A stretch of 64,000 nt of DNA from Alphaproteobacteria bacterium (lineage in GTDB: Bacteria; Pseudomonadota; Alphaproteobacteria; Rs-D84). The stretch lies in the NCBI GenBank assembly GCA_009783145.1, contig WRHR01000001.1, forward strand, positions 64,492 through 128,491. Direction: 5' to 3'. Below the pieces are notes generated by a model, which saw nothing but the letters and a program-made list of their open reading frames with translations, searched no databases and had not been told where the DNA came from. Made by a program: the position numbers and the translations under genes. Shown in pieces: positions 1-64,000 of this stretch. How positions within the stretch are numbered: the stretch's first letter is position 1; every line of letters starts with the position of its first letter.

Positions 1-2
1 GT

Positions 3-1523
3 CAGGGCAGCATAGAAAAAGGCGCGGCGACAAAAGAGCATGGCACATCAGTTCGCTTTACTCTGGACGACCAGATTTTTGGCTCCGGCGCCGCATTTCG
101 GCCTGTAAAAATTTATCGCCTGGCGCGGGCCAAGGCTTACCTTTCACGCGGGGTACGCGTCGAATGGAAGTGCGACCCGGCGCTGCTTACCGAAGATATG
201 AACTTGCCCCCGGTTGCGACTTTTTACTATCCGAACGGCGTCGCAGACCGTATGGCCGAGACGACAAAGGACAAGCCGCAAATCCTGCCGCGGATTTTTT
301 CCGGCAATACCGACTGGGCCGAAGACACCGGATTCCGCGTCGAATGGGCGCTTGCATTCCTGACGGACGAGAACGGCGCGGCATCCGACGACGGATTTTT
401 CGCCAGCTATTGCAATACTATCGCGACGGTGGACGGCGGCACGCACGAATCGGGATTCCGCTCCGCCATTACAAAGGGTCTGAAGAACTACGCCGAGAAA
501 GTCGGCAACAAAGCAGGCAGCGCAATTATCGCGGACGACGTTTTCGATTCCGCGGCGGTCTTGCTGTCCGTTTTCTATAAAAATCCTCAATTCCTGGGCC
601 AGACCAAGGAAAAACTATCCAATCCCGAAATCGCGCGTTTAACTGAAAAAGCGGTCAGCGATTCTTGGGAGATATTCTTGGCGGGCGACCCGAAAACCGC
701 GAATGCATTGCTGGATTTTGTGGTAAATCTTGCGAACGCGCGCATAAAAACGAAACAAGTAAAGGATATCGCGCGCAAGACGCCTACAAAGCGCGCGCGC
801 ATGCCTGCGAAGCTCGCCGACTGCGCGAAGCACGGCATCGCGGGGACAGAGTTATTTATAGTAGAGGGAGAATCCGCGGGAGGAACGGCAAAGCAAGCGC
901 GCGACCGCGCGACCCAGGCGATTATGCCACTGCGCGGAAAAGTCTTGAACGTGATGAGCAACAGCGACGAGAAGTTTACGAACAACAAGGAACTTGGCGA
1001 GCTGATAGATATCATAGGCGCCGGCACCGCCAAAGATTGGGACGAGGCAAAACTGCGGTACGAGAAAGTTATAATCATGACCGATGCGGACGTCGACGGC
1101 AGCCACATCGCCTCATTGCTGATGACATTCTTTTACCGCGATATGCCACAATTAATTCACGGGGGACATCTGTATTTGTCCTGTCCGCCTCTGTACAAGG
1201 TTACGCATGGCACGGAAAGCATCTATGTGGATACGGACGAAGAATTGGAAAAACTGCGCGCGGGAAAATTCAAGAACAAGAAGATTGAAATCAGCCGGTT
1301 CAAAGGCCTTGGCGAAATGATGCCGAACCAGCTGAAGGAAACTACGATGAGTCCGAAGACGCGCAGATTGATCCGGGTAGAGCTTCCGCCAAAGACCGAA
1401 GACGGCACGGAAGACGCGGAAAAAACGCGCATATTGGTAAGCGAGCTGATGGGAAAAAAACCAGAATTCCGATTTAAATTTATCACCGAGCATGCAAAAT
1501 TTGTAAGAGATTTGGATATTTAA
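3..1523 (+). CDS. parE: DNA topoisomerase IV subunit B (ParE), 3' part
   Basis: ATPase subunit of topoisomerase IV, which decatenates daughter chromosomes with ParC. The frame is open from base 3, so the N-terminal GHKL ATPase domain lies outside the window; 506 residues remain. The left edge reads through the end of the transducer region (YRLARAKAYLSRGVRVEW), an internal ATG at 198 being only an in-frame Met. The TOPRIM domain shows ELFIVEGESAGG (about nt 849) and the metal-binding DADVDGSHI (about nt 1083); the C-terminal RFKGLGEM and the ending HAKFVRDLDI are typical of type II topoisomerase B subunits. ParE is preferred over GyrB because the C-terminal part is short and lacks the gamma-proteobacterial GyrB insert; the call is safe at family level. 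A hairpin terminator follows at 1643. Confidence 0.93.
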   Translation, partial: QGSIEKGAATKEHGTSVRFTLDDQIFGSGAAFRPVKIYRLARAKAYLSRGVRVEWKCDPALLTEDMNLPPVATFYYPNGVADRMAETTKDKPQILPRIFSGNTDWAEDTGFRVEWALAFLTDENGAASDDGFFASYCNTIATVDGGTHESGFRSAITKGLKNYAEKVGNKAGSAIIADDVFDSAAVLLSVFYKNPQFLGQTKEKLSNPEIARLTEKAVSDSWEIFLAGDPKTANALLDFVVNLANARIKTKQVKDIARKTPTKRARMPAKLADCAKHGIAGTELFIVEGESAGGTAKQARDRATQAIMPLRGKVLNVMSNSDEKFTNNKELGELIDIIGAGTAKDWDEAKLRYEKVIIMTDADVDGSHIASLLMTFFYRDMPQLIHGGHLYLSCPPLYKVTHGTESIYVDTDEELEKLRAGKFKNKKIEISRFKGLGEMMPNQLKETTMSPKTRRLIRVELPPKTEDGTEDAEKTRILVSELMGKKPEFRFKFITEHAKFVRDLDI

Positions 1524-1533
1524 CTCAGTATAG

Positions 1534-1582
1534 ATTCCCCTTCGCTGGCGAAGGGGTGGCGACGAAGTCGCCGGGGTAGTGG
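1534..1582. repeat. Twin-hairpin REP-like repeat
   Basis: Two adjacent hairpins: CCCCTTCG..CGAAGGGG followed by TGGCGAC..GTCGCC and GGGGTAGTGG. The same architecture (CCCC-stem, GGC-stem, GGGGTRGT) recurs at 3128-3242 and 45884-45990 with different stem sequences. Intergenic, just after parE. Confidence 0.6.
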
Positions 1583-1642
1583 AATTAGATTGAGCAACCT
1601 GAAATAAATTCCCTTGCGCGGCGGAAAAACACAATGACCGGG

Positions 1643-1690
1643 AAAGCCGCCGGGGACCCGAATCCCCCGCGGCTTTGATTTTTCGATATA
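1643..1690 (+). terminator. Intrinsic terminator of parE
   Basis: Inverted repeat AAAGCCGC..GGGG / CCCC..GCGGCTTT followed by GATTTTTCG. An AT-rich hairpin (CAATTTTTTA..TAAAAAATTG, about 1713-1738) follows and may serve the convergent gene. Apart from these and the REP-like repeat, 1524-1828 holds nothing I recognise. Confidence 0.7.
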
Positions 1691-1800
1691 TCCGACTAAA
1701 TATTATTTTTTACAATTTTTTATAAAATAAAAAATTGTTATTTTTGTAAAAAAATAGGGTCGGGGATACCCCGCCCCAAACCCCACCCCACCGTTTTCCG

Positions 1801-1826
1801 GTCTGACCACATGAATGTGGTCAGAC
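1801..1826. repeat. Perfect 12-bp inverted repeat 3' of the coiled-coil gene
   Basis: GTCTGACCACAT-GA-ATGTGGTCAGAC, two bases from the TGA stop of the minus-strand gene at 1829. No T-tract follows on the minus strand, so it may protect a 3' end rather than be a classical terminator. Confidence 0.55.
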
Positions 1827-1828
1827 AA

Positions 1829-3061
1829 TCAAGGCGCGAGAGCCGAAAGCACCGCCTTCCGCAAATCCAAATAAGCGTCGCTGTCGTGCGCGCACATACT
1901 AGCGCAGGACTCGGCGCACGTGGCTGGCGTTCTTGATGTCGCGAAGAACACCCACACGGAACTCTGCTGGGCAGTACCGCCATTTGTTCCCTGGCACCAG
2001 CAATTCGGACCAAAACTGGTCCCGGGATTACCAGTTTGCGCATAAGTTCCCTCGGTCGTCGTGCATGTTGCAAATATCCGTAAGTTCGACATACCCGTCG
2101 TAGCCCTTGCCTTGCTCATCCGATCTGTGCTCGCGTTCTCTCCATGATAAATCACGCCAGTATCGATGGCCTCCACAAAGCCCGCTGCCGTACCGCTGTT
2201 CGTATTGTTTGTGGTCGTAGTGGTAGTGGTGGTTGTCTTGCTGGTTGTTTTCAACTCGCACTTGCTGCTGCCTTTGTCGGTCGTCGGTTTTAATTCGTAA
2301 TTATCATCGCACGCTGTTATTATGCAGTTCGCGTATTTTGGCCCCGCGTCCATATCTGTGCATTTTTGCGTCGCGGCCGTCGCGTTCTTTCCGCGCGCGT
2401 TCATAAAGGATGCGCTTTTGGTGCAGTCTATCACCGCCTTCGGGCATTTTTTTACTTCGTTCTTTTCTATTTCCTTTGCCTGCTCTTCGGATTCCTTCAC
2501 TTCCTTTTCTTTCTCTTCAATATCCTCTTTCTTTGGGTCTTTTTCTTTGGAGTCTTCTTTCACAGGCTCCTTTTGCGGCGGTTCTTCCTTATCCGGATTC
2601 TCTTCCGCTGCCGGTTGTTTCGCCTTCGGCTTCGCCTCTTTCCGTTCCTCCTCGGCCTGCTCTTCTTGCGCTTTCTTTGATTCAGCAATTCTCTGCTCGG
2701 CCTCGCGCTTGGCTTCTTCTGCTTTGCGCGCCGCCTCTTGGGCCGCTTTGCGTTCAGCTTCTTTTTTCTCTGCAAGCTTCGCATTCGCGATATCTATTTG
2801 GCCTTCCAGCTTGTTTTTCTGTACCGACTGTCCTATGGCAACCCCGCTGCCGACCACCGCCACGCCGGTCAGAACTCCGCCGGCTATGGCCAGGCTCTTT
2901 GCTTTGGCTGGGTCGCATTTCTCCAAGTCGGATATCAGGCCGGCCCGCTCTGTCCGCAGCTTTACTATCTGCTGCTCCAGCATTTGTATTTCCATACCAA
3001 TATCCGCGCCCTGCGCAATAATCGGCGCGAACAGCCCCAACAAAAATAGAACCTTTTTCAT
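1829..3061 (-). CDS. Secreted coiled-coil protein with Cys-rich C-terminus
   Basis: 410 residues, function unknown. A Sec signal peptide (MKKVLFLLGLFAPIIAQGA) precedes a short coiled coil (EIQMLEQQIVKLRTERAGLI), a glycine-rich hydrophobic segment (about 57-80), a long Glu/Lys/Ala-rich charged region (about 95-205), a Thr-repeat linker (about 275-290) and a C-terminal domain with WCQ and CAESCASMCA motifs, probably disulfide-bonded in the periplasm or at the surface. The N-terminal 'coiled coil - single Cys - glycine-rich helix' layout resembles the neighbouring 103-residue protein (3243-3554), so the two look like paralogues, the longer one having gained extra domains. The start lacks a strong Shine-Dalgarno sequence (ACTAATCAG-ATG). 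Confidence 0.7.
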   Translation of the reverse strand: MKKVLFLLGLFAPIIAQGADIGMEIQMLEQQIVKLRTERAGLISDLEKCDPAKAKSLAIAGGVLTGVAVVGSGVAIGQSVQKNKLEGQIDIANAKLAEKKEAERKAAQEAARKAEEAKREAEQRIAESKKAQEEQAEEERKEAKPKAKQPAAEENPDKEEPPQKEPVKEDSKEKDPKKEDIEEKEKEVKESEEQAKEIEKNEVKKCPKAVIDCTKSASFMNARGKNATAATQKCTDMDAGPKYANCIITACDDNYELKPTTDKGSSKCELKTTSKTTTTTTTTTNNTNSGTAAGFVEAIDTGVIYHGENASTDRMSKARATTGMSNLRIFATCTTTEGTYAQTGNPGTSFGPNCWCQGTNGGTAQQSSVWVFFATSRTPATCAESCASMCAHDSDAYLDLRKAVLSALAP

Positions 3062-3127
3062 CTGATTAGTCCTTATGTTTATTTTAACTACCCCGAAAAA
3101 CTACGGAATCAAAGATTCCTTGTTTTT

Positions 3128-3242
3128 CTCCCCTTCTGGGAAGGGGATTTATACCGAGCCGCACCGAAATGAATACCCTTCCCAGAAGGGTCGGAATTCG
3201 TTGGCGAACCGCATAGCGGTAAGCCTAAGAATTCCGGGGTAG
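3128..3242. repeat. Twin-hairpin REP-like repeats, facing pair
   Basis: CCCCTTCTGGGAAGGGG at the left; CCCTTCCCAGAAGGG, then GGAATTC..GAATTCC arms around TTGGCGAACCGCATAGCGG, ending GGGGTAGT. It lies between the stop of 3243-3554 and the start of 1829-3061, and shares layout with 1534-1582 and 45884-45990. Confidence 0.6.
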
Positions 3243-3554
3243 TCACTTAAGCTGGTTGTTGATTTGTTGCAGATTCTCTTTCTTATCTTTAATATCTTTC
3301 GCCTGCACGCCGATAGCTATCGCGCTGCCAACCGTTCCGGCCGCGCCGACCACAACTCCGGCCGTGCCCCAGCCCTTGGTTCTTATACATTTGCGGATTT
3401 CTTCGGCCAGATCTTTATTCTGCGTTTCAAGCCCGGCTTTTTCCGCGCGAAGCTGCGCCAGATAACTCTGTTGTTGCGTGTCAGTCATATCGTCGGCAAA
3501 AGCCGCTGTTGAAAGGCACGCAGCGATAGTAAAAGCAAAAAATAGTCTATTCAT
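3243..3554 (-). CDS. Small secreted coiled-coil / glycine-zipper protein
   Basis: 103 residues, function unknown. Signal peptide (MNRLFFAFTIAACLSTAAFA), a helix likely to form a coiled coil (QQSYLAQLRAEKAGLETQNK), one Cys, then a GxxxG-rich hydrophobic segment (WGTAGVVVGAAGTVGSAIAI) and a second charged helix. The glycine zipper suggests membrane insertion or oligomerisation in the envelope (inference). The start is fixed by GGAGG seven bases upstream of ATG. It has an unusual leader with a terminator-like hairpin (3555-3691) that recurs in front of the unrelated gene at 37111-37944. Paralogous in layout to the N-terminus of 1829-3061. Confidence 0.75.
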   Translation of the reverse strand: MNRLFFAFTIAACLSTAAFADDMTDTQQQSYLAQLRAEKAGLETQNKDLAEEIRKCIRTKGWGTAGVVVGAAGTVGSAIAIGVQAKDIKDKKENLQQINNQLK

Positions 3555-3691
3555 ATGTTGCCTCCAAAAAACGGCCCTTAAATCTGGTCACTTTTCGAAG
3601 ACGGAGTTTCGGGAAAAATGCAATAAAAAAACGCCCAGAAAAAAGGGCCGTTTGTTTTATGCATTTTATCATAAATCTGGGATTGGGACAA
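3555..3691 (-). promoter_or_regulatory. Promoter plus terminator-like hairpin leader, copy 1
   Basis: Minus strand, in order: -35 TTGTCC (3686-3691), 17-nt spacer, -10 TAAAAT (3663-3668); hairpin ACG(G)CCC-TTTTTTCT-GGGCGT with a T-run (3624-3651); then an AT-rich stretch and, just before the GGAGG ribosome site, AAGGGCCGTTT (3569-3579). That last 11-mer is the exact reverse complement of AAACGGCCCTT at 3643-3653, so the 5' arm of the hairpin can instead pair with the ribosome-site region. The same layout with a compensatory base change occurs at 37945-38085. Confidence 0.7.
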
Positions 3692-3694
3692 ATT

Positions 3695-3724
3695 AAAAAT
3701 CCGCGTTATTACGCGGATTTTTTT
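3695..3724 (-). terminator. Intrinsic terminator
   Basis: Perfect hairpin AAAAATCCGCG-TTATTA-CGCGGATTTTT followed by T's, overlapping the stop of the 3723-4217 gene; symmetrical, so it could act on both strands. Confidence 0.85.
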
Positions 3725-4217
3725 AGTGTTCTCTGTGCTTTATCGCCATCCAGCCCCGCATCCGCTTGTCTTTAAGAAGCAAAGATCCGAAACAATCAAA
3801 GCCTTCTTTATCAATCATATCCCAATTTTTAAACTGCTCCTTGCGCAGCAGCCATCCGGAAGTATATTGCGCGCCGTTAAATTTATAAACGATCTGACCG
3901 CCGAGAATGCTGCCCGTCGGATCTGGCGTTACCCTTTCCGTTATATCGAAATCGTCTTCGGTCCCGGTATCCGCGATGCGCATAGTGCGGACTTCAACCA
4001 ACTCAATCTTATGTTCTACTTGGTAAGTATGGCTGAGCTCGGCCAATAATTTTTTATCAAAGCTGACCGCCCCTTTATAATATGGCGGCGGCATCAGGCA
4101 ATTTTTTTCGTACTTGAATGAAAAGTATTTTCCGGAATAATTGTCTTTGTGCTTTTGGGGAGCTTTCTGCGCGGTAGTGCCGCCGCCGCCCAGAATATCT
4201 TCAACACCGTCTGTCAT
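3723..4217 (-). CDS. Hypothetical soluble protein
   Basis: 164 residues, not recognised. No signal peptide or membrane segment. A flexible Gly/Lys-rich N-terminus (DILGGGGTTAQKAPQKHK) precedes a mixed alpha/beta region with several aromatic residues (YFSFKYEKN, YKFNGAQYTSGWLLRKEQF). ATG at 4217 is preceded by TTTGGAGAATGAGCT. The structured element at 4244-4346 lies directly upstream, between this gene and the lipoprotein gene, and the strong terminator at 3695 ends the transcript. Confidence 0.6.
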   Translation of the reverse strand: MTDGVEDILGGGGTTAQKAPQKHKDNYSGKYFSFKYEKNCLMPPPYYKGAVSFDKKLLAELSHTYQVEHKIELVEVRTMRIADTGTEDDFDITERVTPDPTGSILGGQIVYKFNGAQYTSGWLLRKEQFKNWDMIDKEGFDCFGSLLLKDKRMRGWMAIKHREH

Positions 4218-4243
4218 AGCTCATTCTCCAAACAAAATGATTT

Positions 4244-4346
4244 TCATTCAATGTGTCAAATGCGCGAGGGGAAAGGGGGCGTAGTGTACAAAGACGTACA
4301 TGAGCCCTCTTTCCCCTCGCGCAGGTGTTTCCGGTGGGGTAATTAA
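4244..4346 (-). ncRNA. Structured 3'-element, copy 1
   Basis: Begins at the stop codon of the lipoprotein gene. On the minus strand: TTACCCCACCGGAAA.., a long stem GCGCGAGGGGAAAG../..CTTTCCCCTCGCGC, and an apical part GGGC-TCA-TGTAC-GTCTTT-GTACA-CTAC-GCCC, then GCATTTGACACATTGAATG. Copies 2, 3 and 4 (41104, 45517, 28597) keep the shape with different stems. Whether it is a processed RNA, a 3' UTR or a REP-like DNA repeat is unknown. Confidence 0.6.
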
Positions 4347-4667
4347 TTAGTCGCACCAGGTGCCGTATGACGCCTTGCAATTATTACGCAGATAAACGCG
4401 CTTTACGGTGCGGTACCCGGTCGGCTCGGCATACGAGATTTTTTCCGCCGGGCGCTCCAGCTGGGCCTTTACTTCGGCGCAATGAGTATTGCGATAAACG
4501 GTGCGGGTGCTGTTGTCCGCGTTGTTGCGCGAAACTATTCCGCGTTCGTCCACTTTCACTATGCAGTCGTCGCCGCGTTGAACGTAGCGCTCGTCCTTTG
4601 CATAATGAGTATGCGCGCAGCCCGCCAATATCGCAAGCGCCGCAAAAGCCAAAATTGATTTGTTCAT
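4347..4667 (-). CDS. Small lipoprotein
   Basis: 106 residues. Type II signal peptide MNKSILAFAALAILAGC with lipobox LAGC, so the mature protein should be acylated at Cys17 and membrane anchored. The mature part is basic and contains four further Cys (DDCIVKV, THCAEV, NNCKASYGTWC), which may form disulfides. Function unknown. The start at 4667 is chosen over an upstream in-frame ATG because AAAGGA lies at the right spacing and the signal peptide begins there. Promoter TTGACA-N18-TACTTT lies upstream (about 4689-4718) with a leader of roughly 20 nt. The structured element copy 1 follows the stop codon. Confidence 0.75.
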   Translation of the reverse strand: MNKSILAFAALAILAGCAHTHYAKDERYVQRGDDCIVKVDERGIVSRNNADNSTRTVYRNTHCAEVKAQLERPAEKISYAEPTGYRTVKRVYLRNNCKASYGTWCD

Positions 4668-4761
4668 GGTATGTCCTTTCTTTTGGATTGACAAAAGTAT
4701 TGCACACCGTTTTCCATTGTCAAGCTTTATTTTTATGGCGATTTATGATATAGTAAATCTT

Positions 4762-5703
4762 ATGAAATACGAAGAACTCGGCTTGGTCAATACCCAAGAA
4801 ATGCTGCGGGACGCGCTGGCCCGCGGCTATGCCGTGCCCGGCTATAATTTCAACAACCTGGAACAGCTGCAGGCGATTCTGATCGCCTGCCTTGAGACCG
4901 AATCGCCCGTCATCTTGCAAGTATCCAACGGAGCGCGAAAATACGTCGGCACGAATATACTGATGTCAATGGTCGCCGGAGCAATCAAAGAATACCGTAT
5001 CCCCGTCGCGTTGCATCTGGACCACGGGGCGGACTTTCAAATTTGCAAAGACTGCTGCGACATGGGGTTTTCCAGCGTGATGATCGACGCGTCCGACAAG
5101 CCTTTTGATGAAAACGTGGAAATATCCGCGCGCGTTGCCGAATACGCCCATGCGCGCGGCGTGTCGGTAGAGGCTGAACTGGGCGCTTTGGAAGGCATAG
5201 AAGACGAAAAAGTAGGAACCCAAACCCATTACACCAATCCGGCCGATGTTGTTCGATTCGTGGAACAGACCGGTGTGGATTCTTTGGCTATATCAATCGG
5301 CACCAGCCATGGCGCCTATAAGATGAAGTCTCCGGCGGATACCTTGCGATTCGACATATTGGAAGAAATCGCCGACGCGCTGCCTCATTTCCCGCTGGTT
5401 CTGCATGGCGCCTCAAGCGTTCCTGAAAACCTGGTGGCCGAAATCAATAAATACGGCGGCGATATAAAAGGCGCCCGCGGCATTCCAGTCCAGCAATTGG
5501 TTCGCGCCCGTCAGATGAACATATGCAAGATTAATGTGGATTCGGATTTCCGGCTGGCATTTACGGCCGGCGTGCGGCGCGCGCTTGCCGAACATCCCGA
5601 AGCGTTCGACCCGCGCGTTTATCTCTCCGCCGCGCGCGATATGATAAAAGAATTATGTAAAGATAAGAATATTAATGTAATGGGCAGCGCGGGGAAAATT
5701 TAA
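4762..5703 (+). CDS. fba: Class II fructose-bisphosphate aldolase
   Basis: Zn-dependent aldolase cleaving or forming fructose-1,6-bisphosphate in glycolysis/gluconeogenesis; a related tagatose/ketose-bisphosphate specificity cannot be excluded. 313 residues, usual for the short class IIB form. Visible: PGYNFNNLEQLQAI at the N-terminus, Zn and catalytic residues in LHLDHGAD, VEAELGALEG, the Zn His in GTSHGAYK, LVLHGASSVP, and KINVDSDFR for phosphate binding. The start at 4762 is preferred over upstream in-frame ATGs because homology begins at MKYEELGL. A -10 TATAGT (4749-4754) ends only seven bases before the ATG and there is no Shine-Dalgarno sequence, so the mRNA is predicted leaderless. The stop overlaps the convergent gene by four bases. 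Confidence 0.92.
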   Translation: MKYEELGLVNTQEMLRDALARGYAVPGYNFNNLEQLQAILIACLETESPVILQVSNGARKYVGTNILMSMVAGAIKEYRIPVALHLDHGADFQICKDCCDMGFSSVMIDASDKPFDENVEISARVAEYAHARGVSVEAELGALEGIEDEKVGTQTHYTNPADVVRFVEQTGVDSLAISIGTSHGAYKMKSPADTLRFDILEEIADALPHFPLVLHGASSVPENLVAEINKYGGDIKGARGIPVQQLVRARQMNICKINVDSDFRLAFTAGVRRALAEHPEAFDPRVYLSAARDMIKELCKDKNINVMGSAGKI

Positions 5704-6581
5704 TAAACTTTACACGCTTTCAGAAACAGCCTGGTGGGCAAGCCGAAGTCTTTTATAAAATGCTCGTAAACTCTTTGTTGGTCGGCCGCGGCCAGCGGTG
5801 TTTTCTGATATATCCCGGGAATTTTATAAACCTCTCTAAAAAGGACCGGGTTTTCTTTCCACACGAATCCTATATATTTTTTTGCTGCCTTGCCGTACTG
5901 CGCCAGAACACTGTCGGCCTGCTCTTTCGATTCAAAGCCGCCGCTTTGCAGGCCCCGGAAGTTTTCGTAAAATTCCAAATTCGCATCTATGTATCTTGTG
6001 TCGATGCCGTTCAAGAAATTCCCGCCGCACCCATGAATATCATAAACGACTTTCTGCATCGACTGGTTTATGCCCCCATTCGGACATGCGAAAAACCCAA
6101 GGAACCGCAACTCCGGACGGATATAAAACTCTTCCAACGTTTCGGTATAAGCGCTTAACACCGCATGTTTTGCATCTACTTGCCCATTGGCATCCAGGCG
6201 ACCGTAACTGTTCCGTTTGGAATGTTTTATTGTGTCGCCCGCGGCTTCATCGATTTTTATACAGGAAAAATCATATCCCCCATCGCGTTTTCGATAATCA
6301 ATAAATACCGCGCATACATAATGACCCTCCGGCGGGGTCGGGACAGATAAATTGTTTTTATGCGGGTTCGGCAAAGGAATCAATCCGTCCACGATCAGTC
6401 TGGCCTTTAAATCATACCACGCCATTACTTCTTTATACGACCTTTTAGCGCGAATTTCACCAGGAGTGACGCCATCCGTATTATCTACAATCCCATAATG
6501 GCTGCCGACCGCGTACAAATAGCAATTGCCAAAAATGCGGAGTCTTTCATCATTATAAAAATCAAGATCAATCGGGTTCAT
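5700..6581 (-). CDS. Hypothetical protein
   Basis: 293 residues, not recognised; probably cytoplasmic (no signal peptide or membrane span). It has many aromatic residues, KRDGGYDFSCIKIDEAAGD in the middle, a possible Cys pair (FFACPNGGIN, DIHGCGGNF) and an acidic/aromatic C-terminus. An upstream in-frame ATG gives 300 residues, but the promoter TTGACA-N16-TATGCT (about 6590-6617) puts the +1 inside that extension, and ATG 6581 lies a few bases after +1. The start codon sits in the loop of a hairpin ATCGGG-CTATGAA-CCCGAT. Convergent with the aldolase gene, with a four-base overlap. Confidence 0.65.
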   Translation of the reverse strand: MNPIDLDFYNDERLRIFGNCYLYAVGSHYGIVDNTDGVTPGEIRAKRSYKEVMAWYDLKARLIVDGLIPLPNPHKNNLSVPTPPEGHYVCAVFIDYRKRDGGYDFSCIKIDEAAGDTIKHSKRNSYGRLDANGQVDAKHAVLSAYTETLEEFYIRPELRFLGFFACPNGGINQSMQKVVYDIHGCGGNFLNGIDTRYIDANLEFYENFRGLQSGGFESKEQADSVLAQYGKAAKKYIGFVWKENPVLFREVYKIPGIYQKTPLAAADQQRVYEHFIKDFGLPTRLFLKACKVY

Positions 6582-6631
6582 AGCCCGATCAGCATACACC
6601 ACTTATTATATTTGTCAAGACGATTATGGCA

Positions 6632-7579
6632 TTACAAAATGCCGGCGAAAGCTTCCGCTACAATTTTTTTTGCTGCACTCAGGGTTGTATGAAGCTGCGC
6701 CCCCGCGGCCAAGTCATGCCCTCCCCCGCCGAAACTTTCTGCTATTTCCCTGATTGGAATCTCGCGCGACCGCAAGGAAACCCTTATGTTTTCAGGATGA
6801 GCTTCCTTTAATATCGCGACGCATTCCACGTTCTTTATCCGACGCAGAAACAGCACGATTTCCGTCTCCCCGGAATCAAGGTTTTTATAAAGAGCTTTTG
6901 GAAAAACCGCAACGGCCAACCGCCCGTGATAAAAGAATTCCGCGTCCCGCAAAACCTCGGCCTGGGCCATAATATCATCGCGCGTGGCAATGCCGACGCT
7001 TTCGGAAATTCGTCGCGGCTCTGCGCCCAAATCCACCAACGCTGCCGCTGTACGCAATGTCTGCCCTTTGTCCAGAAACGAAAATCTGAAAGTATCGCAG
7101 TAAATCCCGGAATAAAGGCAAGTCGCAGCTGACGCGCTGATTTTCCACCCCGCTTCGCGGGCGATCTCATAAACTATTTCACAGGTCGACGCGCCGATAT
7201 CCACGATATCTATATCCGCCGAAATATCCGCGGTTTTATGATGGTCGATTCTTGCCGTGACGACGGCCTCGTCAAAAAACTTTTGCTGCAAGGCGTCCAG
7301 CTGAATGGCAGAGCCCGTATCGACAACAATAACCAAGTCGTATTTCTTACCGGGCAATTTCTCGGCATAAACAAAGTTTTCACGACCGGGCAAAAAATCA
7401 AAATATATCGGCAGGTTTCCATCGTAAATGACGTCCGCCGTTCGAGCGAAATTGTCGGCGATCAGAAAGCGCAAAGCCAAAACTGCGCCAGTGGCATCGC
7501 CATCAGGATTCTTATGCCCGAAAATCAGGATAGACTTCGCAGCGGATATTTTAGCAACCAACAAATCAATTTGTTTCAT
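6632..7579 (-). CDS. DHH-family phosphoesterase (NrnA/RecJ-like)
   Basis: 315 residues, the size of NrnA-type nanoRNases / pAp phosphatases that degrade 2-5 nt RNA and 3',5'-bisphosphate adenosine; the exact substrate is not deducible. DHH domain: GHKNPDGDATGA (metal-binding DxD, about 21-32), VVDTGS, IDHHKT (signature DHH, about 113-118). DHHA1 substrate domain: GGGGHDLAAGA near residue 292. Its ATG overlaps the ruvX stop (ATGA), so the two are translationally coupled in a ruvX-nrnA order on the minus strand. Confidence 0.88.
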   Translation of the reverse strand: MKQIDLLVAKISAAKSILIFGHKNPDGDATGAVLALRFLIADNFARTADVIYDGNLPIYFDFLPGRENFVYAEKLPGKKYDLVIVVDTGSAIQLDALQQKFFDEAVVTARIDHHKTADISADIDIVDIGASTCEIVYEIAREAGWKISASAATCLYSGIYCDTFRFSFLDKGQTLRTAAALVDLGAEPRRISESVGIATRDDIMAQAEVLRDAEFFYHGRLAVAVFPKALYKNLDSGETEIVLFLRRIKNVECVAILKEAHPENIRVSLRSREIPIREIAESFGGGGHDLAAGAQLHTTLSAAKKIVAEAFAGIL

Positions 7580-8046
7580 AACTTCGCCCTTTTTATCATG
7601 GCAATTGCGTCTTGAAGTATTATCGCGGCCGCATGCTTGTCCAGAAGCTTGGCATGAGGATTCCTTTCGTTCGCCTCCCAGCTAGAAAATCTTTCGTCGA
7701 TCAATCCTATTGGCACCCCACTTCGCCCTTCGGGCTTCGAGGGGCAGGCCGCGACCGCTGCCGCCAATTTTTCGGCGAATTTCCGTACCGCCCGCGTAGT
7801 ATCCGAATCGGTGCCGTCCTCGTGAGTAGGCAAGCCCAAAACAATCCCCACAATTTTTTCGGAAACAATTATTTCAATAATCCTTTCCATTACAGCTTCG
7901 CTTGGCACATTTTCGCGCGGAAATGCGAAATCCCGCAGATCGTCGGACACGGCAAGCCCCATGCGTTTCGATCCCCAATCTATGCCCAAAAGGTGCCCGG
8001 CGGGGGGTATCGCAGCGATAAAATCCTTGAAATCCGTCAATATCAT
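7576..8046 (-). CDS. ruvX: Holliday junction resolvase-like RuvX (YqgF)
   Basis: RNase H-fold nuclease implicated in Holliday-junction resolution and 16S rRNA 5' processing. 156 residues. Acidic catalytic motifs: LLGIDWGSKRMGLAVSD, VLGLPTHEDGT, GLIDERFSSWEA, and the late LDKHAAAIILQDAI. The start at 8046 (MILTDF) is chosen because homology begins there; upstream codons read into a tandem-repeat element. Between AEKLAAAV and GVPIGLIDERF the protein has about 10 extra residues (AACPSKPEGRS) encoded by a copy of the GC-rich palindromic repeat at 7726-7760, an in-frame insertion. Confidence 0.9.
   Translation of the reverse strand: MILTDFKDFIAAIPPAGHLLGIDWGSKRMGLAVSDDLRDFAFPRENVPSEAVMERIIEIIVSEKIVGIVLGLPTHEDGTDSDTTRAVRKFAEKLAAAVAACPSKPEGRSGVPIGLIDERFSSWEANERNPHAKLLDKHAAAIILQDAIAMIKRAKL
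7726..7760. repeat. GC-rich palindromic element inside ruvX
   Basis: CCACTTCGCCCTTCGGGC / TTCGAGGGGCAGGCC, a diverged member of the family with copies at 8386, 17240, 43512, 45648 and 52733. In frame; adds about 10 residues at a surface-loop position of RuvX. Confidence 0.6.
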
Positions 8047-8065
8047 AGTATGATTATACGAAATT

Positions 8066-8204
8066 ATCGTGCAAGTGCAAGTGGTTCGTGCAAGTGCAGG
8101 TGAGTTAGTGCAGCAATATATGTTGTCCTTTATAATGGACAATGTTATTCATATTCTCTAAACCACCTTGCACCTGCACCTGCACTTGCACCTGCACGGC
8201 GAGC
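8066..8204. repeat. Tandem-repeat-arm element A (hexamer arms, TGTCC core)
   Basis: Left arm of GTGCAA/GTGCAG hexamers (8068-8113), centre TTGTCCTTTATAATGGACAA (8123-8142, one mismatch from a palindrome), right arm of complementary CTGCAC/TTGCAC hexamers (8166-8197). It fills the divergent region between ruvX and gatC, so it must contain or displace their promoters. It is followed by GGCGAGCAAAGCGAGCA, also found after the similar element at 35006-35076. Confidence 0.8.
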
Positions 8205-8219
8205 AAAGCGAGCATAACA

Positions 8220-8546
8220 ATGTCATTTACTAAACAACAACTTCAGAAATTCGCGCATCTTATCAGGCTGGATGTCAGCGACGAAAAGCTTAACGAAATG
8301 AAAATCGACGGAGTTATCGACTGGCTGGATAAGCTGCAAAAGATTGATACCTCGGGCGTCACGCCGATGCTGACCCCGGCCGAGCACTTGTCCGCCGGAG
8401 CCTTGGCGAAGGAGGATGCCCTGCCCCTGCGCGACGACGTGGTGACGGACGGAAACATCCGCGACGCGGTACTGGCGAACGTGCCGGACGATGCGGGCAA
8501 AACCCGCGGATACTTTTCCGTGCCGAAAGTAATTGACGAGGATTAA
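8220..8546 (+). CDS. gatC: Asp-tRNA(Asn)/Glu-tRNA(Gln) amidotransferase subunit C
   Basis: Small chaperone-like subunit that stabilises GatA and the GatAB interface. 108 residues; typical helical start (LQKFAHLIRLDVSDEKLNEM), then TSGVTPMLTP and the C-terminal GYFSVPKVIDED. The start at 8220 is where homology begins; upstream codons lie in the hexamer element and would give a Cys-Thr repeat peptide. About ten residues around LSAGALAKE look inserted compared with ordinary GatC and coincide with the palindromic repeat at 8386-8420. gatA follows one base after the stop. Confidence 0.88.
   Translation: MSFTKQQLQKFAHLIRLDVSDEKLNEMKIDGVIDWLDKLQKIDTSGVTPMLTPAEHLSAGALAKEDALPLRDDVVTDGNIRDAVLANVPDDAGKTRGYFSVPKVIDED
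8386..8420. repeat. GC-rich palindromic element inside gatC
   Basis: TGTCCGCCGGAGCCTTGG / CGAAGGAGGA, close to the intergenic copy at 45648. In-frame insertion adding roughly LSAGALAKE to GatC. Confidence 0.65.
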
Positions 8547-8547
8547 A

Positions 8548-10020
8548 ATGATTGATTTAACATTAACCCAAGCTCTAAAAAAACTCCAAAGCCGTGAAAT
8601 CTCCGCGACAGAGCTTACGCGCGCTTATCTGGACCGGATTGAAAAATTCGGGAAAGAATTAAATTGCTATATCACCGTCACGCCCGAACGCGCTTTGGCG
8701 GACGCCGCGGAAAGCGACCGGCGCTATGCGAACGGCACTGCGCGGCCGCTGGAAGGAATTCCTTTGGGGATGAAAGATTTGTTCTCGACCAAGGGAATCC
8801 GCACGACTGCGGCCAGCCGCATATTGGAAAACTTTATTCCCGAATACGAATCAACAGTATCGCAGAAACTGGCCGACGCAGGATGCGTATTATTGGGCAA
8901 ATTAAACTTGGACGAGTTCGCAATGGGTTCCACCGGCACGACCAGCTACTTCGGCCCGGCGATAAGCCCATGGAAATTGTCAGAAAAATTAACCCCCGGC
9001 GGCAGCAGCAGCGGCCCGACCTCTGCGGTCGCATCCGGATTGGCGCTGATCGCGACCGGAACTGATACAGGCGGGAGCATCAGATTCCCGGCGGCAATTA
9101 CGGGTCTTGTCGGAATGAAGCCTACCTATGGATTGTGCTCGCGCTGGGGCTGCGTTGCGTTCGCCAGCAGCTTGGATCATCCCGGCCCGATTGCGCGGAC
9201 AGTGGATGATGCAGCATTGATGCTGTCGGTGATGGCGGGACATGATCCGAAAGAAAGCACCAGCGCATCGCAGGCGGACGAGATTGCGGCCTCATTAAAG
9301 GCTCCTTTGACCCCGTTGCCGTTAAAAGGTTTGAAGATTGGCGTTGTAAAAGAATTCAATGATGTAGAGATTTGCGAAGATATGAAATCTCTGTGGATGG
9401 ATCGTATAAAGGACTTGAAAGATTCGGGCGCGGAAATTATCGAGGTTTCAATTCCGAATATCATCGACGGGCTTGCAGTGTATTATGTCATAGGTCCGGC
9501 CGAGGCATCCAGCAACCTTGCGCGATACGACGGAATGAGATACGGCCTGCGCGTCCCGGGCAAGGACCTGGTCGATACTTACAAGAAAACGCGCACGGCA
9601 GGATTTGGCGAAGAAGTCCAGCGTCGCATAATCGTTGGTACAGCGGTGCTGTCTTCCGAATCGTACGAAGTCTATTTTATGCAGGCCGCAAAGGTGCGGC
9701 GCATGATAGCGGACAGCTTTGACGCGGCGTTCGGGCAATGCGACCTTATGCTGTGCCCGGTCAGCGCGGGCCCGGCATTTCCGGTGGCGAATAAACTGAC
9801 GCCATTGGAAGATTATGCTTTGGATTTATTTACTGGGGCGATGAACTTGACCGGCTTGCCCGCGTGCGCCGTGCCTGCGGGACTGACCAAGGATGGCCTG
9901 CCCTTGGGCGTGCAAGTCGTGGGGCGCAAGTTCGACGACCTGCGCGTGCTGCAACTTGCAAAGCATCTGGAAACATTTACCGCGCTGGATAACAGACCGA
10001 CAACAGTTATGGGGGAATAA
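8548..10020 (+). CDS. gatA: Asp-tRNA(Asn)/Glu-tRNA(Gln) amidotransferase subunit A
   Basis: Amidase subunit that releases ammonia from glutamine or asparagine for transamidation of Glu-tRNA(Gln)/Asp-tRNA(Asn). 490 residues, full length. The amidase-signature catalytic triad Ser-cisSer-Lys is visible: Lys in IPLGMKDLFSTKG, the cis-Ser in TPGGSSSGPTSAVASG, and the nucleophile in TGTDTGGSIRFPA. The C-terminus GLPLGVQVVGRKFDD is typical. The start at 8548 is chosen over 8533 because it fits the GAGG ribosome site and family start (MIDLTLTQALKKL). No glnS is seen in the window and gltX is present at 50574, consistent with indirect Gln-tRNA formation (inference). Confidence 0.95.
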   Translation: MIDLTLTQALKKLQSREISATELTRAYLDRIEKFGKELNCYITVTPERALADAAESDRRYANGTARPLEGIPLGMKDLFSTKGIRTTAASRILENFIPEYESTVSQKLADAGCVLLGKLNLDEFAMGSTGTTSYFGPAISPWKLSEKLTPGGSSSGPTSAVASGLALIATGTDTGGSIRFPAAITGLVGMKPTYGLCSRWGCVAFASSLDHPGPIARTVDDAALMLSVMAGHDPKESTSASQADEIAASLKAPLTPLPLKGLKIGVVKEFNDVEICEDMKSLWMDRIKDLKDSGAEIIEVSIPNIIDGLAVYYVIGPAEASSNLARYDGMRYGLRVPGKDLVDTYKKTRTAGFGEEVQRRIIVGTAVLSSESYEVYFMQAAKVRRMIADSFDAAFGQCDLMLCPVSAGPAFPVANKLTPLEDYALDLFTGAMNLTGLPACAVPAGLTKDGLPLGVQVVGRKFDDLRVLQLAKHLETFTALDNRPTTVMGE

Positions 10021-10021
10021 G

Positions 10022-10648
10022 ATGAGAACCGCAATAATCGTTCATGGTATTGTCGACAACCGCGAAGAGTACGAAAAAGAACACAAAATGGGCTATGTGC
10101 CGGAATCCCATGCGCATTGGTTTCCTTGGCTTGCCGGACAGCTTACAGTTAATCGCGATATTTTGACCCAGTGTGTTGAAATGCCTCATCCGTACAAGAC
10201 GGACATGAAGTACGACGAATGGGCCCAGACTTTTGAAAACTTTAAAATCAATAATGACACTATTTTAATCGGGCATTCCGCAGGCTGCGGATTCTTGCTG
10301 AAATATCTGGCAACACATCCTGAAATGCGCGCGGGACAGTTGATACTGGTCGCGCCGTTTGTTGATCCGGATAATACGACTAATAATTTTATGAAGGACT
10401 GGGACAGCGACCCCGGTTTGCCCAAGCGCATCGGCGCGGCGCCGGGCGGGCTTGACAAAACGGCGGGGGGGGTAGAAATCCTTTACTCGACGGATGACAT
10501 GTCCACAATAACAGAATCTGTGCGACAGGTTCGCGAAAAATACGGATTCGAGCCAAATGTACGATTTCATGAATTCACCGACAAGGACCATTTTTGCTTT
10601 TCCGACATCGGCCCCGAATTCCCGGAATTGCTGGAGATAATAAAATGA
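10022..10648 (+). CDS. Small alpha/beta hydrolase (RBBP9/YdeN-like)
   Basis: 208 residues, serine-hydrolase fold; substrate unknown. N-terminal strand TAIIVHGIVDN gives the oxyanion region, GHSAGCG (about residue 86) carries the nucleophile, ILYSTDD the likely acid and DKDHF the catalytic His. It starts two bases after the gatA stop with a GGGGG-like ribosome site and ends overlapping the Nudix gene (ATGA), so it is co-translated within the gatCAB operon. Its place between GatA and GatB is not explained by any known role of these hydrolases. Confidence 0.8.
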   Translation: MRTAIIVHGIVDNREEYEKEHKMGYVPESHAHWFPWLAGQLTVNRDILTQCVEMPHPYKTDMKYDEWAQTFENFKINNDTILIGHSAGCGFLLKYLATHPEMRAGQLILVAPFVDPDNTTNNFMKDWDSDPGLPKRIGAAPGGLDKTAGGVEILYSTDDMSTITESVRQVREKYGFEPNVRFHEFTDKDHFCFSDIGPEFPELLEIIK

Positions 10649-11280
10649 CAGAAATGCTTGATGTTTATGATGCGAATAGAAAACTGCTTGGCACGGCGGA
10701 CAGGAACGTAGTTCATGCGACTGGCCTGTGGCACAAGACCGTTCACTGCTGGCTGGTCTGGCAAGGCAAGATGCTGTTTCAGCGTCGCGCGCGCGCGCTT
10801 GATAACAACCCGGGAAAGCTTTACACCACGGCCAGCGGGCATGTCAGCGCGGGCGAAAGTCTGGAAGACGCTTTCCGGCGCGAAGTCGCCCAAGAAATCG
10901 GCCTCAAGCCGGACAGCGAAAAAGCCTCGGCTCCGCATCACTTGCATGAAACGGTTTGGATTGCTGATATTACGAAAACCGACGGCAAGCTATTCTGCGA
11001 CCGGGTGTTCGCGAATGTCTATTACGCCGTATATAGCGGCGAATTGTCGGATTTTAAATTCACCGACGGCGAGGTCGACGGCATAGTCGCGATAGACTTG
11101 GAAAAATTTATCGAGTTTTCGCATAGCCCGCGCGGGCAAATATCGGCGCTGGAATTCGACGGGGCCCAGATACGCGAAATTACCCTCGGCGAAAATGAGT
11201 TCGTCATCAACGCGGGCGAAGACATCTATAACAAATACGGCCAAAAGGCCGAGCAGATATTGATGGGGTTGGCGCAATGA
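10645..11280 (+). CDS. Nudix hydrolase (YfcD/IPP-isomerase-like)
   Basis: 211 residues. The N-terminus LDVYDANRKLLGTADRNVVH and GLWHKTVHCWLVW match the COG1443 type that resembles isopentenyl-diphosphate isomerase. Nudix box GHVSAGESLEDAFRREVAQE-IGL fits GX5EX7REUXEEXGU except that the first Glu of the EE pair is Gln, so metal binding may differ. The start at 10645 overlaps the upstream stop (ATGA), and the gene's own stop overlaps the next start the same way. Substrate not deducible. Confidence 0.82.
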   Translation: MTEMLDVYDANRKLLGTADRNVVHATGLWHKTVHCWLVWQGKMLFQRRARALDNNPGKLYTTASGHVSAGESLEDAFRREVAQEIGLKPDSEKASAPHHLHETVWIADITKTDGKLFCDRVFANVYYAVYSGELSDFKFTDGEVDGIVAIDLEKFIEFSHSPRGQISALEFDGAQIREITLGENEFVINAGEDIYNKYGQKAEQILMGLAQ

Positions 11281-11915
11281 CCGATAAAAAACCATTACTC
11301 GTTTGGTTCTGCGGATTTTGTTACGACCACACGCGGGATACAAAATTTAGAACAGAATTAGTCAATGCCTTGGACGTGCATCTGCTGAACGTCGACGCGC
11401 CGCATCCGGGCGAGCGGCCGCGCGGCGGATTCATGTGGCACTCTATACCGACAGACCACAAGGCGACTTTGGAGGCTATCAAGAAAGCGCTTCCCCAGTT
11501 GAAAGTATCCGCAAAGCATATAATTACTCAGGTTGAAAAAGAACTGGCGCGGCTGGGGCTGCGGTGGTCCGACGTTATTCTTGCGGGACATTCCCAAGGC
11601 GCCGACCAAGCGGCGCGCATAGCGCTGCAGCATCAGCCGGTCAAATGCGTGATCTCGCTATGCGGCGAAGACCCGGCATACTTGATCCAGCGGGATATAA
11701 AATTTAAAAGCACGCCGATCATCTGGGTTGCGGGTATCGGCGATACCATCCTGCCGAAAGAATACGCCGACTGTTGGAAAGTCTATAAGGCGGCGGGCGT
11801 GCCGGTTGCATATCTTGAAACCGAGTGCCGCGTGAACGGGCACGACTATCCGTACGAAAGCATCATTCCGGAAATAGTGAAGAAATTCGAAGAAATAAAG
11901 GCAAAGGCAAAATGA
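11277..11915 (+). CDS. Alpha/beta hydrolase (LYPLA/carboxylesterase-like)
   Basis: 212 residues. The fold starts with PLLVWFCGFCYDH; GHSQGADQAARIAL (about 103-116) holds the nucleophilic Ser, GIGDTILPKEYAD the acid, and NGHDYPYES the His, an order matching acyl-protein thioesterase/carboxylesterase relatives. Not related closely to the other hydrolase two genes upstream. Start and stop both overlap neighbours by ATGA, placing it firmly in the gatC-A-x-y-z-B operon. Confidence 0.78.
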   Translation: MTDKKPLLVWFCGFCYDHTRDTKFRTELVNALDVHLLNVDAPHPGERPRGGFMWHSIPTDHKATLEAIKKALPQLKVSAKHIITQVEKELARLGLRWSDVILAGHSQGADQAARIALQHQPVKCVISLCGEDPAYLIQRDIKFKSTPIIWVAGIGDTILPKEYADCWKVYKAAGVPVAYLETECRVNGHDYPYESIIPEIVKKFEEIKAKAK

Positions 11916-13390
11916 CATACACAATAAAAGGCAAGACGGGGGATTGGGAGTTAGTGATTGGGTTGGAGACTCATATAGAGGTCCTGTCGCACAGCAAATT
12001 GTTCAGCGGCGCATCGGCTGATTATAATCCGGGGGTAGCCGCTAATACTCAGGTCTCGATGATTGATGCCGCTATGCCGGGAATGCTGCCCGTTCTAAAT
12101 GCTGAGTGCGTGAATCAGGCGATTCGGTTTGGGCTGGCCATAAATGCGGAAATCTCGCGTACCTCAAAGTTCGCGCGCAAGCAGTACTTTTATCCCGACT
12201 TGCCCCAGGGTTATCAGATTTCTCAACCCGCCGAAGAACCGCCCGTGGTAGGGCGCGGTTGGATTGAAATCATATCGGATGACGGCGCGCCGAAAAAGAT
12301 TTTAATTGAACGCGCGCATATGGAGCAAGACGCCGGAAAAAGTTTTCATGACAAGCATCCCTCGAAAACTTTCGTTGATCTGAATCGCTCGGGCGTTATG
12401 TTATTGGAAATCGTTACATTTTTAGATATTAAAAATCCGGAGAATAATGGGTATATTACCAGCCCTGATGAAGCGGAAAGATACTTGCGCCAAATCCGCG
12501 AAATCGCCCGCGCAACCGGTGTCAGCAACGCGAATATGGAAGAAGGCAGTATGCGCTGCGACGTAAATGTGTCTGTGCGCAAGGTCGGCGAGACAAAATT
12601 CCGCACGCGCACTGAAACAAAAAATATGGTGTCGTTCAAGTTCATAAAAACCGCAATCGAATATGAAGCACGCCGGCAAATCGAAATATACGAATCGGGC
12701 GGAGAGGTCTCGCAAGATACTATGCGCTATAATCAAGACTCCGGCACGACCAGCGTGATGCGCAGTAAGGAAGACGCTTTGGACTATCGGTATTTTCCGG
12801 ATCCAGATTTGCTGCCGCTGATTATCACAGACGAACAGATTGAAAAAATCCGAAGCGAAATGCCGGAATTGCCCGCCGCGCGCCGCGCGCGATATATGGG
12901 CGATCTGGGGCTCTCTGAATACGACGCCGGACGTCTGACCGAATCGGTGGAAATTTCCAAGTGGTTTGAATCTGCGATGGGAGATAAGCCTGCCCGCGCA
13001 AAATCGGTTGCCAACTGGATGATTTCGGAATTGTTCGCTCACCCTGAGTTTGAAATGAAGCCCGCGGACTTGGCCGAACTGGTCGATATGATTGCGGCCG
13101 GCGAAATCAGCGGCAAGATAGCAAAAGATATTTTCATAAAAATGCTGGACGGAGAATCCGGCGCCCCGCGCGAGATTGCCGAACGCCATGGATTAAAGCA
13201 AGTTAATGACACCAGCGCGATTGAAAAAGCGGTTGCGGAAGTTTTGGCTGCGAACGCGGCACAAGTCGCAGAGTATAAATCGGGCAAAGTTGGACTCATG
13301 GGATTTTTTGTCGGCGCGGTTATGAAAGCCACAAACGGCAAAGCCAACCCCGCCGCGGTGAATGAGATTTTGAGAGAGAAGCTAAACTAA
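11912..13390 (+). CDS. gatB: Asp-tRNA(Asn)/Glu-tRNA(Gln) amidotransferase subunit B
   Basis: Kinase/tRNA-binding subunit that activates the mischarged aminoacyl group with ATP. 492 residues, full length. Signature LVIGLETHIEVLSHSKLFSG at the N-terminus, FYPDLPQGYQISQ, cradle motif MEQDAGKS, LNRSGVMLLEIVT, MRCDVNVSVR, RTETKNMVSFKFI, and a C-terminal helical YqeY-type tail ending NPAAVNEILREKLN. The start at 11912 overlaps the stop of the hydrolase. It is the last gene of the operon; the next gene begins 12 bases later with its own ribosome site. Confidence 0.95.
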   Translation: MTYTIKGKTGDWELVIGLETHIEVLSHSKLFSGASADYNPGVAANTQVSMIDAAMPGMLPVLNAECVNQAIRFGLAINAEISRTSKFARKQYFYPDLPQGYQISQPAEEPPVVGRGWIEIISDDGAPKKILIERAHMEQDAGKSFHDKHPSKTFVDLNRSGVMLLEIVTFLDIKNPENNGYITSPDEAERYLRQIREIARATGVSNANMEEGSMRCDVNVSVRKVGETKFRTRTETKNMVSFKFIKTAIEYEARRQIEIYESGGEVSQDTMRYNQDSGTTSVMRSKEDALDYRYFPDPDLLPLIITDEQIEKIRSEMPELPAARRARYMGDLGLSEYDAGRLTESVEISKWFESAMGDKPARAKSVANWMISELFAHPEFEMKPADLAELVDMIAAGEISGKIAKDIFIKMLDGESGAPREIAERHGLKQVNDTSAIEKAVAEVLAANAAQVAEYKSGKVGLMGFFVGAVMKATNGKANPAAVNEILREKLN

Positions 13391-13402
13391 AAGGAAAAGG
13401 CT

Positions 13403-13678
13403 ATGTCCAGTTTTCGTATATTAAACGTGACCCGCACATTTGAAATGAACAATCCCGGCGCGGGACGTCATGGCGGACCCGATCCGGAATATCCCCTTAA
13501 TCAAATCCATTGCACCGATTACGCGGATGAATTCCCATATGATCACCGAGGGAGGTCTTCGACTGCAAATGCGGCTTCATTTGATAAAGCCGAAATATTA
13601 GGTTATTTTAACATTGAAGCCAAAGGTGATGATTTCTTTACTCTCACCCGCCAAAACAGTAAAAAACATCAAATGTAA
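13403..13678 (+). CDS. Hypothetical small protein
   Basis: 91 residues, not recognised. Polar, rich in Asp/His/Asn/Tyr, no signal peptide or membrane segment; AGRHGGPDPEYPLN and CTDYADEFPYDHRGR may be disordered. A clear ribosome site AAAAGGAAAAGGCT precedes the ATG. Follows gatB closely, with another hypothetical and miaB downstream on the same strand. Confidence 0.55.
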   Translation: MSSFRILNVTRTFEMNNPGAGRHGGPDPEYPLNQIHCTDYADEFPYDHRGRSSTANAASFDKAEILGYFNIEAKGDDFFTLTRQNSKKHQM

Positions 13679-13730
13679 ACTTACTTAACCGGGGGGACAA
13701 GCGGGAGAAACTAAAACAAAAGGAATCAAA

Positions 13731-14267
13731 ATGAGCGAACAAGATAAAGCCAATAGAGCGTTTGAATATCAATTCGGATCGGAGACATATAACAGAACCC
13801 GTCGGCAAAATTCAATGTCTTGCAATGATTTTTCTAATCCGCATGCAATTCCGCCTGCGCGTTTCTCTGAGACTCTGACAGAGCTTCTTAATTGTGACCC
13901 TGAAAACCACTCTCGTCCGGAAGACCCGGTAAATCAACAGATTGACAGTCGCCATCAGCGTGCCGAAGAACAAATTAAACGCAAGCGGAAAGAATTGGCT
14001 GCTGATCCAAATGTCCCAGAAATAGAAGTTACATTCGATAAGGATTTGGAAATTCATATTAAAAAAGAGGAAAGCAAAGCGAAACTGAGCCCTGAAATAT
14101 TCAACTATGAATTATATGTTAGCTCATGGAATTCCATTACCGGTCAGAGTTTCTATACGGTCAAAATCCCGACAGAAGCGGAAGCCTTAGCAGACACGCA
14201 CGAGAATGCCAAAGAAACAACCGGCAAGAAAAGACGCAAAGTTACCGCCAAGACGCAGAATAAGTAA
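13731..14267 (+). CDS. Hypothetical protein with charged helix
   Basis: 178 residues, not recognised. The N-terminal half is polar and probably disordered, the middle a charged helix (HQRAEEQIKRKRKELAAD), then a short alpha/beta stretch (EIEVTFDKDLEIHIKKEE, NYELYVSSWNSITGQSFYTV) and a Lys/Thr-rich basic tail (TTGKKRRKVTAKTQNK). Ribosome site AAAAGGAATCAAA before the ATG. The stop TAA is directly followed by the miaB ATG, so the two are probably co-translated. Confidence 0.6.
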   Translation: MSEQDKANRAFEYQFGSETYNRTRRQNSMSCNDFSNPHAIPPARFSETLTELLNCDPENHSRPEDPVNQQIDSRHQRAEEQIKRKRKELAADPNVPEIEVTFDKDLEIHIKKEESKAKLSPEIFNYELYVSSWNSITGQSFYTVKIPTEAEALADTHENAKETTGKKRRKVTAKTQNK

Positions 14268-15605
14268 ATGCGGAATTTTTATATCAAAACTTTCGGCTGT
14301 CAAATGAATGTCTATGACGGGCAGCGAATAGAGTCTATGCTGCGCGGGCGCGGAATGATGCCGGTAGCGGACATCGCCTTGGCGGATCTGATTGTTCTGA
14401 ACACCTGCGCCGTCCGCGAGAAAGCATCCAACAAGGTCTTCAGCGAGCTGGGCCGCATCCGCGATCGGAAAAAACCGGACGCCCTGTTCGGCATAGTCGG
14501 CTGCGTCGCGCGCGAGGAAGGCGCGAACGCTTTCCGCAGAATGAAGGAATTGAACTTTGTCCTGGGACCGCAATCGTACCATAAGCTGCCCGAAATTCTG
14601 GATAATCCCGACGCCAGGTTGCTGAACGTGGACCTGTCGGGCTTGGAAAAGTTCGACGCCCTGCCCCCTATGAACGACTCGCCGGCGGTCGCTTACATCC
14701 CCATCCAGGAAGGCTGCGACCATTGCTGCACCTATTGCATAGTGCCATATACCCGCGGGCGGGAATTATCGCGCGACACGGGCGACGTGATGCGCGATGT
14801 CCGCGCGGCGGCCGAATCGGGCGCAGTCGAAATCTGCTTTCTTGGCCAGAATGTAAACGGGTATAAAAACTCTCTTGCCGCCCTTATAACGGAGACCGCA
14901 AAACTCGAATCGGTAAAACGAATCAGATTCACCAGCAGTTATCCCACCGAAATGACTGACGATTTAATCGCGCTGTTCGGAACAGAGCCCAAGCTTCTGC
15001 CGTTTTTAAATATGCCTATACAAAGCGGCAGCCCTGATGTATTGACAAGAATGAACCGTCCGTACGGCTTGGGTCTATATATAGGTATCGTGGAAAAACT
15101 GCGGGCTATGCGTCCTGATATTCAAATCTCGTCCGATTTTATAGTCGGCTTCCCTGGGGAAACTGACGAGGATTTTGAAATGACTTGCGATATCGCGCGC
15201 CGAATCGGATATATAAATTCTTATTCGTTCAAATATTCGCCGCGCCCGCATACTGCCGCCGCGCTGATGAAAGACCAGATTCCGGAAAACATAAAAAAGC
15301 AGCGCTTGAAAATCCTGGACGACATCCTGACCGAGAACAACCGCGCGTTTAACGAAAGCTGTGTCGGTCTAACCCTGCCCTGTCTGGTCGAAGGGCCCGA
15401 CAAGACCGGCAAACATCTGCTTGCGCGCACGCCATGGATGCAGCAGGTTATTGTTTCGCCTTCGGCGAAACAAAGAGTAGAAGAGTATAAGAGTAAAAGA
15501 GTAGAACACAAAACTATACTCTCCTACTCTCCTACTCTCTTACTCTCTATTCGCATCACCAATGCGAATAAATGCTCCCTTCGCGGGGAGATTGTTAAAA
15601 GTTAA
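14268..15605 (+). CDS. miaB: tRNA-2-methylthio-N6-dimethylallyladenosine synthase MiaB
   Basis: Radical-SAM methylthiotransferase that adds the 2-methylthio group to i6A37 of tRNAs reading UNN codons. 445 residues. N-terminal UPF0004 domain with cluster Cys in TFGCQMNVYDGQR, LNTCAVREKA and IVGCVAREEG; radical SAM Cx3Cx2C in GCDHCCTYCIVPYTRGRE; DFIVGFPGETDEDF further on. The C-terminal TRAM domain is interrupted near residues 400-430 by residues encoded by an octamer-repeat element bounded by perfect palindromes (15451-15570), yet the frame stays open to GEIVKS. Whether TRAM function survives is unknown. The 3' end overlaps the convergent autotransporter gene by 11 bases. Confidence 0.92.
   Translation: MRNFYIKTFGCQMNVYDGQRIESMLRGRGMMPVADIALADLIVLNTCAVREKASNKVFSELGRIRDRKKPDALFGIVGCVAREEGANAFRRMKELNFVLGPQSYHKLPEILDNPDARLLNVDLSGLEKFDALPPMNDSPAVAYIPIQEGCDHCCTYCIVPYTRGRELSRDTGDVMRDVRAAAESGAVEICFLGQNVNGYKNSLAALITETAKLESVKRIRFTSSYPTEMTDDLIALFGTEPKLLPFLNMPIQSGSPDVLTRMNRPYGLGLYIGIVEKLRAMRPDIQISSDFIVGFPGETDEDFEMTCDIARRIGYINSYSFKYSPRPHTAAALMKDQIPENIKKQRLKILDDILTENNRAFNESCVGLTLPCLVEGPDKTGKHLLARTPWMQQVIVSPSAKQRVEEYKSKRVEHKTILSYSPTLLLSIRITNANKCSLRGEIVKS
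15451..15570. repeat. Tandem-repeat-arm element B (octamer arms) inside miaB
   Basis: Symmetrical: palindrome TTGTTTCGCC-TTC-GGCGAAACAA (15451-15473); octamers GAGTAGAA/GAGTATAA (15474-15503); short centre; complementary octamers TACTCTCC/TACTCTCT (15517-15547); palindrome TATTCGCAT-CACCA-ATGCGAATA (15548-15570). All read in frame in MiaB. Confidence 0.8.
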
Positions 15606-17148
15606 ATTTGGCCGTTACCGAGAATTTGTATGCCATGCCGATCGCGTCGCGAATTGCGGCGGCGCTGAATTCCGTGCCCGCCCCATCCGCGACCGACCAA
15701 GTAGCGAACTTCGCGCCGGCTATAAATACCGAATCGGTTGCCGCGGACGCAAAAATTCCATAATCGTATTTTATGCCCAGAACTTCGGTCGCAAATCCTG
15801 CTTTGCTTCCCGCTTGGATATAAAAATCGGTTTCGGATTGATAAAGGACATCCTGGCGTCCCACGCCGGCTCCGGCAAAAGGCGCGAGATAAAATTCGCC
15901 ATCGCGGAAATTTATCCCGCTGTCCGCCGAGAAATACATCGCATTGCCCCGAGGATCGTAAACCGCGCCGCCGTCGTCGAAAATTCCGTCCGTGCGAAAT
16001 TTCGCTTCGCTGTACCCCGCAGTTGCCCCACACCACAAGGATTCGCCATTCCAATATGCGGATAAATTCCCGCCATAGAAATCTCCGCTGAATTCATCGA
16101 CGCTGTTCGCGACGGAAAGCTTTCCGCCCATTACGGCAGCCATGATTGTGAAATCATCAAGTTTTATGCCAAGGCCGATTTTCCCGGCATACAGATTCAT
16201 CCCGCCGCCGAAGATATAAACCGGCTCGAACAACATATCGCCGACATGCCCGGATGTCGGCACGGTTTCCAATCTGTTAAAGAGCAACACGGGGCGAATT
16301 AGATTTATCGGATTAAACGCGACGGAATTATTCATGACATTGTTGATGCCGCGCATGGTTTCCTGCGAATCCAGCGCGGCCAACATGCGGCTGTTCGGAT
16401 TTGCGGCCCTGACCGAGTTAAGAAATTTTCCGCGCAGCGACGCCGGGCCAAGTATTTTCAAATAATCCGTTTCGCGCAATATGTCCAGGATTATGCTGTT
16501 ACCATCGCGCCTGGCCGCTCCGTAGTGCAGATTGCCAACATCCGCGCCCACAATATTTATCGCGCCGCCCTCAAGCACATTGTCCAACAGCAGCATACCT
16601 TTGGAAACCGACAAGTTCGCAAGATCAATCCAAACCTCGCCTTCTATTTCAATCCGCGGAGGAACCCCGCGCATCGCAGGCCCGCCGAGAGTAATAGTTG
16701 CTCCATCAAGAATTATCTTGTCCGCGCCCGAGCCGACACGCATTATCTCCGAAAGACTCAGCGCTTCTCCGCCTTGGACCAGTACGGTAAAGCTTCCGCC
16801 GTTCACCAAGGAAAGCCTGTTCAAATCCGCTCCGGACGTTATCATCTGGACCAGAGCGGAATCCTCGCCGAAATAAATTTCTCCGGAAAATGTCCCGCTG
16901 TTTTTGAAATATAATTTGCAGTTGTCTTCTATAAAAATGCTACTGGAGATTTCGCCGTAATTTTCAAGTTTCAAGGTATCCCGGATATTCAGGCTGTCGA
17001 ATTCCACGACCGAGTTTTTCAAAACTTCCGAATTTTCATAGAGACTATAATCAGGCCCGTTGTGGACGCCTGTGAAAACTTCGGCACGGGCTGCGTTATG
17101 AGCGAACGCCAGCACGAATGCCGCCAAGATTCTTAACTCCCTCTCCAT
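15595..17148 (-). CDS. Autotransporter-like outer-membrane protein
   Basis: 517 residues. Signal peptide MERELRILAAFVLAFAHNAARA, a short passenger of about 230 residues with beta-helix-like alternation (LKLENYGEISSSIF, ILDGATITLGG, INIVGADVGNLHY), and a C-terminal domain of about 260 residues with repeated aromatic beta-strands (LSAYWNGESLWCGATAGY, EFYLAPFAGAGVG) ending KFSVTAKFNF with the terminal Phe needed for BAM recognition. This fits a type Va autotransporter, exported by Sec and inserted by BAM. No passenger enzyme motif is visible. The start at 17148 has no convincing ribosome site. The 3' end overlaps miaB. Confidence 0.8.
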   Translation of the reverse strand: MERELRILAAFVLAFAHNAARAEVFTGVHNGPDYSLYENSEVLKNSVVEFDSLNIRDTLKLENYGEISSSIFIEDNCKLYFKNSGTFSGEIYFGEDSALVQMITSGADLNRLSLVNGGSFTVLVQGGEALSLSEIMRVGSGADKIILDGATITLGGPAMRGVPPRIEIEGEVWIDLANLSVSKGMLLLDNVLEGGAINIVGADVGNLHYGAARRDGNSIILDILRETDYLKILGPASLRGKFLNSVRAANPNSRMLAALDSQETMRGINNVMNNSVAFNPINLIRPVLLFNRLETVPTSGHVGDMLFEPVYIFGGGMNLYAGKIGLGIKLDDFTIMAAVMGGKLSVANSVDEFSGDFYGGNLSAYWNGESLWCGATAGYSEAKFRTDGIFDDGGAVYDPRGNAMYFSADSGINFRDGEFYLAPFAGAGVGRQDVLYQSETDFYIQAGSKAGFATEVLGIKYDYGIFASAATDSVFIAGAKFATWSVADGAGTEFSAAAIRDAIGMAYKFSVTAKFNF

Positions 17149-17203
17149 AGCTAGGAATTCTATCCGTCAAAAAATATCCTCGCAACAAGATTTTTCAAGA
17201 CTC

Positions 17204-17234
17204 GCCAAAAAATAAAACCGCCTTTGGGCGGTTT
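17204..17234 (-). terminator. Terminator of tRNA-Lys
   Basis: Minus strand AAACCGCC-CAAA-GGCGGTTTTATTTTTT; immediately downstream of the palindromic repeat that abuts the tRNA. Confidence 0.85.
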
Positions 17235-17239
17235 GATTT

Positions 17240-17274
17240 TTTGGCCTGCCACCCATAGCCTTGGCGAAGGGTGG
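17240..17274. repeat. GC-rich palindromic element abutting tRNA-Lys
   Basis: GGCCTGCCACCCATAGCC / TTGGCGAAGGGTGG; its last three bases (TGG) are the complement of the tRNA's CCA end, so the element starts exactly at or inside the CCA tail. Confidence 0.75.
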
Positions 17275-17347
17275 TGGGGTTGCAGGGACTCGAACCCTGG
17301 ACCCAGTGATTAAGAGTCACTTGCTCTACCAACTGAGCTACAACCCC
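17272..17347 (-). tRNA. tRNA-Lys (anticodon CTT)
   Basis: Cloverleaf on the minus strand: acceptor GGGGTTG/CAACCCC, D-arm GCTC-AGTTGGTA-GAGC, anticodon stem AGTGA-CTCTTAA-TCACT with CTT at 34-36, T-arm CCAGG-GTTCGAGT-CCCTG, discriminator A and an encoded CCA (17272-17274). Reads AAG codons. Confidence 0.95.
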
Positions 17348-17395
17348 CAAAACCCGGCAATTATAGCCAAAAAACTCCGACACGCAAGATAAAAA

Positions 17396-17483
17396 TTGAC
17401 TTTTTTGCCATTTTTTGATATACTTCAATCCTAACCCGTCGGAACTCCGGCGGCTTTTTTTATGCATAAAAAAGGAAATCATC
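17396..17483 (+). promoter_or_regulatory. Promoter and double-hairpin leader
   Basis: TTGACT (17396-17401), 17-nt spacer, TATACT (17419-17424). The transcript would start about 17431 and immediately form CCGTCGG-AACT-CCGGCGG followed by seven T's (17436-17461), a terminator shape. The T-run is itself half of an 18-bp palindrome TTTTTTATGCATAAAAAA (17456-17473), then AAAGGAAATCATC-ATG. Confidence 0.7.
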
Positions 17484-18203
17484 ATGAACGAGATATCACC
17501 CCAGGACAAGGCGCTGATCGCGAACGCCTTGCTGCGCTTGGTCGGCGAAGAAGCGCTGACCGGGTTGGAAAAACGCGACATTCTGCACGAAATTACGCGC
17601 ATGCTCACCGGCTTTAACATCGCCGACATCGCGAGCGAGACAAGCAATCGCCGCAGGCTGCTGCTTAAAAGAATCAATTCCGGCGATATTTACGCAGGTC
17701 TGGCCGGAGAAATCGCAATGGATATGGAGGCGAAGACCCTTCGCATCTTCGACGGCGAAACCGAGGAAGGCATTCTGCTCGGCGCCGGAGGCAGCACTCC
17801 GGTTGGAACCTATGTTACGGAAACGGATATCGATAACCTGCTGGCGGGCATGGATTATGTCGTGCAGACCCATCGCGCGAACGACGGCAGCGTTTGGTAC
17901 CGCAAGTACAAATCCGGTTGGATCGAGCAAGGGGGCATACTCGCCCGCGGCAGCAACCTGTCGGCCGGCGCCCATTGGGTAGGAAACATCAATTTGCCTG
18001 TCCCGATGACGGATAACAATTATTCGGCGCAGATTTTGTCGGCCTGCTCGGGATTAACTACAAGCGGATCCGAGCTGCAAATGCTGGCGGAATATACGAC
18101 CGCATCCATAATATGCTTCGATATGTACAACCGAGCGTCGGCCAACGCCATTACAATGCCCGCCCTTGTTTGGGAAGTAAAAGGCATCGCAGCGCAATCG
18201 TAA
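17484..18203 (+). CDS. Tail-fibre-like / surface protein
   Basis: 239 residues, no signal peptide. An N-terminal helical part (1-70) precedes AGLAGEIAMDMEAKTLRIFDGET, a short motif common in phage tail-fibre and receptor-binding proteins, then a region with SVWYRKYKSGWIEQGG, resembling C-terminal domains of fibre proteins. No other phage genes are nearby, so it is either a domesticated phage gene or a free-standing family of this lineage; I cannot decide. Expression signals are strong (leader 17396-17483) and an efficient terminator follows at 18207, so it is a single-gene unit. Start set by AAAGGAAATCATC-ATG. Confidence 0.65.
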   Translation: MNEISPQDKALIANALLRLVGEEALTGLEKRDILHEITRMLTGFNIADIASETSNRRRLLLKRINSGDIYAGLAGEIAMDMEAKTLRIFDGETEEGILLGAGGSTPVGTYVTETDIDNLLAGMDYVVQTHRANDGSVWYRKYKSGWIEQGGILARGSNLSAGAHWVGNINLPVPMTDNNYSAQILSACSGLTTSGSELQMLAEYTTASIICFDMYNRASANAITMPALVWEVKGIAAQS

Positions 18204-18206
18204 AGA

Positions 18207-18231
18207 AGCCGGGGATACCCCGGCTTTTTAA
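18207..18231. terminator. Bidirectional terminator
   Basis: AAGCCGGGG-ATA-CCCCGGCTT plus TTT; shared by the gene ending at 18203 and the convergent methyltransferase ending at 18228. Confidence 0.88.
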
Positions 18232-19109
18232 CCTCTTGATTTTAAAATTATTGTAAAGAATCGGCCTTTCTTGCCCGCCCAGTTGCAATCGCATTCTTCC
18301 AGCATCATATCTTGTAGCTCCGACAGTTCCAGCGGCTTGCCCTCTTCGTTAAAAATATCAAACTTCTTAAATTCCGGCATCAGTTTATTTACGACCCCAC
18401 CCTTGTCTTCCCAGAAAGGCGGATGAAGCGACAGCAAAACGTTCAATCCCGGAAATTCCGACATATACGCCAAGCCGCGCGCGCATAATTGCTCGGCTCC
18501 TTCTATATCTATCTTCACGATGCTGGTATCGGCCAGATCCTTGGATTTCAAATATTCCACAATATCAGTGGTCAGAACTTTCACGCCGCCGCCGGCATTC
18601 ATGGATTTAGTGCTGGAATCGGGATGGCTTTCGTCCGTCAGGCCGAACTCCACCACATCGCCGGTTTTATCGGATACGCAGATATTCTGCATCCGAACCT
18701 TGTCCTGAGCATAGTTCTGCATAGCGTTTATCTTCATCGTCTGAAAGTTCGCCGGATCCCCCTCGACCACATGAACGGCGCGCGGATTCAGCGAATAAGC
18801 GATAAGCATAGTCGGCCCGATCCATCCGCCGATGTCGATAACATCTTTATCCGGGCGGACATGCTTTTTATAAAACTCGAAAGTCCCGGGCTCCCATTGC
18901 TTTGTGTTGAAGATATGCCAAAAGTCGGTATCTCCGATTTGCAGCGGGACCACATCGAAAGACATTCCGTTGACGATGGCGACAGTGACGGGCGCCGCGG
19001 CATCGTCCTTTGGGGGCAAGCGGGATGGGCGCAATTTCTCGCGCAATGCGTGCCGCGCGGCCTTTCCCGGTATCAGCCCGCAAATTACGTTAGCCGAAAA
19101 TTTATCCAT
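18228..19109 (-). CDS. FkbM-family SAM methyltransferase
   Basis: 293 residues. SAM-binding motif I in KDVIDIGGWIGPTML (about 88-102), acidic motif II in VHVVEGDPANF, and the FkbM signature VKIDIEGAEQL (about 200). Such enzymes O-methylate sugars of polysaccharides or glycolipids. Last gene of a minus-strand run of three family-2 glycosyltransferases, supporting a role in decorating a surface glycan (inference). 11 bases separate it from the upstream glycosyltransferase. Confidence 0.85.
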   Translation of the reverse strand: MDKFSANVICGLIPGKAARHALREKLRPSRLPPKDDAAAPVTVAIVNGMSFDVVPLQIGDTDFWHIFNTKQWEPGTFEFYKKHVRPDKDVIDIGGWIGPTMLIAYSLNPRAVHVVEGDPANFQTMKINAMQNYAQDKVRMQNICVSDKTGDVVEFGLTDESHPDSSTKSMNAGGGVKVLTTDIVEYLKSKDLADTSIVKIDIEGAEQLCARGLAYMSEFPGLNVLLSLHPPFWEDKGGVVNKLMPEFKKFDIFNEEGKPLELSELQDMMLEECDCNWAGKKGRFFTIILKSRG

Positions 19110-19120
19110 TCAATCCCCCT

Positions 19121-19984
19121 TTATTTTTTCATATTGAATTTTTCGCGAATTCTTAAAACAGGCAGCGCGTTGAAAAGATACCACCAGCCTCTCGCCTTTT
19201 TCCTGACAAGTTTCAAAACCGGAATAAATCCGAAAAGCCTGAAATATTTAGTATGAACCAGAAATTCCGCGCGGCGCAAGTAAAGCGCCGGATACTTGTT
19301 TTCCACGAACAGCTTTACCTCGAAATCTTTATTTTTCATGCGTTTTTCCTGGCGGTGGCTTGTATTGCCATGGAAATTTCTGTACCGCAGCAGCACTTCC
19401 TGGATATTGTGAAATTCCGTGAATTCTATCAGCCTGCACCAAAGCATGTAATCTTCGCAAGGGCTGTACTTTTCCTCGTACCTGATGCCGTTATCGACAA
19501 GAATCGATTTGCGAATCATCGCCGCCGGATGGGCGATTATGCAGCCCGTCGTTATCAGATAAGTCTTTATCATCGCGTTTTCCTGCGGATGGTACGAAGT
19601 TATGAAATTCTTTGTACCAAAGTGCTCCAGCCAGCCGCTGACGACCCCTACATCGGGATTTGCGTCCAAGAATTCGGCTTGTTTGGCGAATCTGCCCGGC
19701 ATCGAGATGTCGTCATGGTCGCAAACCGCCAGATATTCTCCGCGCGCCAGGGCAAGCAGCCTGTTGCGCGAAGCGGATATTCCCATGTTCCGCTCGTTCT
19801 GGTAATATCTGACGCGCGGATCGTCATAGGACTCCACTATATTTTTCAGTTCCTTGTTGTCGGGGGAATCGTTCAGAATGATAAGCTCGAAATCCCCGAG
19901 AGTCTGATTCAGGATGCTTTCCAACATCTCGCGCAGATGCTGCGGATCGGTATTGTAAATCGGCACAAGCGCGGATACTTTCAT
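19121..19984 (-). CDS. Family 2 glycosyltransferase
   Basis: 287 residues, GT-A fold. ALVPIYNTDPQHLREMLESI at the start, LIILNDSPD, and the metal/nucleotide-binding DxD region AVCDHDDISMPGR (about 88-100); EDYMLWCRL near 180 is the usual catalytic-base region. No membrane segment; a basic C-terminus (RKKARGWWYLFNALPVLR) may associate with the membrane. Starts by a four-base overlap with the upstream glycosyltransferase stop. Sugar specificity unknown. Confidence 0.88.
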   Translation of the reverse strand: MKVSALVPIYNTDPQHLREMLESILNQTLGDFELIILNDSPDNKELKNIVESYDDPRVRYYQNERNMGISASRNRLLALARGEYLAVCDHDDISMPGRFAKQAEFLDANPDVGVVSGWLEHFGTKNFITSYHPQENAMIKTYLITTGCIIAHPAAMIRKSILVDNGIRYEEKYSPCEDYMLWCRLIEFTEFHNIQEVLLRYRNFHGNTSHRQEKRMKNKDFEVKLFVENKYPALYLRRAEFLVHTKYFRLFGFIPVLKLVRKKARGWWYLFNALPVLRIREKFNMKK

Positions 19985-20712
19985 TTTTTTAACACCTTTA
20001 ATTTCCTCAGTATTTTATACAGCCTCATACGCCAATGCTTGCGATGCAGCGCGGCCCAAAGCGGCTTATTGGCGCTTTCTATGCATTGGGTGTTGCGCGA
20101 TTCATCCCGCGGCTTGATTCTGTAAAAGAACAATTCGTCCGGGATTCGAATCGCTTTCTTTCCGTCGTCCAAAAAGTTCAGCCAGAAATCGAAGTCCTCG
20201 AACCCTTTGTTAAAGGCGACATCGTACCCGCCGTATTTTTCCCAATACTTCCTCTCGTAAATAGAAGAGTTATGGATTCCGTTCCTGCCGCCGTACATGT
20301 TTTTGCGCGTGGGCGCGGGGAAATCAAAGCTTCCCGACTTCTCTCCGAAAAAGCGGCCGCCCGGACATACAACGGCATAATCACAGGACGTTATTATCTC
20401 ATAAAGCCTTTCCAAACATCTCCGCGCTATTTTATCGTCGGAATCAAGGGGGAAAATATACTTGCCGCGTGACGCCTTGATGCCGTTATTTCGCGCCGTT
20501 ATAACTCCGGAATTCAGCTGGCTTATTACTTTTATACGGGGATCGCGCGCGGCGTATCGTTTTGCAATTTCCAATGCGTCATCCGGGCTGCCGTCGTTTA
20601 TTATTATCAGCTCCCAGTCTTGAAAAGTCTGATCTATGACGCTTTCTATGGCCTCGGATATATATTTCCCCGTATTATAAGCGGGCATTATTATAGAGAT
20701 TTCAGGTGCCAT
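19981..20712 (-). CDS. Family 2 glycosyltransferase
   Basis: 243 residues. ISIIMPAYNTGKYISEAIES, LIIINDGSPDDA, DxD-type KYIFPLDSDDKIA (about 87-99) and a C-terminal GFEDFDFWLNF acid motif. Shorter than its two neighbours but complete. The ATG directly follows the TGA of the gene at 20713, so translation is likely coupled. Same operon. Confidence 0.88.
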   Translation of the reverse strand: MAPEISIIMPAYNTGKYISEAIESVIDQTFQDWELIIINDGSPDDALEIAKRYAARDPRIKVISQLNSGVITARNNGIKASRGKYIFPLDSDDKIARRCLERLYEIITSCDYAVVCPGGRFFGEKSGSFDFPAPTRKNMYGGRNGIHNSSIYERKYWEKYGGYDVAFNKGFEDFDFWLNFLDDGKKAIRIPDELFFYRIKPRDESRNTQCIESANKPLWAALHRKHWRMRLYKILRKLKVLKK

Positions 20713-21687
20713 TCATTCCCTCCTGTCCGCATATTTTCTGATGTAATATTTCAGCCTGATAAGGTGTTTTATCTTATCAAGCTTGTGCAAGTCCTTGGGC
20801 ATCTTCAGCCATCCGACGCCGTCTATATCCGCGATCATGTTCGCAAACGCGCGCTTGATGGATTCGGGATATTTCCGGCGGCGTATGGCGCGCAGGAAAT
20901 TCTTGGACTCTTTGAACAAGTGGTCGGTTATAAAGCGCGTTTCGGTTCCCGGCGCGTCCTTCCATACGTCGTATATGGCTCGGAAGACTTTGTTGTAATC
21001 GGAAAAGTTTTTCTCGCAAAATCGCTCGCGCGTGAACGACGCGCTGTTATAGCAGACGTAATTATAAAGCGGAGCGTTCAGAATCACGGTCTTGGGATTT
21101 TTATATAATATCTCCAGCACGAACGGGCTGTCCTCGTATCTTATGCCGGGTATGAACCTGGCATGGCCGATAACGCTGCGCCGCCACAGCTTGTTGCAAC
21201 TGCTGTTGAGCGAGCCCTGCCCCCACTTCCAAACCGGATTGTCCGTCAGCTCTATCGGTATATCGTCGAAATTATCATATGCGACAACGCTGATTTTGTC
21301 ACCGGGCTCCCACAGATATTTCATACGCCATCCGACTATGTCGGCATTATGCTTTTTGGCGAAATAAAGGGCTATCTCCAACACTTGCGGATGAATGGTA
21401 TCGTCGGAATCCACAAACATGACGTAACCGCCGGAAACCACGCCCAGGCCTGTGTTGCGCGTGGCGCTTATGCCTTCGTTTTTTTCATGCTCCATCAGCT
21501 TGATGCGTGCATCCGCAGCGGCGTATTCGCGAGCTATGTCCCAACTGCCGTCGGTGCCGGCGTCGTTTATGCAGATGAGTTTGAAATCTTTGAACGACTG
21601 GCCCAAAACGGAGTCAAGGGAAGCCCGCAGGTATTTTTCTACATTATAGACAGGCATAATGACGGTAATTTCCGGGCACTTGCTCAT
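20713..21687 (-). CDS. Family 2 glycosyltransferase
   Basis: 324 residues, first gene of the operon. EITVIMPVYNVEKYLRASLD, LICINDAGTDGSW, YVMFVDSDDTIHP (about 88-100), RYEDSPFVLEIL. The C-terminal 80 residues are basic and helical (ESKNFLRAIRRRKYPESIKR). Its upstream region contains tandem-repeat element C, so any promoter must lie within or between repeats. Confidence 0.88.
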   Translation of the reverse strand: MSKCPEITVIMPVYNVEKYLRASLDSVLGQSFKDFKLICINDAGTDGSWDIAREYAAADARIKLMEHEKNEGISATRNTGLGVVSGGYVMFVDSDDTIHPQVLEIALYFAKKHNADIVGWRMKYLWEPGDKISVVAYDNFDDIPIELTDNPVWKWGQGSLNSSCNKLWRRSVIGHARFIPGIRYEDSPFVLEILYKNPKTVILNAPLYNYVCYNSASFTRERFCEKNFSDYNKVFRAIYDVWKDAPGTETRFITDHLFKESKNFLRAIRRRKYPESIKRAFANMIADIDGVGWLKMPKDLHKLDKIKHLIRLKYYIRKYADRRE

Positions 21688-21735
21688 TGTTATTCTCTCG
21701 TGCCAGGAATTTTATACTATTATTTATAATATTCA

Positions 21736-21966
21736 GTAGGTTTGTATACCTATTATCCGTTATCCGTTATCCGTTATCCGTTATTCGTTATTCGTTATTC
21801 GTTATTCATGAATCCCGAATTACGAATCGTTAATGGATGGCTTAGCAAAAATCATTGCCGTTCTAGTATACTAGAACGGCAATGATAAAATAGAATGTAC
21901 ATTATAATGGACATTGTAAGAGCGGAACATGTTTTCGCCCCTACGATTCACGAATAACGGATAACG
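21736..21966. repeat. Tandem-repeat-arm element C (heptamer arms, TGTCC core, 36-bp palindrome)
   Basis: Left arm of ATCCGTT/ATTCGTT heptamers (21751-21807), a perfect 36-bp palindrome at 21851-21886 (halves ATCATTGCCGTTCTAGTA), core ATGTACATTATAATGGACAT (21895-21914) and a right arm CGAATAACGGATAACG (21951-21966). It occupies the whole gap between the nlpD-like gene and the glycosyltransferase operon. Confidence 0.85.
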
Positions 21967-21967
21967 A

Positions 21968-23422
21968 TCACTTCAGCTCTTTCTGAGGATTATACGCCTT
22001 CGTGCCTTTGCGGATTTCAAAGTGCAATTGCGGCTCGACAACCTTCCCCGTGTTTCCGACAGTTCCGATTCTTTCGCCGATGGCTACTTTCGCGCCGCGC
22101 TGCACATGCATGATGTCAAGGTGAGCGTAAACCGTCATCCAACCGTTGGCATGCTGAACGATGACCAGGTTTCCCATTCCTTTCAGCTCGTTCCCGGCAT
22201 AAGCCACGACGCCCGCTTCGGACGCCTTGACGACGGTGCCGATGGCAGCGCCTATATTTATCCCGTCGTTATAAAGGCCGTTCGCCTTGTATCCAAAGTC
22301 GGATAAGATCTTGCCGCGCACCGGCCAGGCGAATTTCATCTGCGCTTTGGCGGCAACCGCGGGCAAGGGTTTTGTCGGCGCGCTGGATATTTTCTTTTTC
22401 TCTTCGACTATTTTTGCGGCGTTTCTTCTCTGCCGCTGTTCCAACTCCTGCTTTTGTTTTTCTGCATCGATCCTTTTCTTTTCCGCTTCCTCTTTCTTCT
22501 TTGCCGCTTCCTTTTGCTGTTTTTCGGTTTCAGCTTTCTTGGCGGCTTCCTCGGCCTTCTTCTTCTCTTCTTCTATTTTTTTCTTTTCGGCTTCCAGTTT
22601 TTGTTTATCCGCCTCTATCTTCTTATTCTCGGCGTTCAGTTTTTCAAGTTCCCTCAAAGCATCCTCGTTCTGTTTGGCGCTTTGCGCGGGCGACGCGGCA
22701 TCGGAGGTTGCGACAATCTTCGCGGGCAAGCGAAGCTTTTGCCCCACATTCAGCGCATAAGGCGCGGATAAATTATTTTCCGTCGCCAGAGAGTTCAAAT
22801 CCACCGAATACGCGCGGCTGATGGAATACAGAGTGTCGCCGGCAACTATGGTATGCATGCGCGCGCTCGGCAGCTTTAATTTCTGGCCGACCGAAATCGC
22901 ATAAGGCGCGGCCAATGCGTTCGCGTCGACAAAATCGCGCAGGGGGACATCGTGCTTTTTCGAGAGGGAATAAACGGTGTCGCCTTTTGCGACAATTATA
23001 TCGCCGTTTGCGGGCGCGACGATTTCTGGCTTCGCGTCGTTCTTTGCGGCGCGAGCCGGAACCAGCAAGACATCGTCAGGCTCGGGCGGCGGCGCAGCTG
23101 CGGGTGCAGGTACGGGTTCCGGTTTGGGTTCGGGCTTTGGTTCGGGTTTCAGTTCGGGCGCCGCAACTTTGGGCTCCGGCTTTGCTTGCACCTGTACGGG
23201 CATCACATAATCGTTTTTACTAGAACGTTGGATATAATCATCCCCAGCCTCTATCTGAATATACTCGTCCGTGCTGATGCTATTGCCGTATTCAAAGGCT
23301 TTGTTTTCAACCGGAACTGGTTGCGAATAAGACTCGCCGCCGGCAATTCTCTCGTGCAAGTCACATGCGCCAAGGGCGCATAAGGCACAGAGCATAGAGC
23401 ACAGAGCATAGATTTCTTTCAT
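21968..23422 (-). CDS. LysM-M23 lipoprotein (NlpD/DipM-like, degenerate LytM)
   Basis: 484 residues. Lipoprotein signal peptide ending LGAC (Cys20); its hydrophobic core YALCSMLCALCAL is encoded by a heptamer array. Proline-rich region (80-115), two LysM domains (about 141-185 and 189-233) for peptidoglycan binding, a long Lys/Glu coiled coil (about 250-350) and a C-terminal LytM domain. The late HxH (PQLHFEIRKG) and YAHLD are present, but the first Zn ligands are replaced: GLYNDGINIGA where active enzymes have HxxxD. This is typical of NlpD/EnvC-type amidase activators rather than hydrolases. TATAAT ends nine bases before the ATG, so the mRNA may be leaderless. Divides the envelope block from the glycosyltransferase operon. 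Confidence 0.85.
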   Translation of the reverse strand: MKEIYALCSMLCALCALGACDLHERIAGGESYSQPVPVENKAFEYGNSISTDEYIQIEAGDDYIQRSSKNDYVMPVQVQAKPEPKVAAPELKPEPKPEPKPEPVPAPAAAPPPEPDDVLLVPARAAKNDAKPEIVAPANGDIIVAKGDTVYSLSKKHDVPLRDFVDANALAAPYAISVGQKLKLPSARMHTIVAGDTLYSISRAYSVDLNSLATENNLSAPYALNVGQKLRLPAKIVATSDAASPAQSAKQNEDALRELEKLNAENKKIEADKQKLEAEKKKIEEEKKKAEEAAKKAETEKQQKEAAKKKEEAEKKRIDAEKQKQELEQRQRRNAAKIVEEKKKISSAPTKPLPAVAAKAQMKFAWPVRGKILSDFGYKANGLYNDGINIGAAIGTVVKASEAGVVAYAGNELKGMGNLVIVQHANGWMTVYAHLDIMHVQRGAKVAIGERIGTVGNTGKVVEPQLHFEIRKGTKAYNPQKELK

Positions 23423-23512
23423 ACTGTTGGAATTATATCATAAATCGAGTAATAAATAAACGCCGCAAAGCGGCGTTATCTGTGCTCTATGCTCTGTGCT
23501 CTGTGCTCTTTC
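23365..23512. repeat. Tandem-repeat-arm element D (AGAGCAY heptamers)
   Basis: Palindrome ATGCGCC-AAG-GGCGCAT (23365-23381, coding the NlpD lipobox), heptamers AGAGCAT/AGAGCAC (23385-23413), spacer, hairpin AACGCCGC-AAA-GCGGCGTT (23459-23477), complementary heptamers (23482-23512) in the tatC 3' end. Confidence 0.8.
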
Positions 23513-24219
23513 TTCATGAACAGCACGGCGATTTCGAACAAAGCCCAAAGCGGCAGCGCAAGCATAATCTGCAAAACAATATCCGGCGGGGTCAATATAG
23601 CGCCGACGATGAAAAAACCGACTATGGCATACCGGCGGGACTTGACTACCGCCGCTCTGGACAGTATGCCTATTCTGTTCAGCAACACCAGAACCAGCGG
23701 CAGTTGAAACGCCAATCCGAATATCTTCAACAGGCCGACCACGAAAGACAAATAGCTGCCGGCAACCGGCAGGAAAGTCGCGGGCACGGGCGCAGCTTCG
23801 TTCATTTCTACGAAAAATCCGAATACTACCGGAAACATAAAATAATAAGCGAACGCCGCGCCCAAAAGGAATAAAACGGGCGACAGGATAAGTATCGGCG
23901 CGACAAGCTGCTTTTCCGGCTTATGTAATCCGGGCGCGACGAACGCCCAAATATGCCAAAGCAATACGGGGACTGTCGCGAATATGGCGAATAATGTCGC
24001 AAGCGAGAATTGTATGAACAGCCCGTCGGTGACATTCGTATAAAGCATCTTGCCACCATCGCTCCAAACGGAAAGCAGCGGCCTTGTCAGAAACTCTTGA
24101 ATATAAGGCGCCAGGAACCATCCCAAACCGAACGCGGCGCAAAACCAGACAAGGCACCAAATCAACCGCCGGCGCAGTTCCACGAAATGCTGAAGAAGCG
24201 TCATTTTCGCTTCGCTCAT
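23476..24219 (-). CDS. tatC: Sec-independent translocase subunit TatC
   Basis: Polytopic receptor for twin-arginine signal peptides. 247 residues with six membrane helices. The cytoplasmic N-terminus MTLLQHFVELRRRLIW carries the conserved HFxELRRR motif; the periplasmic loop and VAPGLHKPEKQ are typical; the P48-like and E-containing YYFMFPVVFGFF region is present. The last ten residues (EHRAQSIEHR) are encoded by a heptamer array of element D and the TAA falls at the array end. Overlaps tatB by four bases; tatA is 19 kb away at 43483. Confidence 0.94.
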   Translation of the reverse strand: MSEAKMTLLQHFVELRRRLIWCLVWFCAAFGLGWFLAPYIQEFLTRPLLSVWSDGGKMLYTNVTDGLFIQFSLATLFAIFATVPVLLWHIWAFVAPGLHKPEKQLVAPILILSPVLFLLGAAFAYYFMFPVVFGFFVEMNEAAPVPATFLPVAGSYLSFVVGLLKIFGLAFQLPLVLVLLNRIGILSRAAVVKSRRYAIVGFFIVGAILTPPDIVLQIMLALPLWALFEIAVLFMKKEHRAQSIEHR

Positions 24220-24497
24220 TTTTTAACCCTTTTTTTTGGTTTCTTGCTTTTTGCCGGCGTCGCAAATGCGGACATTACATCGTCGGTCGTTTTCTTTACG
24301 ATTTCGTCTATGGGCAATTCGCGCTCTACCTGATCTTTTATCTGCTCGGTCGCATCGGTGATTTTCCAAATCAGTTCGCGGATGACTTTGACCAGCTTTG
24401 CAAGCGCACGAAAAACCTCGGGCCAGTTCTTTGCCGGTATCACCGCCATGGCCACGACCGCTATCACTAAAAATTCCGCCAAACTAATACCGAACAT
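24216..24497 (-). CDS. tatB: Sec-independent translocase subunit TatB
   Basis: 93 residues. Single N-terminal membrane helix (MFGISLAEFLVIAVVAMAVI), the hinge IPAKNWPEVFRALAK and an amphipathic helix, then a charged tail ending in Lys-rich KSKKPKKRVKK. TatB rather than TatA because of the FGIS start, the acidic Glu in the helix (SLAEF), and position directly before tatC. With TatC it forms the signal-peptide receptor complex. Confidence 0.9.
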   Translation of the reverse strand: MFGISLAEFLVIAVVAMAVIPAKNWPEVFRALAKLVKVIRELIWKITDATEQIKDQVERELPIDEIVKKTTDDVMSAFATPAKSKKPKKRVKK

Positions 24498-24555
24498 TCA
24501 AATCTTCTCCAATACAAACTATAATACCGCGGCGCGGCGCCGCCCAAACATTTTC

Positions 24556-25410
24556 TTACTTTTTTATAAACAGACCCGGGTCGATTGCCGTCTGATTGTG
24601 ATACAGCCCCAGGTGCAGGTGAGCGCCTGACGCGCGTCCCGTATTGCCCACTTTACCAATTATTTTCGCGATATCAACCTTGTCGCCAACTTTTGCACTT
24701 ATTTCCGACAAATGCAAATAAGCCGACACAACGCCATGCCCGTGCGAGACTAGAACTATATTGCCGTTCATGTAATGCTCTTCAGCTAAAATCACCGAAC
24801 CGCTCGCAATCGAGTACACCGGCGTTCCCGCAGGCGCAGCGAAATCAAGCCCGTTATGAGGCGATTTCGGTTCGCCGTTGAATACGCGGCGCGAGCCGTA
24901 AATCCCGGATATCTCAAACTTCTTTAAATTTTCCGGCAGCGAAAATTCCATAAAATAAAGCATGGCGTCTTTGCCCGCGCCGGCGCGGGCGGCTTTTACG
25001 GCCGCCGCCTCACGCTCGGTCCGTTTTTCTATCTCAGGCGGATATTTTACGAACTTGTCGGGAACATTGACTTTCTGTTCTTGATATTTTCTTTGCATGA
25101 TCGGATAAGCATAAGTCTGGCAATTTTTATTCTTGCAGAATTTTAGCTTCAAGGTATCCGAAGCATCGCGCCCCAAACCGATTACGAAAACCCCGTCATT
25201 GGAGATTCTTGCGTCGCCTGCAAAAACATCCCAATCATCGGCCTGGCCGTAAATCATTCCGCCCTGCTGCGCCACGCCGCAAAGTATAGGAGCGTCTTTT
25301 TCAATTCCCGAAATATCGCAGACTTTTTCGGGCGCCGAATTCCCCAACCCCGCGCCAGCGTGCATGCACAGCAAAAGGCAAATTAAAAAATTCCGGTTCA
25401 GATTTTTCAT
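24556..25410 (-). CDS. Secreted M23 metallopeptidase (intact active site)
   Basis: 284 residues. Signal peptide (MKNLNRNFLICLLLCMHAGAG), an N-terminal beta-domain with Cys pairs (about 30-105), a short charged helix, and a C-terminal LytM/M23 domain. All Zn ligands are visible: PHNGLDFAA (H and D), HGHGVVSAYLHL, and GAHLHLGLY (HxH), so this is predicted to be an active peptidoglycan endopeptidase, in contrast to the LysM-M23 protein nearby. Directly follows pnuC with no gap. Confidence 0.88.
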   Translation of the reverse strand: MKNLNRNFLICLLLCMHAGAGLGNSAPEKVCDISGIEKDAPILCGVAQQGGMIYGQADDWDVFAGDARISNDGVFVIGLGRDASDTLKLKFCKNKNCQTYAYPIMQRKYQEQKVNVPDKFVKYPPEIEKRTEREAAAVKAARAGAGKDAMLYFMEFSLPENLKKFEISGIYGSRRVFNGEPKSPHNGLDFAAPAGTPVYSIASGSVILAEEHYMNGNIVLVSHGHGVVSAYLHLSEISAKVGDKVDIAKIIGKVGNTGRASGAHLHLGLYHNQTAIDPGLFIKK

Positions 25411-26058
25411 TTAATCTATTTTAACTGACGATTTTTTGCGCCAATCAATATATGCGGACGAATTATTGTAAATATATATAAATGACCGCAAGAAAAACAG
25501 ATAAGAGCCTGTCATCCAAAACAATACTAAACTGCCAAGATCCCCGGAAAGCCACAAAACCCAAGCATCCGTTTTTTTTCTTATCATAGAAATAAAGCCA
25601 AATAAGCCGAAAAATACCAACATCCAATCCAGAATGCCGATTGCTCCAGCATTGTATCGCCAAATTATTATTACTAAACTCATCAGTATAACAAACGCCC
25701 ACCAAATTGGTCTCGCGAAAGATGGCTGAATAACCTTTCTTGTTTTTTTATCCGGCCGTATCCAGAAATAAAAACTGACCACGGCAATAATTGCGAAAAC
25801 AATACCTGACACAGTTTGCCCAAACAAGCCGATTTTCAGGAAATATATTATGGAAAATATATTCGATGTAAGCATGGCAATATATCCGGCGGGCCACTCG
25901 CGCTTCAATAGCATTATGGATATTATTCCAAACAAAACGGACAAATATTCCCAAACCGACGTATGTGCGATGCCGGTTGCGTTCATTGCGACATATGCGA
26001 GCGAAAATAAAACCGGCCCGACAAACAGATCAATATTCTTCTTTAAAAAATCATTCAT
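25411..26058 (-). CDS. PnuC-like nicotinamide (riboside) transporter
   Basis: 215 residues, seven or eight hydrophobic segments. Family features: VWEYLSVLFGIISIMLL near the start, an internal repeat, and the C-terminal pair DAWVLWLSGDLGSLVLFW followed by YIDWRKK, matching the conserved W..W.D and WRK of PnuC. PnuC imports nicotinamide riboside or related vitamins as NAD precursors by facilitated diffusion; no NAD gene adjoins it, so the substrate stays open. Eight-base overlap with lolA. Confidence 0.75.
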   Translation of the reverse strand: MNDFLKKNIDLFVGPVLFSLAYVAMNATGIAHTSVWEYLSVLFGIISIMLLKREWPAGYIAMLTSNIFSIIYFLKIGLFGQTVSGIVFAIIAVVSFYFWIRPDKKTRKVIQPSFARPIWWAFVILMSLVIIIWRYNAGAIGILDWMLVFFGLFGFISMIRKKTDAWVLWLSGDLGSLVLFWMTGSYLFFLRSFIYIYNNSSAYIDWRKKSSVKID

Positions 26059-26701
26059 AATAGCTATCGCCGCCGGAGGTGGTCACCGTTTTGTGCCTCT
26101 GAATCTGGAAATAATTTTTCGCGAAATCCGTCTTGGTCTTCAGCCCCAAGAATTTCACATCGGTCTTCACGCCGGTCGCATCAAGCACAGTCCAAGAGTT
26201 CAACCGCACAGGCGAGTTATCGAAAACCACATTCATATTGCCAAGCCCCTCGCTGCCCTTGATATGCATCTTCAGCGAAAAAGTATCCTTTCCGGCGTCA
26301 GTTTCGGTTACAACGATATCCGCCGTTCTTAAATCTATATTCTTGCGCACAAGAATTCCCGCGGGAGTGCTTGTCAGCGGCACGGTTGTGATCTGATCCA
26401 ATGATTTATCAAAGAAATACAAATCCTTGCCGTCGGAGATTAATTGCACGGGGGCCTTTTTATAGTCCAGCCTTACGCGCCCGGGACGCAGCATCGCGAA
26501 AGTCCCGCTATCGGTCTTTCCGCTCGACACCTGCGAAAACTCGCCCGCCAATCCGGTAATTGAGTTCAGATAAGTCTCGGCTTTTTTCACCAGCGCATCA
26601 TCCACCGCTGCGTTCGCTTCGCTAGTGTATATTGAATAGTGTATAGTGAATAGTGAAAAACTAATCGCTAATATCTGAAAAAGTTTTAATTTTATTTTCA
26701 T
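26051..26701 (-). CDS. lolA: Outer-membrane lipoprotein carrier protein LolA
   Basis: Periplasmic chaperone that carries lipoproteins from LolCDE to the outer membrane. 216 residues. The mature part has the family pattern ETYLNSITGLAGEFSQVS, GTFAMLRPGRVRLDYKKAP, LISDGKDLYFFDKSLDQIT and LKTKTDFAKNYFQ. The signal peptide is unusual: the hydrophobic core FSLFTIHYSIYT is encoded by heptamers TTCACTA/TACACTA, the left arm of element E, with cleavage after EANA. So a repeat array supplies an essential export signal. Confidence 0.88.
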   Translation of the reverse strand: MKIKLKLFQILAISFSLFTIHYSIYTSEANAAVDDALVKKAETYLNSITGLAGEFSQVSSGKTDSGTFAMLRPGRVRLDYKKAPVQLISDGKDLYFFDKSLDQITTVPLTSTPAGILVRKNIDLRTADIVVTETDAGKDTFSLKMHIKGSEGLGNMNVVFDNSPVRLNSWTVLDATGVKTDVKFLGLKTKTDFAKNYFQIQRHKTVTTSGGDSYYE

Positions 26702-26766
26702 ATTCGTTGCCTCTTAGTTTTATAAATACCAAACATTATTCATTATTCACTATACACTATTCATTA
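26623..26766. repeat. Tandem-repeat-arm element E (AGTGAAT/AGTGTAT heptamers)
   Basis: Left arm 26623-26658 within the lolA signal-peptide region, right arm of complementary ATTCACT/ATACACT heptamers 26738-26766 reaching the end of recJ. The centre lacks the TGTCC core. Confidence 0.8.
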
Positions 26767-28488
26767 AACCGCAATATCCTCTAAAATAAATTGAGCGCTG
26801 ATGCGACCGTTGTATTCGTTTTCTTTCAGTCTTCCCAACAGCTTCATTTTACGATTTATATTCGCTTCGTCCAGCAAAAATTCGCCGATTGGCGTCGCGG
26901 TCAAGTTAAAGCCCGCGAACGGCAAAAGGTTGCCCGCACTGGTGCGGATGTTGCCGCGCAAGTGCGACCCGTTGCCCATAACTCCCGCCCAGACAAACGT
27001 CCCGCCGTTCAGAATCAACTGCGGCTCCGGATTGCCTTGCCCAAACGGACCCAGCGCCGACAATTCGCGCACCAGGTCCATGTTGGCCGCACTCGCATCC
27101 AGCTCCGCATCCGCAACTATTTCTGACTTCGGCGCGATTCCGCCAAGCTGTTCCATTACCGAATTTTCCAAGAATTCGCAGAACGCGTCCTCGTTTTCCG
27201 CACGTAACGTAAAGCCCGCGGCCGCGGCATGCCCGCCGCCCTCGGCCAGGATTCCAGCCGCCAAGGCCTCGTGAATTATTCGTCCCAAATCCACTCCGGC
27301 GACAGACCGGCCGCTGCCGTTTATCACTCCGTCGGACCGTGTCGCGACCAAGGTCGGCATATTGTATTTGTCTTTAAGACGCCCGGCGATTATGCCCATG
27401 ACGCCGCCGTGCCAATTTTCGCCGCACAGCATCAGGCTGCATTTTCCGGACGCGCAGCAGCGGTCGGCGAGGTCCACAGCGGCGATCATTATCTGCTGCT
27501 GAATCTCCATGCGTTCGGTATTCATCTTGTCCAGCTTTTGCGCCAAATCGCGCGCTATCAAAATATTATCGGTCAGCAAAAGGTCCAAAGCGGGCAAGGC
27601 GGAATCAAGGCGTCCCGCGGCATTCAGACGCGGCCCGATCGCAAAGCCCGCGGCATAAACGGAAGATTTTTTTACGCCGGCGATTTCCATCAGCGCGGCA
27701 AGCCCCACATTCTGGCGCAAATCAAGAACTTTCAGCCCCGTCGCGACGAACGCGCGGTTTAACCCGATAAGAGGCATCGTGTCGCAGATAGTACCCAGCG
27801 CGACAAGGTCAAGGTAATCAAGAAGATTCACTTCTTGCATTTCATGTTTGGCGTCCCGCAGAGCGCGATTCAACGCGACCAAGAACATAAACGCGACGCC
27901 GACGCCGGCCAGATAATTCAAATCCGACGCGTCGTCCGCGCGCTTTGGGTTCACGATCGCGTCGGCACCCGGCAGCGCGCGGTCGGGGTTATGATGGTCG
28001 GTTACTATGACCTGCATCCCCAATTCTTTCGCGCGGCGGATCTCATTGGCGCCGCTGATTCCGCAATCCACGGTAATCAGCAAGCCCGCGCCCTGCTTTG
28101 CGAAGTCCTCCACGGCTTCCAGATTCAAGCCATAGCCCTCGACCTCGCGGTCGGGCAAGTGCCACATGACGGCCGCGCCGGCCGCGCGCAGGTATTTCAC
28201 GACAATTGCGGTGCTGGTGATTCCGTCGACGTCATAGTCGCCGAACACGGCTATCTTTTTCCCCGCGATTATTGCGTCCGCGGCAATCCGCGCGGCAGTA
28301 TCCATATCTTTCAGCACGAAAGGGTCGGGCATCAGTTCTTTTACAACAGGGTTCAGGAATTTGCGGATATCTTCCGAATCGGTAATGCCACGCGAGCACA
28401 AAATTTGGTTAAGCAAGTCTAACTCTTGATTGCCACCAGCCAGTACCCATGCCTTCCCCAGCATGGACTTTTCCACTATTGTCTTCAT
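26764..28488 (-). CDS. recJ: Single-stranded-DNA exonuclease RecJ
   Basis: 5'-3' exonuclease of recombination and mismatch repair. 574 residues from ATG 28488. DHH motifs: VFGDYDVDGITSTAI (about 97-111), LLITVDCGISG, IVTDHHNPDRALPGADA, and the DHHA1 GSGRSVAGVDLGRII and AEGGGHAAAAGFTL; the C-terminal OB-like region follows. An upstream ATG at 28530 would add 14 residues of low similarity and lies in AT-rich DNA; neither has a strong ribosome site, so the start is uncertain. First gene of the recJ-lolA-pnuC-M23-tatBC run. Confidence 0.92.
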   Translation of the reverse strand: MKTIVEKSMLGKAWVLAGGNQELDLLNQILCSRGITDSEDIRKFLNPVVKELMPDPFVLKDMDTAARIAADAIIAGKKIAVFGDYDVDGITSTAIVVKYLRAAGAAVMWHLPDREVEGYGLNLEAVEDFAKQGAGLLITVDCGISGANEIRRAKELGMQVIVTDHHNPDRALPGADAIVNPKRADDASDLNYLAGVGVAFMFLVALNRALRDAKHEMQEVNLLDYLDLVALGTICDTMPLIGLNRAFVATGLKVLDLRQNVGLAALMEIAGVKKSSVYAAGFAIGPRLNAAGRLDSALPALDLLLTDNILIARDLAQKLDKMNTERMEIQQQIMIAAVDLADRCCASGKCSLMLCGENWHGGVMGIIAGRLKDKYNMPTLVATRSDGVINGSGRSVAGVDLGRIIHEALAAGILAEGGGHAAAAGFTLRAENEDAFCEFLENSVMEQLGGIAPKSEIVADAELDASAANMDLVRELSALGPFGQGNPEPQLILNGGTFVWAGVMGNGSHLRGNIRTSAGNLLPFAGFNLTATPIGEFLLDEANINRKMKLLGRLKENEYNGRISAQFILEDIAV

Positions 28489-28550
28489 TACACATATCTT
28501 TTTTTTATTATCGAAACAATTATAAAACAAAAAATCACATATTGCTAATT

Positions 28551-28580
28551 AAAAACAAAATCGCGCTGAACGCGCGACAA
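28551..28580 (-). terminator. Terminator after the ftsI 3'-element
   Basis: Minus strand TCGCGCG-TTCA-GCGCGA followed by TTTTGTTTTT. A matching TCGCGGC..GCCGCGA-TTTTGTTTTT hairpin follows copy 2 of the same element at 41060-41090. The flanking AT-rich stretch 28489-28550 shows no other feature. Confidence 0.8.
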
Positions 28581-28596
28581 AAAATTAGATTGTTTC

Positions 28597-28694
28597 TCTA
28601 TGTTAGGCCGGCTTGCGGGGGATTTTGACCCCGTAGTGTATAAATAATACATGAGGGGTCAAAATCCCCCGCAATGCGGTTTCGGACAGGTAAA
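28597..28694 (-). ncRNA. Structured 3'-element, copy 4
   Basis: Directly after the ftsI stop. TTTACCTGTCCGAAACCGC.., perfect stem TTGCGGGGGATTTTGA../..TCAAAATCCCCCGCAA, apical part CCCC-TCA-TGTAT-TATTT-ATACA-CTAC-GGGG. The TCA/CTAC internal loop matches copies 1 and 2 while all stems differ and still pair. Confidence 0.6.
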
Positions 28695-30329
28695 TTATTG
28701 AAAGAGGAGCGGCATGATGCCGTCCATTATGGCACCCGCAGTCGGGGCCGAATTCCAAGCGGCCGTGCGCCAGCCATGAGTTTCCTCGGTCCCCTTCGGC
28801 TCGTCCAGCAACACCATCATGATATATTGCGGGGATTCTATCGGAAATACGGCGGTAAAGCTGGTCAGGTTTTTTTTGGTGTCTATTTTTCCATTCACGC
28901 GCTTTTCAGCCGTGGCGGTCTTGCCCCCGATATTGATGCCTGCGACGCGCGCGCTGCGCCCTCCCGTGGTTTCCGCAATCTTGAACAATATTTTTCGTAC
29001 GGCGTCCGATATGGCGGGCGATACGACTCGCGCTCCCGACATTTCGCCGATGGGGCGCTTTATAATCGTGGGCTCTACATAAAATCCGTTCACGACCGAA
29101 TTTATACCCAGCAGCAGATGCATGGGCGTCACGGCTATGCCATGGCCGAACGAGACCGTGGCGCGTTCAACCGGGCCCCACTTCTGCGGCATCAGGGGCT
29201 TTTCCGTCCGGCCGAATTCCAGATCCAGCGGCCTGTCCATATTCAGCCTTTCAAAAAATTCCCGCTGAGTATTTTGGGGCATATCCAGCGCGATCTGCAC
29301 TGATCCCACGTTGCAGGAATGAAGCAGAATCTCGGCGACGTTCAAATGAGGGCGCGGAGGCTTGAAGCTGGGTACGTCGCGTATCGGCGGAGCAAGCTGA
29401 CGGCCGCGGCTATCCATAATCTTATAAGGCTCTTTTATATAATACTGCTTGTCCAGCCCTATTCCCGTCTCCATCGCCATGGCAGTGTTGAAGACTTTGA
29501 AGATGGACCCCAGCTCGAAAACGCCGCGGATGGGATAGAACATGCGGCTCTGCATCGAATCGGATTCGCGGTCTTCGGGATCAAAGTCCGGCAATGACAC
29601 CATCGCTATCATCTCGCCGGTGCGGGAGTTCATCAGCATGCCCATTGCCGCGTGCGCGCCGAATTTTTGCATGGCGCTCGACAGCTCGCGATAAAACACC
29701 GTCTGAATCCGCGCGTCGATGGACAAAACCAGCGGGCTTTTGTTCTCGCGCAAATATAGGTCGCGCGATTGCTCCACGCCTTCCAAGCCATGACCGTCCG
29801 TGCCGATAAAGCCCACCACATGCGCGGTCAGGCGCCTTTTCGGGTACTTGCGCCATTCGGTCTCTTCTATGCCAAGGCCCTCTATGCGCGCGGCCTTGAC
29901 CATGGCGCGCTGCGACTCGCTCGCGAACTTTTTCAAGTATATGAATTTCTTGCCGGAACGTATAAGCGCCAAAGCCTGCTGCACCGAATATTCCGGCAAT
30001 ATGTCATGAATGGACGCCGCGGCGTAATCGAAGTCCTGAACCTTGCCCGGACGCAGGGCGATATGGCCGCTGATTATGTTCTTTGCCAGAATCTCGCCAT
30101 TGCGATCCAAAATGTCGGCGCGCGCGTACTCCCAAGAATTCTGCCCCACCCCTATGCGGGTGCGGCTGGTGCCCTGAATCCCCAATTTCAGAGTCCAGGC
30201 TATAAAAACAACGAACACTATAGTGAAAACGGAATAAACAAAGCGCAGCCGAAGACCTGCGTCCGCCGTCGTCGCGCCGACGCCGCCGCACCCCCTGCTT
30301 TGTAAAATATCGCGCCCCACTTCGAACAT
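28695..30329 (-). CDS. ftsI: Peptidoglycan transpeptidase FtsI (PBP3, class B)
   Basis: Septal transpeptidase. 544 residues: cytoplasmic N-terminus, one membrane helix (about 29-48), PBP dimerisation domain from ARADILDRNGEILAKN, and transpeptidase domain. Active-site motifs: SIFK (Ser275-Lys278), SCN (338-340), and a third motif KTA (470-472, in GGKTATAEK) where nearly all class B PBPs have KTG. Gene order ftsL-like then ftsI supports the identity. The third-motif change could alter beta-lactam binding. Element F separates it from ftsL; structured element copy 4 lies at its 3' end. Confidence 0.92.
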   Translation of the reverse strand: MFEVGRDILQSRGCGGVGATTADAGLRLRFVYSVFTIVFVVFIAWTLKLGIQGTSRTRIGVGQNSWEYARADILDRNGEILAKNIISGHIALRPGKVQDFDYAAASIHDILPEYSVQQALALIRSGKKFIYLKKFASESQRAMVKAARIEGLGIEETEWRKYPKRRLTAHVVGFIGTDGHGLEGVEQSRDLYLRENKSPLVLSIDARIQTVFYRELSSAMQKFGAHAAMGMLMNSRTGEMIAMVSLPDFDPEDRESDSMQSRMFYPIRGVFELGSIFKVFNTAMAMETGIGLDKQYYIKEPYKIMDSRGRQLAPPIRDVPSFKPPRPHLNVAEILLHSCNVGSVQIALDMPQNTQREFFERLNMDRPLDLEFGRTEKPLMPQKWGPVERATVSFGHGIAVTPMHLLLGINSVVNGFYVEPTIIKRPIGEMSGARVVSPAISDAVRKILFKIAETTGGRSARVAGINIGGKTATAEKRVNGKIDTKKNLTSFTAVFPIESPQYIMMVLLDEPKGTEETHGWRTAAWNSAPTAGAIMDGIMPLLFQ

Positions 30330-30334
30330 TTTTT

Positions 30335-30467
30335 TAGTCGTTAGTCGCTAGTAACTAGTCGCTAGTAGCCATATGCAACAAATAGAAATGTCCATTATAA
30401 TGGACAACAATCATATTGTTACTAGCTACTAGCGACTAGTTACTAGCGACTAATGGTATCTCCATTG
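30335..30467. repeat. Tandem-repeat-arm element F (TAGTCGC heptamers, perfect core)
   Basis: Left arm of TAGTCGC/TAGTAAC heptamers (30335-30368), perfect 18-bp palindromic core TGTCCATTATAATGGACA (30389-30406), complementary right arm (30418-30454) and a small palindrome AATGG-TATCT-CCATT. The right arm encodes the last residues and stop of the FtsL-like protein. Confidence 0.88.
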
Positions 30468-30729
30468 CATTTATGTTTTTCTTGAATCCGATTGATTCGA
30501 ACCGCGGATACATTTCGGCGACGACGCTGCGCAAGACTTCGGGCCGGACCAGTCCCGCCAGCCGCGCCTGAGCCTCGGCCGTTTCCTGCTGAGTGCGGAC
30601 TATGCCGGCGTTCGCCCGCGCGATCGCTCTGCTCTGCGCGCGATAGCACACCTGCAGGCTGGCCCCGATAACGAACATAGCAGCCAACAGCCCAACGCCC
30701 CATCCGAAAATCTTTTCATCATCTTTCAT
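30436..30729 (-). CDS. ftsL: FtsL-like cell-division protein
   Basis: 97 residues, topology N-in with one membrane helix (WGVGLLAAMFVIGASLQVCY) and a following heptad-type coiled coil (QQETAEAQARLAGL). Sequence similarity to FtsL is weak, as usual for this family; the call rests on size, topology and position directly before ftsI. FtsL links FtsB/FtsQ to FtsWI in the divisome. The last residues (LVASN) and stop are encoded by the tandem-repeat arm of element F, so the native C-terminus was probably altered. Confidence 0.7.
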   Translation of the reverse strand: MKDDEKIFGWGVGLLAAMFVIGASLQVCYRAQSRAIARANAGIVRTQQETAEAQARLAGLVRPEVLRSVVAEMYPRFESIGFKKNINAMEIPLVASN

Positions 30730-30756
30730 CCGCTTTCCACCTATACAATTTTTGAA

Positions 30757-31104
30757 TTATACCATACTTTCCAAAAAACTTATCACCGATTCCACTCCGT
30801 TCAGCCGTCCCGCGCCCAGATTAAGATTCAGCGAATTAAACTCGCCGCGCAAATCAGAAACTCCATCGTTCGCCATCGCCAGAATGATCGTGATAATTCC
30901 GCGAACAAGCGCGGAATCCGCGCTGCCGTAAAATATGTCGCCGTGCCGACAAATCTGTACGCGGGACGCGCAGCCGGAAATTTCCGCGCATAGGGCTTCC
31001 TTTGGTGTCGAAGCAAGCTGCTTTCCCAAATCCATAACGAATTCCAGCCGGAGGGCCGGGTCTTCAATCCGCATCAAAAGTTTTTTTATTTCGGAATAAT
31101 TCAT
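30757..31104 (-). CDS. sufE: Cysteine desulfuration protein SufE
   Basis: Accepts persulfide sulfur from SufS for Fe-S cluster assembly. 115 residues, slightly shorter than typical. IEDPALRLEFVMDLGKQL matches the SufE N-terminal helix region, and the active Cys lies in ISGCASRVQI (family GCxSxVW, here with Q instead of W). The start at 31104 overlaps the stop of the SufT gene (TGATG), supporting coupling to sufT and sufS upstream. Confidence 0.9.
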   Translation of the reverse strand: MNYSEIKKLLMRIEDPALRLEFVMDLGKQLASTPKEALCAEISGCASRVQICRHGDIFYGSADSALVRGIITIILAMANDGVSDLRGEFNSLNLNLGAGRLNGVESVISFLESMV

Positions 31105-31415
31105 CACCAGCCCTCTTCCGTTAAATCCAACTCCAGCCGCGCGGTTTCGGACAAGCGGGAAATATCCCAAGGCGGGTCCCACACAAGCTTTATATCCACG
31201 CCGTTTATCCCGGGTATCGCGGACACTGCAATGCGCACCATCTGCATGATTTCTTCGGACATAGGGCAAGTCGGCGAAGTCATAGTCATTTTAATCCGAA
31301 CTTTCGACTGCCGGACTTTAATATCGTAAACCAGGCCCAAGTCCCAGACATTGACGGGAATCTCCGGGTCGAACACGGTCTTTATTGCGGCAATAATCTG
31401 TTCTTTATCAATCAC
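31104..31415 (-). CDS. sufT: SufT / MIP18-like (DUF59) Fe-S assembly factor
   Basis: 103 residues. FDPEIPVNVWDLGLVYDI and MTSPTCPMSEEIMQMV (reactive Cys in TSPTCP) are the DUF59 hallmarks; PWDISRLSETARLEL completes the domain. SufT helps Fe-S cluster maturation or carriage. The start is a GTG at 31415 whose GTGA overlaps the sufS stop; an upstream reading would lie wholly within sufS. Confidence 0.9.
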   Translation of the reverse strand: MIDKEQIIAAIKTVFDPEIPVNVWDLGLVYDIKVRQSKVRIKMTMTSPTCPMSEEIMQMVRIAVSAIPGINGVDIKLVWDPPWDISRLSETARLELDLTEEGW

Positions 31416-32449
31416 TTTATAACTTTCTTTATTATCTGCGCGACCTGATCCATCTCTTCGACGGTGTTCCAAGGCCCTGCGGAAATTCGTATAGTGGAGT
31501 CCAGCCCCAGCCGTTGGTGCAGCCAGGACGCGCACATGTTTCCGACGCGCAGGCAAACCCCATGCGCGCCCATCATGGCACCGAAATCATAAGCATGCAT
31601 TCCATCAACAATAAAGGTCAGCAACGCCGCACCCGCCGGCGATATAAATTTAATTCTATCGATCTTCTCCAATTCTCCGCGCAAATAATTTATCTTATCT
31701 ATGCTCTGTGCTCTATGCTCTATGCTCTCCGCTAACGCAGCTGGCAAACCTGCCAGCTGCGTTAGCGGTAAAGTTCCCGCTTCGAACCGCGAGGGACCGG
31801 TCGCTTTGAATTGCCCGCCGCCGAACTTGTCGGTCTGCCAGCGGTCAGGCTCCTTTAAATATAAGATGCCCAGCCCCGTATCGGCGCCAATCTTGTGTCC
31901 GGAAAAAACCAGCGCATCTGGGGCCATTTCCGCCACATTAATCTTTTCATGCGCGACAAGCTGCGCGGCATCTATAATCGTGATTCGCTTTTTATCCTTT
32001 ATAATCTTCTGCGGAACGCCCAATACATTAGACATGGCCGTAATAACAGCCGCGTCGCATTCCGGAACGGACTTATAATCAAAGTCTTTATCCAATTCGC
32101 ATAATACGGTTTTATGCTTTTCTTGCATCGGAAGCCGTGCGGAGTGATGATCCAGATCGGAAACCGCGACGACTGATTTTGGGGGCAACATATTGGCGAT
32201 TCTATTAAGCCCGTCGGTCGCGCCGCTTGTAAATATTATTTGTTCCGGACCAGCGCTGATAAATTTGGCAACCGCCAAGCGCGCGGTCGCAACCATGCGG
32301 TCGGCGTAATCCGCACGCTCGCATACTCCGCGCCCCGAATTCGCATAATGATTCTGCAGAAAATCAAGCTGGGCGTCTATTACGGACTGTGGTTTTAAAG
32401 CGCTGGCGGCCGCATCTAAATATAAGACTTCTTTCTTATTTGGCAACAT
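31412..32449 (-). CDS. sufS: Cysteine desulfurase SufS (NifS-like)
   Basis: PLP enzyme that converts cysteine to alanine and passes sulfur to SufE. 345 residues, some 50 fewer than usual SufS, the shortfall mainly at the N-terminus. Visible: YLDAAASALKPQSVI, FTSGATDGLN, DLDHHSARLPMQ, internal-aldimine Lys in FSGHKIGADTG, and the catalytic Cys in VGNMCASWLHQ. Residues around LAESIEHRAQSIDK are encoded by a heptamer array bounded by a perfect 18-bp inverted repeat (31699-31768). Start of a sufS-sufT-sufE-ftsL-ftsI run. Confidence 0.92.
   Translation of the reverse strand: MLPNKKEVLYLDAAASALKPQSVIDAQLDFLQNHYANSGRGVCERADYADRMVATARLAVAKFISAGPEQIIFTSGATDGLNRIANMLPPKSVVAVSDLDHHSARLPMQEKHKTVLCELDKDFDYKSVPECDAAVITAMSNVLGVPQKIIKDKKRITIIDAAQLVAHEKINVAEMAPDALVFSGHKIGADTGLGILYLKEPDRWQTDKFGGGQFKATGPSRFEAGTLPLTQLAGLPAALAESIEHRAQSIDKINYLRGELEKIDRIKFISPAGAALLTFIVDGMHAYDFGAMMGAHGVCLRVGNMCASWLHQRLGLDSTIRISAGPWNTVEEMDQVAQIIKKVIK
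31699..31768. repeat. Tandem-repeat arm plus flank palindrome inside sufS (element G)
   Basis: Heptamers ATGCTCT/GTGCTCT (31699-31728) then a perfect inverted repeat CCGCTAACGCAGCTGGCA-AACC and its complement (31729-31768). Only one array is present. Confidence 0.8.
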
Positions 32450-32516
32450 TCGATTTCTCTTGCTTTACTTACTTATTATAATATACTTCCGCGAATAATC
32501 AAATAGGGAGGAAAAT

Positions 32517-32837
32517 ATGGCAATAGAACATGCAAATGACGCAAATTTTGCGGAATTGACAAAGACCGGTCTGGTTTTGGTTGATTTCTGGGCTTCGTGG
32601 TGCGGCCCCTGCCGTATGTTCGGCCCTATATTCGAAACGGCAGCGGGCCGGAACCCATCCGTAAAGTTTTGCAAGTTCGAAGTGGACGAGATTAATCGAA
32701 TCACTCCCGCAAAACATGGAATAAGGTCTATTCCGGCGGTGCTGGCGTTTCAGGACGGCAAATTGATCGAAACCCGGACCGGACTCATGGACGAAGACAC
32801 TATTGAAGACTGGATAAAGCAATTAAGGGGGTCATAA
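32517..32837 (+). CDS. trxA: Thioredoxin
   Basis: 106 residues, whole-length cytoplasmic thioredoxin with active site WASWCGPCRMF (about 29-39), cis-Pro in IRSIPAVLAF and a C-terminal helix. It reduces disulfides via thioredoxin reductase. An AGGGAGGAAAAT ribosome site precedes the ATG. The stop overlaps the DksA-like gene start (TAATG), so the pair is co-translated, an arrangement linking a redox protein with a transcription regulator. Confidence 0.93.
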   Translation: MAIEHANDANFAELTKTGLVLVDFWASWCGPCRMFGPIFETAAGRNPSVKFCKFEVDEINRITPAKHGIRSIPAVLAFQDGKLIETRTGLMDEDTIEDWIKQLRGS

Positions 32838-33268
32838 TGCCAAAGAATTACAAAACGATTCAATTGGATCCGAAATTTGTTCCGAAAAAGACCGAGAAAT
32901 ATATGTCGGACGAACAAAGGGCTTATTTTTATAATCTGTTGAACGCTCAGCGGACCGAAGTTTTGGCAAGCATAGAAAACGGAATGTCCGAAATGTCCTC
33001 TAATATAAATATAGACTCCATGGACGGGGCGAACGACGAAGGGGACAATTCTTCATCCACGCAGCAGGCGGACACCACTCAGAAAATGCTGGAGCGGGAC
33101 AAGAACCTTCTGGCGATGATCGACAGGGCATTGGAAAGGCTGGAGAAAGGCACCTTTGGATACAGCGTGATTTCAAACGAAGAAATCGGGCTGAAGCGCA
33201 TGCTGGCGCAGCCGCTTGCGACAATGACCACCGAGGAAAAAGAAGAGCAGGACAAGAAAGAATTCTGA
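32837..33268 (+). CDS. DksA/TraR-family RNA polymerase regulator without zinc cysteines
   Basis: 143 residues. N-terminal KFVPKKTEKYMSDEQRAYF, a long coiled-coil hairpin (about 25-95) with acidic tip region MDGANDEGD, and a C-terminal segment GTFGYSVISNEEIGLKRMLA that aligns with the DksA zinc finger GTYGYCxxxGxxIGLxRL. All four Zn cysteines are absent; the protein contains none. It therefore resembles Zn-independent DksA2-type proteins that act with ppGpp when zinc is scarce (known of the family); activity here is inferred. Followed by a strong terminator. Confidence 0.88.
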   Translation: MPKNYKTIQLDPKFVPKKTEKYMSDEQRAYFYNLLNAQRTEVLASIENGMSEMSSNINIDSMDGANDEGDNSSSTQQADTTQKMLERDKNLLAMIDRALERLEKGTFGYSVISNEEIGLKRMLAQPLATMTTEEKEEQDKKEF

Positions 33269-33306
33269 AAAACAAAAAGGGGGCCGAAGCCCCCTTTTTG
33301 TTTTTC
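33267..33306. terminator. Bidirectional terminator
   Basis: AACAAAAAGGGGG-CCGAAG-CCCCCTTTTTGTT with T-runs on both strands, serving the dksA-like gene and the convergent gene ending at 33305. Confidence 0.92.
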
Positions 33307-33961
33307 ACATCTCCTCCGGAAGGAAAAACATCACATCCTTTAAAATATCCGGGCATATCTTTTGCATCAGGCGCCAGGTATCTTCTATCGCCTGAAGATC
33401 CGAATCTTTTGATATTATCTGCAGCGCTCCGCTGAACCCGGGGTCGAAAGAATCCAGCATTCCGTAAATCGCGCCGGCGGCGTTCTCGCCTTTGCTTACC
33501 AATACGCCAAGTCCCGCGGCGTCCAGCATTTTCATATTATGAAATATCCCTTCCCAATCGCAGGGCTGAACATCAATCAAATCCACGGTTAAAATCAGAT
33601 CGCGACCAAAGAACAGGTCCGCCGCGACCGGAGCCAGAGACGTCGCCAGCTTGTCCAACATACCCGGATGCACGATTAATTGCGCCCCGGCAGCGCCCTT
33701 TTTGAAAGCCCCGTGCAATCCGGCGGCTATTTTTTGCGCGTCTGTATCCCTCGCATAAACCCGGGCGAAAATTTTTATTCCCGCTTTTTCCAGCCAAGTC
33801 CAAAGCATATTCACGGATTCGGGCGAACAGGAAACGCTGCGAACTCGCGCCCGGGCGGCCTTGTCGGCCGCGAAAATAAGAGCGCGCGCATCCAATCCTT
33901 CGGGGCAGCTAAGTGCTATGCGGCCTTTTATCTCTTCGATGGTTTTACTGAAATCTATCAT
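33305..33961 (-). CDS. Hypothetical cytoplasmic protein
   Basis: 218 residues, not recognised. Alpha/beta composition with no signal peptide or membrane span; segments such as ALIFAADKAARARVRSVSC, GIKIFARVYARD and GLGVLVSKGENAAGAIYGML suggest a Rossmann-like or repeated alpha/beta fold. It is divergent from the membrane protein gene at 34013, with only about 50 bases between the starts. Confidence 0.6.
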   Translation of the reverse strand: MIDFSKTIEEIKGRIALSCPEGLDARALIFAADKAARARVRSVSCSPESVNMLWTWLEKAGIKIFARVYARDTDAQKIAAGLHGAFKKGAAGAQLIVHPGMLDKLATSLAPVAADLFFGRDLILTVDLIDVQPCDWEGIFHNMKMLDAAGLGVLVSKGENAAGAIYGMLDSFDPGFSGALQIISKDSDLQAIEDTWRLMQKICPDILKDVMFFLPEEM

Positions 33962-34012
33962 ATTGCTATTTTAGCACACTTTAATATATAATAAACCTGA
34001 AATTGAATTTTG

Positions 34013-35005
34013 ATGAAAAAGCGCTATGAAATTATTTTGCTTGATACGTTATGGCTTGCCGCTATGGTGCTGTTTGCAAGCTTTTGGTTCGATATCCGTT
34101 TCGGCTTTAATATCTTTTCCTCCTCTCATTGGCATTTCCTGGCCACAGCGCAATTGACGCCCGGCGGAGTAATGCCTTTGTTTTATATCTCTATGGCCGG
34201 ATTTGCGGCGGCAACAATCGTTGGGCTTTATTTTATAAGCCGGCCTCGTTTGCGGAAAATTAATCTGCGCGCGCCTGCCTCGGCCCCGCACAGCGGGGAC
34301 GGGCCTGCCGGAAAACTTCCAGAGCAACTGCAGCCGACGGCGCCGGACCCAAGCTATTCGCCTCTGGCGACGCCGCAGCCCCTGCCCCGCCCTCCGCGAA
34401 TCATCAGCCCGCTTGCAGCGCAAAGAAAGCCGGCGCCGGCCCCAAGCGCGGCGCCGATGAAAGCCATTCCGGAACAAGTTGCAGAGCTGAGCGGCGGACA
34501 AGAAAAGCTGGAAGAAATATTCAAAGCAGCGGGATATATAGCAAAGCAACCCCCAAAGGTCGGAGGGCTTAAGCTGAACCTGTGGGCAATAGGCTCGGAC
34601 GAAGTTCTGTATATGGGAATCGCGGATCCGCATGGCGGCGAAATCACGGCGAATGAAGGCGGCGAATCCAAATGGACTTTCGGCGGGCGCGATTTCACCA
34701 GCCCCGTATGGAAAGTATCCGGTGCGGCCGAGAAAATCCGCGCGCTGTTTTCGGAAACTTTGGATTCGGAAATACAGATAACAGTAAAGCCGTTCGTCGT
34801 TATGAATGATGCAAATATAATAAACCGCGCGTCAATGTCACGCATATGGGAAGCATTCGGCGTGGATGTATTCGACAGTATGGGCGCGCTGCAGGAATTC
34901 ATGAAGAACTATAAGAACCGGGAAATAAAAAGCGAGGAACAGGAAGACTTCAACGCTTATTCGGAATACATAGACACAGTGGCGAACTACTTTAACAAGA
35001 CGTGA
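34013..35005 (+). CDS. Hypothetical membrane protein with Pro-rich linker
   Basis: 330 residues, not recognised. Two membrane helices (about 9-25 and 52-75), a proline/alanine-rich linker (about 85-150) and a soluble cytoplasmic C-terminal domain (about 155-330) containing LKLNLWAIGSDEVLYMGIAD, GESKWTFGGRDFTSPVW and KPFVVMNDANIIN. First of three same-strand hypotheticals separated by tandem-repeat elements. The layout resembles accessory proteins of secretion or conjugation systems, but no such genes adjoin it, so no function is claimed. Confidence 0.6.
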   Translation: MKKRYEIILLDTLWLAAMVLFASFWFDIRFGFNIFSSSHWHFLATAQLTPGGVMPLFYISMAGFAAATIVGLYFISRPRLRKINLRAPASAPHSGDGPAGKLPEQLQPTAPDPSYSPLATPQPLPRPPRIISPLAAQRKPAPAPSAAPMKAIPEQVAELSGGQEKLEEIFKAAGYIAKQPPKVGGLKLNLWAIGSDEVLYMGIADPHGGEITANEGGESKWTFGGRDFTSPVWKVSGAAEKIRALFSETLDSEIQITVKPFVVMNDANIINRASMSRIWEAFGVDVFDSMGALQEFMKNYKNREIKSEEQEDFNAYSEYIDTVANYFNKT

Positions 35006-35076
35006 ATGTGCATGTGAAAGTGCAAGTGAATGTAAAAACACTTTCACATTCACTTTCACGGCGAGCGAAGCGAGCA
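35006..35076. repeat. Tandem-repeat hairpin (hexamer arms)
   Basis: GTGAAT/GTGCAA hexamers, short centre, complementary TTTCAC/ATTCAC hexamers, then GGCGAGCGAAGCGAGCA, the tail also found after element A. No TGTCC core. Confidence 0.75.
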
Positions 35077-35078
35077 CT

Positions 35079-35585
35079 ATGCAACACAATCAGACGTCAG
35101 CCCAAAAACGGCTGACAGATCTTTTTATGGACGATATGCCCGTGATGGAAGTCGCGGCAAAGCCGCATCCGGTAGCAATCGATTGGTTTGCAAAATATAA
35201 AGCTCTGCGTCGGGAGTTCATGAAAAGCCTTTCGGATTCCATAGAAGACTTATCGTTCCTAAACCTGTCGCGGGAAGAATTCATGGCGCTGATAATGGGG
35301 CAAGCTCTCCCTGAGAATATGTCTCTGCGCCTGCGCGTGCCGCTTACATTAGGAGGAAAGCTGGAAATCGATAACATGTTCGCATGCAAGACTTTCCCGC
35401 ACGCGATAAATTTGGATAGGTTTATCATAGAGCAGGCAAACGCGGCGACTCTGTGGCTGCCCAACCCCGCAAGAAAGATTTATATCCCGGCGCATACTAC
35501 GGGCGGCGGAGACGGCGGAAACGCGACCTCGGACCGCTTATCGCAGATGGCGGCGCAAATCGCGGCAGACAGAGGAATGGAATAG
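35079..35585 (+). CDS. Hypothetical protein
   Basis: 168 residues, not recognised; no signal peptide or membrane span. Helical first half (AKYKALRREFMKSLSDSIED, NLSREEFMALIMGQALPEN), then a beta-rich part (MSLRLRVPLTLGGKLEIDN) resembling toxin-like nuclease or ADP-ribosyl folds only loosely, and a Gly/Asn tail. Sits between two repeat hairpins downstream of the membrane protein and upstream of a SUKH-like protein. Confidence 0.55.
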   Translation: MQHNQTSAQKRLTDLFMDDMPVMEVAAKPHPVAIDWFAKYKALRREFMKSLSDSIEDLSFLNLSREEFMALIMGQALPENMSLRLRVPLTLGGKLEIDNMFACKTFPHAINLDRFIIEQANAATLWLPNPARKIYIPAHTTGGGDGGNATSDRLSQMAAQIAADRGME

Positions 35586-35586
35586 A

Positions 35587-35655
35587 AAATTTACGATTTA
35601 AGATTTACGATTTGTTGGGAGTAAAATCGTAATTCGTAATTCGTAAATCGTAAAT
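35587..35655. repeat. Tandem-repeat hairpin (TTACGAT heptamers)
   Basis: TTTACGA/TTTAAGA heptamers on the left, ATCGTAA/TTCGTAA heptamers on the right, about 13 bases apart. Fills the gap before 35661. Confidence 0.8.
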
Positions 35656-35660
35656 AAAAA

Positions 35661-36104
35661 ATGACTAAAGACGAATTTTTATCTTGGACGAAATCCGCAG
35701 GGGCAACAGCATTGCCGACGGTAAAGGACGCGCAAATCGCGCCGGTGCAGAACGCGCTGCAGCAAATGCAGGCCGCGATGATTCCGATGGCCTTCATAGA
35801 CTTTTATAAAACCGCCGCCGGAGGAATGTATCTGGGGGATGCGCATATTTTCGGATTAGAGGAAATTACGCGCGGCAAGCAATCCGTATATTTCATTCCG
35901 GGAATATTGCAGGTGAATCGCGACATCGGGGGATTGGCGCATATGCGGGGCCGGGCGGTGTTCGGGCGCAACAGTTTGTTCTGGTTCGCGTTCGATGCGT
36001 TCGGGAATTGCTTTATGCTGAATAACATGACCTTGACGCCGATGCGGCAATACGAAGATATTTATAAAGCGATGAACGATTGCCTTGCCATAGGCAAAAT
36101 ATAA
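35661..36104 (+). CDS. SUKH/YrhA-like protein
   Basis: 147 residues. IPMAFIDFYKTAAGGMYLGD and HIFGLEEITRGKQSVYFIPG match the N-terminal pattern of SMI1/KNR4 (SUKH) domains, in which a helix plus FYxxxGG is followed by a Phe-Gly-Leu-Glu strand; FGRNSLFWFAFDAFGNCF is the usual W/F-F core. SUKH proteins are often immunity factors against polymorphic toxins, and YrhA-type members are stand-alone. No toxin gene is seen next to it, so the immunity role is only a possibility. Confidence 0.65.
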   Translation: MTKDEFLSWTKSAGATALPTVKDAQIAPVQNALQQMQAAMIPMAFIDFYKTAAGGMYLGDAHIFGLEEITRGKQSVYFIPGILQVNRDIGGLAHMRGRAVFGRNSLFWFAFDAFGNCFMLNNMTLTPMRQYEDIYKAMNDCLAIGKI

Positions 36105-36108
36105 CTGT

Positions 36109-36220
36109 CACCTCCCCCAAAGAATGGGGGAGGAAAGAGTTGGCTTATCGGCGACCCCGGGCCCCACCGAAATCATAGATTTCGGTGGGTGGGTGCCGAT
36201 TAGCAACTCTTGGAGAGGGC
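36109..36220. repeat. Twin-hairpin repeat with a nested palindrome
   Basis: CCTCCCCC..GGGGGAGG hairpin, then AAAGAGTTGGCTTATCGGC paired with GCCGATTAGCAACTCTT and GGAGAGGG. Inserted in its loop at 36154-36195 is ACCCCGGGCCCCA-CCGAAATC..GATTTCGG-TGGGTGGGTG, the same small palindrome family as at 45556-45595. Confidence 0.7.
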
Positions 36221-36223
36221 TGA

Positions 36224-36424
36224 ATGAAAAAACTATCTATAAACATTTCCGGGCATCTGACATCGGTTTCATTGGAAAACGAATTTATAGAAGAGCTGCA
36301 GCGAATCGCAGCACAGCAAAAGAAATCTGTAGCCCAAATTATTCGCGAGATAGACGCGGAGCGAGGCGGCAAAACGAACCTTTCCAGCGCGGTGCGCGTT
36401 TGGATACTGGGAAATATATCTTAA
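36224..36424 (+). CDS. Ribbon-helix-helix DNA-binding protein (RHH_4)
   Basis: 66 residues. SINISGHLTSVSLENEFIEE forms the ribbon and first helix, KKSVAQIIREIDAER the second helix and NLSSAVRVWILG the C-terminal part, matching the alphaproteobacterial COG4321/RHH_4 group, which resembles arc-repressor DNA-binding proteins. ATG 36224 has GGAGAGGGCTGA upstream, where GGAGAGGG is the last segment of the twin-hairpin repeat: the repeat supplies the ribosome site. Confidence 0.82.
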   Translation: MKKLSINISGHLTSVSLENEFIEELQRIAAQQKKSVAQIIREIDAERGGKTNLSSAVRVWILGNIS

Positions 36425-36573
36425 GAAAACGCTCCTATAAAATCTGATTGAATTTATTCCAATCCTCAACTATCATTAGAAAGCAGTCCTAGGAATAAAG
36501 GATTGATGTTGTTACCTCAGGCTTTATGCGATAAAGCCCGGATATCAGCGTCTTGCGCAAAAGGAGAGAGAAC

Positions 36574-36807
36574 ATGACCCATAACAGCATATGGTCCGCC
36601 ATAGAGCGATTCGCAGCCGAAAGACATCTTTCATGTTCCGGACTTGCAAAGAACAGCGGTCTGGACGCGACAACTTTCAACAAAAGCAAGCGATGGAGCC
36701 GCGAAGGCCAGCCTCGCTGGCCGTCGACGCAAAGCATCGCGAAGATTCTTTCAGCGACGCAGTCGAATATTTCCGATTTCGTGAAATATCTGCCCGAAGG
36801 CGAGTAA
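36574..36807 (+). CDS. Small helix-turn-helix protein
   Basis: 77 residues. IWSAIERFAAERHLSCSGLA and KNSGLDATTFNKSKRW form a lambda-repressor-like HTH; QPRWPSTQSIAKILSATQ is the third-to-fourth helix segment typical of the N-terminal domain of S24-type repressors, here without a peptidase domain. Start at 36574 from AAAGGAGAGAGAAC. Upstream 36425-36573 holds a hairpin GGCTTTAT-GCG-ATAAAGCC (about 36521-36539) but no gene. Confidence 0.72.
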   Translation: MTHNSIWSAIERFAAERHLSCSGLAKNSGLDATTFNKSKRWSREGQPRWPSTQSIAKILSATQSNISDFVKYLPEGE

Positions 36808-36811
36808 GACC

Positions 36812-37097
36812 TACCTCCCCCGATGAAGTCGGGGGAGGAAAGATTTCGTTATCGGCTATGCCGATTATGAAATCTTGGAGAGGGTTAAACGCAATGTTTC
36901 AACCATCTCCAAGAGTTGCTAACTCGCTACGCTCGTAAGCCAACTCTTTCCTCTCCCAATTCTTGGGAGAGGTAAAGCTCTGCTTTGTGATTCGCTTAAC
37001 CCCGAATCGGCATTATTTTTTCCTGCCCCCCTCGTGGAGCGGGATAGAACTTCTTACGAGCGAATGCGAGTTAGAAGTTCTTGGGTGGGGTGCCTTT
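36812..37097. repeat. Cluster of three twin-hairpin repeats
   Basis: One forward copy (36812-36890: CCTCCCCCG..CGGGGGAGGAAAGA, loop TTATCGGCTATGCCGAT, GGAGAGGG), one inverted copy (36900-36976), and a third diverged copy (about 37024-37097: CTCGTGGAGCGGGA, AACTTCTTACGAG.., GGGTGGGG). No gene lies in 36808-37110. Confidence 0.7.
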
Positions 37098-37110
37098 ATC
37101 GGCATAATAT

Positions 37111-37944
37111 CTATTTCTTCCGCACCAGGTTCTTGCTTAAGTACACGCTATCAACATAACGGCGATTTTTTTCTTCCTGCTTTTGCAACTTTAATTGTAA
37201 ATCACTCGTTACGGTTTTCGCTGCGGTGTTCCATGAATCGCGTTTGTCTTCAAGTTCTTTTATTTCCCTGCCCTTTTTTTTCGCTATTTGCATACCACTT
37301 AATGCTTTAAAGTCTTTATCTAATGGGTTAGCTCTTTGATACGAAAGCAACTCTTTGCCGGTCATAGAATCTACGGGAATACCATTCCATGTCTCGTACC
37401 AGCCATCTGCGAAATAAATTTTTTCTTCCAGTCCAAAAACATCTTCCGCACGACCGGTGCTCACAATATAATGATATTCATCAAGCCATTTATATGGCTC
37501 ATCGTATATTCCAATTTCTATCTCGTGTTGCTTTACAAATTCTATCAATTTCTTTTGCATGCCTGTGCTTAATGATTTCCACAATTGTAATTTCTGTGTA
37601 TTCATAGCGTCATCTAAATGCCATCTTTCAGATTTTTGTTGGTATTCTATATTGCTTTGAATTTGTTCTATTTGTTTCGCGTGCGCGGCCTCGAAATTCG
37701 CAAGCGAATCTACATAGTTCGGCTGGGATTCTATGAATTGCCTGATTTGTTCTTCCAGTAAAGCCCTCTGCTTTTTCGTTGATTTGGCGGAAAAGATCTT
37801 ATCCCCGATAACGCCGAACGCGATTCCAAATGCCAGCGCGACCGCCAGGCTGTAAGACGGGAATTTCTTGTTTTTTAATTTTGATAATTTTTCATAAGTT
37901 TTCGGCGCGATGACTTTCGCGGCTTGCTTTAATTTGTTTGCCAT
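37111..37944 (-). CDS. Hypothetical membrane-anchored protein with coiled coil
   Basis: 277 residues, not recognised. Basic N-terminus, one membrane helix (about 31-47, SYSLAVALAFGIAFGVIG), then a largely helical soluble region rich in Lys/Gln/Glu with an aromatic middle (GLEEKIYFADGWYETWNG). ATG 37944 is chosen over an upstream TTG at 38013 because GGAGG sits six bases before it and the upstream extension would translate a terminator hairpin. Its leader (37945-38085) is the partner of the one at 3555. Confidence 0.7.
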   Translation of the reverse strand: MANKLKQAAKVIAPKTYEKLSKLKNKKFPSYSLAVALAFGIAFGVIGDKIFSAKSTKKQRALLEEQIRQFIESQPNYVDSLANFEAAHAKQIEQIQSNIEYQQKSERWHLDDAMNTQKLQLWKSLSTGMQKKLIEFVKQHEIEIGIYDEPYKWLDEYHYIVSTGRAEDVFGLEEKIYFADGWYETWNGIPVDSMTGKELLSYQRANPLDKDFKALSGMQIAKKKGREIKELEDKRDSWNTAAKTVTSDLQLKLQKQEEKNRRYVDSVYLSKNLVRKK

Positions 37945-38085
37945 TTCTGCCTCCATTAAACGTCCCTTTAAAATGAGCGGGCGGCGGAGAGAGAAAACAA
38001 GGAAAAATAACAATAAAAAAACGCCCAGAAAAAAGGGACGTTATTTTTATGCATTAATTATATCAAAAATCCACAGCTATGACAA
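37945..38085 (-). promoter_or_regulatory. Promoter plus terminator-like hairpin leader, copy 2
   Basis: TTGTCA (38080-38085), 17-nt spacer, TATAAT (38057-38062); hairpin ACG(T)CCC-TTTTTTCT-GGGCGT with T-run (38014-38041); distal AAAGGGACGTT (37959-37969) next to GGAGG, the exact complement of AACGTCCCTTT at 38032-38042. Relative to copy 1 the G:C pair in this helix is T:A, a compensatory change. Confidence 0.72.
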
Positions 38086-38094
38086 ACAATAAAC

Positions 38095-40197
38095 TCACTT
38101 CCGTTTTCTGCGCAGAATCGCGATACATAAAATTGAAAACGCCAGTATGATCGCCATCATCCAGTCGCGCCCGATATAACGATAAGGCGTCATATGCGCG
38201 GCACCCACCGTGCCGTCCAGCGCGCCCGCAAAGCCAATGGGTATACTGGAAACAACATGCCCGTCCGCGCCGATAAAGGCGGAAATTCCGGAATAGTTCG
38301 CGCGCACGACGGGAAGTCCCATCTCTATTGCCTGGCGCCGCGCCATATCAAGATGCTGATAAGTTCCGGGCGTGCGCCCGAACCAAGTATCATTGGTAAG
38401 ATTCACTATGGCTTGCGGATTCGTCCCACGCGGTACTAGTGAATCACTAAATATAATCTCATAACAAATAGCTGGAACAAAATTAATTGCTAATTGCTCA
38501 TTGCTAATTGCTAATTGCGTGGCGCCCGCGCCACGCGACAGTTGCCCCGGAGTCGGGATAATATCGCCCAGCGGGCGGTATTCGCCGAACGGCACCAGAT
38601 GCGATTTCGAATAGATGTTTTCAATCTTTCCATCCGCATTCGCGACAATCATAGAGTTATAAAAACTTCCGTCCCGCCAACTGGTCGCGCCGATTATGAT
38701 GGGCCGCCCTAGTTCGCGCGCCAACGGTAAATCATCGCCTTCCTGGCGGATCACAAAAGGATATACCGTTTCAGGAAAAACTATTATATCGGGATTCCCC
38801 GGCGCCTGCGCCAACTCCGCCAGTTTCTGAATATTTTCATTCGCATTAGCGATCGCTTGCTCGCGCGAGTGCGTGGCCTTTTGCTCGGCGCTTCGCGCAG
38901 GCTGAACGATTCGGATTACCGGACGATTGCAACTGCCTTTGCAGAATTCAATACTGCCCAATATATTCCAGTAACCATATCCGATTCCAATAATTGATAA
39001 CGACGCAAATATTCCAGCATTAATAAAATTACCTTTTGCTTTTCTGCTGATGAAAAATTCAGTAATGCTTGCGGTAAATCCCACGATTATAAATGTCAGC
39101 CCCAGCGCGCCCCATAAAGACATGCTGTTGCTGAGCGCTGGAAACGGCATGGTAATATTGGCAACAGGATTCCAAGGAAAACCCGTCAGAAACCATTCTC
39201 GCAACCACAGCACCGCCGTCCAAGCGGCGGCGAATAAAATCGCCCGACCCCGCGGCGGCGTCCATCGACGGCGAAGAGCTAAAAACGGGAGCGAGAAAAC
39301 CAGCGCGCCTCCTATTGCAATCCCGATAATCCCCGGGATGGTCCAAATCGCGAACTCGGCAGCCAATTCCGGCACCACATATATAGAGTTCAAAACCCAC
39401 CAAAAGCTGGCTACGGCATACGCCGCGCCGAAGAGTATAGAGTAAAGCACAGATTTATCCGATCGTTTTGTAACCAGATAATACGCCCCGCCAATCCCCA
39501 GTATTGTCGCCCACCATAAATTGAACGGAGCAAACCCAAGCGAAGCTACCGCTCCGCAGAGCATAGAGCATAGAGCATAGAGCATAGAGTTTTTCCAACT
39601 TATTTTATCTTTGCTCTTTGCTCTTTGCTCTTCGCTCTGACAATTCGCCAAAGGCGAATTGTCGTACGGTTTTTTTATCCCCAGCTGCGCGAGAATCCTG
39701 ACTTCCAGCGCCTCCATCGTGCGCGCGTCCTTGTCGTCGCAATGATCATAGCCCAGCAAATGCAGAACTCCATGCACGATAAGATGGGTGGCATGGTCTA
39801 TAAAATTTTTATCTATGCTCTGTGCTCTATGCTCTATGCTCTCTCGTTTGACGGAGTCAAACGAGATATAAATATCTCCCATCAGCTCCGCATCGCCGGT
39901 CTCGAACGAGAGGACATTAGTCGGCGTATCTTTGCCGCGGTATTTTTTGTTCAGCTTTTGAATTTCCGGGTCATCGGTAAGAATAATCGAAACCTCGCGG
40001 CTTATCTTCCCGAACGCCGCGCCCACACCTACGCTGGGCATCCAAGGAGCAATCGTCCAGTTTGATTTTTTTATTATGTCTTCGGTCTTGTCGTTCGCCA
40101 TCGCGGCGCGCATGGCCACATTCACAATATGCGCGAAATCAATCCGGTATTTATCCCACCGGGAATCGTTAATTGTGATAAATGTTTTTACAGACAT
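38095..40197 (-). CDS. YbeY endoribonuclease - Lnt apolipoprotein N-acyltransferase fusion
   Basis: 700 residues. Residues 1-175 are YbeY, the 16S rRNA maturation/quality-control RNase, with its zinc motif VHGVLHLLGYDH (His142, His146, His152). Residues about 205-700 are Lnt, which N-acylates lipoproteins: six to eight membrane helices and a nitrilase domain with Glu in FPETVYPF, Lys in YSKSHLVPFGE and Cys in ICYEIIF. The two are normally separate, often neighbouring, genes. The junction (about 176-215) is encoded by element L, and the YbeY part carries another array (SIEHRAQSID, about 120-130). Start 40197 follows TTGCAA-N17-TATAAT by six bases with no ribosome site: leaderless. Confidence 0.9.
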   Translation of the reverse strand: MSVKTFITINDSRWDKYRIDFAHIVNVAMRAAMANDKTEDIIKKSNWTIAPWMPSVGVGAAFGKISREVSIILTDDPEIQKLNKKYRGKDTPTNVLSFETGDAELMGDIYISFDSVKRESIEHRAQSIDKNFIDHATHLIVHGVLHLLGYDHCDDKDARTMEALEVRILAQLGIKKPYDNSPLANCQSEEQRAKSKDKISWKNSMLYALCSMLCGAVASLGFAPFNLWWATILGIGGAYYLVTKRSDKSVLYSILFGAAYAVASFWWVLNSIYVVPELAAEFAIWTIPGIIGIAIGGALVFSLPFLALRRRWTPPRGRAILFAAAWTAVLWLREWFLTGFPWNPVANITMPFPALSNSMSLWGALGLTFIIVGFTASITEFFISRKAKGNFINAGIFASLSIIGIGYGYWNILGSIEFCKGSCNRPVIRIVQPARSAEQKATHSREQAIANANENIQKLAELAQAPGNPDIIVFPETVYPFVIRQEGDDLPLARELGRPIIIGATSWRDGSFYNSMIVANADGKIENIYSKSHLVPFGEYRPLGDIIPTPGQLSRGAGATQLAISNEQLAINFVPAICYEIIFSDSLVPRGTNPQAIVNLTNDTWFGRTPGTYQHLDMARRQAIEMGLPVVRANYSGISAFIGADGHVVSSIPIGFAGALDGTVGAAHMTPYRYIGRDWMMAIILAFSILCIAILRRKRK
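38483..38536. repeat. Heptamer array and palindrome in the lnt part (element K)
   Basis: ATTGCTA heptamers (38483-38517) then CGTGGCGC-CC-GCGCCACG (38518-38535); encodes QLSRGAGATQLAISNEQLA in Lnt. Confidence 0.75.
39558..39663. repeat. Tandem-repeat-arm element L at the YbeY-Lnt junction
   Basis: Heptamers AGAGCAT (39558-39589), spacer, complementary TTGCTCT heptamers (39605-39638), palindrome GACAATTCGCC-AAA-GGCGAATTGTC (39639-39663). In frame throughout; encodes the linker between YbeY and Lnt. Confidence 0.85.
39812..39866. repeat. Heptamer array and palindrome in the ybeY part (element M)
   Basis: ATGCTCT/GTGCTCT heptamers (39812-39841) then TCTCGTTTGAC-GGA-GTCAAACGAGA (39842-39866). 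Confidence 0.8.
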
Positions 40198-40322
40198 GCG
40201 GGAATTATACACTTAAATTTTCCCGCTTGCAAATGGGGAAACAATATGATTAACTTACAAAATCTTTCGTCAAATCCGCAAAAGCACTTGCCAAAAATTC
40301 TGATTATGTTAAAATACAAGAA

Positions 40323-41060
40323 ATGGCAAAAATTCTTACAAGCTCCATTATTGCCTTGCTTTTCCTTTCCGCGACATCTGCCAGCCATGCGTCTTGTTTT
40401 AAGCAAAACATAGCTCTTGACCCGGAAAACAGCAAAATATATTGCTGCAACAGCCACCGCGGCGCAAACGATGTGATTATTACGGCCGCTGTATTGGGAG
40501 CGCTTGGCGCTGTATTTACCTTCGGTGCAAGCGCGGTTGCAGCCGGTGCAGTTATCGGCGGTGTTGCCGGCGCGGACCAAGGAAAGAAAGCCGTGGACTA
40601 TGATAAAAAAGACGGTGTGCTCTATGGCTTCAGGATTTTCGGCACTTTCCCGAATATTCAAGTTTGCAAAAGAGAAAAAGGCTATGACAGATTCGTAGAT
40701 GGCGACGAGGCTGTCTGTCCGGGATTCTTAAAGGAAAGTTTCGATTACGCCACCATGGAAACGATCGCGCAAAGAAACGGCACCCAGGCGGACTGCTGGC
40801 GGTGGAAATGCAAGGAGGCAGACTGGGCCTTTAACCCGGACAAAACGAAATGCGAGAAGAAAGATCCGAATCTGGAATACAGCGAGGACGGGATTCCCGT
40901 ATTTCCATGCGACACCAAGTCGACTGTCACCGTGAACGGCAAGACGGTTCCGGCAAATACGCGAATGAACGGCGCATGCGTGCCGACATGTGAATCGGAC
41001 GCGGCATCTTCCATAGATACAAGCGACCCGACCGAGTTCATAATTAATTTATCGCGATGA
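40323..41060 (+). CDS. Secreted Cys-rich protein with glycine-rich segment
   Basis: 245 residues, function unknown. Signal peptide MAKILTSSIIALLFLSATSASHA, a Cys-rich start (SCFKQNIALD, KIYCCNSHRG), a glycine/alanine-rich hydrophobic segment (about 50-85) able to span or insert into a membrane, then a charged region with many Cys (ADCWRWKCKEAD, KTKCEKKD, FPCDTKS, GACVPTCES). Probably periplasmic or surface-exposed with disulfides; of the same general type as 1829-3061. TTGCCA-N16-TAAAAT ends seven bases before the ATG, so the mRNA is predicted leaderless. Confidence 0.7.
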   Translation: MAKILTSSIIALLFLSATSASHASCFKQNIALDPENSKIYCCNSHRGANDVIITAAVLGALGAVFTFGASAVAAGAVIGGVAGADQGKKAVDYDKKDGVLYGFRIFGTFPNIQVCKREKGYDRFVDGDEAVCPGFLKESFDYATMETIAQRNGTQADCWRWKCKEADWAFNPDKTKCEKKDPNLEYSEDGIPVFPCDTKSTVTVNGKTVPANTRMNGACVPTCESDAASSIDTSDPTEFIINLSR

Positions 41061-41090
41061 AAAACAAAATCGCGGCAAAGCCGCGACAAA
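41060..41090 (-). terminator. Terminator after the ftsK 3'-element
   Basis: Minus strand TCGCGGC-TTT-GCCGCGA followed by TTTTGTTTTT. Confidence 0.85.
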
Positions 41091-41103
41091 AAACAAATCA
41101 TTC

Positions 41104-41203
41104 ACATTCAATGGGTCAAATGCACGTGATGGGATGGGGCGTAGCGTACAAAGACGTACGTGAGCCCCATCCTATTACGCGCAGGTGATTTCCGGTGGGG
41201 TAA
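41104..41203 (-). ncRNA. Structured 3'-element, copy 2
   Basis: Directly after the ftsK stop. ATTACCCCACCGGAAATCACC.., stem GCGCGTAATAGGATG../..CATCCCATCACGTGC with G-U pairs, apical GGGC-TCA-CGTAC-GTCTTT-GTACG-CTAC-GCCC, then CATTTGACCCATTGAATG. Confidence 0.62.
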
Positions 41204-43441
41204 TCAAAGTATATGTCTCTTATTATTAGCATCGGGCCCGCTGACAATTCCCTCGCGCTCCATTCGCTCGATAAGTCCCGCGGCCTTGTTATATCCGATG
41301 CCAAGCCGGCGCTGGATATAAGATATCGTCGGCTTTTTATCTTTCACGACATATTCGACAGCCTGCCGATACAGGTCCGCATCCTTCGCGTCTTTCGAAA
41401 CCGGCATGCCGGGTATTCCCGCAAGCGCGCTATCGGCCGCGCTGCCAAAGCTTTCATCGTCAGGATCGCCTATGCCGTCTATATATTCCGGAGCACCCTG
41501 AGCCCGCAAGAAATCCGCCACTTTATTGATTTCTTTGTTTTCAATCCAAGCGCCATGTATGCGCACGGGGACCCTGCCCGCCTCGCTGAACAACATATCC
41601 CCGAACGGCAGCAATTGCTCCGCGCCCTTTTCGCCCAAGGTCGTCATAGAATCGATATTCGACCGCGCCTGGAAAGAAATTCGCGTCGGAAAGTTCGCTT
41701 TTATAACGCCGGTTATGACGGATGTATCCGGCCGCTGCGTCGCCGCGACAATATGCATCCCCGCCGCGCGCGCTTTCTGCGCCAGGCGCTGGACGCAGGC
41801 CTCGACCTCTTTGCGCGCCACGCTCATCAAGTCCGCAACCTCATCAATTATTATCACCAAATAGGGCATGTCGGACAGATCTACTTCCCGATCCTCGAAT
41901 TCCAACGCGCCGGTTTCTGGGTCGGTTCCGACGGCGACTTGCTTTATTAATTTCTCGCCATTGGCGCGCAGCCGGGCCACGGCCTCGTTATACCCCTCCA
42001 GATTCTGCGCGCCCAAGTCTTTGAGTTTCTTGTACCTATCTTCCATCTCGCGCACCGCCCATTTCAAGGCATTGACCGCCATATTCGCGTCCGCCACCAC
42101 CGGAGTGATAAGATGTGGTATATCCTGCCACAGCGTGAAGTCGACGCCTTTGGGATCAACGATGAGCAGCTTGCATCTGTCGGGCGTGAAATGATAAACG
42201 ATGGACATGATTATGGATTGGACGAATACGGATTTCCCCGAGCCCGTGCGCCCCGCAATCAAAGCATGCGGCATCTTGGCCAAGTCGAAATAAACCGGAC
42301 GGCCGCCTATATCCACGCCCAGCGCCAAAGGTATGTGATAGCGCGAATTCACAAAATCCGGATTCGTAATCAGCGATTGAAAGCGCACGATCTGGCGGTT
42401 CAGATTCACCATTTCGACGCCGATATAATTGCTGCGCGGGATGTGCGCTATGCGGATATTTTCGGCAGCCATTGCGCGCGTCATATCTTTGACGGTGTCG
42501 GTGATTTTAGCAATGCGCATGCCGGAATCGGGTTCGAATTCATAGAGAGTGACAATAGGGCCGGGCTTTATGCCGGCGACTTTTCCGTAAACGCCGAATT
42601 CTTCGAAATGCGCCTCCAGCGCGGATGCGTTGCGTTTCAGCTCGTTGGTCACGATATTTTTGGAAAATATGGATTTCTCCAAATACTCGGGCAAAGGCAA
42701 TTCATAATCAGTAGACGTCGGCCGCCGACCGCTAACAACAGCCGCTTTCGCTTTTTTCTTACCGGATTTTCTTTTTACTTCTTTTTCTTCTTCCCCGTCT
42801 TCTTCTTCTGTTTCTTCCTCTTCGTCATCAGGTTCTCTCGGCGCCACCGGGCGCAGGCGCAGGACGTTCAGGAAAAACTTGAGCGCCTTGAAAACCACCG
42901 CACCCAGCATCCTGACATCTTTCCATCTGACATGCAAAAGAACGCCGGCTATGAATAAAAACACGGCGATGAAAACTATTCCGAACACGACACCGAACCC
43001 CGGAATCAGCCGCGACAGGTCATACGCGGCGATCGCGCCAAGCAATCCGCCCCAAGACTTCGACGGCATGATCGCGCCGAGTCCAAAAGCGCCGAACACG
43101 GCCGCAAGAAACGCACGCAGGATATCGTATTCGGGAGCGTTATTTTCCCATTTCAGCATAATTGCGACGCCAACGCGCATAGCGAACAGAAAAACAAACA
43201 GCGCGGGAATAAACCCGATTCCGTAACCCACAAATCCGATGATGTTCCCGATCAGGCTCTGGCGCCCGAAGTTAGAGGCGGCGGCGAATCCGTCCAAGTA
43301 AGGGTTATGAAAAATCAGAGCAATCGCCAATCCCAACCCGATCAGCAGCAATGCCAGCCCGGCGCCGCGAAAAGCAGCACCGCGCACGGCGCCGGAAACG
43401 GAATCCGGCAGGAAATTAGTCTTCTTGGACTTTGCAGCCAT
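41204..43441 (-). CDS. ftsK: DNA translocase FtsK
   Basis: Septal DNA pump that clears chromosomes and activates XerCD at dif. 745 residues: four N-terminal membrane helices (about 30-180), an acidic/basic linker (EEEETEEEDGEEEKEVKRKS), and the motor with Walker A in AGRTGSGKSVFVQS, Walker B in YLVIIIDEVADLM, and GMHIVAATQRPDTSVITG. The C-terminal gamma winged-helix (YIQRRLGIGYNKAAGLIERM) binds KOPS sequences. A complete protein, at the short end for FtsK. Structured element copy 2 follows the stop. Confidence 0.95.
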   Translation of the reverse strand: MAAKSKKTNFLPDSVSGAVRGAAFRGAGLALLLIGLGLAIALIFHNPYLDGFAAASNFGRQSLIGNIIGFVGYGIGFIPALFVFLFAMRVGVAIMLKWENNAPEYDILRAFLAAVFGAFGLGAIMPSKSWGGLLGAIAAYDLSRLIPGFGVVFGIVFIAVFLFIAGVLLHVRWKDVRMLGAVVFKALKFFLNVLRLRPVAPREPDDEEEETEEEDGEEEKEVKRKSGKKKAKAAVVSGRRPTSTDYELPLPEYLEKSIFSKNIVTNELKRNASALEAHFEEFGVYGKVAGIKPGPIVTLYEFEPDSGMRIAKITDTVKDMTRAMAAENIRIAHIPRSNYIGVEMVNLNRQIVRFQSLITNPDFVNSRYHIPLALGVDIGGRPVYFDLAKMPHALIAGRTGSGKSVFVQSIIMSIVYHFTPDRCKLLIVDPKGVDFTLWQDIPHLITPVVADANMAVNALKWAVREMEDRYKKLKDLGAQNLEGYNEAVARLRANGEKLIKQVAVGTDPETGALEFEDREVDLSDMPYLVIIIDEVADLMSVARKEVEACVQRLAQKARAAGMHIVAATQRPDTSVITGVIKANFPTRISFQARSNIDSMTTLGEKGAEQLLPFGDMLFSEAGRVPVRIHGAWIENKEINKVADFLRAQGAPEYIDGIGDPDDESFGSAADSALAGIPGMPVSKDAKDADLYRQAVEYVVKDKKPTISYIQRRLGIGYNKAAGLIERMEREGIVSGPDANNKRHIL

Positions 43442-43457
43442 AAGATTATTTTACCAT

Positions 43458-43484
43458 AAAAAACCGCGCAATGCGCGGTTTTTT
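43458..43484 (-). terminator. Terminator of the SPOR-tatA operon
   Basis: AAAAAACCGCGC-AAT-GCGCGGTTTTTT, abutting the tatA stop codon. Confidence 0.9.
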
Positions 43485-43755
43485 ATTTCTTTTTAGCGGC
43501 AGGCTTTTTCGCCGGCTTGCCCGCCGTAGCCTTGGCGGAGGTGGGCGCTTTCTTTTTCGCCGTTTTTTTTACGATTGCCGTCTTTTCTGCGGGCTTTACA
43601 TCCTTTTTCTCGCCCTCTTCGTCGCCTTTAAGCTCTTTCTTAAATATATTGATTCCGTTGGCCAAGTTCTTCATTACATCCGGAATTTTCGAATGCCCGA
43701 ACAGAACCAGAATCAATATGACAATTAAAAGTATTTCCCAAAAACCAGCTCTCAT
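43483..43755 (-). CDS. tatA: Sec-independent translocase subunit TatA
   Basis: 90 residues. Short N-terminal membrane helix (FWEILLIVILILVLF), the conserved hinge FGHSKIPDVMKNLANGI and amphipathic helix, then a Lys/Ala-rich tail. TatA polymerises at TatBC to form the passage for folded proteins. It lies 19 kb from tatBC, 24 bases after the SPOR gene. A palindromic repeat (43512-43550) encodes APTSAKATAGKPA in the tail, a tolerant region. Confidence 0.92.
   Translation of the reverse strand: MRAGFWEILLIVILILVLFGHSKIPDVMKNLANGINIFKKELKGDEEGEKKDVKPAEKTAIVKKTAKKKAPTSAKATAGKPAKKPAAKKK
43512..43550. repeat. GC-rich palindromic element inside tatA
   Basis: GGCTTGCCCGCCGTAGCC / TTGGCGGAGGTGGGCGC; in-frame in the disordered TatA tail. 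Confidence 0.75.
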
Positions 43756-43779
43756 TTTTTGCTCCTTTAACCGAGAATT

Positions 43780-44493
43780 TTATTTAGTGACATAGCAATC
43801 CAACCCGTCGGATTTCGCGTTGCGGCACAGGTTGTTGGCGTCATCGACATTCGTGAATCCCACGCGCAAGCGGTAAGTCGTTGCTCCATTAGGCAATACC
43901 GCCGCCAGAATCACGAACTGATGCCCGCTGAACAAACTGGGACTTTTGGATTGAATTTTCTTTTGCGCGGCTTCGGCAGCTGCGCGCGCGCTGTACGATC
44001 CGAACTGCACATAGAAATTGCTGGCGCTGGAGGCTTGCGGCTTTACGACCGGCTTTGCGGCTGGCGCGGCAGGCTTCGCGGCGGTTGCGGTTTTGGCCGG
44101 CTCGATCGGGCGGGGTTTCGGAGGCTCCACCTTCGGCGCGTCCGGCTTGAACACGACATCCTGTCTTTCTTCAACGACGCGGACGGGAGTGCCGGCAGTC
44201 GGCGCTTGCCCTTCAATTACTCTATCGGCCTGGGCGGCGAAATCTTGCCCCGGCGCGGTTTGCTCGACCGCTGGCGCGGGCATTGTCAGATCAATCTCGG
44301 CCATGTCGTTACGCGGCCCGTGCATAACGATTCGCACTATTATATAAGTGGCAAGTATGACGACAATCAGCGCGGCTCCGAACAACAGCCAAGGGCGACG
44401 CGGGCGCGAAGCCCCGAATCCTTCCCCTTCCGGCAATTCCGGCAAATCGATTTCATCGTCCAAGTCCAACAAATCCAGCTTATCGTCAGCCAT
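43780..44493 (-). CDS. SPOR-domain inner-membrane protein
   Basis: 237 residues. Acidic N-terminus (LDLLDLDDEIDLPELPEGEG), one membrane helix (about 35-57), a Pro/Ala/Lys-rich periplasmic linker (about 75-155) and a C-terminal SPOR domain beginning NFYVQFGSYSARAAAEAA, which binds denuded glycan at division sites. Comparable to DedD/FtsN-type proteins. The start at 44493 fits AGGAG seven bases upstream; a second in-frame ATG at 44499 does not. Promoter TTGCGA-N17-TATAAT lies upstream, and the ribosome site is part of a hairpin CCTAA-ACGAA-TTAGG. Forms an operon with tatA. Confidence 0.88.
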   Translation of the reverse strand: MADDKLDLLDLDDEIDLPELPEGEGFGASRPRRPWLLFGAALIVVILATYIIVRIVMHGPRNDMAEIDLTMPAPAVEQTAPGQDFAAQADRVIEGQAPTAGTPVRVVEERQDVVFKPDAPKVEPPKPRPIEPAKTATAAKPAAPAAKPVVKPQASSASNFYVQFGSYSARAAAEAAQKKIQSKSPSLFSGHQFVILAAVLPNGATTYRLRVGFTNVDDANNLCRNAKSDGLDCYVTK

Positions 44494-44499
44494 CTGCAT

Positions 44500-44790
44500 G
44501 CTCCTAATTCGTTTAGGCTATTATATCATAAAAAAGAGCCTGTCGCAAATTAATCTATATTTTTCGGCAATGATTATAAACAAAGCCCTCCAAACGATTG
44601 ATCTTTATCAAAGCCACTTTAATAAATCCACAAAAACTAGGCGGAAACGCCAAGGCCTTTAACCAACCGTTGCACTTAATTCTATAATGTACAATAGATC
44701 GCTTGACAAACAAAGGATGTGTGCTATCGTTTCATCGGCAGGGGGCATTAAACAGCCCTATGTCTAGAAACCAACCAAGGAGAATCTTCT
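44500..44790. other. Divergent promoter region
   Basis: Holds the SPOR promoter (about 44513-44545, minus) and, for the plus gene, TTGACA-N16-TATCGT at about 44703-44730 with a leader of about 55 nt ending AAGGAGAATCTTCT. No gene or repeat is recognised between them. Confidence 0.6.
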
Positions 44791-45018
44791 ATGCCTAACA
44801 TTTCAATCGAGTTCGATAATCCTGGCGCAAAGGCCGCCTTTGATAAGCTTTATGGCGGAACCCTTGCTTCCTACAGTGAAAACTATAAAGGAACTGTCCG
44901 CCACGACAGATCCATGGGCATGTCGTTCGCCAACTACACAGTATTAGAACGTGAAAAGATTGTCGATTTTAGAAAATTTGGACAAGATGTTCAGATATTC
45001 GGCGGCAAAATCCGTTAA
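44791..45018 (+). CDS. Hypothetical small protein
   Basis: 75 residues, not recognised. SIEFDNPGAKAAFDKLYGGT at the start and FANYTVLEREKIVDFRKFGQ later suggest a small alpha/beta domain; no signal or membrane segment. The ribosome site AAGGAG is strong and the gene has its own promoter and terminator (45046), so it is an independent unit. Confidence 0.65.
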   Translation: MPNISIEFDNPGAKAAFDKLYGGTLASYSENYKGTVRHDRSMGMSFANYTVLEREKIVDFRKFGQDVQIFGGKIR

Positions 45019-45045
45019 GACGTTGGCATTAAAATGATGCAAAAT

Positions 45046-45076
45046 TAAAAAATCCAGCTTTCGCTGGATTTTTTAT
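45046..45076. terminator. Bidirectional terminator
   Basis: AAAAAATCCAGC-TTTC-GCTGGATTTTTT; serves 44791-45018 and the convergent pilin gene. Confidence 0.92.
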
Positions 45077-45414
45077 TACCAATTCCCAGCAACACAACCC
45101 ATTCGCCCGCTGGTCAAGAAGCTTAAAATCGCGCCAACACTAAACAATAGCGCAAACCCGATAATCATTGCGACAAGTTTCTTCTTCCCATCGGTGTCCC
45201 ACTTGTATTCTTTCGCCGTTATGGCTTCCCAACCAGTCGCTGCCAAAACGAACGCTGCGCCTACGAATGCCAGGATACGCAGGATATTGAATACGCCCTT
45301 CAGCTCGTTTATCAATGGGCATAAAGCGCTTGTATCAAAAGTAGCCGCGTGCGCCGCGCCGGCCAGCATCACCGCCGTTGCTGCAAAACCGATTTTTTTA
45401 AGCATATTTTTCAT
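45076..45414 (-). CDS. TrbC/VirB2-like pilin
   Basis: 112 residues. Signal peptide (about 1-24, LKKIGFAATAVMLAGAAHAA), then two hydrophobic helices (FNILRILAFVGAAFVLAATG and LVAMIIGFALLFSVGAILSF) joined by a polar loop (KEYKWDTDGKKK): the topology of conjugative or type IV secretion pilins. No other T4SS genes are in the window, so it is an orphan here and could serve another role. The start at 45414 has AGAGGAATGAT before it; upstream residues would extend into promoter sequence. A TATAAT lies about 30 bases upstream. Confidence 0.75.
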   Translation of the reverse strand: MKNMLKKIGFAATAVMLAGAAHAATFDTSALCPLINELKGVFNILRILAFVGAAFVLAATGWEAITAKEYKWDTDGKKKLVAMIIGFALLFSVGAILSFLTSGRMGCVAGNW

Positions 45415-45516
45415 ATCATTCCTCTTGTTATATAAGGATATTATATCATAAAAATCAAAAGAAAGAAATAAAAAGTGGTGGGAAATACACGCCCCAACCA
45501 AAAATCAAATTATTCA

Positions 45517-45687
45517 CATTCAATGGGTCAAATGTGCGTTGGGGGGGATGGGGCGCACCCACCCACGGAAAACTTTGTTTTCCGCGGGGCCCGGGAAGCG
45601 TACAAAGATGTACGAGAGCCCCATTCCACTACGCACAGGTGATTTCCGGCCTGTCCGCCGTAGCCTTGGCGTAGGCGGATGAGGTAA
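45517..45687 (-). ncRNA. Structured 3'-element, copy 3, invaded by two palindromes
   Basis: Directly after the stop of the small lipoprotein gene. It keeps CGGAAATCACC, the stem, CGTAC-ATCTTT-GTACG and CATTTGACCCATTGAATG. At 45556-45595 the apical loop is interrupted by a CACCCACCCAC../..GGGGCCCGGG palindrome, and at 45648-45684 the base is interrupted by a CCTTGGCG palindrome. Confidence 0.62.
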
Positions 45688-45825
45688 TTACTTCGGAGTA
45701 TTGCCGAAATTCGGCGGAACTATCAGCTTATGATTCTGTTCCACAATCGGCTCTTTCTCGCAGTTGCAGCAGCCGGCAACAAAGAGCAAAGAGCAGAGAG
45801 CAAAGAGCAAAGATAATTTTTTCAT
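45688..45825 (-). CDS. Small lipoprotein (45 residues)
   Basis: ATG 45825, stop at 45688. MKKLSLLFALCSLLFVAGC is a lipoprotein signal peptide with lipobox VAGC; the mature part is CNCEKEPIVEQNHKLIVPP and ends NFGNTPK. The hydrophobic core is encoded by TTGCTCT heptamers (45781-45812). AAAGGAAATGTC before the ATG supports translation. The LIVPPNF motif resembles the start of DUF3035/BamF-type lipoproteins (inference from a short motif). Small, but signal peptide, lipobox, ribosome site and 3'-element all point to a real gene. Confidence 0.72.
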   Translation of the reverse strand: MKKLSLLFALCSLLFVAGCCNCEKEPIVEQNHKLIVPPNFGNTPK

Positions 45826-45883
45826 GACATTTCCTTTTTTTATTTTTACAATTTTTTATTACGAAAGCGGGGTCGCAGTTCCC

Positions 45884-45990
45884 CTCCTGTGGAGGGGTGG
45901 CCGCAGGCCGGGGTGGTTCTTGTAATGCGCGAATATTAAACGAACCACCCCGTCGGCTTCGCCGACACCCCTCCACAGGAGGGGAACACC
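45884..45990. repeat. Twin-hairpin REP-like repeats, inverted pair
   Basis: CCCCTCCTGTGGAGGGG-TGGCC-GCAGG..GGGGTGGTTC facing GAACCACCCCGTCGGC..GCCGACACCCCTCC-ACAGGAGGGG. Sits just after thrS; probably a bidirectional structure. Confidence 0.7.
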
Positions 45991-47784
45991 CTATTCCGGC
46001 ATTTTCACTGCTTCGTGCATACCGCGCACGAATTCCAGCAGTGATTTCGTTTCTTGCGCCTCGATGCCGAGATAGCGCAAAGTCACGGTTCCGTCGGCCG
46101 CTTCCTTTTCGCCTACGACTGCGATTATCGGGGTCTTGGCCAGCGACAGCTCGCGAACCTTGTAATTCACTTTCTCCGCGCGAAGGTCCGTCCGCGCCCG
46201 TACGCCGACCGCGTTCAGCTCCGCCACGACTCGCTTTGCATAGTCATCATACTTTTCTGAAATTGGGGTAACCACGACCGGTTCGGGCGACAACCACAGC
46301 GGCAGATTCCCACCGGTATTTTCCAACAGAATTCCCATGAACCGCTCTATAGACCCCAGCATGGCGCGATGCAGCATAATTGGGCGATGTTTCGCGCCGT
46401 CTTCACCAACATAGGACAAGTCAAATCTTTCAGGAAGATTCATATCCAACTGAACCGTGCCGCACTGCCATATCCGACCCAACGAGTCTTTAAGATAGTT
46501 GTCTATCTTCGGGCCATAGAACGCGGCGTCTTGCGGCGCGACTTCATATGAAATTTTGTTTTTCTCCAGCGCGTTTTTCAATGCGCCTTCGGCCTTGTCC
46601 CAAGTCGCGTCGTCGCCGATACGAAATTCGGAATCCTTTCTTGTCGCCAGTTTCATAGATATATTATCAAACCCGAACTTGGAATAGATATCCTTTATAA
46701 AGCGAAGGACTTTTATGACTTCTTCCTCCAATTGCTCGGCGGTGCAGAATATATGCGCATCGTCCTGAGTCATTTCTCGCACGCGCATCAAGCCATGCAG
46801 CCCGCCGGCAGCCTCGTATCTATATACCTTTCCGAACTCCGCCAGATACAGCGGCAGGTCTTTATAAGACTTTATGCCCTGACCGAACACCAGCATTCCG
46901 CCGGGACAAGACATAGGTTTTACGCAAAAAGTCCGCCCGTCTTCGGTCTGTCCGGAATAGTTATGCTCGCCGTATTTCGCCCAATGGCCGGATGTTTCCC
47001 ATAAAGACCTGTCCATAAGTCCCGGTGTGGAGATTTCCAGATAGCCGGCTTTTTCCTGGCGCATGCGGACGTATTCTATCAAGCGGCGGTAAATCTTGTA
47101 ACCCTTGTCATGCCAGAAAACCGAGCCTGGGGCATATTCCGACTCGAAATGAAACAAGTCCATCTCGCGGCCCAGCTTTCGATGATCGCGCTTGGCAGCC
47201 TCTTCCATCATATGCAAATGCGCATCCAATTCTTCGCGTGAAGCAAAAGCATCTACATAAACGCGCTGCAGCATTTTGTTTCGCGAGTCGCCCTTCCAAT
47301 AAGCGCCGGCGACACTGCGAATTTTAAACCCGTCTTTGGGCAGCTCTTTGGAAGACTCCACATGCGGCCCGCGACACAAGTCGGTAAATCCTCGAAAATC
47401 ATAAATAGAAAGGTTGGAGGTTGGAGGTTGGAGGTTGGAGGTTGAATCATCTTTACCTCCTACTTCAAACTTCCTACCTCCTACCTCTTCGACCCATTCC
47501 ATTTTAAAAGGCTGACCGGCGAATATTTTTTTCGCTTCGTCCAAGGATACCTCGCGCCGTTCAAACCGGCCAGCCGATTTGATTAGCTCCCGCATTTCTT
47601 TTTCGATTTTCGGAAAGTCTTCTTCGGTAATTCTGTGTTCCAGGTCAAAGTCGTAATAGAACCCGTTTTCGATGGCGGGCCCTCCGCCGAACTTTACGTC
47701 CGGCCACAGCTTTTGCACCGCCGCCGCCAGAACATGAGCCAGCGAATGGCGGATAATTTCTATATCGTATTTATTTTCTGACAT
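45991..47784 (-). CDS. thrS: Threonyl-tRNA synthetase, lacking the TGS domain
   Basis: 597 residues. It begins in the second (editing) region at IIRHSLAHVLAAAVQKLWPD (HxxxH zinc/editing motif), omitting the N-terminal TGS domain; typical ThrRS has about 640 residues. The editing Cys region is TDLCRGPH, and the class II core shows Zn ligands in CVKPMSCPGGMLVF and ligand His in the anticodon-side core, motif 2 VYRYEAAGGLHGLMRVREM and motif 3 GSIERFMGILLE. The anticodon-binding domain closes it. Residues about 101-125 (STSNLQPPTSN) are encoded by a heptamer element at 47411-47489. Confidence 0.94.
   Translation of the reverse strand: MSENKYDIEIIRHSLAHVLAAAVQKLWPDVKFGGGPAIENGFYYDFDLEHRITEEDFPKIEKEMRELIKSAGRFERREVSLDEAKKIFAGQPFKMEWVEEVGGRKFEVGGKDDSTSNLQPPTSNLSIYDFRGFTDLCRGPHVESSKELPKDGFKIRSVAGAYWKGDSRNKMLQRVYVDAFASREELDAHLHMMEEAAKRDHRKLGREMDLFHFESEYAPGSVFWHDKGYKIYRRLIEYVRMRQEKAGYLEISTPGLMDRSLWETSGHWAKYGEHNYSGQTEDGRTFCVKPMSCPGGMLVFGQGIKSYKDLPLYLAEFGKVYRYEAAGGLHGLMRVREMTQDDAHIFCTAEQLEEEVIKVLRFIKDIYSKFGFDNISMKLATRKDSEFRIGDDATWDKAEGALKNALEKNKISYEVAPQDAAFYGPKIDNYLKDSLGRIWQCGTVQLDMNLPERFDLSYVGEDGAKHRPIMLHRAMLGSIERFMGILLENTGGNLPLWLSPEPVVVTPISEKYDDYAKRVVAELNAVGVRARTDLRAEKVNYKVRELSLAKTPIIAVVGEKEAADGTVTLRYLGIEAQETKSLLEFVRGMHEAVKMPE
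47411..47489. repeat. Tandem-repeat-arm element N (GGTTGGA heptamers) inside thrS
   Basis: GGTTGGA repeated (47411-47443), short centre, complementary CCTCCTA/CTTCCTA heptamers (47455-47488); in frame, between the editing and catalytic parts. Confidence 0.82.
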
Positions 47785-47807
47785 TTATTTTGCCTTTTAA
47801 AAATGTT

Positions 47808-47938
47808 TTTGTCATTCCCGCGCAGGCGGGAATAGGGTCCAGACAGTGCGAGCGTAAGCGAGCCATATATTGTGGTCGTGCTTCGCACGACGAGTTTAAG
47901 CCCTATTCCCGCCTGCGCGGGAATGACAAAAGGTTATT
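47808..47938. repeat. Long inverted repeat (GTCATTCCCGCGCAGGCGGG type)
   Basis: GTCATTCCCGCGCAGGCGGG..AATAGGG and its complement CCCTATTCCCGCCTGCGCGG.. about 75 bases apart, with CGAGCGTAAGCGAGC and CGTGCTTCGCACGACG hairpins inside. A widespread type of dispersed bacterial repeat. The rest of 47785-48147 is AT-rich and holds the promoter of the next gene (TTGACA-N16-TATATT, about 48099-48126). Confidence 0.75.
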
Positions 47939-48147
47939 ATTTTTATTGATTATAAAATGAACGCGAGAAATTCGCAATAGAAATTAGACCCCCAAAGGGG
48001 TTGTGGTCGTGAAAACAGCAATATTAAGGCCCAAAATCTTCATAACTTTTTAATCATATCAGGAAAACTCAAAAAATCAAGCCCTTTGACAAAATACTTG
48101 ACAAAAGGCCTTGATGTGCTATATTTGCCCAGCCAAAAGGATGATTT

Positions 48148-49008
48148 GTGCAAGTGAACTTTAGTGATTTGGGTTGGAGCTCTTGTGTCGAGGTATCGAT
48201 AATGTTACCGAAGGTTATTCCTATTATCCTTCATAAATACGACGCAACAAAAGACAAAGAAACGCATCAGCCGGCGACTTTTTCCAAGCCAACCGATTTA
48301 TTCAAAACCATCCAGTCCGACAAATCCATATTTGCGTTCAGCTTCGATACATCCAAGACAATCAAGTTCATTTACTCGACGCCGAAAATAAAGGGCTCGA
48401 AATCGCAAGATTTTGAAATCAAATTCGATGATGTTGATTTCAGCGACCTTGGAATCGACCCGACCACCTTCAAGCCGTCCTATTACTTCTGCTTTCCGAT
48501 CGGACACTTTTCAAAAGATTTTCTAGATTGGGCCGTAAGAAAAGCGACGGAAGAAAAGAGAGCCGCAAAAGCCAGACTAACAAAGAAAGCTAGAAAATCA
48601 AAAAGAGCCAGAAAAGCGAATAATGCGAAAAAAACAACCGAAACGAACGAATCGAAGATATTCGCCGATTTGGAATCCGAGATGTGGATTAACCGGTACG
48701 GGAGGATGTGCCAGGTTATTCCGGACAAGTTCAAAAGCCTTGCCGTTGGCGGCCATCCCGATATTTTAAAGGACAACCCCGTGAATCCTTCGGACTGGAC
48801 GGAATTGAAGCACAACAGCGGATACGCATACAAAAACCGGATCGCCATTATAAACGAATCTTTTTACGGATACACGATAACCAAAGAATCGAACATAGAC
48901 AATTGCATCCAGGATTTAAGAATTGCCTGCGTGAATTATGTAAAATGCCGTTTTCTGACAGCCTGTCGCGATCCGTTTTTTAGGGCAAAGTTCGGCCTTG
49001 CTATTTAA
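48148..49008 (+). CDS. Hypothetical protein with Lys/Arg-rich segment
   Basis: 286 residues, not recognised. No signal peptide or membrane span. Lys-, Phe-, Asp- and Ser-rich; DFEIKFDDVDFSDLGIDPTT is acidic and aromatic, while about 130-165 (RAAKARLTKKARKSKRARKA) is strongly basic, perhaps nucleic-acid binding. The GTG at 48148 is favoured by AAAAGGAT upstream, but ATG 48202 with GAGG is an alternative. It stands alone, with AT-richer coding than its neighbours and its own promoter, which may point to recent acquisition (inference). Confidence 0.6.
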   Translation: MQVNFSDLGWSSCVEVSIMLPKVIPIILHKYDATKDKETHQPATFSKPTDLFKTIQSDKSIFAFSFDTSKTIKFIYSTPKIKGSKSQDFEIKFDDVDFSDLGIDPTTFKPSYYFCFPIGHFSKDFLDWAVRKATEEKRAAKARLTKKARKSKRARKANNAKKTTETNESKIFADLESEMWINRYGRMCQVIPDKFKSLAVGGHPDILKDNPVNPSDWTELKHNSGYAYKNRIAIINESFYGYTITKESNIDNCIQDLRIACVNYVKCRFLTACRDPFFRAKFGLAI

Positions 49009-49760
49009 AAATCTATAATACTCCCGAACAGTACCGCGAAAAAGAAGCACACGCTGCCGCCTATTACGAACAGGTGCCATATCGTATGGCTGAATTTCAA
49101 GCGTCTCCACAGATAAAACAGAACGCCGATGGAATAAGACAGCGCGCCAGCCAGGATAAACCACAATCCGCGTGCCGGCACGCTTGCGATCATCTTTGGC
49201 AGGATAAATATCAACGTCCAGCCCATTGCCAGATACAGCGCGACGACCCATTTGGGCTGCTCTTTGGGCCGGCGTATTTTTATAATCGCGCCGAACGCCG
49301 TAATCGCCCACAGGATGCCGAATACAAGCCAGCCGATCCAGCCGCGCAAATTCACCAACAGGAACGGAGTATACGTGCCGGCGATAAGCGCGTAAATAGC
49401 AACAGAGTCCCATACTTCGAAAAAGCATTCGCTTTTTTGCCCGATCATGGCGTGGCAGAAAGTGCTGCCGAAATAGAGGGTGAACATCGTCAGCCCAAAA
49501 ATCGCACAACTGACAACCGCCCAAGGGTCGCGATGCAGCGCTGCAAATACACAAAGAATGGTAAGCCCCGCTATGGCCAATCCAATTCCAATTCCATGCG
49601 TCAGAACATCCATCACCCATTCGGATTTGCTGGGCGTGCGCTCCCACCGGAACAAACCTGCCGAACGCAATGCCCGCAGCAAGCCATTTGCCCGCGGATG
49701 CGCTTTTATTGCCTTTGCCTGTCCTCTGGCAATGCTTCTTTTCTTTTTTACTTTAATCAT
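49005..49760 (-). CDS. Hemolysin III family (HlyIII/TrhA) membrane protein
   Basis: 251 residues, seven membrane helices after a basic N-terminus (IKVKKKRSIARGQAKAIK). Family motifs: LYFGSTFCHAMIGQ (usually STxYHS), VWDSVAIYALIAGTYTPF, and the C-terminal IWHLFVIGGSVCFF; these supply the His/Asp metal site shared with adiponectin-receptor-like proteins. Cellular role, probably membrane lipid homeostasis, is unproven. Ends overlapping the plus-strand hypothetical by four bases. Confidence 0.88.
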   Translation of the reverse strand: MIKVKKKRSIARGQAKAIKAHPRANGLLRALRSAGLFRWERTPSKSEWVMDVLTHGIGIGLAIAGLTILCVFAALHRDPWAVVSCAIFGLTMFTLYFGSTFCHAMIGQKSECFFEVWDSVAIYALIAGTYTPFLLVNLRGWIGWLVFGILWAITAFGAIIKIRRPKEQPKWVVALYLAMGWTLIFILPKMIASVPARGLWFILAGALSYSIGVLFYLWRRLKFSHTIWHLFVIGGSVCFFFAVLFGSIIDF

Positions 49761-49774
49761 TCTGCTCTCCGTGT

Positions 49775-50170
49775 TTAGAATTCAATTACTTCCAATATGC
49801 CATCAAAAGAACTTATTGTCGCAACCGCATCTTTCAGATATAAAACCTGAGTATCCGGATCATCCAAAGGATGTTCTTCCACCAAATCGGGGTGTGCGTC
49901 TAAGAAAGACTTTTTAGCATCGCGACTATCATCGTTTATCGCCGTTGCCGCTATGCGAATCCATCTGTCTTCGGCAATCAGCGCGCATATCTCAACTTTG
50001 GAATTTTCTTTCATCTGTCGGGATACCGGCTTGCTGTGTGAGGTCATGAAATACAATCTGCCATCAAATATATTAACAGGGGCCATAGGCCTCACCCGCG
50101 GTTGCCCGTTATCATCAGTCGCAAGAAACCATACATCCGCTTGTTTTAATATACCATAAACTTTTTCCAT
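49775..50170 (-). CDS. Pyridoxamine 5'-phosphate oxidase-like FMN-binding protein
   Basis: 131 residues, split-barrel flavin-binding fold. WFLATDDNGQPRVRPMAPVN, LYFMTSHSKPVSRQMKENSK and VEICALIAEDRWIRIAATA are the usual strands for FMN phosphate and ring contacts. Many such small proteins bind FMN, F420 or haem and act as oxidoreductases of unknown substrate. Directly downstream of a GNAT gene in the gltX run; about 14 bases before the HlyIII gene. Confidence 0.82.
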   Translation of the reverse strand: MEKVYGILKQADVWFLATDDNGQPRVRPMAPVNIFDGRLYFMTSHSKPVSRQMKENSKVEICALIAEDRWIRIAATAINDDSRDAKKSFLDAHPDLVEEHPLDDPDTQVLYLKDAVATISSFDGILEVIEF

Positions 50171-50172
50171 TT

Positions 50173-50586
50173 TTATATTTCCTTTGTTAGCTCAACATAG
50201 GTCCCGCCGGCAGCAAATCCGAAATACTTGTAAAGATTTATCAAGCGTGGATTGCCGACGTCTGCATATGCAAGCACATGTTGCACACCCATGGCTTTGC
50301 TTGTTCCTAAGAACCACTGTCCCAATTCCCGGGCAACCGCGCCACCGCGAAAATCGCGGCGAATAACAAGATAATGCGCAACGGACCAGGGGCCGGCCAA
50401 CTTTTCCCCAACTATAATCCCAACGATTTCACCGTGTGATTCAGCAACGCCCGCTATGCTTTTCTCGTCGGTTATTTCTTCGGGGTCAATCGGGCCATAA
50501 CTGAACACCAATTCGCCAGCAGCCTGCAATTCACGGACTGCGGCCAAGTCTTTCAACTCTGCCTTGCGGATGGTTATTTCAGACAT
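50173..50586 (-). CDS. GNAT N-acetyltransferase
   Basis: 137 residues. ITIRKAELKDLAAVRELQAA at the start, LVIRRDFRGGAVARELGQWF as motif A with the acetyl-CoA pyrophosphate loop (RRDFRGGAVAREL), and the C-terminal NPRLINLYKYFGFAAGGTYV typical of GNAT C-terminal strands. Substrate unknown. Overlaps the gltX 3' end by 13 bases. Confidence 0.88.
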   Translation of the reverse strand: MSEITIRKAELKDLAAVRELQAAGELVFSYGPIDPEEITDEKSIAGVAESHGEIVGIIVGEKLAGPWSVAHYLVIRRDFRGGAVARELGQWFLGTSKAMGVQHVLAYADVGNPRLINLYKYFGFAAGGTYVELTKEI

Positions 50587-52163
50587 TTTTCAATCCTTTC
50601 CCGCACGCGCGATGCGCCCATAACTTGCATTATGGAGTAAAGGTCTGGCGTGTTTGTACGACCGGTAAGCGCCACGCGCAAAGCCATCGCCGCATCGCCA
50701 TTTGATATGCCCAACCGCGCCGCGATTTCTGTAATCTTCTTCCACCAAGCATCCTTGTCATCGGTAATATCAAAGGCCTTCAGGAATTCGGATAAAACTT
50801 TTTTATCTATATCTTGCGCGGCGATTTGAAACAAGTCATCAAAGAAATATGCAACCTCTTCCAGCGTCTGCTTCCAGGTAATAAAGTCTTTTCTGATACG
50901 TTTTGGGTTATCACGTTCAATGCCGAGAACCGCATGCAAGTAATCACCCTGCCCGCGGGTCCGCGCGGCCCATTCGGGAGAATACTCATCTGCCCAATCG
51001 CTCACGCACCGGGTTAATTCATCAACGCTCAGCGTTGCGATAAACTCCTTCGCCCACCATTCCAATTTCTTCATATCGAACAGCGCGCCGCTGGTTGGAA
51101 TTTTTTTGATTTTAAAAGCCGGATATTCCCATATTGTTTTTACCTGGCCTTTGGTCTTTGCTTCTTCATATCCGCTGGCTGCCAGGTTGAATATGTATTC
51201 CAGAACGGCTTCCGTTGGCCAGCCGTTTTCAACATAGAATCCAGCGGCCGATTCTGGGTCTTTGCGTTTAGATAATTTGCGCTGATTGCCCGTTTCCTCA
51301 TCAAACTTGTCAATCGTGAAAGTATGCGCGAAAACAGGCGGAGCCCAACCCATCATATCATACAGCTGGACATGCAAGGGCAACGACGCCAGCCACTCGT
51401 TGGCGCGCACCACGTGCGTCACGCGCATAAAATGGTCGTCGCACAACATTGCAAAATGATACGTCGGCAGCCCGTCGTTTGATTTTACGATAACAATATC
51501 TTCGTTATTTTCAGGGAATGCGACCGAACCGCGAATTCCCTCTTTGCAGAAAATACGACGCGACGGGTCGCCGGTAGAATAAAGCCGCACGGACGGCGTT
51601 TCGCCCGCGTTAAGCCGCGCGATTATTTCATCTTCGGTCAGGTCTCTGTCGCGGGCATATTCGCCATAAATCCCGGTCGGAAATCCCGCCGCGGATTGCT
51701 TTGCGCGAATGTCCTCCATCTCGATGGGCGAAAGAAAGCAAGGATATGCCCGCCCCGTGGCCAAAAGTTCTGCCGCAACGGAATGATAGATGTCTTTGCG
51801 CTGCGACTGAATATAAGGACCGTAATGTCCGCCCCGCTGCGCGCCTTCGTCGTCCGAAAGCCCGAATCTTTCCAGCCAATTTAAAATCAATTCCGTTGCG
51901 CGTTCCACTTCGCGCTTGGTATCCGTATCCTCTATGCGCACTATGAACACGCCGCCGGAATCTTTGGCCAGTTTTTTATTTATCATGGCCATCATCACGG
52001 TCCCGATGTGCATAAAACCCGTAGGGCTTGGCGCAATGCGCGTCACCATCGCGCCCTCGGGCAAGTTGCGCGGAGGGAACTTTTCTTCCAACTCTGCAAT
52101 CGTCCATTTGGGCGCGCCACCAAGCACCCTTGCGATTAAATCTGTGGATAAACCCATTCTCAT
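50574..52163 (-). CDS. gltX: Glutamyl-tRNA synthetase
   Basis: 529 residues, class I synthetase. Catalytic motifs HIGH-like in APSPTGFMHIGT and KMSKS-like in RKLSKRKDPES, plus the family segments FIVRIEDTDTKR and YHFAMLCDDHFMRVTHVVR. An N-terminal extension of about 38 residues precedes the first motif (with PPRNLPEGAMVTRIAPSP), as in a divergent GluRS subgroup. With GatCAB present, this enzyme is expected to be non-discriminating, charging tRNA(Gln) with Glu (inference). ATG 52163 has AAAGGCAAACGAA upstream. Confidence 0.93.
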   Translation of the reverse strand: MRMGLSTDLIARVLGGAPKWTIAELEEKFPPRNLPEGAMVTRIAPSPTGFMHIGTVMMAMINKKLAKDSGGVFIVRIEDTDTKREVERATELILNWLERFGLSDDEGAQRGGHYGPYIQSQRKDIYHSVAAELLATGRAYPCFLSPIEMEDIRAKQSAAGFPTGIYGEYARDRDLTEDEIIARLNAGETPSVRLYSTGDPSRRIFCKEGIRGSVAFPENNEDIVIVKSNDGLPTYHFAMLCDDHFMRVTHVVRANEWLASLPLHVQLYDMMGWAPPVFAHTFTIDKFDEETGNQRKLSKRKDPESAAGFYVENGWPTEAVLEYIFNLAASGYEEAKTKGQVKTIWEYPAFKIKKIPTSGALFDMKKLEWWAKEFIATLSVDELTRCVSDWADEYSPEWAARTRGQGDYLHAVLGIERDNPKRIRKDFITWKQTLEEVAYFFDDLFQIAAQDIDKKVLSEFLKAFDITDDKDAWWKKITEIAARLGISNGDAAMALRVALTGRTNTPDLYSIMQVMGASRVRERIEKCLK

Positions 52164-52203
52164 TTCGTTTGCCTTTGCTGTTCCAGCATTTTATACTAAA
52201 AAT

Positions 52204-52938
52204 ATGGAAAAACAAGAAATAAGAACTTTCGGGCGGGTTCGCGGGAAAAAGCTTTCCGCCCGCCAGCAATGGCTGGTGGATAACTTGTTGCCGGAACTGG
52301 CGCCCACCGGCCCTGACCCCGACCCCAACATCATTCTAGAAATCGGCTTTGGGGCTGGCGAGCATCTGCTGCACCTGGCAGCCGCGCACCCCGACAAGTT
52401 GATAATAGGCGCCGAGCCCTTTATAAACGGGGTCGCGTCATTGCTGTCGCAAATGACGCAGAGCACAGAGCATAGAGCACAGAGCATAGATAATGATAAT
52501 TTATTAAATCTCATCAAACCCGAGTATCGCAATATTAGAATTTGGCCTGATGACGTGAGAAAGCTTTTTACTCTTTCACTCTCTCGCTCTTCTACTCTGC
52601 AAAATCCAGGTTTGCGCTTTGCGCAGATCTGGATTTTGCATCCCGACCCTTGGCCCAAGACAAGGCATGAAAAGCGCCGTTTATTGAGCGCAGAGTTTTT
52701 GGAATTACTGGCCGGCCGTCTTGCCCCCAAAGGCCTGCCGCCCGAAGCCTCGGCGAAGGGCGGGCAAATTATAATCGGAACCGACCATTACGAGTATTAC
52801 GATTGGATTTTGGAACAGGTAAAAAAAACACGCCTAACGACTAGCGACCAGCGACTAGCGACTATTGATACCCGCTACCAGCGCAAGAACAAGGCGGGGA
52901 CGGCCGAGCCAAAGTATTTAATCCTAGGAAAAGCCTAG
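52204..52938 (+). CDS. trmB: tRNA (guanine-N7-)-methyltransferase TrmB
   Basis: Forms m7G46 in tRNA. 244 residues. SAM site IILEIGFGAGEHLLHL (about 43-58), the signature WILHPDPWPKTRHEKRRL (about 143-160) and GTDHYEYYDW. Four segments look inserted: TQSTEHRAQSID (about 86-97), LFTLSLSRSSTLQNPGL (121-137), GLPPEASAK (177-185) and TRLTTSDQRLATIDT (209-223); each is encoded by a tandem array or palindrome, so this one enzyme has absorbed four repeats in frame. -10 TATACT ends six bases before the ATG: leaderless. Convergent with the lysozyme gene. Confidence 0.93.
   Translation: MEKQEIRTFGRVRGKKLSARQQWLVDNLLPELAPTGPDPDPNIILEIGFGAGEHLLHLAAAHPDKLIIGAEPFINGVASLLSQMTQSTEHRAQSIDNDNLLNLIKPEYRNIRIWPDDVRKLFTLSLSRSSTLQNPGLRFAQIWILHPDPWPKTRHEKRRLLSAEFLELLAGRLAPKGLPPEASAKGGQIIIGTDHYEYYDWILEQVKKTRLTTSDQRLATIDTRYQRKNKAGTAEPKYLILGKA
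52455..52872. repeat. Four repeat insertions within trmB
   Basis: AGAGCAY heptamers (52455-52497); ACTCTTTC-type octamers (52569-52597) joined to TGCAAAATCCAG..CTGGATTTTGCA (52598-52640); GC-rich palindrome GGCCTGCCGCCCGAAGCC..GGGCGGGCA (52733-52768); CGACTAG heptamers (52836-52872). Confidence 0.82.
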
Positions 52939-54440
52939 CGTCCGCCTTTCCCGCCGCGCGGGGCGCCTTTGGTCGGAAGGCTCTGATTAATTTGTTTCGT
53001 CACCCTTTCCAAATCTTTCTGCGCTTTTTTATTCCCATTCGCGACCGCCAATCTATAATTGGCCTGCGCGCTCTGCAGGTTTCCTTTCTTCTCTCGCGCG
53101 TATCCCAGGTTATAGAACGCCGCCCCGTATTGGCTTTTATCGCCTATGCGGTTGATGATTTCATGAACTTGTGCGACGGCGGCGTCATGGTCGCCCAGCA
53201 TATTGTAAGTCGCGGCCAAGTCGTTCCTCAGCAAGGCGTTATCCGGGTATTTCTCCACCAATTCCATAAAGCTTTTTTCAGCGGCCTTGTAATTGCCTTT
53301 TTTGAATTCGGCAACGGCCATGTCGTAAAACTTGCTTAAATCGGCCGTATCGACGTTTATGACATAAGTGCCCTCTTCCACCTTTTCCCATTTTTCAATA
53401 TTAAGGACAACGGTGGAGCCCAGCTTGCATTCTCCCTGCTGGCAATATGCGACAACGTCTTGGGGCAACAGATCTTTTATTCTTTTCCAGCCCGCGATTG
53501 ATTTCCCGCTTTTATTGACCGGGTTTTTCAGCCATTCTTTAAAGTCTTTATAAGTTGCCCTGACTATTCTCGGCTTGCCGTTTTTAGTTTCTATGAAGTT
53601 CTTTTTGCTGCCGCCGCTTTTCAGCATCCAGAATTCGTATACGCCCTTGACCGGACATTCCAGCAGCATTTCCGGGGTGATTTCGCCCGTCAGCAATCCG
53701 GCTTCCAGCCAGCGACGCCAATAAAGCCCGCGGCCGTCTTTGACGAATCCTCCCAGGCAGTCGCCCAGCTCTTTCATAGATGCGCCTTTCATCCAGGCTT
53801 CTCCGAAAGAGCGCGTCGCCACCACCGGGTACTTCCCGAACAGCTGCAACACCAGCGAGTCCGGCACGCCCAGACCGTATTCTTTATACAGATTCCGCAG
53901 GCGGGTGTTTCTTTCCTTATGGTTTTTGTTTTTTGGATCCTCTATAAGATTCGTCCCGCTGTTATAGATGACCGAGGATATGCCCAACGCCTGGCCCACG
54001 TCCGAGACATCAATAGTCTCGAACGCTATATCATAGCAGTACATAAAGAAGAAAGTTTCTTTCTGTTCTATATGCCACCTTGCCAGGTCATAGGCCTCAT
54101 CATCAGAAATTGGGCGAGTCTTGCTTGTCACGGGCTTTCCGTCTTTCAGAACGGTACAGCCAAAGCCGATCGTCCATATGCCGTTGGAGTCTTTATAAGG
54201 GATATGTAATCCGGTTTTAGTGTCTTTATGAACTCCTTCGGGACCGACAATGTATGCGATCAGGAAAGGAGTTATAGGCTGGATTTTCTTGAAATAAGTC
54301 TCAAAGTCTTTCGCTTCAACTTGAGTTTCTTTGCTGGAGGAGCAACTGGTCATAAACTTACCGCCCACCAGGACGCCCAAAGCCAGGCCGCCGTAAAGAA
54401 TCAGATTGGCCTTTGCCTTTTTGAAAGAATTCTTTTTCAT
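52935..54440 (-). CDS. GH24-type lysozyme domain protein with TPR repeats
   Basis: 501 residues. N-terminal hydrophobic segment followed by MTSCSSS, which may be a lipobox-like Cys at about 33. A T4-lysozyme-like domain shows Glu in GPEGVHKD, then PYKDSNGIWTIGFGCTV with Asp and Thr at the positions of the GH24 catalytic triad E-D-T. After a middle part of about 200 residues, the C-terminal 130 residues have at least three TPR motifs (AVAEFKKGNYKAAEKSFMEL, LLRNDLAATYNMLGDHDAAV, AAFYNLGYAREKKGNLQSAQ). A peptidoglycan muramidase attached to the envelope and a protein partner through TPR is plausible (inference). Hairpin leader described separately. Confidence 0.78.
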   Translation of the reverse strand: MKKNSFKKAKANLILYGGLALGVLVGGKFMTSCSSSKETQVEAKDFETYFKKIQPITPFLIAYIVGPEGVHKDTKTGLHIPYKDSNGIWTIGFGCTVLKDGKPVTSKTRPISDDEAYDLARWHIEQKETFFFMYCYDIAFETIDVSDVGQALGISSVIYNSGTNLIEDPKNKNHKERNTRLRNLYKEYGLGVPDSLVLQLFGKYPVVATRSFGEAWMKGASMKELGDCLGGFVKDGRGLYWRRWLEAGLLTGEITPEMLLECPVKGVYEFWMLKSGGSKKNFIETKNGKPRIVRATYKDFKEWLKNPVNKSGKSIAGWKRIKDLLPQDVVAYCQQGECKLGSTVVLNIEKWEKVEEGTYVINVDTADLSKFYDMAVAEFKKGNYKAAEKSFMELVEKYPDNALLRNDLAATYNMLGDHDAAVAQVHEIINRIGDKSQYGAAFYNLGYAREKKGNLQSAQANYRLAVANGNKKAQKDLERVTKQINQSLPTKGAPRGGKGGR

Positions 54441-54493
54441 AAAAAGCCCCCTGTTTTCACAGGGAAGTATATCATAGATGTATTTTTTGACAA
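54441..54493 (-). promoter_or_regulatory. Promoter and hairpin abutting the start codon
   Basis: TTGTCA (54488-54493), 16-nt spacer, TATACT (54466-54471); then CCCTGT-GAAA-ACAGGG (54449-54464) and GGCTTTTT, immediately followed by ATG. The Shine-Dalgarno-like GGGGG is part of the hairpin, which also looks like a terminator, so both elongation and initiation may be limited. Confidence 0.65.
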
Positions 54494-54594
54494 GAAAAAT
54501 GACGGATTAAAGAAGATTTTATTTATATCGCAACAATTTTTGGCAAGATAGCCCGGGCTTTATATTTGTTGATTTTGCCCTTATTCTTGCTACT

Positions 54595-55923
54595 ATGAAC
54601 CCAAATAAAATGCCCAAGAAAGAAAGTAAAATTCTTAAGCTCACTACTGGTCCTGCGTCTGATCACGCGCCGCTGGCCGACCGTATGCGTCCGCGCACAA
54701 TCGACGAGATTATTGGTCAGCGGCAGCTGCTGGGGGAAACAGGCGTAGTGCGGCAGATGGTGGATTCCGGACGGCTTTCCAACCTGCTGCTGTGGGGACC
54801 GCCGGGCAGCGGGAAAACGACGATTGCGCGCGCCTTGGCGAACAGCGTTGATTTGGAATTCATGCCTATGAGTGCCGTCTTTTCAGGCACCGCGGATATC
54901 AAGAAAGCGATGGAGGCCGCCAGAATGAACCGCGGGCTTGGTCGCGGAACCTTGCTGTTCATAGATGAAATCCACCGGTTTAACAAGACTCAACAGGATA
55001 CTCTGCTGCCTTATTTAGAGGACGGAACAGTGGTATTCGTTGGCGCAACGACGGAAAACCCAAGTTTTGAGTTAAATAACGCTCTGCTCTCGCGCTGTCA
55101 TATAGGCGTTTTGACGCCGCTGTCCACGGAAGATTTAATGCAGCTGTTAGAGCGCGCGGAAAAGTTCGTCGGCGAATCAAAGCTGCCGCTGACTAAAGAA
55201 GCGCGCATTCATCTGTGCCAGATGGCCGACGGAGACGCTCGGTTTCTGCTGAATACGGTCGAATACTTGGCGGCCACGAATTTCAAAGAACCATTAAGGC
55301 CCGAAGAATTGGACGCCGCGATTCAAAAGCGGGCCCCATTATCGGATAAAAGCGGGGACGAGCATTACAATCTAATCAGCGCGGTGCATAAGAGCTTGCG
55401 CGCAAGTGACACGGATGCGGCATTATATTGGACGGCGCGAATGATGGTCGGCGGACAGGATCCGAAATACCTGTTCCGGCGGCTGACAAGATTTGCGATG
55501 GAGGATATCGGTCTGGCCGACCCGAATGCGGTGCAGCTGGCGCTTAACGCTTGGCAGGTATATGAAAGAATGGGTAGCCCGGAGGGAGATTTGGCGCTGA
55601 CGCAATTGGTGATTTATCTGGCCACGGCGCCGAAAAGCACGGCTAATTATCGCGCGGCGGGCGCGGCGTGGCGCGCGGCGGAAAAATTCGGCAGCATGAT
55701 GCCGCCGAAAAACATACTGAACGCGCCAACCAGAATGATGAAAAATATGGGATACGGCGAAGGATATATTTACGAACCCGACACATTGGAAGGCTTCAGC
55801 GGGCAAAACTGCTTTCCGGAGACAATGCCAAGGCAAACATTCTATCGTCCCATAGAGCGCGGCTTTGAACGCGAGATAAAAAAGAGACTCGATTATTGGG
55901 AAAGTTTGAGGAAGAAGAAATAG
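54595..55923 (+). CDS. rarA: Replication-associated recombination protein RarA (MgsA)
   Basis: AAA+ ATPase acting at stalled replication forks, related to clamp loaders. 442 residues. PLADRMRPRTIDEIIGQRQL at the start, Walker A LLLWGPPGSGKTTIARAL, Walker B TLLFIDEIHRFNK, sensor 1 VGATTENPSFELN, and the C-terminal tetramerisation part with GYIYEPDTLEGFSGQNCFPE. Complete. 54494-54594 is the AT-rich divergent promoter region. Confidence 0.94.
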   Translation: MNPNKMPKKESKILKLTTGPASDHAPLADRMRPRTIDEIIGQRQLLGETGVVRQMVDSGRLSNLLLWGPPGSGKTTIARALANSVDLEFMPMSAVFSGTADIKKAMEAARMNRGLGRGTLLFIDEIHRFNKTQQDTLLPYLEDGTVVFVGATTENPSFELNNALLSRCHIGVLTPLSTEDLMQLLERAEKFVGESKLPLTKEARIHLCQMADGDARFLLNTVEYLAATNFKEPLRPEELDAAIQKRAPLSDKSGDEHYNLISAVHKSLRASDTDAALYWTARMMVGGQDPKYLFRRLTRFAMEDIGLADPNAVQLALNAWQVYERMGSPEGDLALTQLVIYLATAPKSTANYRAAGAAWRAAEKFGSMMPPKNILNAPTRMMKNMGYGEGYIYEPDTLEGFSGQNCFPETMPRQTFYRPIERGFEREIKKRLDYWESLRKKK

Positions 55924-55929
55924 CAAACA

Positions 55930-56100
55930 AACTGGATTGCTTCGCTTCGCTCACAGTTTTTGTTTGCTGGATTGCTTCGTCGCTAACGCTCCTCGCAATG
56001 ACAATTCGGTATTTGTTCTGAGCTGTATGCCCTGTTTCTGTTCTCCCTTGTCATTGCGAGCGCAGCGAAGCAATCCAGTCAATAACATCGCGCGAAGCGC
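55930..56100. repeat. Facing dispersed repeats (TGGATTGCTTCG / CGAAGCAATCCA)
   Basis: CTGGATTGCTTCGCTTCGCT, CTGGATTGCTTCGTCGCTAA..CTCGCAATGACA and, inverted, TGTCATTGCGAGCGCAGCGA..AGCAATCCAG. A common genome-wide repeat type; a relative lies between secD and secF (62765-62820). No gene in 55924-56124. Confidence 0.75.
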
Positions 56101-56124
56101 GACACAAATCGTAATTACTAATCT

Positions 56125-57156
56125 CTACAGTTCAAACTCCGACTTGTTCGGGAAATATGATTCAAAGAATTTCCGGTTGTTTTGAAGCGCGCGCTCGCCA
56201 TTCGCGCTGGCATCGTTTATACAGAACAGAAACGGCTTGTATTTCAAAATAGCATGGATAATCTGCCGCCCGTCCATCGTAAAATATTGCGGCTTGATGA
56301 ATATGCTTTTGACAAGGCGGACCAGCGTTTTTTTATTCAGGCCGCGATAATCCCCGGGCTCGCAAGAATCCGGTATCGCGCCATATTTCTTATGCAAGGT
56401 CAAGTGGCCTCGCCCCAACGCGTTGTTGTAAAGTATGTATATAAAGGTCAGAATATCATCCGGTTTTCTGAACCTGTTGTATATGGTTGTACGAATTTCT
56501 TTCGGGAATAGGCTTTTGATTTCCGTGAAATGCGATTTTCTGAAAGGCTCTAAATTATGGCTGGGCCAGCAGTAGTATTTCTTTCCGGTTTTTTCATATA
56601 CCAGCTTTTGAACCAGCATAAGTTTTTTGCCATGAAGCCCGCGTTTTCCCGCGATGGCTTTTGAAAAACCTGCATCGGTCCAAAGGTTTTCTTTGGGTTT
56701 GGGCTTCACAACATTTATCGGAAATCCATCCAAACTAAAAAAGTCATACGGATAATGCTCGCGCCCGAAAAACGTATCGTCGTTGGCCAGCAGGAAATGC
56801 TCGGCAAGGGCGGGAATATTGTCGACGCAGCTTGCGATCGCGCCAGAATTAAATGTCGGCAAGGCATCCGCCGGCATGATTTGTTTGTGGTCGATAATTG
56901 AAATTTTCGGATGCTTTGTATTCAGCCATTTCGGGACCTGACCGTCGGTTACTATATAAATATGGTTTATCCAAGGCGCGAACATATGGGCGCTGCGCAG
57001 GGCGTATCTCAGCTCGTCATTATCGCGAAATCGGGCGTCGGTCTTCGCGTCTTTGTGCAAAAGGCCGGCTTGCTTCATATATTTGTCTTTTTTGGCGCGC
57101 CAGACGGTGTCGTTTCCATCAACCCACAGATAAACCAAATCAATAGGGAAATTCAT
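56125..57156 (-). CDS. Stealth-family sugar-phosphate transferase
   Basis: 343 residues. Stealth conserved regions are visible: CR1 IDLVYLWVDGNDTVWRAKK near the start, CR2 RFRDNDELRYALRSAHMFA and INHIYIVTDGQVPKWLN, CR3 with FLLANDDTFFGREHYPYDFF, and CR4 in the C-terminal third. These proteins transfer hexose-1-phosphate (GlcNAc-phosphate) to make phosphodiester-linked capsule or surface glycans. ATG 57156 has AAGGTGG at seven bases; an upstream in-frame ATG at 57210 falls inside the leader. The ribosome site is buried in a 12-bp hairpin, part of a structured leader (57157-57390). Confidence 0.9.
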   Translation of the reverse strand: MNFPIDLVYLWVDGNDTVWRAKKDKYMKQAGLLHKDAKTDARFRDNDELRYALRSAHMFAPWINHIYIVTDGQVPKWLNTKHPKISIIDHKQIMPADALPTFNSGAIASCVDNIPALAEHFLLANDDTFFGREHYPYDFFSLDGFPINVVKPKPKENLWTDAGFSKAIAGKRGLHGKKLMLVQKLVYEKTGKKYYCWPSHNLEPFRKSHFTEIKSLFPKEIRTTIYNRFRKPDDILTFIYILYNNALGRGHLTLHKKYGAIPDSCEPGDYRGLNKKTLVRLVKSIFIKPQYFTMDGRQIIHAILKYKPFLFCINDASANGERALQNNRKFFESYFPNKSEFEL

Positions 57157-57390
57157 AATAACGCCACCTTTTGTTATGCAAAAGATGGCGCGGGGAGGTT
57201 GAAAAATCACAGCAAGATGACCCCGCCGGGCTTTGGGCGAACCCTATTGTATACCCGGCGGCTCCCCGCAATGCGGGGATATGGTTTTAGGTGCATATCT
57301 GGCACCCTCACTGCGAAGTTTTCAACGCTTCGGCATCCTTTGCGGATACAAGGGTGACTATAGGTTATAGCAATTAATTATGCAAGAAAA
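57157..57390 (-). promoter_or_regulatory. Structured leader of the Stealth gene (riboswitch- or thermometer-like)
   Basis: Minus strand: TTGCAT-N17-TATAGT promoter (about 57359-57387); a three-way junction with closing stem CACCCT/AGGGTG and hairpins ATCC-GCAAA-GGAT and CGAAG..CTTCG; GGTGC-CAGATA-TGCACC; CCCCGC-ATT-GCGGGG; CCGCCGGG..CCCGGCGG enclosing GGG-TTCG-CCC; finally CGCCATCTTTTG-CATAA-CAAAAGGTGGCG (57162-57190) that sequesters the ribosome site. GTTGAAAA in an early loop can pair with TTTTTCAAC just upstream of that hairpin. I cannot match it to a known class. Confidence 0.65.
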
Positions 57391-57419
57391 AATAGGAATG
57401 AAAACACTGTCGGCTGGAT

Positions 57420-58133
57420 TTAGAATACTATATTCACGCGGCCGCCAACGCGCCAATCCTGCTGTTCGAATCCATACGACACAAAGCCCACATACTGCGT
57501 TCTGCCGTATTGGCGCACCAGCTTGAATCCAATGGTTTCTTCATCAAAATGCGGACTGGTCGCTTTCTGGAAGTCGAACCAGGTTCCGATTCGCCAGCCC
57601 TCGCCCAGCTTGAAATAAGCCTCGGGAACCAGGTTTATCCAAGCCATCCCGTGCGCTTCGTCAAAAATCCAACTGGTCTTCAGCAAGCCCGCCAAGGTAA
57701 CCCAGCTCCACTGATGTCCGATCCTAAAGCCCGTCATATAAATGGTATCTGAAAACGCCGGCTCTGCATTGCCCGAAAACTTCACGCCCATAAAGGCATC
57801 CGCGATAATCGGACCTTCGGACATGCGGTACATAACATCCACGCCTATGTGTGAAAAGCCGTCATATTTACGGTCCCGGTCGAAATCATATTGAAGCTTT
57901 ACATTGCCGCCAATAACAAACAGGTCATTAACGCCGTAAGCCGCGCGCAAATCCGCGCCAAGAATGCTGTCCCCCAGCCGCAGCCCCCCGGTCAAGGCAA
58001 GGTCGCGCGCGCGCGCGAAATACAAGGGGTCTTCAACATCCCATTCTGCCGCGTTCGCGGCAGCAGTGAATAGTGTATAGTGTATAGTGTATAATGAACA
58101 GCTCACGACAAATAATCGCATAATCTTTTTCAT
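57420..58133 (-). CDS. Outer-membrane beta-barrel protein
   Basis: 237 residues. Signal peptide MKKIMRLFVVSCSLYTIHYT.. with hydrophobic core encoded by TACACTA heptamers and cleavage at about ANA-AEWD; the mature part is about ten to twelve alternating aromatic strands (IGGNVKLQYDFDRD, WVTLAGLLKTSWIFD, TQYVGFVSYGFEQQ) ending VGGRVNIVF with the terminal Phe. No ligand motif seen. GAGGATATT before the ATG. The upstream gene at 58172-59401 encodes another barrel; the pair may be co-transcribed. Confidence 0.78.
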   Translation of the reverse strand: MKKIMRLFVVSCSLYTIHYTLFTAAANAAEWDVEDPLYFARARDLALTGGLRLGDSILGADLRAAYGVNDLFVIGGNVKLQYDFDRDRKYDGFSHIGVDVMYRMSEGPIIADAFMGVKFSGNAEPAFSDTIYMTGFRIGHQWSWVTLAGLLKTSWIFDEAHGMAWINLVPEAYFKLGEGWRIGTWFDFQKATSPHFDEETIGFKLVRQYGRTQYVGFVSYGFEQQDWRVGGRVNIVF

Positions 58134-58174
58134 AATATCCTCACTTCACACTATATACTATACGTTATACACTA
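58046..58174. repeat. Tandem-repeat-arm element R (AGTGTAT heptamers) at the 57420 gene start
   Basis: Palindrome CTGCCGC-GTTC-GCGGCAG (58046-58063, coding the signal-peptidase site), heptamers AGTGTAT/AGTGAAT (58064-58093), spacer, complementary TACACTA-type arm (58142-58174) reaching the stop of the next gene. Confidence 0.82.
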
Positions 58175-59401
58175 AAAATACAGTAGCAAATTTATGCCGA
58201 CCTGGGTGTCTCGATACTTGGACAACGCGGCACGGCCCATGCAATGTGCCTCCAGCGGGCTCCAATCGGCCGGAAGTCCCGCCCACCAAGTAGGCGGCGC
58301 AGCATTATCGACCGCGCACTGCGTCCCCGGCTCGCACCAAGCGTACATATAGACATCTTTTGCGGAGTTCGCCGAATCCCACAGCGAAGTTTTTCCATAA
58401 AGCCCCAGCGCAAGGCTATCCATCGGCTGCCAATAGATTGCAGCCCTTGCCGACAACTGGCTGTGCCAGGAATAGCTTCCGAAAATACCCTGCAGGTCGG
58501 CCGACCACTGGTCGGTGAACTTGTGGAATACTCCCGCGCCTCCTTCCACATATATAGAGTTGGTAACATCCCTTTCAAAAGCTATATACGCAACCTGACC
58601 CGCATTATCGATTATACCGTTTCCGTACGACGAATCGTCCCACATGATATAAGCCAGATTTGCAAGCCCGTAGACCATGGTTTCCGGCGTTACCTTGTAC
58701 CCGACCTTACCCGCCAGCATCAGGTTGTTCGCGATTTCCGCGGATTGGAAGAATCCGCCGACATTGGCGACCCATTCGTCATCCTCATAGAATTTCCATT
58801 GCAGCCCCAGGCCCCAGATGGAAATTCCGCTATCCGACATCTTGTCGGTCGAAGCTGGCAATAGCAAAGGAGCATAAGAATTCCAATGCATCTGATATTT
58901 CGTATTCGAGTATTTGATCATACCCAGCACGGCGACTTCGTCGGTGATTCCGACGGACAGGTCTTCTTTGATAAAGAACTCGCTGGCTTTCCAGTTTCCT
59001 GTAAGTCCGCCCCAAGGACCCGTTGCGGGAACAATCTCGAAATCATAGGAGTTCCAGGCAAGACCTATATCGGTCAGAGAGCCGACATGGCCCGAGCGCG
59101 GCTGAAAGAAAGGATCCGACAGCGTCAGAGTATTCGGCTTGCGCGGTTCGGATTTTTTCGGCGCGGGCGCAGGCGCGGGCGCAGGTTCGACCTTTTGCGG
59201 CCTGATTATAACCGGCGCGGTTTCGGGTTCCGGATAGCATCCCGTGAAATCGCATCCTCTGTAATCTTCGTAAACATTATGCCGCGGAGTAGGTTCGACA
59301 TATCGCGTCGAACTGCCGGCGTATCGCGTCGCAGCGTCTGCGGCGCCTGCAACCAGTGTAATTCCGCCCAATGCGGCAAAAACAAAATGAAGTTGTTTCA
59401 T
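58172..59401 (-). CDS. Outer-membrane beta-barrel protein with Pro-rich N-terminus
   Basis: 409 residues. Signal peptide MKQLHFVFAALGGITLVAGAADA, a 70-residue Pro/Ala-rich segment with a Cys pair (YRGCDFTGCYPEPE), then a barrel of many aromatic strands (GITDEVAVLGMIKY, GYKVTPETMVYGLANLAYIM) ending VGINLLLYF. The Pro-rich part may cross or contact peptidoglycan (inference). Promoter TTTACT-N16-TATAAT and AAAGGGTGAAAAT precede the ATG. The TAG stop is part of the heptamer arm of element R. Confidence 0.78.
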   Translation of the reverse strand: MKQLHFVFAALGGITLVAGAADAATRYAGSSTRYVEPTPRHNVYEDYRGCDFTGCYPEPETAPVIIRPQKVEPAPAPAPAPKKSEPRKPNTLTLSDPFFQPRSGHVGSLTDIGLAWNSYDFEIVPATGPWGGLTGNWKASEFFIKEDLSVGITDEVAVLGMIKYSNTKYQMHWNSYAPLLLPASTDKMSDSGISIWGLGLQWKFYEDDEWVANVGGFFQSAEIANNLMLAGKVGYKVTPETMVYGLANLAYIMWDDSSYGNGIIDNAGQVAYIAFERDVTNSIYVEGGAGVFHKFTDQWSADLQGIFGSYSWHSQLSARAAIYWQPMDSLALGLYGKTSLWDSANSAKDVYMYAWCEPGTQCAVDNAAPPTWWAGLPADWSPLEAHCMGRAALSKYRDTQVGINLLLYF

Positions 59402-59452
59402 ATTTTCACCCTTTGTTTATGAAAGAATTATATCACAAAAAGGGAAAAAGTA

Positions 59453-59645
59453 AAAGTAGGAAGTAGAAAGTAGGAGGTAGGAGGTAGGAGGTAGGAGGTT
59501 TAAGGTGAAAAGTTATCTTTATCATTCTAGACCGATAGAACAAAAAGCATAAAATACGTTGTCTATTATAATGGACATCTACTTCCTACCTCCTACTTCC
59601 TACCTTCGCGGACCTTATCGTCGCGCAGCGACGATAAGGTCCGCG
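59453..59645. repeat. Tandem-repeat-arm element H (GTAGGAG heptamers, TGTCC core)
   Basis: Left arm of GGTAGGA/AGTAGGA heptamers (59453-59500), core TTGTCTATTATAATGGACA (59559-59577), complementary right arm (59579-59604), then a 17-bp perfect palindrome GCGGACCTTATCGTCGC-GCA-.. (59608-59644) that encodes the end of the PAP2 protein. Confidence 0.85.
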
Positions 59646-60295
59646 GCAACCATCCCAATAAATGCGCCCAACAGGACGTCGGACGGGAAATGAGCCCCAA
59701 CCGCGACGCGCGAAACACCGATAATTACGGCCAGCGTCCAAGTCGCCCATTTGAACCGCGGGAACATCAGCCCGATCATGACCAAGGCGGCAAAGCTGGC
59801 CGTCGCATGGCCGCTCGGCATGGAATTAAACGCCCAATCGCTTGTGAACGGATAAAAACCGACCTGCTCCAGCTCTTCCAGAAACACCGGGCGCATACGG
59901 CCCAGTGAAAATTTCAAAATCCATCCGACCGCGCCGGATAACAATAGAGCACAGAGCATAGAGCATAGAGCATAGTTATTCGCGTACTTGAATTTTGTAA
60001 TGCTTCTTTTAATAAAAGGAATTAATTTGAATTTTTTATTATCTATGCTCTGTGCTCTGTGCTCTGTGCTCTTGATTGCGACTGCGATAGCGTATGCTAT
60101 CGCAGTCGCAATCACCCAAACTTTGAACGAAGTTACCGCGCCGATAATGTGCGCCCAGGCGCCATCAAATCTGCGCAGGAAAAAGTAAAGCGGAGCATCC
60201 AGCCAGAAAATGCCAGCCAGACACAAAGCCGCGACGGTTCCCACCGCAATCGCAATCCATTTCCATTTAAGAGTATTATTTTTATTCAGAAACAT
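59615..60295 (-). CDS. PAP2-family phosphatase
   Basis: 226 residues, five or six membrane helices. Acid-phosphatase motifs: KFSLGRMRP (C1), MPSGHATASF (C2) and SRVAVGAHFPSD (C3), with the catalytic His residues. Such enzymes dephosphorylate undecaprenyl or phosphatidic lipids in the envelope. Two arrays are inside: AIKSTEHRAQSIDN and NYALCSMLCALLLSG, the latter forming part of a membrane helix, with a 19-bp palindrome between native sequence and array (60074-60115). The ATG is one base after the S41-type gene stop. Confidence 0.88.
   Translation of the reverse strand: MFLNKNNTLKWKWIAIAVGTVAALCLAGIFWLDAPLYFFLRRFDGAWAHIIGAVTSFKVWVIATAIAYAIAVAIKSTEHRAQSIDNKKFKLIPFIKRSITKFKYANNYALCSMLCALLLSGAVGWILKFSLGRMRPVFLEELEQVGFYPFTSDWAFNSMPSGHATASFAALVMIGLMFPRFKWATWTLAVIIGVSRVAVGAHFPSDVLLGAFIGMVAADLIVAARR
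59944..60115. repeat. Tandem-repeat-arm element T inside the PAP2 gene
   Basis: AGAGCAY heptamers (59946-59975), spacer of about 65 bases, complementary heptamers (60044-60073), then perfect palindrome TGATTGCGACTGCGATAGC-GTAT-.. (60074-60115). Confidence 0.85.
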
Positions 60296-60296
60296 T

Positions 60297-61817
60297 CTAA
60301 TTTTTCTCCGCTATCAGCCCTTTATAAAGCCTTCCGTCCGTCAGGATTTTCATCGCAACGGCGGTGGCCAGCAAATCTTCATCCTCGCCGGATTTGATTA
60401 TCGGACAGCCTTTGCGCGCGGCGGCCGCGTCCAAGCGCGCGTTCGCATTGAAGTCTTTCGCGTTAAAGTCTCCGTTTATGACATTGATAAAAAACGCGCT
60501 CTGCTGCGATTGCGAGCGGATATTGGACAGGCATACCAGCGGAAAGACTCCGCGCCCGTCAAGCTTCATTCCCCGGCCACTTTTGATGGAGCGATTGCCC
60601 AGCTCTATTATGCCCCCCGTCGACAGTTCTATCTTCGTAATCAAGCGCGCGAACCCGGCCGTCGGCGTTCCGACAAGCGCTCCGCGGCGCTCCTCGTGAA
60701 ACGCCATCGCGATGGCCTCGGCTGCGCCTTGCGTCTCGTTGGATACCAAGACAACGACTGGCACGCCCGTGACGGATGCGCCGCCGGGAATGACCTCGAC
60801 CTCTTCCCCGCCGTTCTCTTGAATACGCATAACCGGCCTTGGGCCCAAGAATAAACCGCCCAGTTTTGCCGCCGCGCGCTCGTCCCCGCCGCGCGCCACG
60901 CGCAAATCAAGAATGATTCCGGATGTGTTTTTATATGTGGCCAGCGCTTCGTTAACAATTTTCACCGCATCTTCGGAGATATTATAAACGATGATTTCAA
61001 GGATATTGGTCTTGCGGCGCTCGGGGTCTTGGGCCCTGAAAACTATATCCGCGTCCGCCATGACCACCGTCGCGCGCCGCAGCACTACTGTCTTGGTTCC
61101 GCTTGGGGAGGCCACTTTCAATTTAATCGTGCCGGAGTTAAATCCCGCGAATTCCGCGTTAAGATCCGCGTCCGACATCTGGGCGACGTCCAAGCCGTTC
61201 ATTCCGACAATCAGGTCCCCATCGTTTATCCCGGCGATATCCGCCTGGCTGCCTTTTATGATGCCGGTCACACGCCAGTATCCGCGAGTATCGCGGCTGC
61301 CTTCCAGCCCGGCGCTGGTAAGCACCCGGCTGTTATCCCGGCCGGCCGCGACATATCTCCCGTTCGTGTCCAGCGCATACGTCATCGCCGCCACCGCAAT
61401 GGAGACAATCGTACTCTGCGGATGCGCGGCCAGCGCAGGCTCGCCCGTGCGCATTTTTACAAGTATTGCCGTGGCGATCTGACCAAAGCCGTACCAATCC
61501 TTTGGCTCGGGCCGAGGCCAAGTGCCCAAGATATCATCCCCCCGTACAAGGACGACGCGGCTGTCGGTCACCGCGATCTTGACCTTGGGCGCAAGCGTTT
61601 CCAACGATTCCAAAGCTGCGCGGATATCCTTGCCGCCGAATTTCGCGCGGTCCAGTTTTTCAAAAATCTCGGCGAAAGTGTCAGAGGCCTCGAAAACTTT
61701 CATACCATCAATGACTGGTGTTTCCTGGTCAAACAAATCAGCGGCATGACAAGTAGGAAGTAGGAAGTAGGAAGTAGGAAGTACAAATAAAGATAAAAAT
61801 AAAAAAAGTTTTTTCAT
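60297..61817 (-). CDS. S41 (C-terminal processing) peptidase-like protein, probably inactive
   Basis: 506 residues. Signal peptide MKKLFLFLSLFVLPTSYFLL.., whose core is encoded by AGTAGGA-type heptamers; a helical N-terminal part; a PDZ domain (about 170-250, VTGIIKGSQADIAGINDGDL); and an S41 fold (about 270-420, IILDLRVARGGDERAAAKLG). The nucleophile region reads VSNETQGAAEAIA where active CtpA/Prc enzymes have GSASASE, and the general-base Lys region reads GTPTAGFAR instead of GTFGKG, so both catalytic residues are missing. Likely a pseudo-peptidase that binds rather than cuts. Same minus-strand run as the PAP2 gene. Confidence 0.8.
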   Translation of the reverse strand: MKKLFLFLSLFVLPTSYFLLPTCHAADLFDQETPVIDGMKVFEASDTFAEIFEKLDRAKFGGKDIRAALESLETLAPKVKIAVTDSRVVLVRGDDILGTWPRPEPKDWYGFGQIATAILVKMRTGEPALAAHPQSTIVSIAVAAMTYALDTNGRYVAAGRDNSRVLTSAGLEGSRDTRGYWRVTGIIKGSQADIAGINDGDLIVGMNGLDVAQMSDADLNAEFAGFNSGTIKLKVASPSGTKTVVLRRATVVMADADIVFRAQDPERRKTNILEIIVYNISEDAVKIVNEALATYKNTSGIILDLRVARGGDERAAAKLGGLFLGPRPVMRIQENGGEEVEVIPGGASVTGVPVVVLVSNETQGAAEAIAMAFHEERRGALVGTPTAGFARLITKIELSTGGIIELGNRSIKSGRGMKLDGRGVFPLVCLSNIRSQSQQSAFFINVINGDFNAKDFNANARLDAAAARKGCPIIKSGEDEDLLATAVAMKILTDGRLYKGLIAEKN

Positions 61818-61876
61818 ATTTCAACCTTTGTATTATTATGGCGTATAATAATGAATTATACTTCCTACTTCCTAAT
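61750..61876. repeat. Tandem-repeat-arm element U (AGTAGGA heptamers)
   Basis: AAGTAGG heptamers (61750-61782) encode the signal-peptide core of the S41-like protein; a short complementary arm ACTTCCTACTTCCTAA (61861-61876) contains the secF stop codon. Confidence 0.8.
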
Positions 61877-62732
61877 TCTCTTTCCTGAGATTAAAGTGAT
61901 ATAGTATGACGTTGGAAATATAGATGGATGTAAGCGTGCCCATGATCACGGCGAACGCCATAGCGATTGAGAACTCGCGCAGAACCGCGCCGCCGAATAA
62001 GTAAAGCCCAATCATGCAAAGTATGGTCGACACGGACGTCAGAACGGTACGCATCATCATTTCGTTGATGGACAAGTCTATCAGGTCGTCCTGCGGCATC
62101 TTGTGATACTTCTTCGCGTTCTCTTCGATACGGTCGTAATTCACGACCTTGTCGTTGATGGAGTATCCCAATCCCATCAGGATAACGGCAATTGCGGTCT
62201 GATTGAACTCTAAACCTGCAATGCTGAAAAATCCGAACATCAGGACGAAGTCCAGAACCAGCGATACCAGCGAGCCCACGGCATACCCCCCCTTGTATCG
62301 AATCCAGATATAGATGCTCATCAGAACGAACGCGAACAAGACGGCCATAATTCCGCCTCGAATTAATTCTCCGCCGATTTTTGGGCCGACGATTTGAACC
62401 TGAGAATAACCGACGCGGTCACCGAAGATATTTTTTATCTCGCTGACGACGGCGTTCTGCTGGTCTTCGGTCGCGCCTTTTTCAAGTCCTATGCGCACCA
62501 GGATATTGCCGCCCGAAACGGATTGCAGCTCCGGCTTGAACGCGGCGAGATCGCCGCGCATCTTGTCGATGGTGTAATCCGCGGACTTGGGCGTTATCTC
62601 CATAGAGATTCCACCGGCGAAATCGATTCCGTAATTCAGTCCGCGGAACAAAAGCGCCAGCACGGACAGCACCACCAATACTGCAGAAACCCAGTACGAC
62701 AGCTTGCGATATTTCATGAAGTGTAGAGTCAT
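61872..62732 (-). CDS. secF: Protein translocase subunit SecF
   Basis: Works with SecD to pull proteins through SecYEG using the proton gradient. 286 residues, six membrane helices. YGIDFAGGISMEI is the first periplasmic-domain motif; VGPKIGGELIRGGIMAVLFA follows, and GLGYSINDKVVNYDRIEEN and RTVLTSVSTILC are the conserved transmembrane motifs, with N and D replacing some common residues. The start at 62732 has AAAGG seven bases upstream. A near-identical six-codon start (MTLHFM) occurs 115 bases upstream (see 62791-62847). secD is the upstream gene. Confidence 0.93.
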   Translation of the reverse strand: MTLHFMKYRKLSYWVSAVLVVLSVLALLFRGLNYGIDFAGGISMEITPKSADYTIDKMRGDLAAFKPELQSVSGGNILVRIGLEKGATEDQQNAVVSEIKNIFGDRVGYSQVQIVGPKIGGELIRGGIMAVLFAFVLMSIYIWIRYKGGYAVGSLVSLVLDFVLMFGFFSIAGLEFNQTAIAVILMGLGYSINDKVVNYDRIEENAKKYHKMPQDDLIDLSINEMMMRTVLTSVSTILCMIGLYLFGGAVLREFSIAMAFAVIMGTLTSIYISNVILYHFNLRKEN

Positions 62733-62764
62733 TTTTTTACCTTTGTATTTGTAATTCATGTATC

Positions 62765-62820
62765 CTTGCGACGCACACATCTGCTCGTCGCTAATAACGC
62801 TCCTCGCAGTGTGCTTGTAC
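62765..62820. repeat. Dispersed repeat between secD and secF
   Basis: CACACATCTGCTCGTCGCTA..CGCTCCTCGCAGTGTG, a relative of the TTGCTTCGTCGCTAACGCTC repeat at 55965. It carries CACAC arms and lies between the two copies of the secF start. Confidence 0.7.
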
Positions 62821-62847
62821 GCTCGGATTCATAAAATGTAAAGTCAT
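62791..62847 (-). CDS. Short upstream reading frame, duplicate of the secF start
   Basis: 18 codons, MTLHFMNPSVQAHCEERY-stop, after AAGGAGAAAAATTT, a stronger ribosome site than secF's own. Its first 20 bases match the secF start except at three third positions (TTA/CTA, CAT/CAC, TTT/TTC), all synonymous. It may be the old secF start, cut off by insertion of the 62765-62820 repeat, or a leader peptide. Confidence 0.5.
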   Translation of the reverse strand: MTLHFMNPSVQAHCEERY

Positions 62848-62874
62848 AAATTTTTCTCCTTAATCACAAAAGAA

Positions 62875-64000
62875 CTAAATGCTATTTTTCGGTTTGGCAA
62901 ACCCAATCTTCTTGTTCTTTCCGCTCATATATATATCCACCATCACGCGGGACAACGCGACGCAGGTAAACAAGGTCGTGATGACTCCGATGCTTAAGGT
63001 TACCGCAAAGCCGCGTATCGGCCCCGCGCCGAATTGGAACAATACCAGCGAGCATATCAATGTCGTAAGATTCGCGTCGATAACGGTCTTGAACGCGCGG
63101 TCGAATCCGGCATCCACCGCCCGCAGCGTGTTGGAGCCTGTGCGGATTTCATCGCGTATTCGCTCGAACTGCAAGACGTTCGCATCGACGGCCATGCCGA
63201 GAGTTAAAGCGATTCCGGCGATTCCGGGCAAGGTCAAAGTCGCGCCGAATAAAGCCGTAACCCCGACTATCATGGCAAGGTTCACCAGCAACGCCACATT
63301 CGCGATAGCCCCGAACAAGCCGTAAACCAACAACATAAAGACTATCACGAACAGAACGCCGATTGCAGAGCCCAGCTTTCCGGCCTGAATCGTGTCCGCG
63401 CCCAGCCCTGCGCCAACCGTGCGCTCTTCTATCACGCGAAGCGGCGCGGGCAGCGCGCCGGAACGCAGCAACACCGCCAAGTCTTTCGCGCCCTGCAACG
63501 TAAATCCGCCGGAAATCTGGCCGCGTCCGCCCGGTATGGGTTCGCGGATCGTAGGCGCGGAAAGCACCTTGCCGTCCAGGACTATCGCGAATCTCTCTCC
63601 AACGTGTTCGGTGGTGAGCCTTGCAAAGCGCCGCGCGCCTGAAGAATCGAATACGGTCGTCACAACCGGCATATTGTTCTGGCTGAAATCGGCCTGGGAA
63701 TCGGTAAGGCTCTCCCCAGACACTTCCACATGAGTATAAACCGGCACAATCTGCGAGGGGTTCTCCATCAAGGGCAGGAATTCCGTGCCGCTGGGTGCGC
63801 GCCCGGATGCCATTTGCTCGGACGATATGTTTTCATTCACAAGGTGGAATGTCATCTTTGCGGTCTGGCCGATAAGCTCTTTTATGCGCTCGGGATTATC
63901 CACGCCGGGCAGCTGCACCAAGATATACCTGCCGCCCTGCGTTTGAATGGATGGCTCCTTGGTCCCCAGCGCGTCTATGCGCCGGCGCACGATTTCAATG
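62875..64000 (-). CDS. secD: Protein translocase subunit SecD, 3' part
   Basis: Partial: the N-terminus and first periplasmic part lie beyond 64000. Visible 374 codons begin IEIVRRRIDALGTKEPSIQT, then VQLPGVDNPERIKELIGQTA, the P1-domain base, GGRGQISGGFTLQGAKDLAV and the membrane domain with TLTLPGIAGIALTLGMAVDA (proton-path Asp), VLQFERIRDE and a C-terminal helix. The stop at 62875 is 28 bases from the uORF start. secD and secF form an operon on the minus strand. Confidence 0.93.
   Translation of the reverse strand, partial: IEIVRRRIDALGTKEPSIQTQGGRYILVQLPGVDNPERIKELIGQTAKMTFHLVNENISSEQMASGRAPSGTEFLPLMENPSQIVPVYTHVEVSGESLTDSQADFSQNNMPVVTTVFDSSGARRFARLTTEHVGERFAIVLDGKVLSAPTIREPIPGGRGQISGGFTLQGAKDLAVLLRSGALPAPLRVIEERTVGAGLGADTIQAGKLGSAIGVLFVIVFMLLVYGLFGAIANVALLVNLAMIVGVTALFGATLTLPGIAGIALTLGMAVDANVLQFERIRDEIRTGSNTLRAVDAGFDRAFKTVIDANLTTLICSLVLFQFGAGPIRGFAVTLSIGVITTLFTCVALSRVMVDIYMSGKNKKIGFAKPKNSI

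Follow-up and report, generated by a model that had tools for sequence, protein, structure and literature searches.

Six copies of a 30-bp palindromic unit occur in the window (the whole 64-kb stretch of DNA that was analysed), and about 100 occur in its host genome, based on covariance-model matches. We consider it probable that the unit is a minimal, non-autonomous, REP-like mobile element consisting of a CYTG tag and a hairpin-bulge-hairpin. It appears to represent minimal mobile DNA of a kind not described before, and no Rfam family matches at the element.

Copies and anatomy of the unit

The covariance-model matches in the window have E ≤ 4.5e-11 for five copies and 7.8e-6 for the variant in ruvX. 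The copies are as follows.

7716-7748, minus strand: copy in ruvX (7576-8142, minus strand); 33-bp loop variant CCTGCCCCTCGAAGCCCGAAGGGCGAAGTGGGG, in frame, adding 11 residues
8387-8416, plus strand: copy in gatC (8142-8546, plus strand); 30 bp, in frame, adding LSAGALAKED
17245-17274, plus strand: copy at the 3' end of tRNA-Lys (17272-17347, minus strand); 30 bp
43516-43545, plus strand: copy in the C-terminal tail of tatA (43483-43755, minus strand); 30 bp, antisense TSAKATAGK
45650-45679, plus strand: intergenic copy within a dispersed repeat, empty forms of which lie at 41143 and 4283; 30 bp
52734-52763, plus strand: copy in trmB (51916-52938, plus strand); 30 bp, in frame, adding LPPEASAKGG

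All six palindrome sites named in the sequence-only reading are therefore real, and Pfam confirmed its gene assignments (RuvX, GatC, TatA and a TrmB-type methyltransferase). Its range of 7726-7760 was shifted relative to the ruvX unit, and the 9-13 added residues that it gave are in fact exactly 10, or 11 in ruvX.

The host genome (G000; 0.947 Mb, 24 contigs, 92% complete) has alphaproteobacterial gene content. The core GCCTTGGCGAAG has 37 matches in it and the reversed pattern 0, and GTAGCCTTGGCGAAGG with up to three mismatches has 76 matches compared with 7 for the reversed pattern. Host copies were located by pattern and model searches and then read stretch by stretch. Aligned copies follow the order CYTG, 6-base arm, GNA, GCC, TY, GGC, GNA, complementary arm, which corresponds to an unpaired tag and two stems, the outer one of 6 bp and the inner one GCC/GGC, separated by a GNA/GNA internal loop. 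The CYTG tag is present in 48 of 55 host copies. The edges are sharp: base preference falls off outside the 30 aligned positions, where only a weak (C/T)GG on the 5' side and TGC or AGC on the 3' side are seen. Some loop variants (CGAAG, CATCG, CAGCG, TCGAAAA and TCGCAGA) lengthen the inner hairpin.

Both stems are maintained through compensatory changes. The arms occur as TCCGCC/GGCGGA, CCACCC/GGGTGG, TCCCCC/GGGGGA, CCCGCC/GGCGGG, TCACCC/GGGTGA and TCCAAC/GTTGGA, and the inner stem alternates between GCC/GGC and GCT/AGC, both sides changing together. Changes on both sides were found for six of the six outer pairs and one of the three inner pairs (92 cells, compared with 27 in shuffles). Since this alignment was pre-filtered for at least five of six paired arm positions, we made an unfiltered control on copies picked by the core alone, in which 37 of 60 copies pair at all four free positions, compared with 12.6% of shuffles.

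Insertion into repeats, genes and tRNA ends

A discrete unit of fixed length entered its sites cleanly. The clearest case in the window is a dispersed, intergenic repeat of ~110 bp that carries its own hairpin (GGGGCGTAG...GAGCCCC) and is present in three copies (4227-4345, 41087-41205 and 45499-45695). The site is empty at 41143 and 4283, where it reads TTTCCGG^TGGGGTAAT, and filled at 45597, where TTTCCGG is followed by the 30 bp and then TGAGGTAAT. Filled and empty copies differ by exactly 30 bp, and this comparison within the window gives no target-site duplication. Insertion without such a duplication is also a trait of HUH-type elements (IS200/IS605). The repeat copy that holds the element contains, in addition, a second palindromic insertion of ~41 bp (CACCCACCCACGGAAAACTTTGTTTTCCGCGGGGCCCGGGA, 45555-45596); the other two copies, at 41140 and 4280, lack it, and it has a reverse-complement relative at 36156-36196.

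Based on comparison with a genome of the same genus (G001), excision of the unit (30 bp, or 33 in ruvX) gives gapless protein alignments for gatC, ruvX, trmB, lysS, queA, uvrA, hemW, rsmH and dnaE. The sequence-only reading had proposed looking for the same residues in relatives without the palindromic DNA. When this was done, G001 proved to be without the residues in gatC, ruvX, trmB, lysS, queA, uvrA and others. In gpmI it had similar residues, over an eroded copy in which 26 of 36 bases are alike and the pairing is lost. We take this for an old insertion common to both genomes, in which the residues have outlasted the palindrome, rather than for an original segment of the protein. The insertion history is less clear in ftsW and dnaG, for which excision gives no gapless match and G001 has unrelated residues of similar length.

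About 35 of the roughly 65 host copies examined are in ORFs that have a Pfam match or a relative. Besides ruvX, gatC, tatA and trmB in the window, the host genes with copies include dnaG, ftsW, lptD, dnaE, tatD, lysS, queA, gpmI (two), EF-Ts, a HemW-like radical-SAM protein, pyruvate:ferredoxin oxidoreductase, recG, rsmH, rnhB, uvrA, murF (two), tpiA and leuS. Judging from the translated ORFs, copies in essential genes keep the frame open and would be read as about ten extra residues, which agrees with the earlier description of a dispersed GC-rich palindrome that lies in frame and does not destroy the reading frame. In UvrA, the ten residues enter at Gly-Gly and the solved Geobacillus enzyme aligns unbroken on both sides. 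Both orientations and five of the six reading frames are in use; a hand count of 43 ORF copies gave 4/15/0 for the sense frames and 15/4/5 for the antisense frames (chi-square, p = 4e-5). The frame with zero copies contains TAG in units with a GTAG core; with other cores it would give a peptide rich in Cys, Pro and Trp. Unit lengths within ORFs are multiples of three. This length and frame bias fits ordinary translation plus selection against harmful inserts. Genes seem to be tolerated rather than preferred, because about half of the copies in the related carrier G003 lie outside ORFs of 80 codons.

In-frame copies also occur in other phyla (Patescibacteria, Elusimicrobia, Verrucomicrobia), in yidC, leuS, radA, rarA, a TPP enzyme, a glycosyltransferase and others. 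In leuS, two MAGs, one of them from Roizmanbacteria, have the element at apparently the same site, before KSYVLA (L089 6905, L148 3792), which suggests long retention within one lineage.

Six copies are situated at tRNA or tRNA-like 3' ends, where they provide the CCA: tRNA-Lys in the window, Val (L010), Leu (L019), Tyr (L015) and two tRNA-like 3' parts (L020, L035). The order is the discriminator base, CCACCC...GGGTGGCRRG or GGGTGGCAGG, and CCA. At tRNA-Lys, the CCACCC arm gives the tRNA its CCA, the old CCA comes after the element, and an ordinary terminator-like hairpin lies downstream of the copy. Read most simply, the element inserted after the discriminator base and ahead of the CCA, its own CCACCC arm giving the new CCA. 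We considered a CCA-type target-site duplication, given that the tRNA copies show CCA on both sides, and rejected it; the filled and empty window repeats have none, and the first CCA is therefore attributed to the element's arm. Read on the opposite strand, the tRNA-end target is the general TGG target. The 35-bp variants that were located are all at tRNA ends.

Distribution across relatives, phyla and viruses

Based on the covariance model, the host has 100 copies, several further genomes of the family have 15 to 44, and none were detected in G001; the family pattern is patchy (100, 0, 32 and 44 copies). The element expanded in the host lineage in a burst, with about 100 copies compared with none detected in a genome of the same genus.

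A scan of 84,980 species returned at least 116 stretches from at least 12 phyla, according to record titles. A 25-mer consensus is common to at least 12 phyla, cultured isolates included, and the positions that the search pattern left free (the first C of the tag and the last four bases) agree across phyla. Copy numbers in whole genomes, with those of the reversed control in parentheses, are 105 (1) in a Kiritimatiellae MAG, 45 (2) in a cyanobacterial MAG, 35 (2) in Verrucomicrobia, 28 (3) in Tantalella, 27 (0) in Opitutaceae and 26 (1) in Saprospiraceae. Most carriers are MAGs. Binning error as the sole cause is excluded because isolates carry the element as well: Geomonas paludis has 23 copies (1), Bradyrhizobium hereditatis 19 (1) and Niastella soli 17 (1). 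Matches were found in 4 of 398 genomes of Pseudomonadota and in 60 of 288 genomes of the phylum of the Kiritimatiellae MAG (G075), the reversed pattern giving 0 in both. The element is also present in 59 viral stretches. Horizontal spread is the best reading of this distribution.

Units nested within units were observed in Omnitrophota, Acidobacteria and Verrucomicrobia. The idea that entry is always into GCGNAGC mini-hairpins was rejected, as it holds for a subset only: 12 of 117 far copies have the full CGN^AGC (0.2 expected), and 8 of these 12 belong to one Bradyrhizobium composite repeat. There, the element lies within another dispersed palindrome, GCGAGCGNAGCGA^AGCAATCC (L083, L091, L092, L095, L107, L113, L114, L124), and the composite repeat may be spreading in Bradyrhizobium.

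Known palindrome families and candidate modes of movement

Among known families, the element is best read as REP-like and non-autonomous, with a tag of a third type. It has the layout of the GTAG REP/RAYT/REPtron system, a palindrome of 20-40 bp with an unpaired tetranucleotide at one end and an internal bulge (PMC3733652, PMC2817692, PMC6006769), and like GTAG REPs it is a short, high-copy stem-loop (30 bp, about 100 copies) with compensatory stem variants and some copies in frame in genes. Unlike them, it ends in CYTG rather than in GTAG, GYAG, GTRG or GTGG, and its stem is 6 bp. A GTAG-tagged reading was tried and rejected, because GNAG lies within the unit and is variable at its second base. 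Neither a RAYT in the host nor a repeat-flanked RAYT gene was found. GTAG REPs form species-specific families, whereas the element is one near-identical sequence across phyla. With CGTC REPs, it shares that they are tagged alphaproteobacterial palindromes, in frame in essential genes and without a known dedicated transposase (PMC3733652). It differs from them in its tag (CYTG instead of CGTC, TGTC or CCTC), in its stem (6 bp instead of 8-9 bp starting from AT), in its bulged two-part hairpin in place of a 4-5 nt loop, and in having no CCA tail outside the stem. Intragenic REPs are already known as such, for example in frame in uvrA and tRNA synthetases (PMC3733652, PMC2817692, PMC6006769). Open-access papers yielded neither the element DNA nor the insert peptides in this context. 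The tag sets the element apart from the GTAG and CGTC superfamilies, and overlap with a published REP consensus is possible.

As a REP-like mobile element, the unit would move in the form of a hairpin of single-stranded DNA that is cut at its foot, the CYTG, and joined again at targets resembling CGG or TGG. The enzyme would act in trans and would most likely be a transposase of the Y1 (HUH) type or a similar recombinase acting on single strands, which the host may have lost or met only transiently. The extra peptide would be tolerated, not useful, with selection retaining the insertions that do little harm through length, reading frame or position. More tentatively, and with somewhat less than even confidence, we propose a third, CYTG superfamily of palindromes: one 30-bp parasite in at least a dozen phyla that spreads with viruses or through uptake of DNA, inserts at CGG/TGG-like sites, among them other hairpins and tRNA CCA ends, and is moved by an unrecognised enzyme, possibly long orphan RAYTs.

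If the element is what we propose, it is among the smallest mobile units common to many phyla, thirty bases or ten codons. Its tolerated presence in dnaE, leuS, uvrA, lysS and tRNA ends would be a natural test of how far essential proteins accept insertions, and it would account for the unusual ten-residue inserts (SAKATAGK, LRQGYGGQ, RRSLGEGG) that recur in the proteins of uncultured bacteria. It would also become testable what agent mobilises REP-like palindromes lacking their own transposase.

It is possible, though on balance we doubt it, that the element is an ordinary REP moved by a resident RAYT (TnpA-REP), perhaps by long RAYTs (subclasses 2.1/2.3); this is a specific form of the enzyme step proposed above. 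A tag with a bulged hairpin is the layout that RAYT enzymes recognise (PMC6006769). Many Y1 ORFs of element-rich genomes are ~300-340 aa long, and subclasses 2.1/2.3 are without known flanking REPs. Across the 288 genomes of the phylum of G075, Y1 genes occur in 53 of 60 carriers compared with 160 of 228 non-carriers (p = 0.005), with a median of 6 compared with 2 genes (p = 1e-7), neither value being corrected for ancestry or genome size. In chemical terms Y1 transposases are suitable, yet searches of the host and of four related carriers (G003, G013, G016, G021) gave no Y1_Tnp (PF01797) match with E ≤ 0.001. Also against a resident RAYT, one genome (G634) has 7 strict copies and no Y1, and at 30 Y1 loci in far element-rich genomes 0 have the element nearby. 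In L050, a copy at the tail of groEL is ~250 bp away from a weak Y1 gene. A scan around Y1 genes gave 15 CYTG hairpins compared with 8 in shuffles, and none are alike. In the relative G008 (L050), a Y1-type gene is located between copies of a long repeat, tggtggggcgactttgtcccaaagtcgcc...caaacctgccccacc (1297-1380 and 1885-1952), a REPtron-like layout that is unrelated to the CYTG unit.

We regard as improbable a functional signal (DNA uptake sequence, protein-binding site or RNA hairpin) spread by site-wise selection and not by mobility of its own. The conserved core and structure and the copies at tRNA ends would suit a signal, and uptake sequences also occur within genes. The clean 30-bp insertions in otherwise aligned genes speak against it, as do the use of both orientations and five reading frames, the nested units and the lack of detected copies in G001; the tRNA-Lys copy, moreover, is already followed by a terminator-like hairpin. 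Very improbable is translational bypassing or removal of the insert from the RNA, in which the ten codons are never translated. Hairpins do lie within ORFs of essential genes, as mitochondrial byp elements lie within ORFs, but bypassing would not require triplet lengths or frame bias, and the triplet lengths observed in ORFs, the placement of the located 35-bp variants at tRNA ends and the lack of copies in the TAG-prone frame therefore count against it.

Least credible is a local family of Rickettsia palindromic elements (RPE), in line with the sequence-only reading. In-frame palindromes in a small alphaproteobacterial genome favour it, as does the family member G003, whose element coordinates match exactly those in JAISAB01, a deposit named Rickettsiales bacterium Gx481_bin12; it is contradicted by the presence of the element in at least 12 phyla and by its tag. 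The RPE-like in-frame behaviour in protein genes stands, while a Rickettsiales speciality does not, given the many phyla and the viral contigs. RPE-1 likewise inserts in frame in many unrelated genes with no obvious loss of function, unlike the element in being restricted to Rickettsia, and its insert is much longer than ten residues. Yeast mitochondrial GC clusters are short, GC-rich mobile palindromes as well, some of them in frame, and are restricted to the organelle. RPE-4 and RPE-6 of Rickettsia conorii are CGTC-tagged REPs (PMC3733652), and the CYTG tag supports the earlier suggestion of a family separate from known RPEs.

The window also holds a second repeat family, heptamer arrays of (AGAGCAY)n, at 23385-23421, 23476-23532, 31695-31744, 39555-39597, 39809-39858, 52457-52505, 59940-59985 and 60030-60088. 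The pattern has 35 matches in the host genome compared with 0 for its reverse, and most relatives have none. The arrays are also in frame in several ORFs, namely trmB (peptide EHRAQSID), a YbeY-Lnt ORF, a NifS-like ORF, a PAP2-like ORF and tatC, so that trmB holds both the 30-bp element and a heptamer array.

Follow-up and report, generated by a model that had tools for sequence, protein, structure and literature searches.

A dispersed palindrome at the centre of variable-armed hairpins and at the borders of gene cassettes in reduced alphaproteobacterial genomes: a candidate attachment site with promoter and operator features

The window analysed here, a 64,000-nt stretch from an alphaproteobacterium of the order Rs-D84, whose members are described as having reduced genomes and probably living as obligate symbionts or parasites (PMC12306168), carries four elements in which a near-constant palindromic core, TGTCCATTATAATGGACA, lies among inverted arrays of hexamers or heptamers. 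The original prediction had named four such elements with a nearly constant centre, and all four were found: the window holds four copies of the core, one perfect and three with one mismatch each, against 0.03 expected from shuffles. Single-strand folding gave z = -10.8 for 30330-30470 and z = -5.6 for 8064-8206. The predicted layout, a core enclosed by complementary 6- or 7-nt repeats, holds for the inverted arms, but in the element at 21736-21966 the core is off-centre, with a second palindrome (P2) to its left. The features are listed below, none with an assigned strand; G001 denotes a second genome of the same genus.

8066-8204: element 1, GTGCAG-type hexamer arms (8067-8112 and 8164-8197) around the core
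8124-8141: core of element 1, TGTCCTTTATAATGGACA
21736-21966: element 2, TTATCCG/TTATTCG arms; contains the second palindrome and the core
21853-21884: second palindrome P2 of element 2, CATTGCCGTTCTAGTATACTAGAACGGCAATG; its TTCTAGTATACTAGAA centre occurs 12 times in the genome
21896-21913: core of element 2, TGTACATTATAATGGACA
30334-30467: element 3, TAGTCGC-type heptamer arms (about 30334-30370 and 30420-30452)
30389-30406: core of element 3, TGTCCATTATAATGGACA, perfect
35002-35059: core-less inverted hexamer hairpin (GTGAAAGTGCAA); 35002-35078 spans 77 bp here and 6 bp in G001
35589-35655: core-less inverted heptamer hairpin (ATTTACG); 35576-35658 spans 83 bp here and 8 bp in G001
39558-39638: core-less inverted heptamer hairpin (AGAGCAT), in frame within a 705-aa ORF
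47411-47487: core-less inverted heptamer hairpin (AGGTTGG), in frame within a 597-aa ORF
59447-59605: element 4, AAGTAGG-type heptamer arms (59447-59499 and 59579-59605); decayed P2 and core
59560-59577: core of element 4, TGTCTATTATAATGGACA
59944-60072: core-less inverted heptamer arms (ATAGAGC / TCTGTGC), from repeat finding

Searching the whole genome of this bacterium (G000; 947 kb, 0.95 Mb, in 24 contigs) for the 18-bp core with inverted arms, as had been proposed, returned the core at 41 places with at most two mismatches and at none for a reversed-pattern control. In a set of 42 sites that includes core variants, the left and right arms of the same element paired better than all of 420 shuffled pairs at 31 sites, and the mean local score of the left flank against the reverse complement of the right was 20.2 for an element's own arms, 10.3 for arms swapped between elements and 8.0 after shuffling. 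The four-element observation is real and genome-wide. In the window, a repeat finder alone detected 31 arrays with units of 6-8 nt, forming eight inverted pairs, seven of them core-less; the palindromic family envisaged around the core exists, but its arms are not specific to the core, and the four elements are part of a wider population of heptamer hairpins. Some arms have no core, and some cores have no arms.

The core was found nowhere in G001. At the syntenic positions, element 3 (30329-30466) measures 138 bp in G000 against 38 bp in G001, and element 4 (59440-59649) 210 bp compared with 87 bp. Over the syntenic 40 kb, G001 has four arrays and no inverted pair, and arm arrays reach 4.8 per 10 kb in G000 against 1.0 in this sister genome. 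Coding sequences contain such insertions as well: one full element with its core lies in frame within uvrC, where it accounts for some 32 extra residues between conserved blocks relative to the UvrC nuclease domain 3c65; xerC and xerD of G000 contain in-frame arm sequences that are not present in the G001 proteins; and heptamer stretches run in frame through window ORFs of 705, 597 and 340 aa. With regard to MITEs, which have conserved terminal inverted repeats and a target-site duplication, the elements have inverted ends of non-conserved sequence, and a duplication is not resolvable against a relative of about 70% identity. Other long palindromic inserts missing in G001 (55923-56125, 47765-47967, 45818-45991, 45455-45686, 36103-36223 and 28534-28693) are of the types CTGGATTGCTTCG...CAATGACA, TGTCATTCCCGC...GCGGGAATGACA and CCCCTCC...GGAGGGG, or GC-rich hairpins.

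A lone element consists of an arm, about 20 bp, the core, about 20 bp and an arm. Conserved, asymmetric sequences border the core on its two sides (GCAACAATA...T before the core, ATGTTATTCATATTCTCTAAACC after it), so the element has polarity, and the same asymmetric centre stands within different arm families (TTAGCAA, ACGCGAA, TAGTCGC, GTGCAG, AAGTAGG, TTAACAA, TAATGAC and others). Paired changes preserve the palindromy of the core: G000 has ATTATAAT, TTTATAAA and AATATATT centres, and further paired changes yield a ACTATAGT centre or turn TGTCC...GGACA into TGTCT...AGACA, the general form across genomes being TTGTCYNNTATANNRGACAA, with a length of 18-20 bp. Two pairs of elements at different places are 92% identical across 118-121 bp, and identity stops at the arms; because elements of one arm family are near-identical over this length with arms included, the arms travel with the centre, and what is copied is the whole unit of about 120 bp, arms and all. 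The gene context of the 42 sites (24 tandem, 8 convergent, 7 divergent) gives lone elements no bias towards promoter positions. A few cores are flanked by A- and T-tracts like bidirectional terminators.

The TTCTAGTATACTAGAA palindrome of P2 lies beside the core in several elements and once replaces it between heptamer arms. The second dispersed palindrome, TTTGCTATTCTAGTATACTAGAATAGCAAA, occurs in G000 at L210, L211, L212, L213, L027 and L021 (12 sites) with heptamer arms or none; at L211 it takes the core's place between GAATCGT-type arms, and in G198 (L104) it sits beside a core. Other genera (L140, L041, L052, L180, L054 and L104) have TGTCTATTATAATAGACA and a core 32-33 bp apart between heptamer arms, a spacing of about three helical turns, as if two protein dimers were bound on one face.

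The element L021_5456 bears on the origin of the arms. Its right half is 92% identical to L018_1506 and 56% to L014, whereas its left half is 70% identical to L014 and 61% to L018_1506, so that it joins halves of two arm families at the core. Growth of the arms, or their replacement by copying, would fit this joint, the shared centre in different arm families and the denser arrays in G000. Because an element's own arms agree far better than the arms of different elements, we infer slippage of 7-nt units combined with hairpin-templated correction, which would keep both arms complementary while their turnover is fast. Elsewhere in the window, a perfect GC-rich hairpin directly follows or precedes a lone heptamer arm and stands where its partner arm would be (31698-31728, 38484-38518, 39812-39842 and 52459-52490), and heptamer arrays lie just within the 5' ends of genes (45780-45813, also present in G001, 23385-23412 and 26623-26657); CTATGCT-family arrays at gene 5' ends encode hydrophobic LCSMLC-like stretches that are possibly part of signal peptides.

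The palindrome also borders genes. On contig 15 of G000 (L033) the order is arm, core, helix-turn-helix (HTH) gene, core, chorismate mutase gene, core, AAA gene, core and inverted heptamer arm, that is, three genes and four cores; locus L099 of G008 has two genes (Nmad3 and HTH) with three cores, and L101 of G002 one methyltransferase-like gene with two cores, the downstream one facing a convergent gene and driving none. These counts, which rest on three clear arrays, follow an n genes, n+1 cores layout into which lone elements fit as zero genes and one core. G012 has 14 cores of TTTATAAA type, at least 11 of them within 16 kb of one contig, and among the 24 cores of G013 almost all that are listed belong to the AATATATT type; each array keeps to one core variant, and the variant changes from array to array. 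The HTH cassette is common to three genera (G000, G008 and G012) at 75-77% DNA identity with different neighbours, and its homology in L033 (1516-1917 and 1521-1914) ends within 13 bp of the cores at 1529-1546 and 1896-1913. Gene orientation in arrays is mixed, which fits a symmetric site. Other ORFs between or beside cores encode Nmad3, SDR, APH-type kinase, TfoX_N, Nudix and GNAT proteins, a range well known from integron cassettes. One ORF, in L168 (3923-4228), begins like a GNAT protein and finishes with the final residues of the HTH protein (GNPEFVTILRLLNLFDIKLAAEAR); it looks like the scar of a deletion within a cassette array.

The outer ends of arrays in other genera are formed by conserved sequences at different genomic places, S (13 aligned copies with a sharp common outer boundary) and E (three copies). 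S ends also occur with no adjoining core, matched no plasmid or phage, and were not found at the G000 loci examined, where heptamer arms stand in their place. A 16-kb island in G012 (L093/L094, G012:C34:112.6-128.8k) is bounded on either side by S-core modules in inverted orientation, contains further cores, and may be a composite mobile element. At the L033 position G001 has a 1031-aa collagen-like gene instead, with no clean empty site, and at the place of the G002 cassette synteny with other genomes is broken. Among these genomes, all draft assemblies with one per species, in which repeats can be misassembled, we saw no circular cassette, no strain-level gain or loss and no locus both with and without its cassette.

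All six full HTH loci have TTGTCC/T, a gap of exactly 17 bp, TATAAT and next the start codon, a geometry by which the palindrome overlaps the -35 element of a strong promoter and its spacer; in the average of all cores upstream of a gene, TATAAT matches also peak at a spacer of 17. The HTH protein matches the HI1420 antidote family (Pfam PF21716); a PDB sequence search returned no relative, and no toxin gene was recognised next to the HTH gene. HipB, an HTH antitoxin, binds TATCC-N8-GGATA (PMC3920265), and the palindrome has the same 5-8-5 plan. The altered palindromes TTGTCCACTATAGTGGACAA, TTGTCTAATATATTAGACAA and TTGTCTACTATAGTAGACAA flank the HTH homologues of G197 (two), G196 and G006, which indicates that protein and palindrome vary together, and protein identity declines from 84% with TTTATAAA through 77% with ACTATAGT and 66% with TGTCTAATATATTAGACA to 58% with TGTCTACTATAGTAGACA. 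The HI1420-like HTH protein borne by the cassette probably binds the palindrome. Of the two roles first suggested for the core, recognition gains support from this covariation, from the paired changes that keep the palindrome and from its place at the borders of homologous cassettes in three genera, whereas we saw no sign of a replication site.

Within the family, the TTGTCYNNTATANNRGACAA pattern matches 16 of 183 genomes, in 15 of which its form is palindromic. Six of the 15 palindrome-bearing genomes have strong HTH homologues, and none of the other 168 has one; the near-complete genomes G011 (12 sites) and G002 (two sites) have cores and no detectable HTH homologue. Most of the named records that contain the site belong to Alphaproteobacteria from termite guts, an origin that we take from the isolate names, and some are labelled Rickettsiales. 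About 20 unrelated genomes have a single exact 20-mer palindrome, probably by chance or for other functions, and 31 exact palindrome matches in viral contigs included none like these loci; Rfam gave no match at element, array or S loci. Contigs of Kaiserbacteria/Paceibacterota (L143, L149, L157, L169, L181 and L183) carry TGTCCTTTATAAAGGACA beside TTATCCACA-like DnaA boxes, which may be an origin motif with no relation to the cassettes.

A search of nine genomes for tyrosine recombinases (PF00589) revealed no dedicated recombinase for the core. Those classified in G000 and G002 were XerC, XerD and, in G000, one phage-type enzyme, and neither genome has an integron integrase (best TIGR02249 score 120.6 bits, cut-off 265). 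By elimination among tyrosine recombinases, XerC/XerD would be the only candidate common to the genomes examined. The ends of attC sites follow the consensus GTTRRRY/RYYYAAC; the 42 aligned sites have no such conserved pair and show TGTCC...GGACA instead. Two further identities were considered: a res (Tn3/gamma-delta) site, suggested by the TGTC half-sites, was set aside since these are too close together, and a housekeeping chromosome-organisation site (parS- or SlmA-like) was rejected since the site is missing in G001 and most of the family.

We tentatively favour the reading that the core is a cassette attachment site doubling as promoter/operator and that lone elements are empty sites on mobile hairpins. 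The four window elements would then be copies of a mobile hairpin family of about 120-150 bp, each with one 18-20-bp palindrome at which the cassettes of an integron-like system would attach by recombination. One gene and one palindrome would make up a cassette, its insertion at a palindrome would generate palindrome-gene-palindrome, and the lone window elements would represent the empty state, n = 0. Inside a cassette the palindrome would also act as promoter/operator (TTGTCC as -35, 17 bp, TATAAT as -10), and the hairpin arms would be the element ends in this species, inherited with the element. We favour this reading because of the n+1 layout, the cassette ends at cores, the different neighbours of the shared cassette, the joint of arm families in L021_5456 and the lack of promoter bias; from these patterns we infer recombination at the core, the identity of its recombinase and the mode of arm turnover. 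Several observations weigh against it: the PF00589 search found no dedicated enzyme and leaves Xer by elimination, a symmetric palindrome has no polarity by which orientation could be set, some S ends have no core next to them, G000 has one cassette array and some 35 lone elements, and neither circular cassettes, nor strain-level gain or loss, nor loci with and without a cassette were seen. Moreover, the promoter geometry of the HTH cassettes alone would conserve the palindrome without recombination.

This last point leads to a serious rival, on balance somewhat unlikely, in which the core is purely the operator of an HI1420/XRE-type, orphan antitoxin-like repressor, genes with such operators make up a regulon, and RPE- or MITE-like hairpins acquired the operator and scattered it; the cassette-like borders would be promoters upstream and terminator-like hairpins downstream. 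The promoter overlap just upstream of the start codon in six of six full HTH cassettes, the covariation of protein and palindrome, the HipB-like plan, the PF21716 matches and the confinement of strong HTH homologues to palindrome-bearing genomes all speak for it, whereas G011 and G002 have sites without a detectable homologue, lone elements show no preference for promoter positions, and cassette homology stops at both cores, including a downstream core that drives no gene. We consider it quite unlikely that the elements are instead a new group of selfish hairpins akin to Rickettsia palindromic elements (RPEs), with the core as a transposase or structure site and its use at cassette borders secondary: the palindromic unit of about 120 bp, its copying, its presence or absence relative to G001 and the in-frame insertions in uvrC and other ORFs would be accounted for, but the arms differ completely between subfamilies while the centre stays constant, and the same palindrome organises n+1 gene arrays across genera. 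A chance grouping of unrelated heptamer hairpins with a common palindrome, such as a transcription terminator motif, could draw on arms and cores that occur separately and on the few cores with A- and T-tract flanks, but is scarcely credible; the genome-wide counts (41 against 0) refute it, and 31 of 42 cores lie within arms and the asymmetric inner flanks are conserved.

Genomes below 1 Mb are thought to have few ways of gaining genes, and dispersed landing sites would, if the attachment-site reading is true, supply one. The variable-arm hairpins pose the testable question of how arms stay complementary while their sequence changes completely, and rules of DNA recognition could be read from the natural covariation of the palindrome/HTH pairs.

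Several known systems share parts of this organisation. The heptamer repeats of Beggiatoaceae (TAACTGA) are likewise abundant intergenic 7-nt tandem repeats (PMC4679880), whereas here inverted pairs of several units form hairpins, partly with a fixed centre. HipB/HI1420-type operators share the 5-8-5 palindrome overlapping a promoter and the adjoining HTH antidote gene (PMC3920265); the palindrome described here differs in being scattered in dozens of copies, within hairpins as well as on both sides of unrelated genes, with no recognised toxin gene. As in the pdif (Xer) modules of Acinetobacter plasmids (PMC7399989, PMC11705084), genes are flanked by a short repeated site, no dedicated recombinase was found and Xer is a candidate; the core differs in being chromosomal and does not look like a 28-bp dif site. 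The in-frame insertions resemble the behaviour of RPEs (PMC10969869), which these elements also recall as palindromic mobile elements of about 120-150 bp in housekeeping genes of a reduced-genome alphaproteobacterium; in place of a family-wide conserved sequence over the whole element, the arms are short tandem repeats of several sequences unrelated between subfamilies around a constant core, which also borders cassettes. With integrons (IntI/attC) the arrays share single-gene cassettes between palindromic sites in an n+1 layout, accessory gene content, variable arrays and a site closely behind the stop codon; they differ in having no integron integrase, a perfect symmetric palindrome of 18-20 bp, mixed orientations and promoter/operator use. 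That they form a cassette system of its own kind seems to us rather unlikely. In such a system one perfectly symmetric palindrome would serve for recombination, as promoter and as operator, no integron integrase would take part, and streamlined Alphaproteobacteria, probably symbionts, would have empty sites genome-wide, even in essential genes, on hairpins with fast-changing heptamer arms; if true, it would be an independent counterpart of integrons.

Follow-up and report, generated by a model that had tools for sequence, protein, structure and literature searches.

A YbeY-Lnt gene fusion shared by an alphaproteobacterial family and the period-7 hairpin repeat at its joint

In the window analysed here, a stretch of 64,000 nucleotides from an alphaproteobacterial genome (G000; 0.95 Mb, 92% complete), one frame on the minus strand encodes YbeY followed by Lnt, and a repeat, termed element L, sits exactly at the junction between the two. 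The locus raises the question of whether the repeat joined the two genes, as the initial annotation had proposed, or entered a gene that was already fused. The frame is open over 705 codons counted from a GTG, and its first ATG, the likely start, gives a product of 700 residues (Table 1). Pfam searches of the fused protein detected YbeY (1e-30), LNT_N (3e-23) and CN_hydrolase (2e-22). Curated cut-offs were passed by both halves, with 106.7 bits against 25 for PF02130 and 119 against 45 for the NCBIfam equivalog TIGR00043 in YbeY, and 229.5 bits against 132.9 for the equivalog TIGR00546 in Lnt. The YbeY half retains the H3xH5xH zinc site and the conserved arginine (R86, H141, H145 and H151, numbered on the 699-residue translation of window positions 38098-40194, minus strand). 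The Lnt half retains the LNT_N membrane domain and the nitrilase Glu-Lys-Cys residues together with the E343 equivalent (E475, K530, E538 and C577, by alignment to 5n6m/6nwr), and the catalytic residues of both halves are invariant across the three aligned sequences. The initial annotation had likewise read complete YbeY and Lnt in one continuous frame, and the histidines that it listed as H142, H146 and H152 are the same residues counted differently. The fused gene is the sole ybeY match and the sole lnt match in the genome. Judged from its sequence, it encodes full YbeY, a predicted 16S rRNA-maturation RNase, and full Lnt, a predicted lipoprotein N-acyltransferase, with the catalytic residues of both kept.

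Table 1. Coordinates of the fused gene and its repeat features within the window.
Feature	Position	Strand	Remarks
Fused ybeY-lnt ORF	38095..40212	-	stop 38095-38097; GTG 40212; likely start ATG 40197
YbeY part	39664..40197	-	ends ...GIKKPY; Pfam match about 39682-40002
Lnt part	38098..39557	-	LNT_N about 39076-39555; nitrilase domain about 38242-38847
Perfect 25-nt hairpin GACAATTCGCC-TTT-GGCGAATTGTC (element L)	39639..39663	-	encodes DNSPLANC, first linker part
Heptad arm 1 (AGAGCAA)n, purine-rich (element L)	39608..39638	-	hydrophilic linker QSEEQRAKSK
18-nt core between arms (element L)	39590..39607	-	linker KISWK; starts at the AGATAA border common to the repeat class
Heptad arm 2 (CTCTATG)n, complementary to arm 1 (element L)	39558..39589	-	NSMLYALCSML, N-terminal part of Lnt TM1
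Second heptad array, YbeY loop (ESIEHRAQSI)	39812..39842	-	abuts hairpin 39840-39868
Third heptad site, Lnt nitrilase-domain loop (QLAISNEQLAI)	38484..38518	-	in the ybeY-lnt gene

Comparison with relatives revealed that the fusion is widespread. A first survey identified 32 genomes of family f1, a group with tiny genomes, including G000, with both domains in one frame, and the order-wide sample extended this to 94 of 99 family f1 genomes; in two more the domains are split by contig ends only, and three gave no match in the YbeY/Lnt survey. Relatives with the fused gene occur among MAGs of Alphaproteobacteria sampled in the gut of termites and the caecum of yak, and a scan of genome contigs returned three matches, two of which are fused relatives. 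Outside family f1, the fused frame was found in G039 (family f5) and G052 (family f4); the other members of the order with data have separate genes, and a class-wide sample of 96 genomes showed no further fused frame among the matches listed. A tree of both domains, built by a quick method and placing G039 deep on a long branch, has two changes between the fused and separate states, one at the root of f1 and f5 combined and the other in G052. These comparisons strongly suggest that the ancestor of all of family f1 already had the fusion, and that fusion took place at least twice. As the same fusion occurs in about 100 other assemblies, one of them from family f1 assembled as a single contig (G035), a sequencing error that hides a stop codon is excluded in practice. 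Members of genus g9 (G026, G009, G022 and G029) have a standalone Lnt, in G026 and possibly G009 besides the fused copy, so the fused Lnt half may diverge freely there.

Element L (39558-39663) begins right behind the ancestral YbeY C-terminus, which ends in KPY at position 39664. Read on the coding strand, it consists of the hairpin, four AGAGCRA units, the AGATAA core and four complementary CTCTATG units. Complementarity gives the two arms opposite character in the protein: arm 1, upstream, encodes hydrophilic linker residues, and arm 2, downstream, encodes hydrophobic residues of TM1. Arm 2 aligns onto TM1 of the solved Lnt structures, so that a membrane helix is encoded in part by the repeat. 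The initial annotation equated the linker with element L; this is accurate for its position at the junction and inaccurate for its last third, which encodes the start of TM1 (SMLYALCSMLC). An AlphaFold model of three sequences (pLDDT 53, pTM 0.38) gave one helix over arm 2 and TM1 (residues 188-221) and a low-confidence linker, and is too weak to count. The linker region of the fused protein also contains KPYDNSPLANCQSEEQR. The element spans 106 nt, with a net gain of 57 nt (19 codons) over G001, a genome of the same genus; it had been called frame-neutral by its period, but 7 is not a multiple of 3. The two other heptad sites in the gene are built of units that contain TAG, and at each the sole variant unit sits at the stop phase and keeps the frame open, AGAGCAC in the YbeY loop and ATGAGCA in the nitrilase loop.

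Most genera have the fusion without element L. The gene of G001 is fused through the repeat-free linker DEKARGNFAS, and the linkers of about ten aligned members of g10, a large genus, are likewise free of repeats; these relatives, in which separate genes had been anticipated, are thus still fused. Where the junction carries an array, the units differ between genera: AGAGCAA with a complementary arm in G000 and G014, AGAGCAT in G024, GGCATAT in G028 and GAGAACC/GGTTTTC in G008, in addition to a period-8 array in G013 and a weak array in G005. Presence or absence of the junction repeat changes at least six times on the tree, the number of independent gains being approximate because the decayed or irregular inverted pairs found by eye in G003, G012 and G031 are degenerate. 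Similar invasions affect one loop of YbeY and the loop between TM1 and TM2 in this gene. AGAGCAN arrays gave 41 pattern matches in G000, compared to one in G001. The distribution of these repeats indicates that element L is younger than the fusion.

The surrounding gene order suggests how the genes were joined. In distant Alphaproteobacteria, ybeY and lnt are spaced by 0.6-1 kb, and a corC family gene lies between them in both of the other-order genomes tested; the corC family was found in none of the seven genomes searched in this order. The phoH family likewise had no match in the order genomes searched and was rejected as an operon partner. In several sister-family genomes, ybeY ends in "aat cct tat gaa taa" (NPYE-stop) with the ATG of lnt overlapping in the +1 frame, and the family f1 proteins still carry GI(K/G)NPY where YbeY used to end. 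By this comparison, loss of corC in this order brought ybeY directly next to lnt, with an ATG/stop overlap at which a small indel suffices for fusion. We infer from the two states seen that such an indel made one frame in the family ancestor, and that the same fusion would have occurred separately in one further family or more. The product would be a cytoplasmic YbeY RNase domain tethered by a linker to Lnt, a membrane enzyme with its N-terminus inside. Period-7 hairpin repeats with differing units then invaded or expanded in the joint, here and in several other genera. The repeat was probably tolerated because the linker has nothing sequence-critical and TM1 needs just hydrophobicity. Both domains would be active in one polypeptide, and joining them was probably neutral or of slight benefit during genome reduction, offering one start signal and fixed 1:1 synthesis. 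Altogether, the locus is best explained by an ancient fusion of the two genes and a later overwriting of their joint by a repeat, with a probability of about 0.87.

Element L belongs to a large class of repeats. In 344 kb sampled from G000 we found 129 period-7 arrays made of more than 20 different heptad units, compared to 0-8 arrays for each period that is not a multiple of 7; the window alone has 22, against none in shuffled sequences, and G001 is almost without them. A complementary, inverted partner lies within 260 nt of 91 of the 129 arrays (71%), versus one at random placements, and 33 arrays (26%) abut a perfect hairpin, as do 2% of random positions (p about 1e-20). Inside genes, the outer ends of arrays are bordered by long perfect hairpins whose sequence is unique, among them those at 31729-31768, 39840-39868 and 60073-60114 of the window, with others elsewhere in G000. 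Arrays are depleted from genes, since 66 of 129 lie inside ORFs, which make up 89% of the sample. With a period of 7, each of the three frames on a strand runs through one common seven-codon cycle. An array without variant units is therefore either open in all three or closed in all three, and a stop filter on the units holds whatever the frame. A stop-free coding strand was found for the units of 54 of the 66 ORF arrays, and stops on both strands for 28 of 63 intergenic arrays.

Arrays lie within the first 35 residues in 23 cases, of which 16 are hydrophobic and correspond to signal peptides or first helices, and for two proteins with such array-encoded signal peptides the relatives retain the mature part with other signal sequences. 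We tentatively suggest, at somewhat below even confidence, that coding sequence in some lineages of the family repeatedly arises from a process that writes inverted hairpins with a period of 7. If so, because complementary arms read first hydrophilic and then hydrophobic whichever strand is used, a single event at a gene boundary would give the upstream side a soluble tail or a linker and the downstream side a signal peptide or a membrane helix. The clearest case would be the YbeY-Lnt joint, which several genera would have rewritten separately. Exported proteins have array-encoded signal peptides or leaders at 23385-23412, 26629-26657, 58065-58093 and 61751-61783, with sequences such as MKEIYALCSMLCALCALGAC, SLFTIHYSIY, SLYTIHYTLFT and LPTSYFLLPT. 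The genes at 26051-26701 and 60297-61817 have mature parts that are kept in relatives and leaders that differ.

Two other origins of the joint give the repeat a different role. Insertion of element L into G000 could have erased the ybeY stop and the lnt start, and the position of the element exactly on the old gene boundary, with in-frame read-through, is what such an event would leave. However, the element is absent from the fused G001, from nearly all other genera and from more than 90 genomes, and the tree places the fusion at the family base; G001 and the family survey rule against the causal claim, and its probability is close to nil. Possible but doubtful is the transposition of element L into the junction as a discrete mobile element, MITE- or REPIN-like, which would fit its many dispersed copies, inverted arms and the AGATAA...TTATCT inner border shared within the AGAGCAN class. 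Against it stand the diversity of heptad units within one genome and the small net gain over G001 from a 106-nt element, which is no clean insertion. The quarter of arrays abutting perfect hairpins of unique sequence resemble fold-back copying plus slippage more than transposition. Moreover, the Y1 transposase family PF01797 was found in none of five genomes searched, in which the controls were positive, and a RAYT/REPIN origin is rejected on this ground.

For the old fusion overwritten at its joint, the remaining issue is what protein is made. Lnt could be translated mainly from an internal start, so that a frame fused in DNA would yield two separate proteins; arm 2 holds the only in-frame ATGs close to the Lnt start, and in G000 and G024 they lie at the right distance from TM1. 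In G000 one of them, located 16 residues ahead of GFAPF, might serve as an Lnt start; it lacks a Shine-Dalgarno sequence, which is present at only 37% of first-ATG starts in this genome. Among 35 fused genes, however, 10 have no ATG, GTG or TTG for a separate Lnt and 21 have no ATG, no start is conserved, and candidate starts with a Shine-Dalgarno sequence occur in only three. The two additional G000 arrays that open only through a variant unit are as expected for translation of the whole frame, and internal initiation is very unlikely. Cutting of the fused protein within its repeat-built linker, releasing free YbeY, is unlikely as well: the linkers are long and variable in length and sequence, and of low confidence in the weak model, but they share no conserved cleavage motif and are very short in several members (G016, G021 and G020). 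With no start codon for a separate Lnt in 10 of 35 genes, the product is likely a single bifunctional, membrane-tethered protein. Compared to G001, Lnt has a dN of 0.28 and a dS of 1.87, a ratio well below 1, and dS for YbeY is saturated. Lgt and LspA are present in G000, consistent with a substrate for Lnt. Both termini of Lnt are cytoplasmic (PMC8048626), which places the YbeY domain where the ribosomes are and agrees with the topology proposed initially. Both activities may well reside in this one tethered protein.

Compared to the ybeZYX-lnt neighbourhood, the locus has the same complete YbeY with its Arg and H3xH5xH residues and the same order of ybeY then lnt, but here YbeY shares one frame with Lnt, and the corC and phoH families were not found in the order genomes searched. 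Mycobacterial Ppm1 is a natural fusion of Lnt to a polyprenol-phosphate mannosyltransferase. It similarly combines membrane Lnt with an extra enzyme in one polypeptide, whereas the partner here is an N-terminal soluble RNase instead of a glycosyltransferase. We found no paper in the open-access literature on a YbeY-Lnt fusion or on YbeY fusions of this architecture, in which a ribosome-maturation RNase and a membrane acyltransferase are joined family-wide. The fusion raises the question of whether YbeY can function when anchored at the membrane. The junction further offers a natural series of fused genes with no repeat, different repeats and decayed repeats, in which simple-sequence DNA turns into linker and membrane helix within a probably essential protein, and it corrects the tempting story of a repeat-made fusion.

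Heptamer repeats are known from other bacteria, as TAACTGA in Beggiatoaceae and cyanobacteria (PMC4679880) and as heptameric repeats in Xanthomonas and Nostoc (PMC4692102). They resemble the G000 arrays as dispersed tandem 7-nt units that lie mostly at gene edges when in genes; by contrast, the G000 arrays have many units and inverted pairs, often stand beside hairpins and encode signal peptides, transmembrane segments and linkers. The TAACTGA pattern of one heptamer in direct repeats, mainly just upstream of starts, is not that of G000. Rickettsia palindromic elements are in-frame palindromic repeats in alphaproteobacterial genes with one consensus sequence. Like them, the repeat here is palindromic and translated inside a probably essential alphaproteobacterial gene, and about half of the G000 arrays lie in ORFs; unlike them, the G000 repeats share only the 7-nt period and the inverted layout, their many units forming no single consensus. 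These elements are also mentioned in a MITE review (PMC10969869). Template-switch (quasi-palindrome) mutation is known to homogenise inverted repeats in coding genes (PMC8604942, PMC6649704); homogenised arms within coding sequence are seen here too, to which G000 adds strict 7-nt periodicity. As far as the accessible portions of these sources go, the heptamer and template-switch reports cited lack the combination present here.

The window contains further repeats. A dispersed intergenic repeat of about 80-150 nt, with copies 81-90% identical (4230-4307, 41090-41195 and 45499-45649), contains TACAAAGACGTAC and GCGCAGGTGATTTCCGG. A second dispersed, palindromic family, GCCCGCCGTAGCCTTGGCGGAGG, occurs at 43512-43544, 45646-45678, 8383-8415, 17241-17273 and 52730-52762; one copy lies inside a tatA-like gene and encodes TSAKATAGKP, and a related sequence is found within the YbeY-Lnt linker of G003 (PAFAKATAGRR). 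In addition, a perfect 31-bp inverted repeat, CATTCCCGCGCAGGCGGGAAT (47807-47837 / 47901-47931), lies upstream of a threonyl-tRNA-synthetase-like gene (45991-47784).
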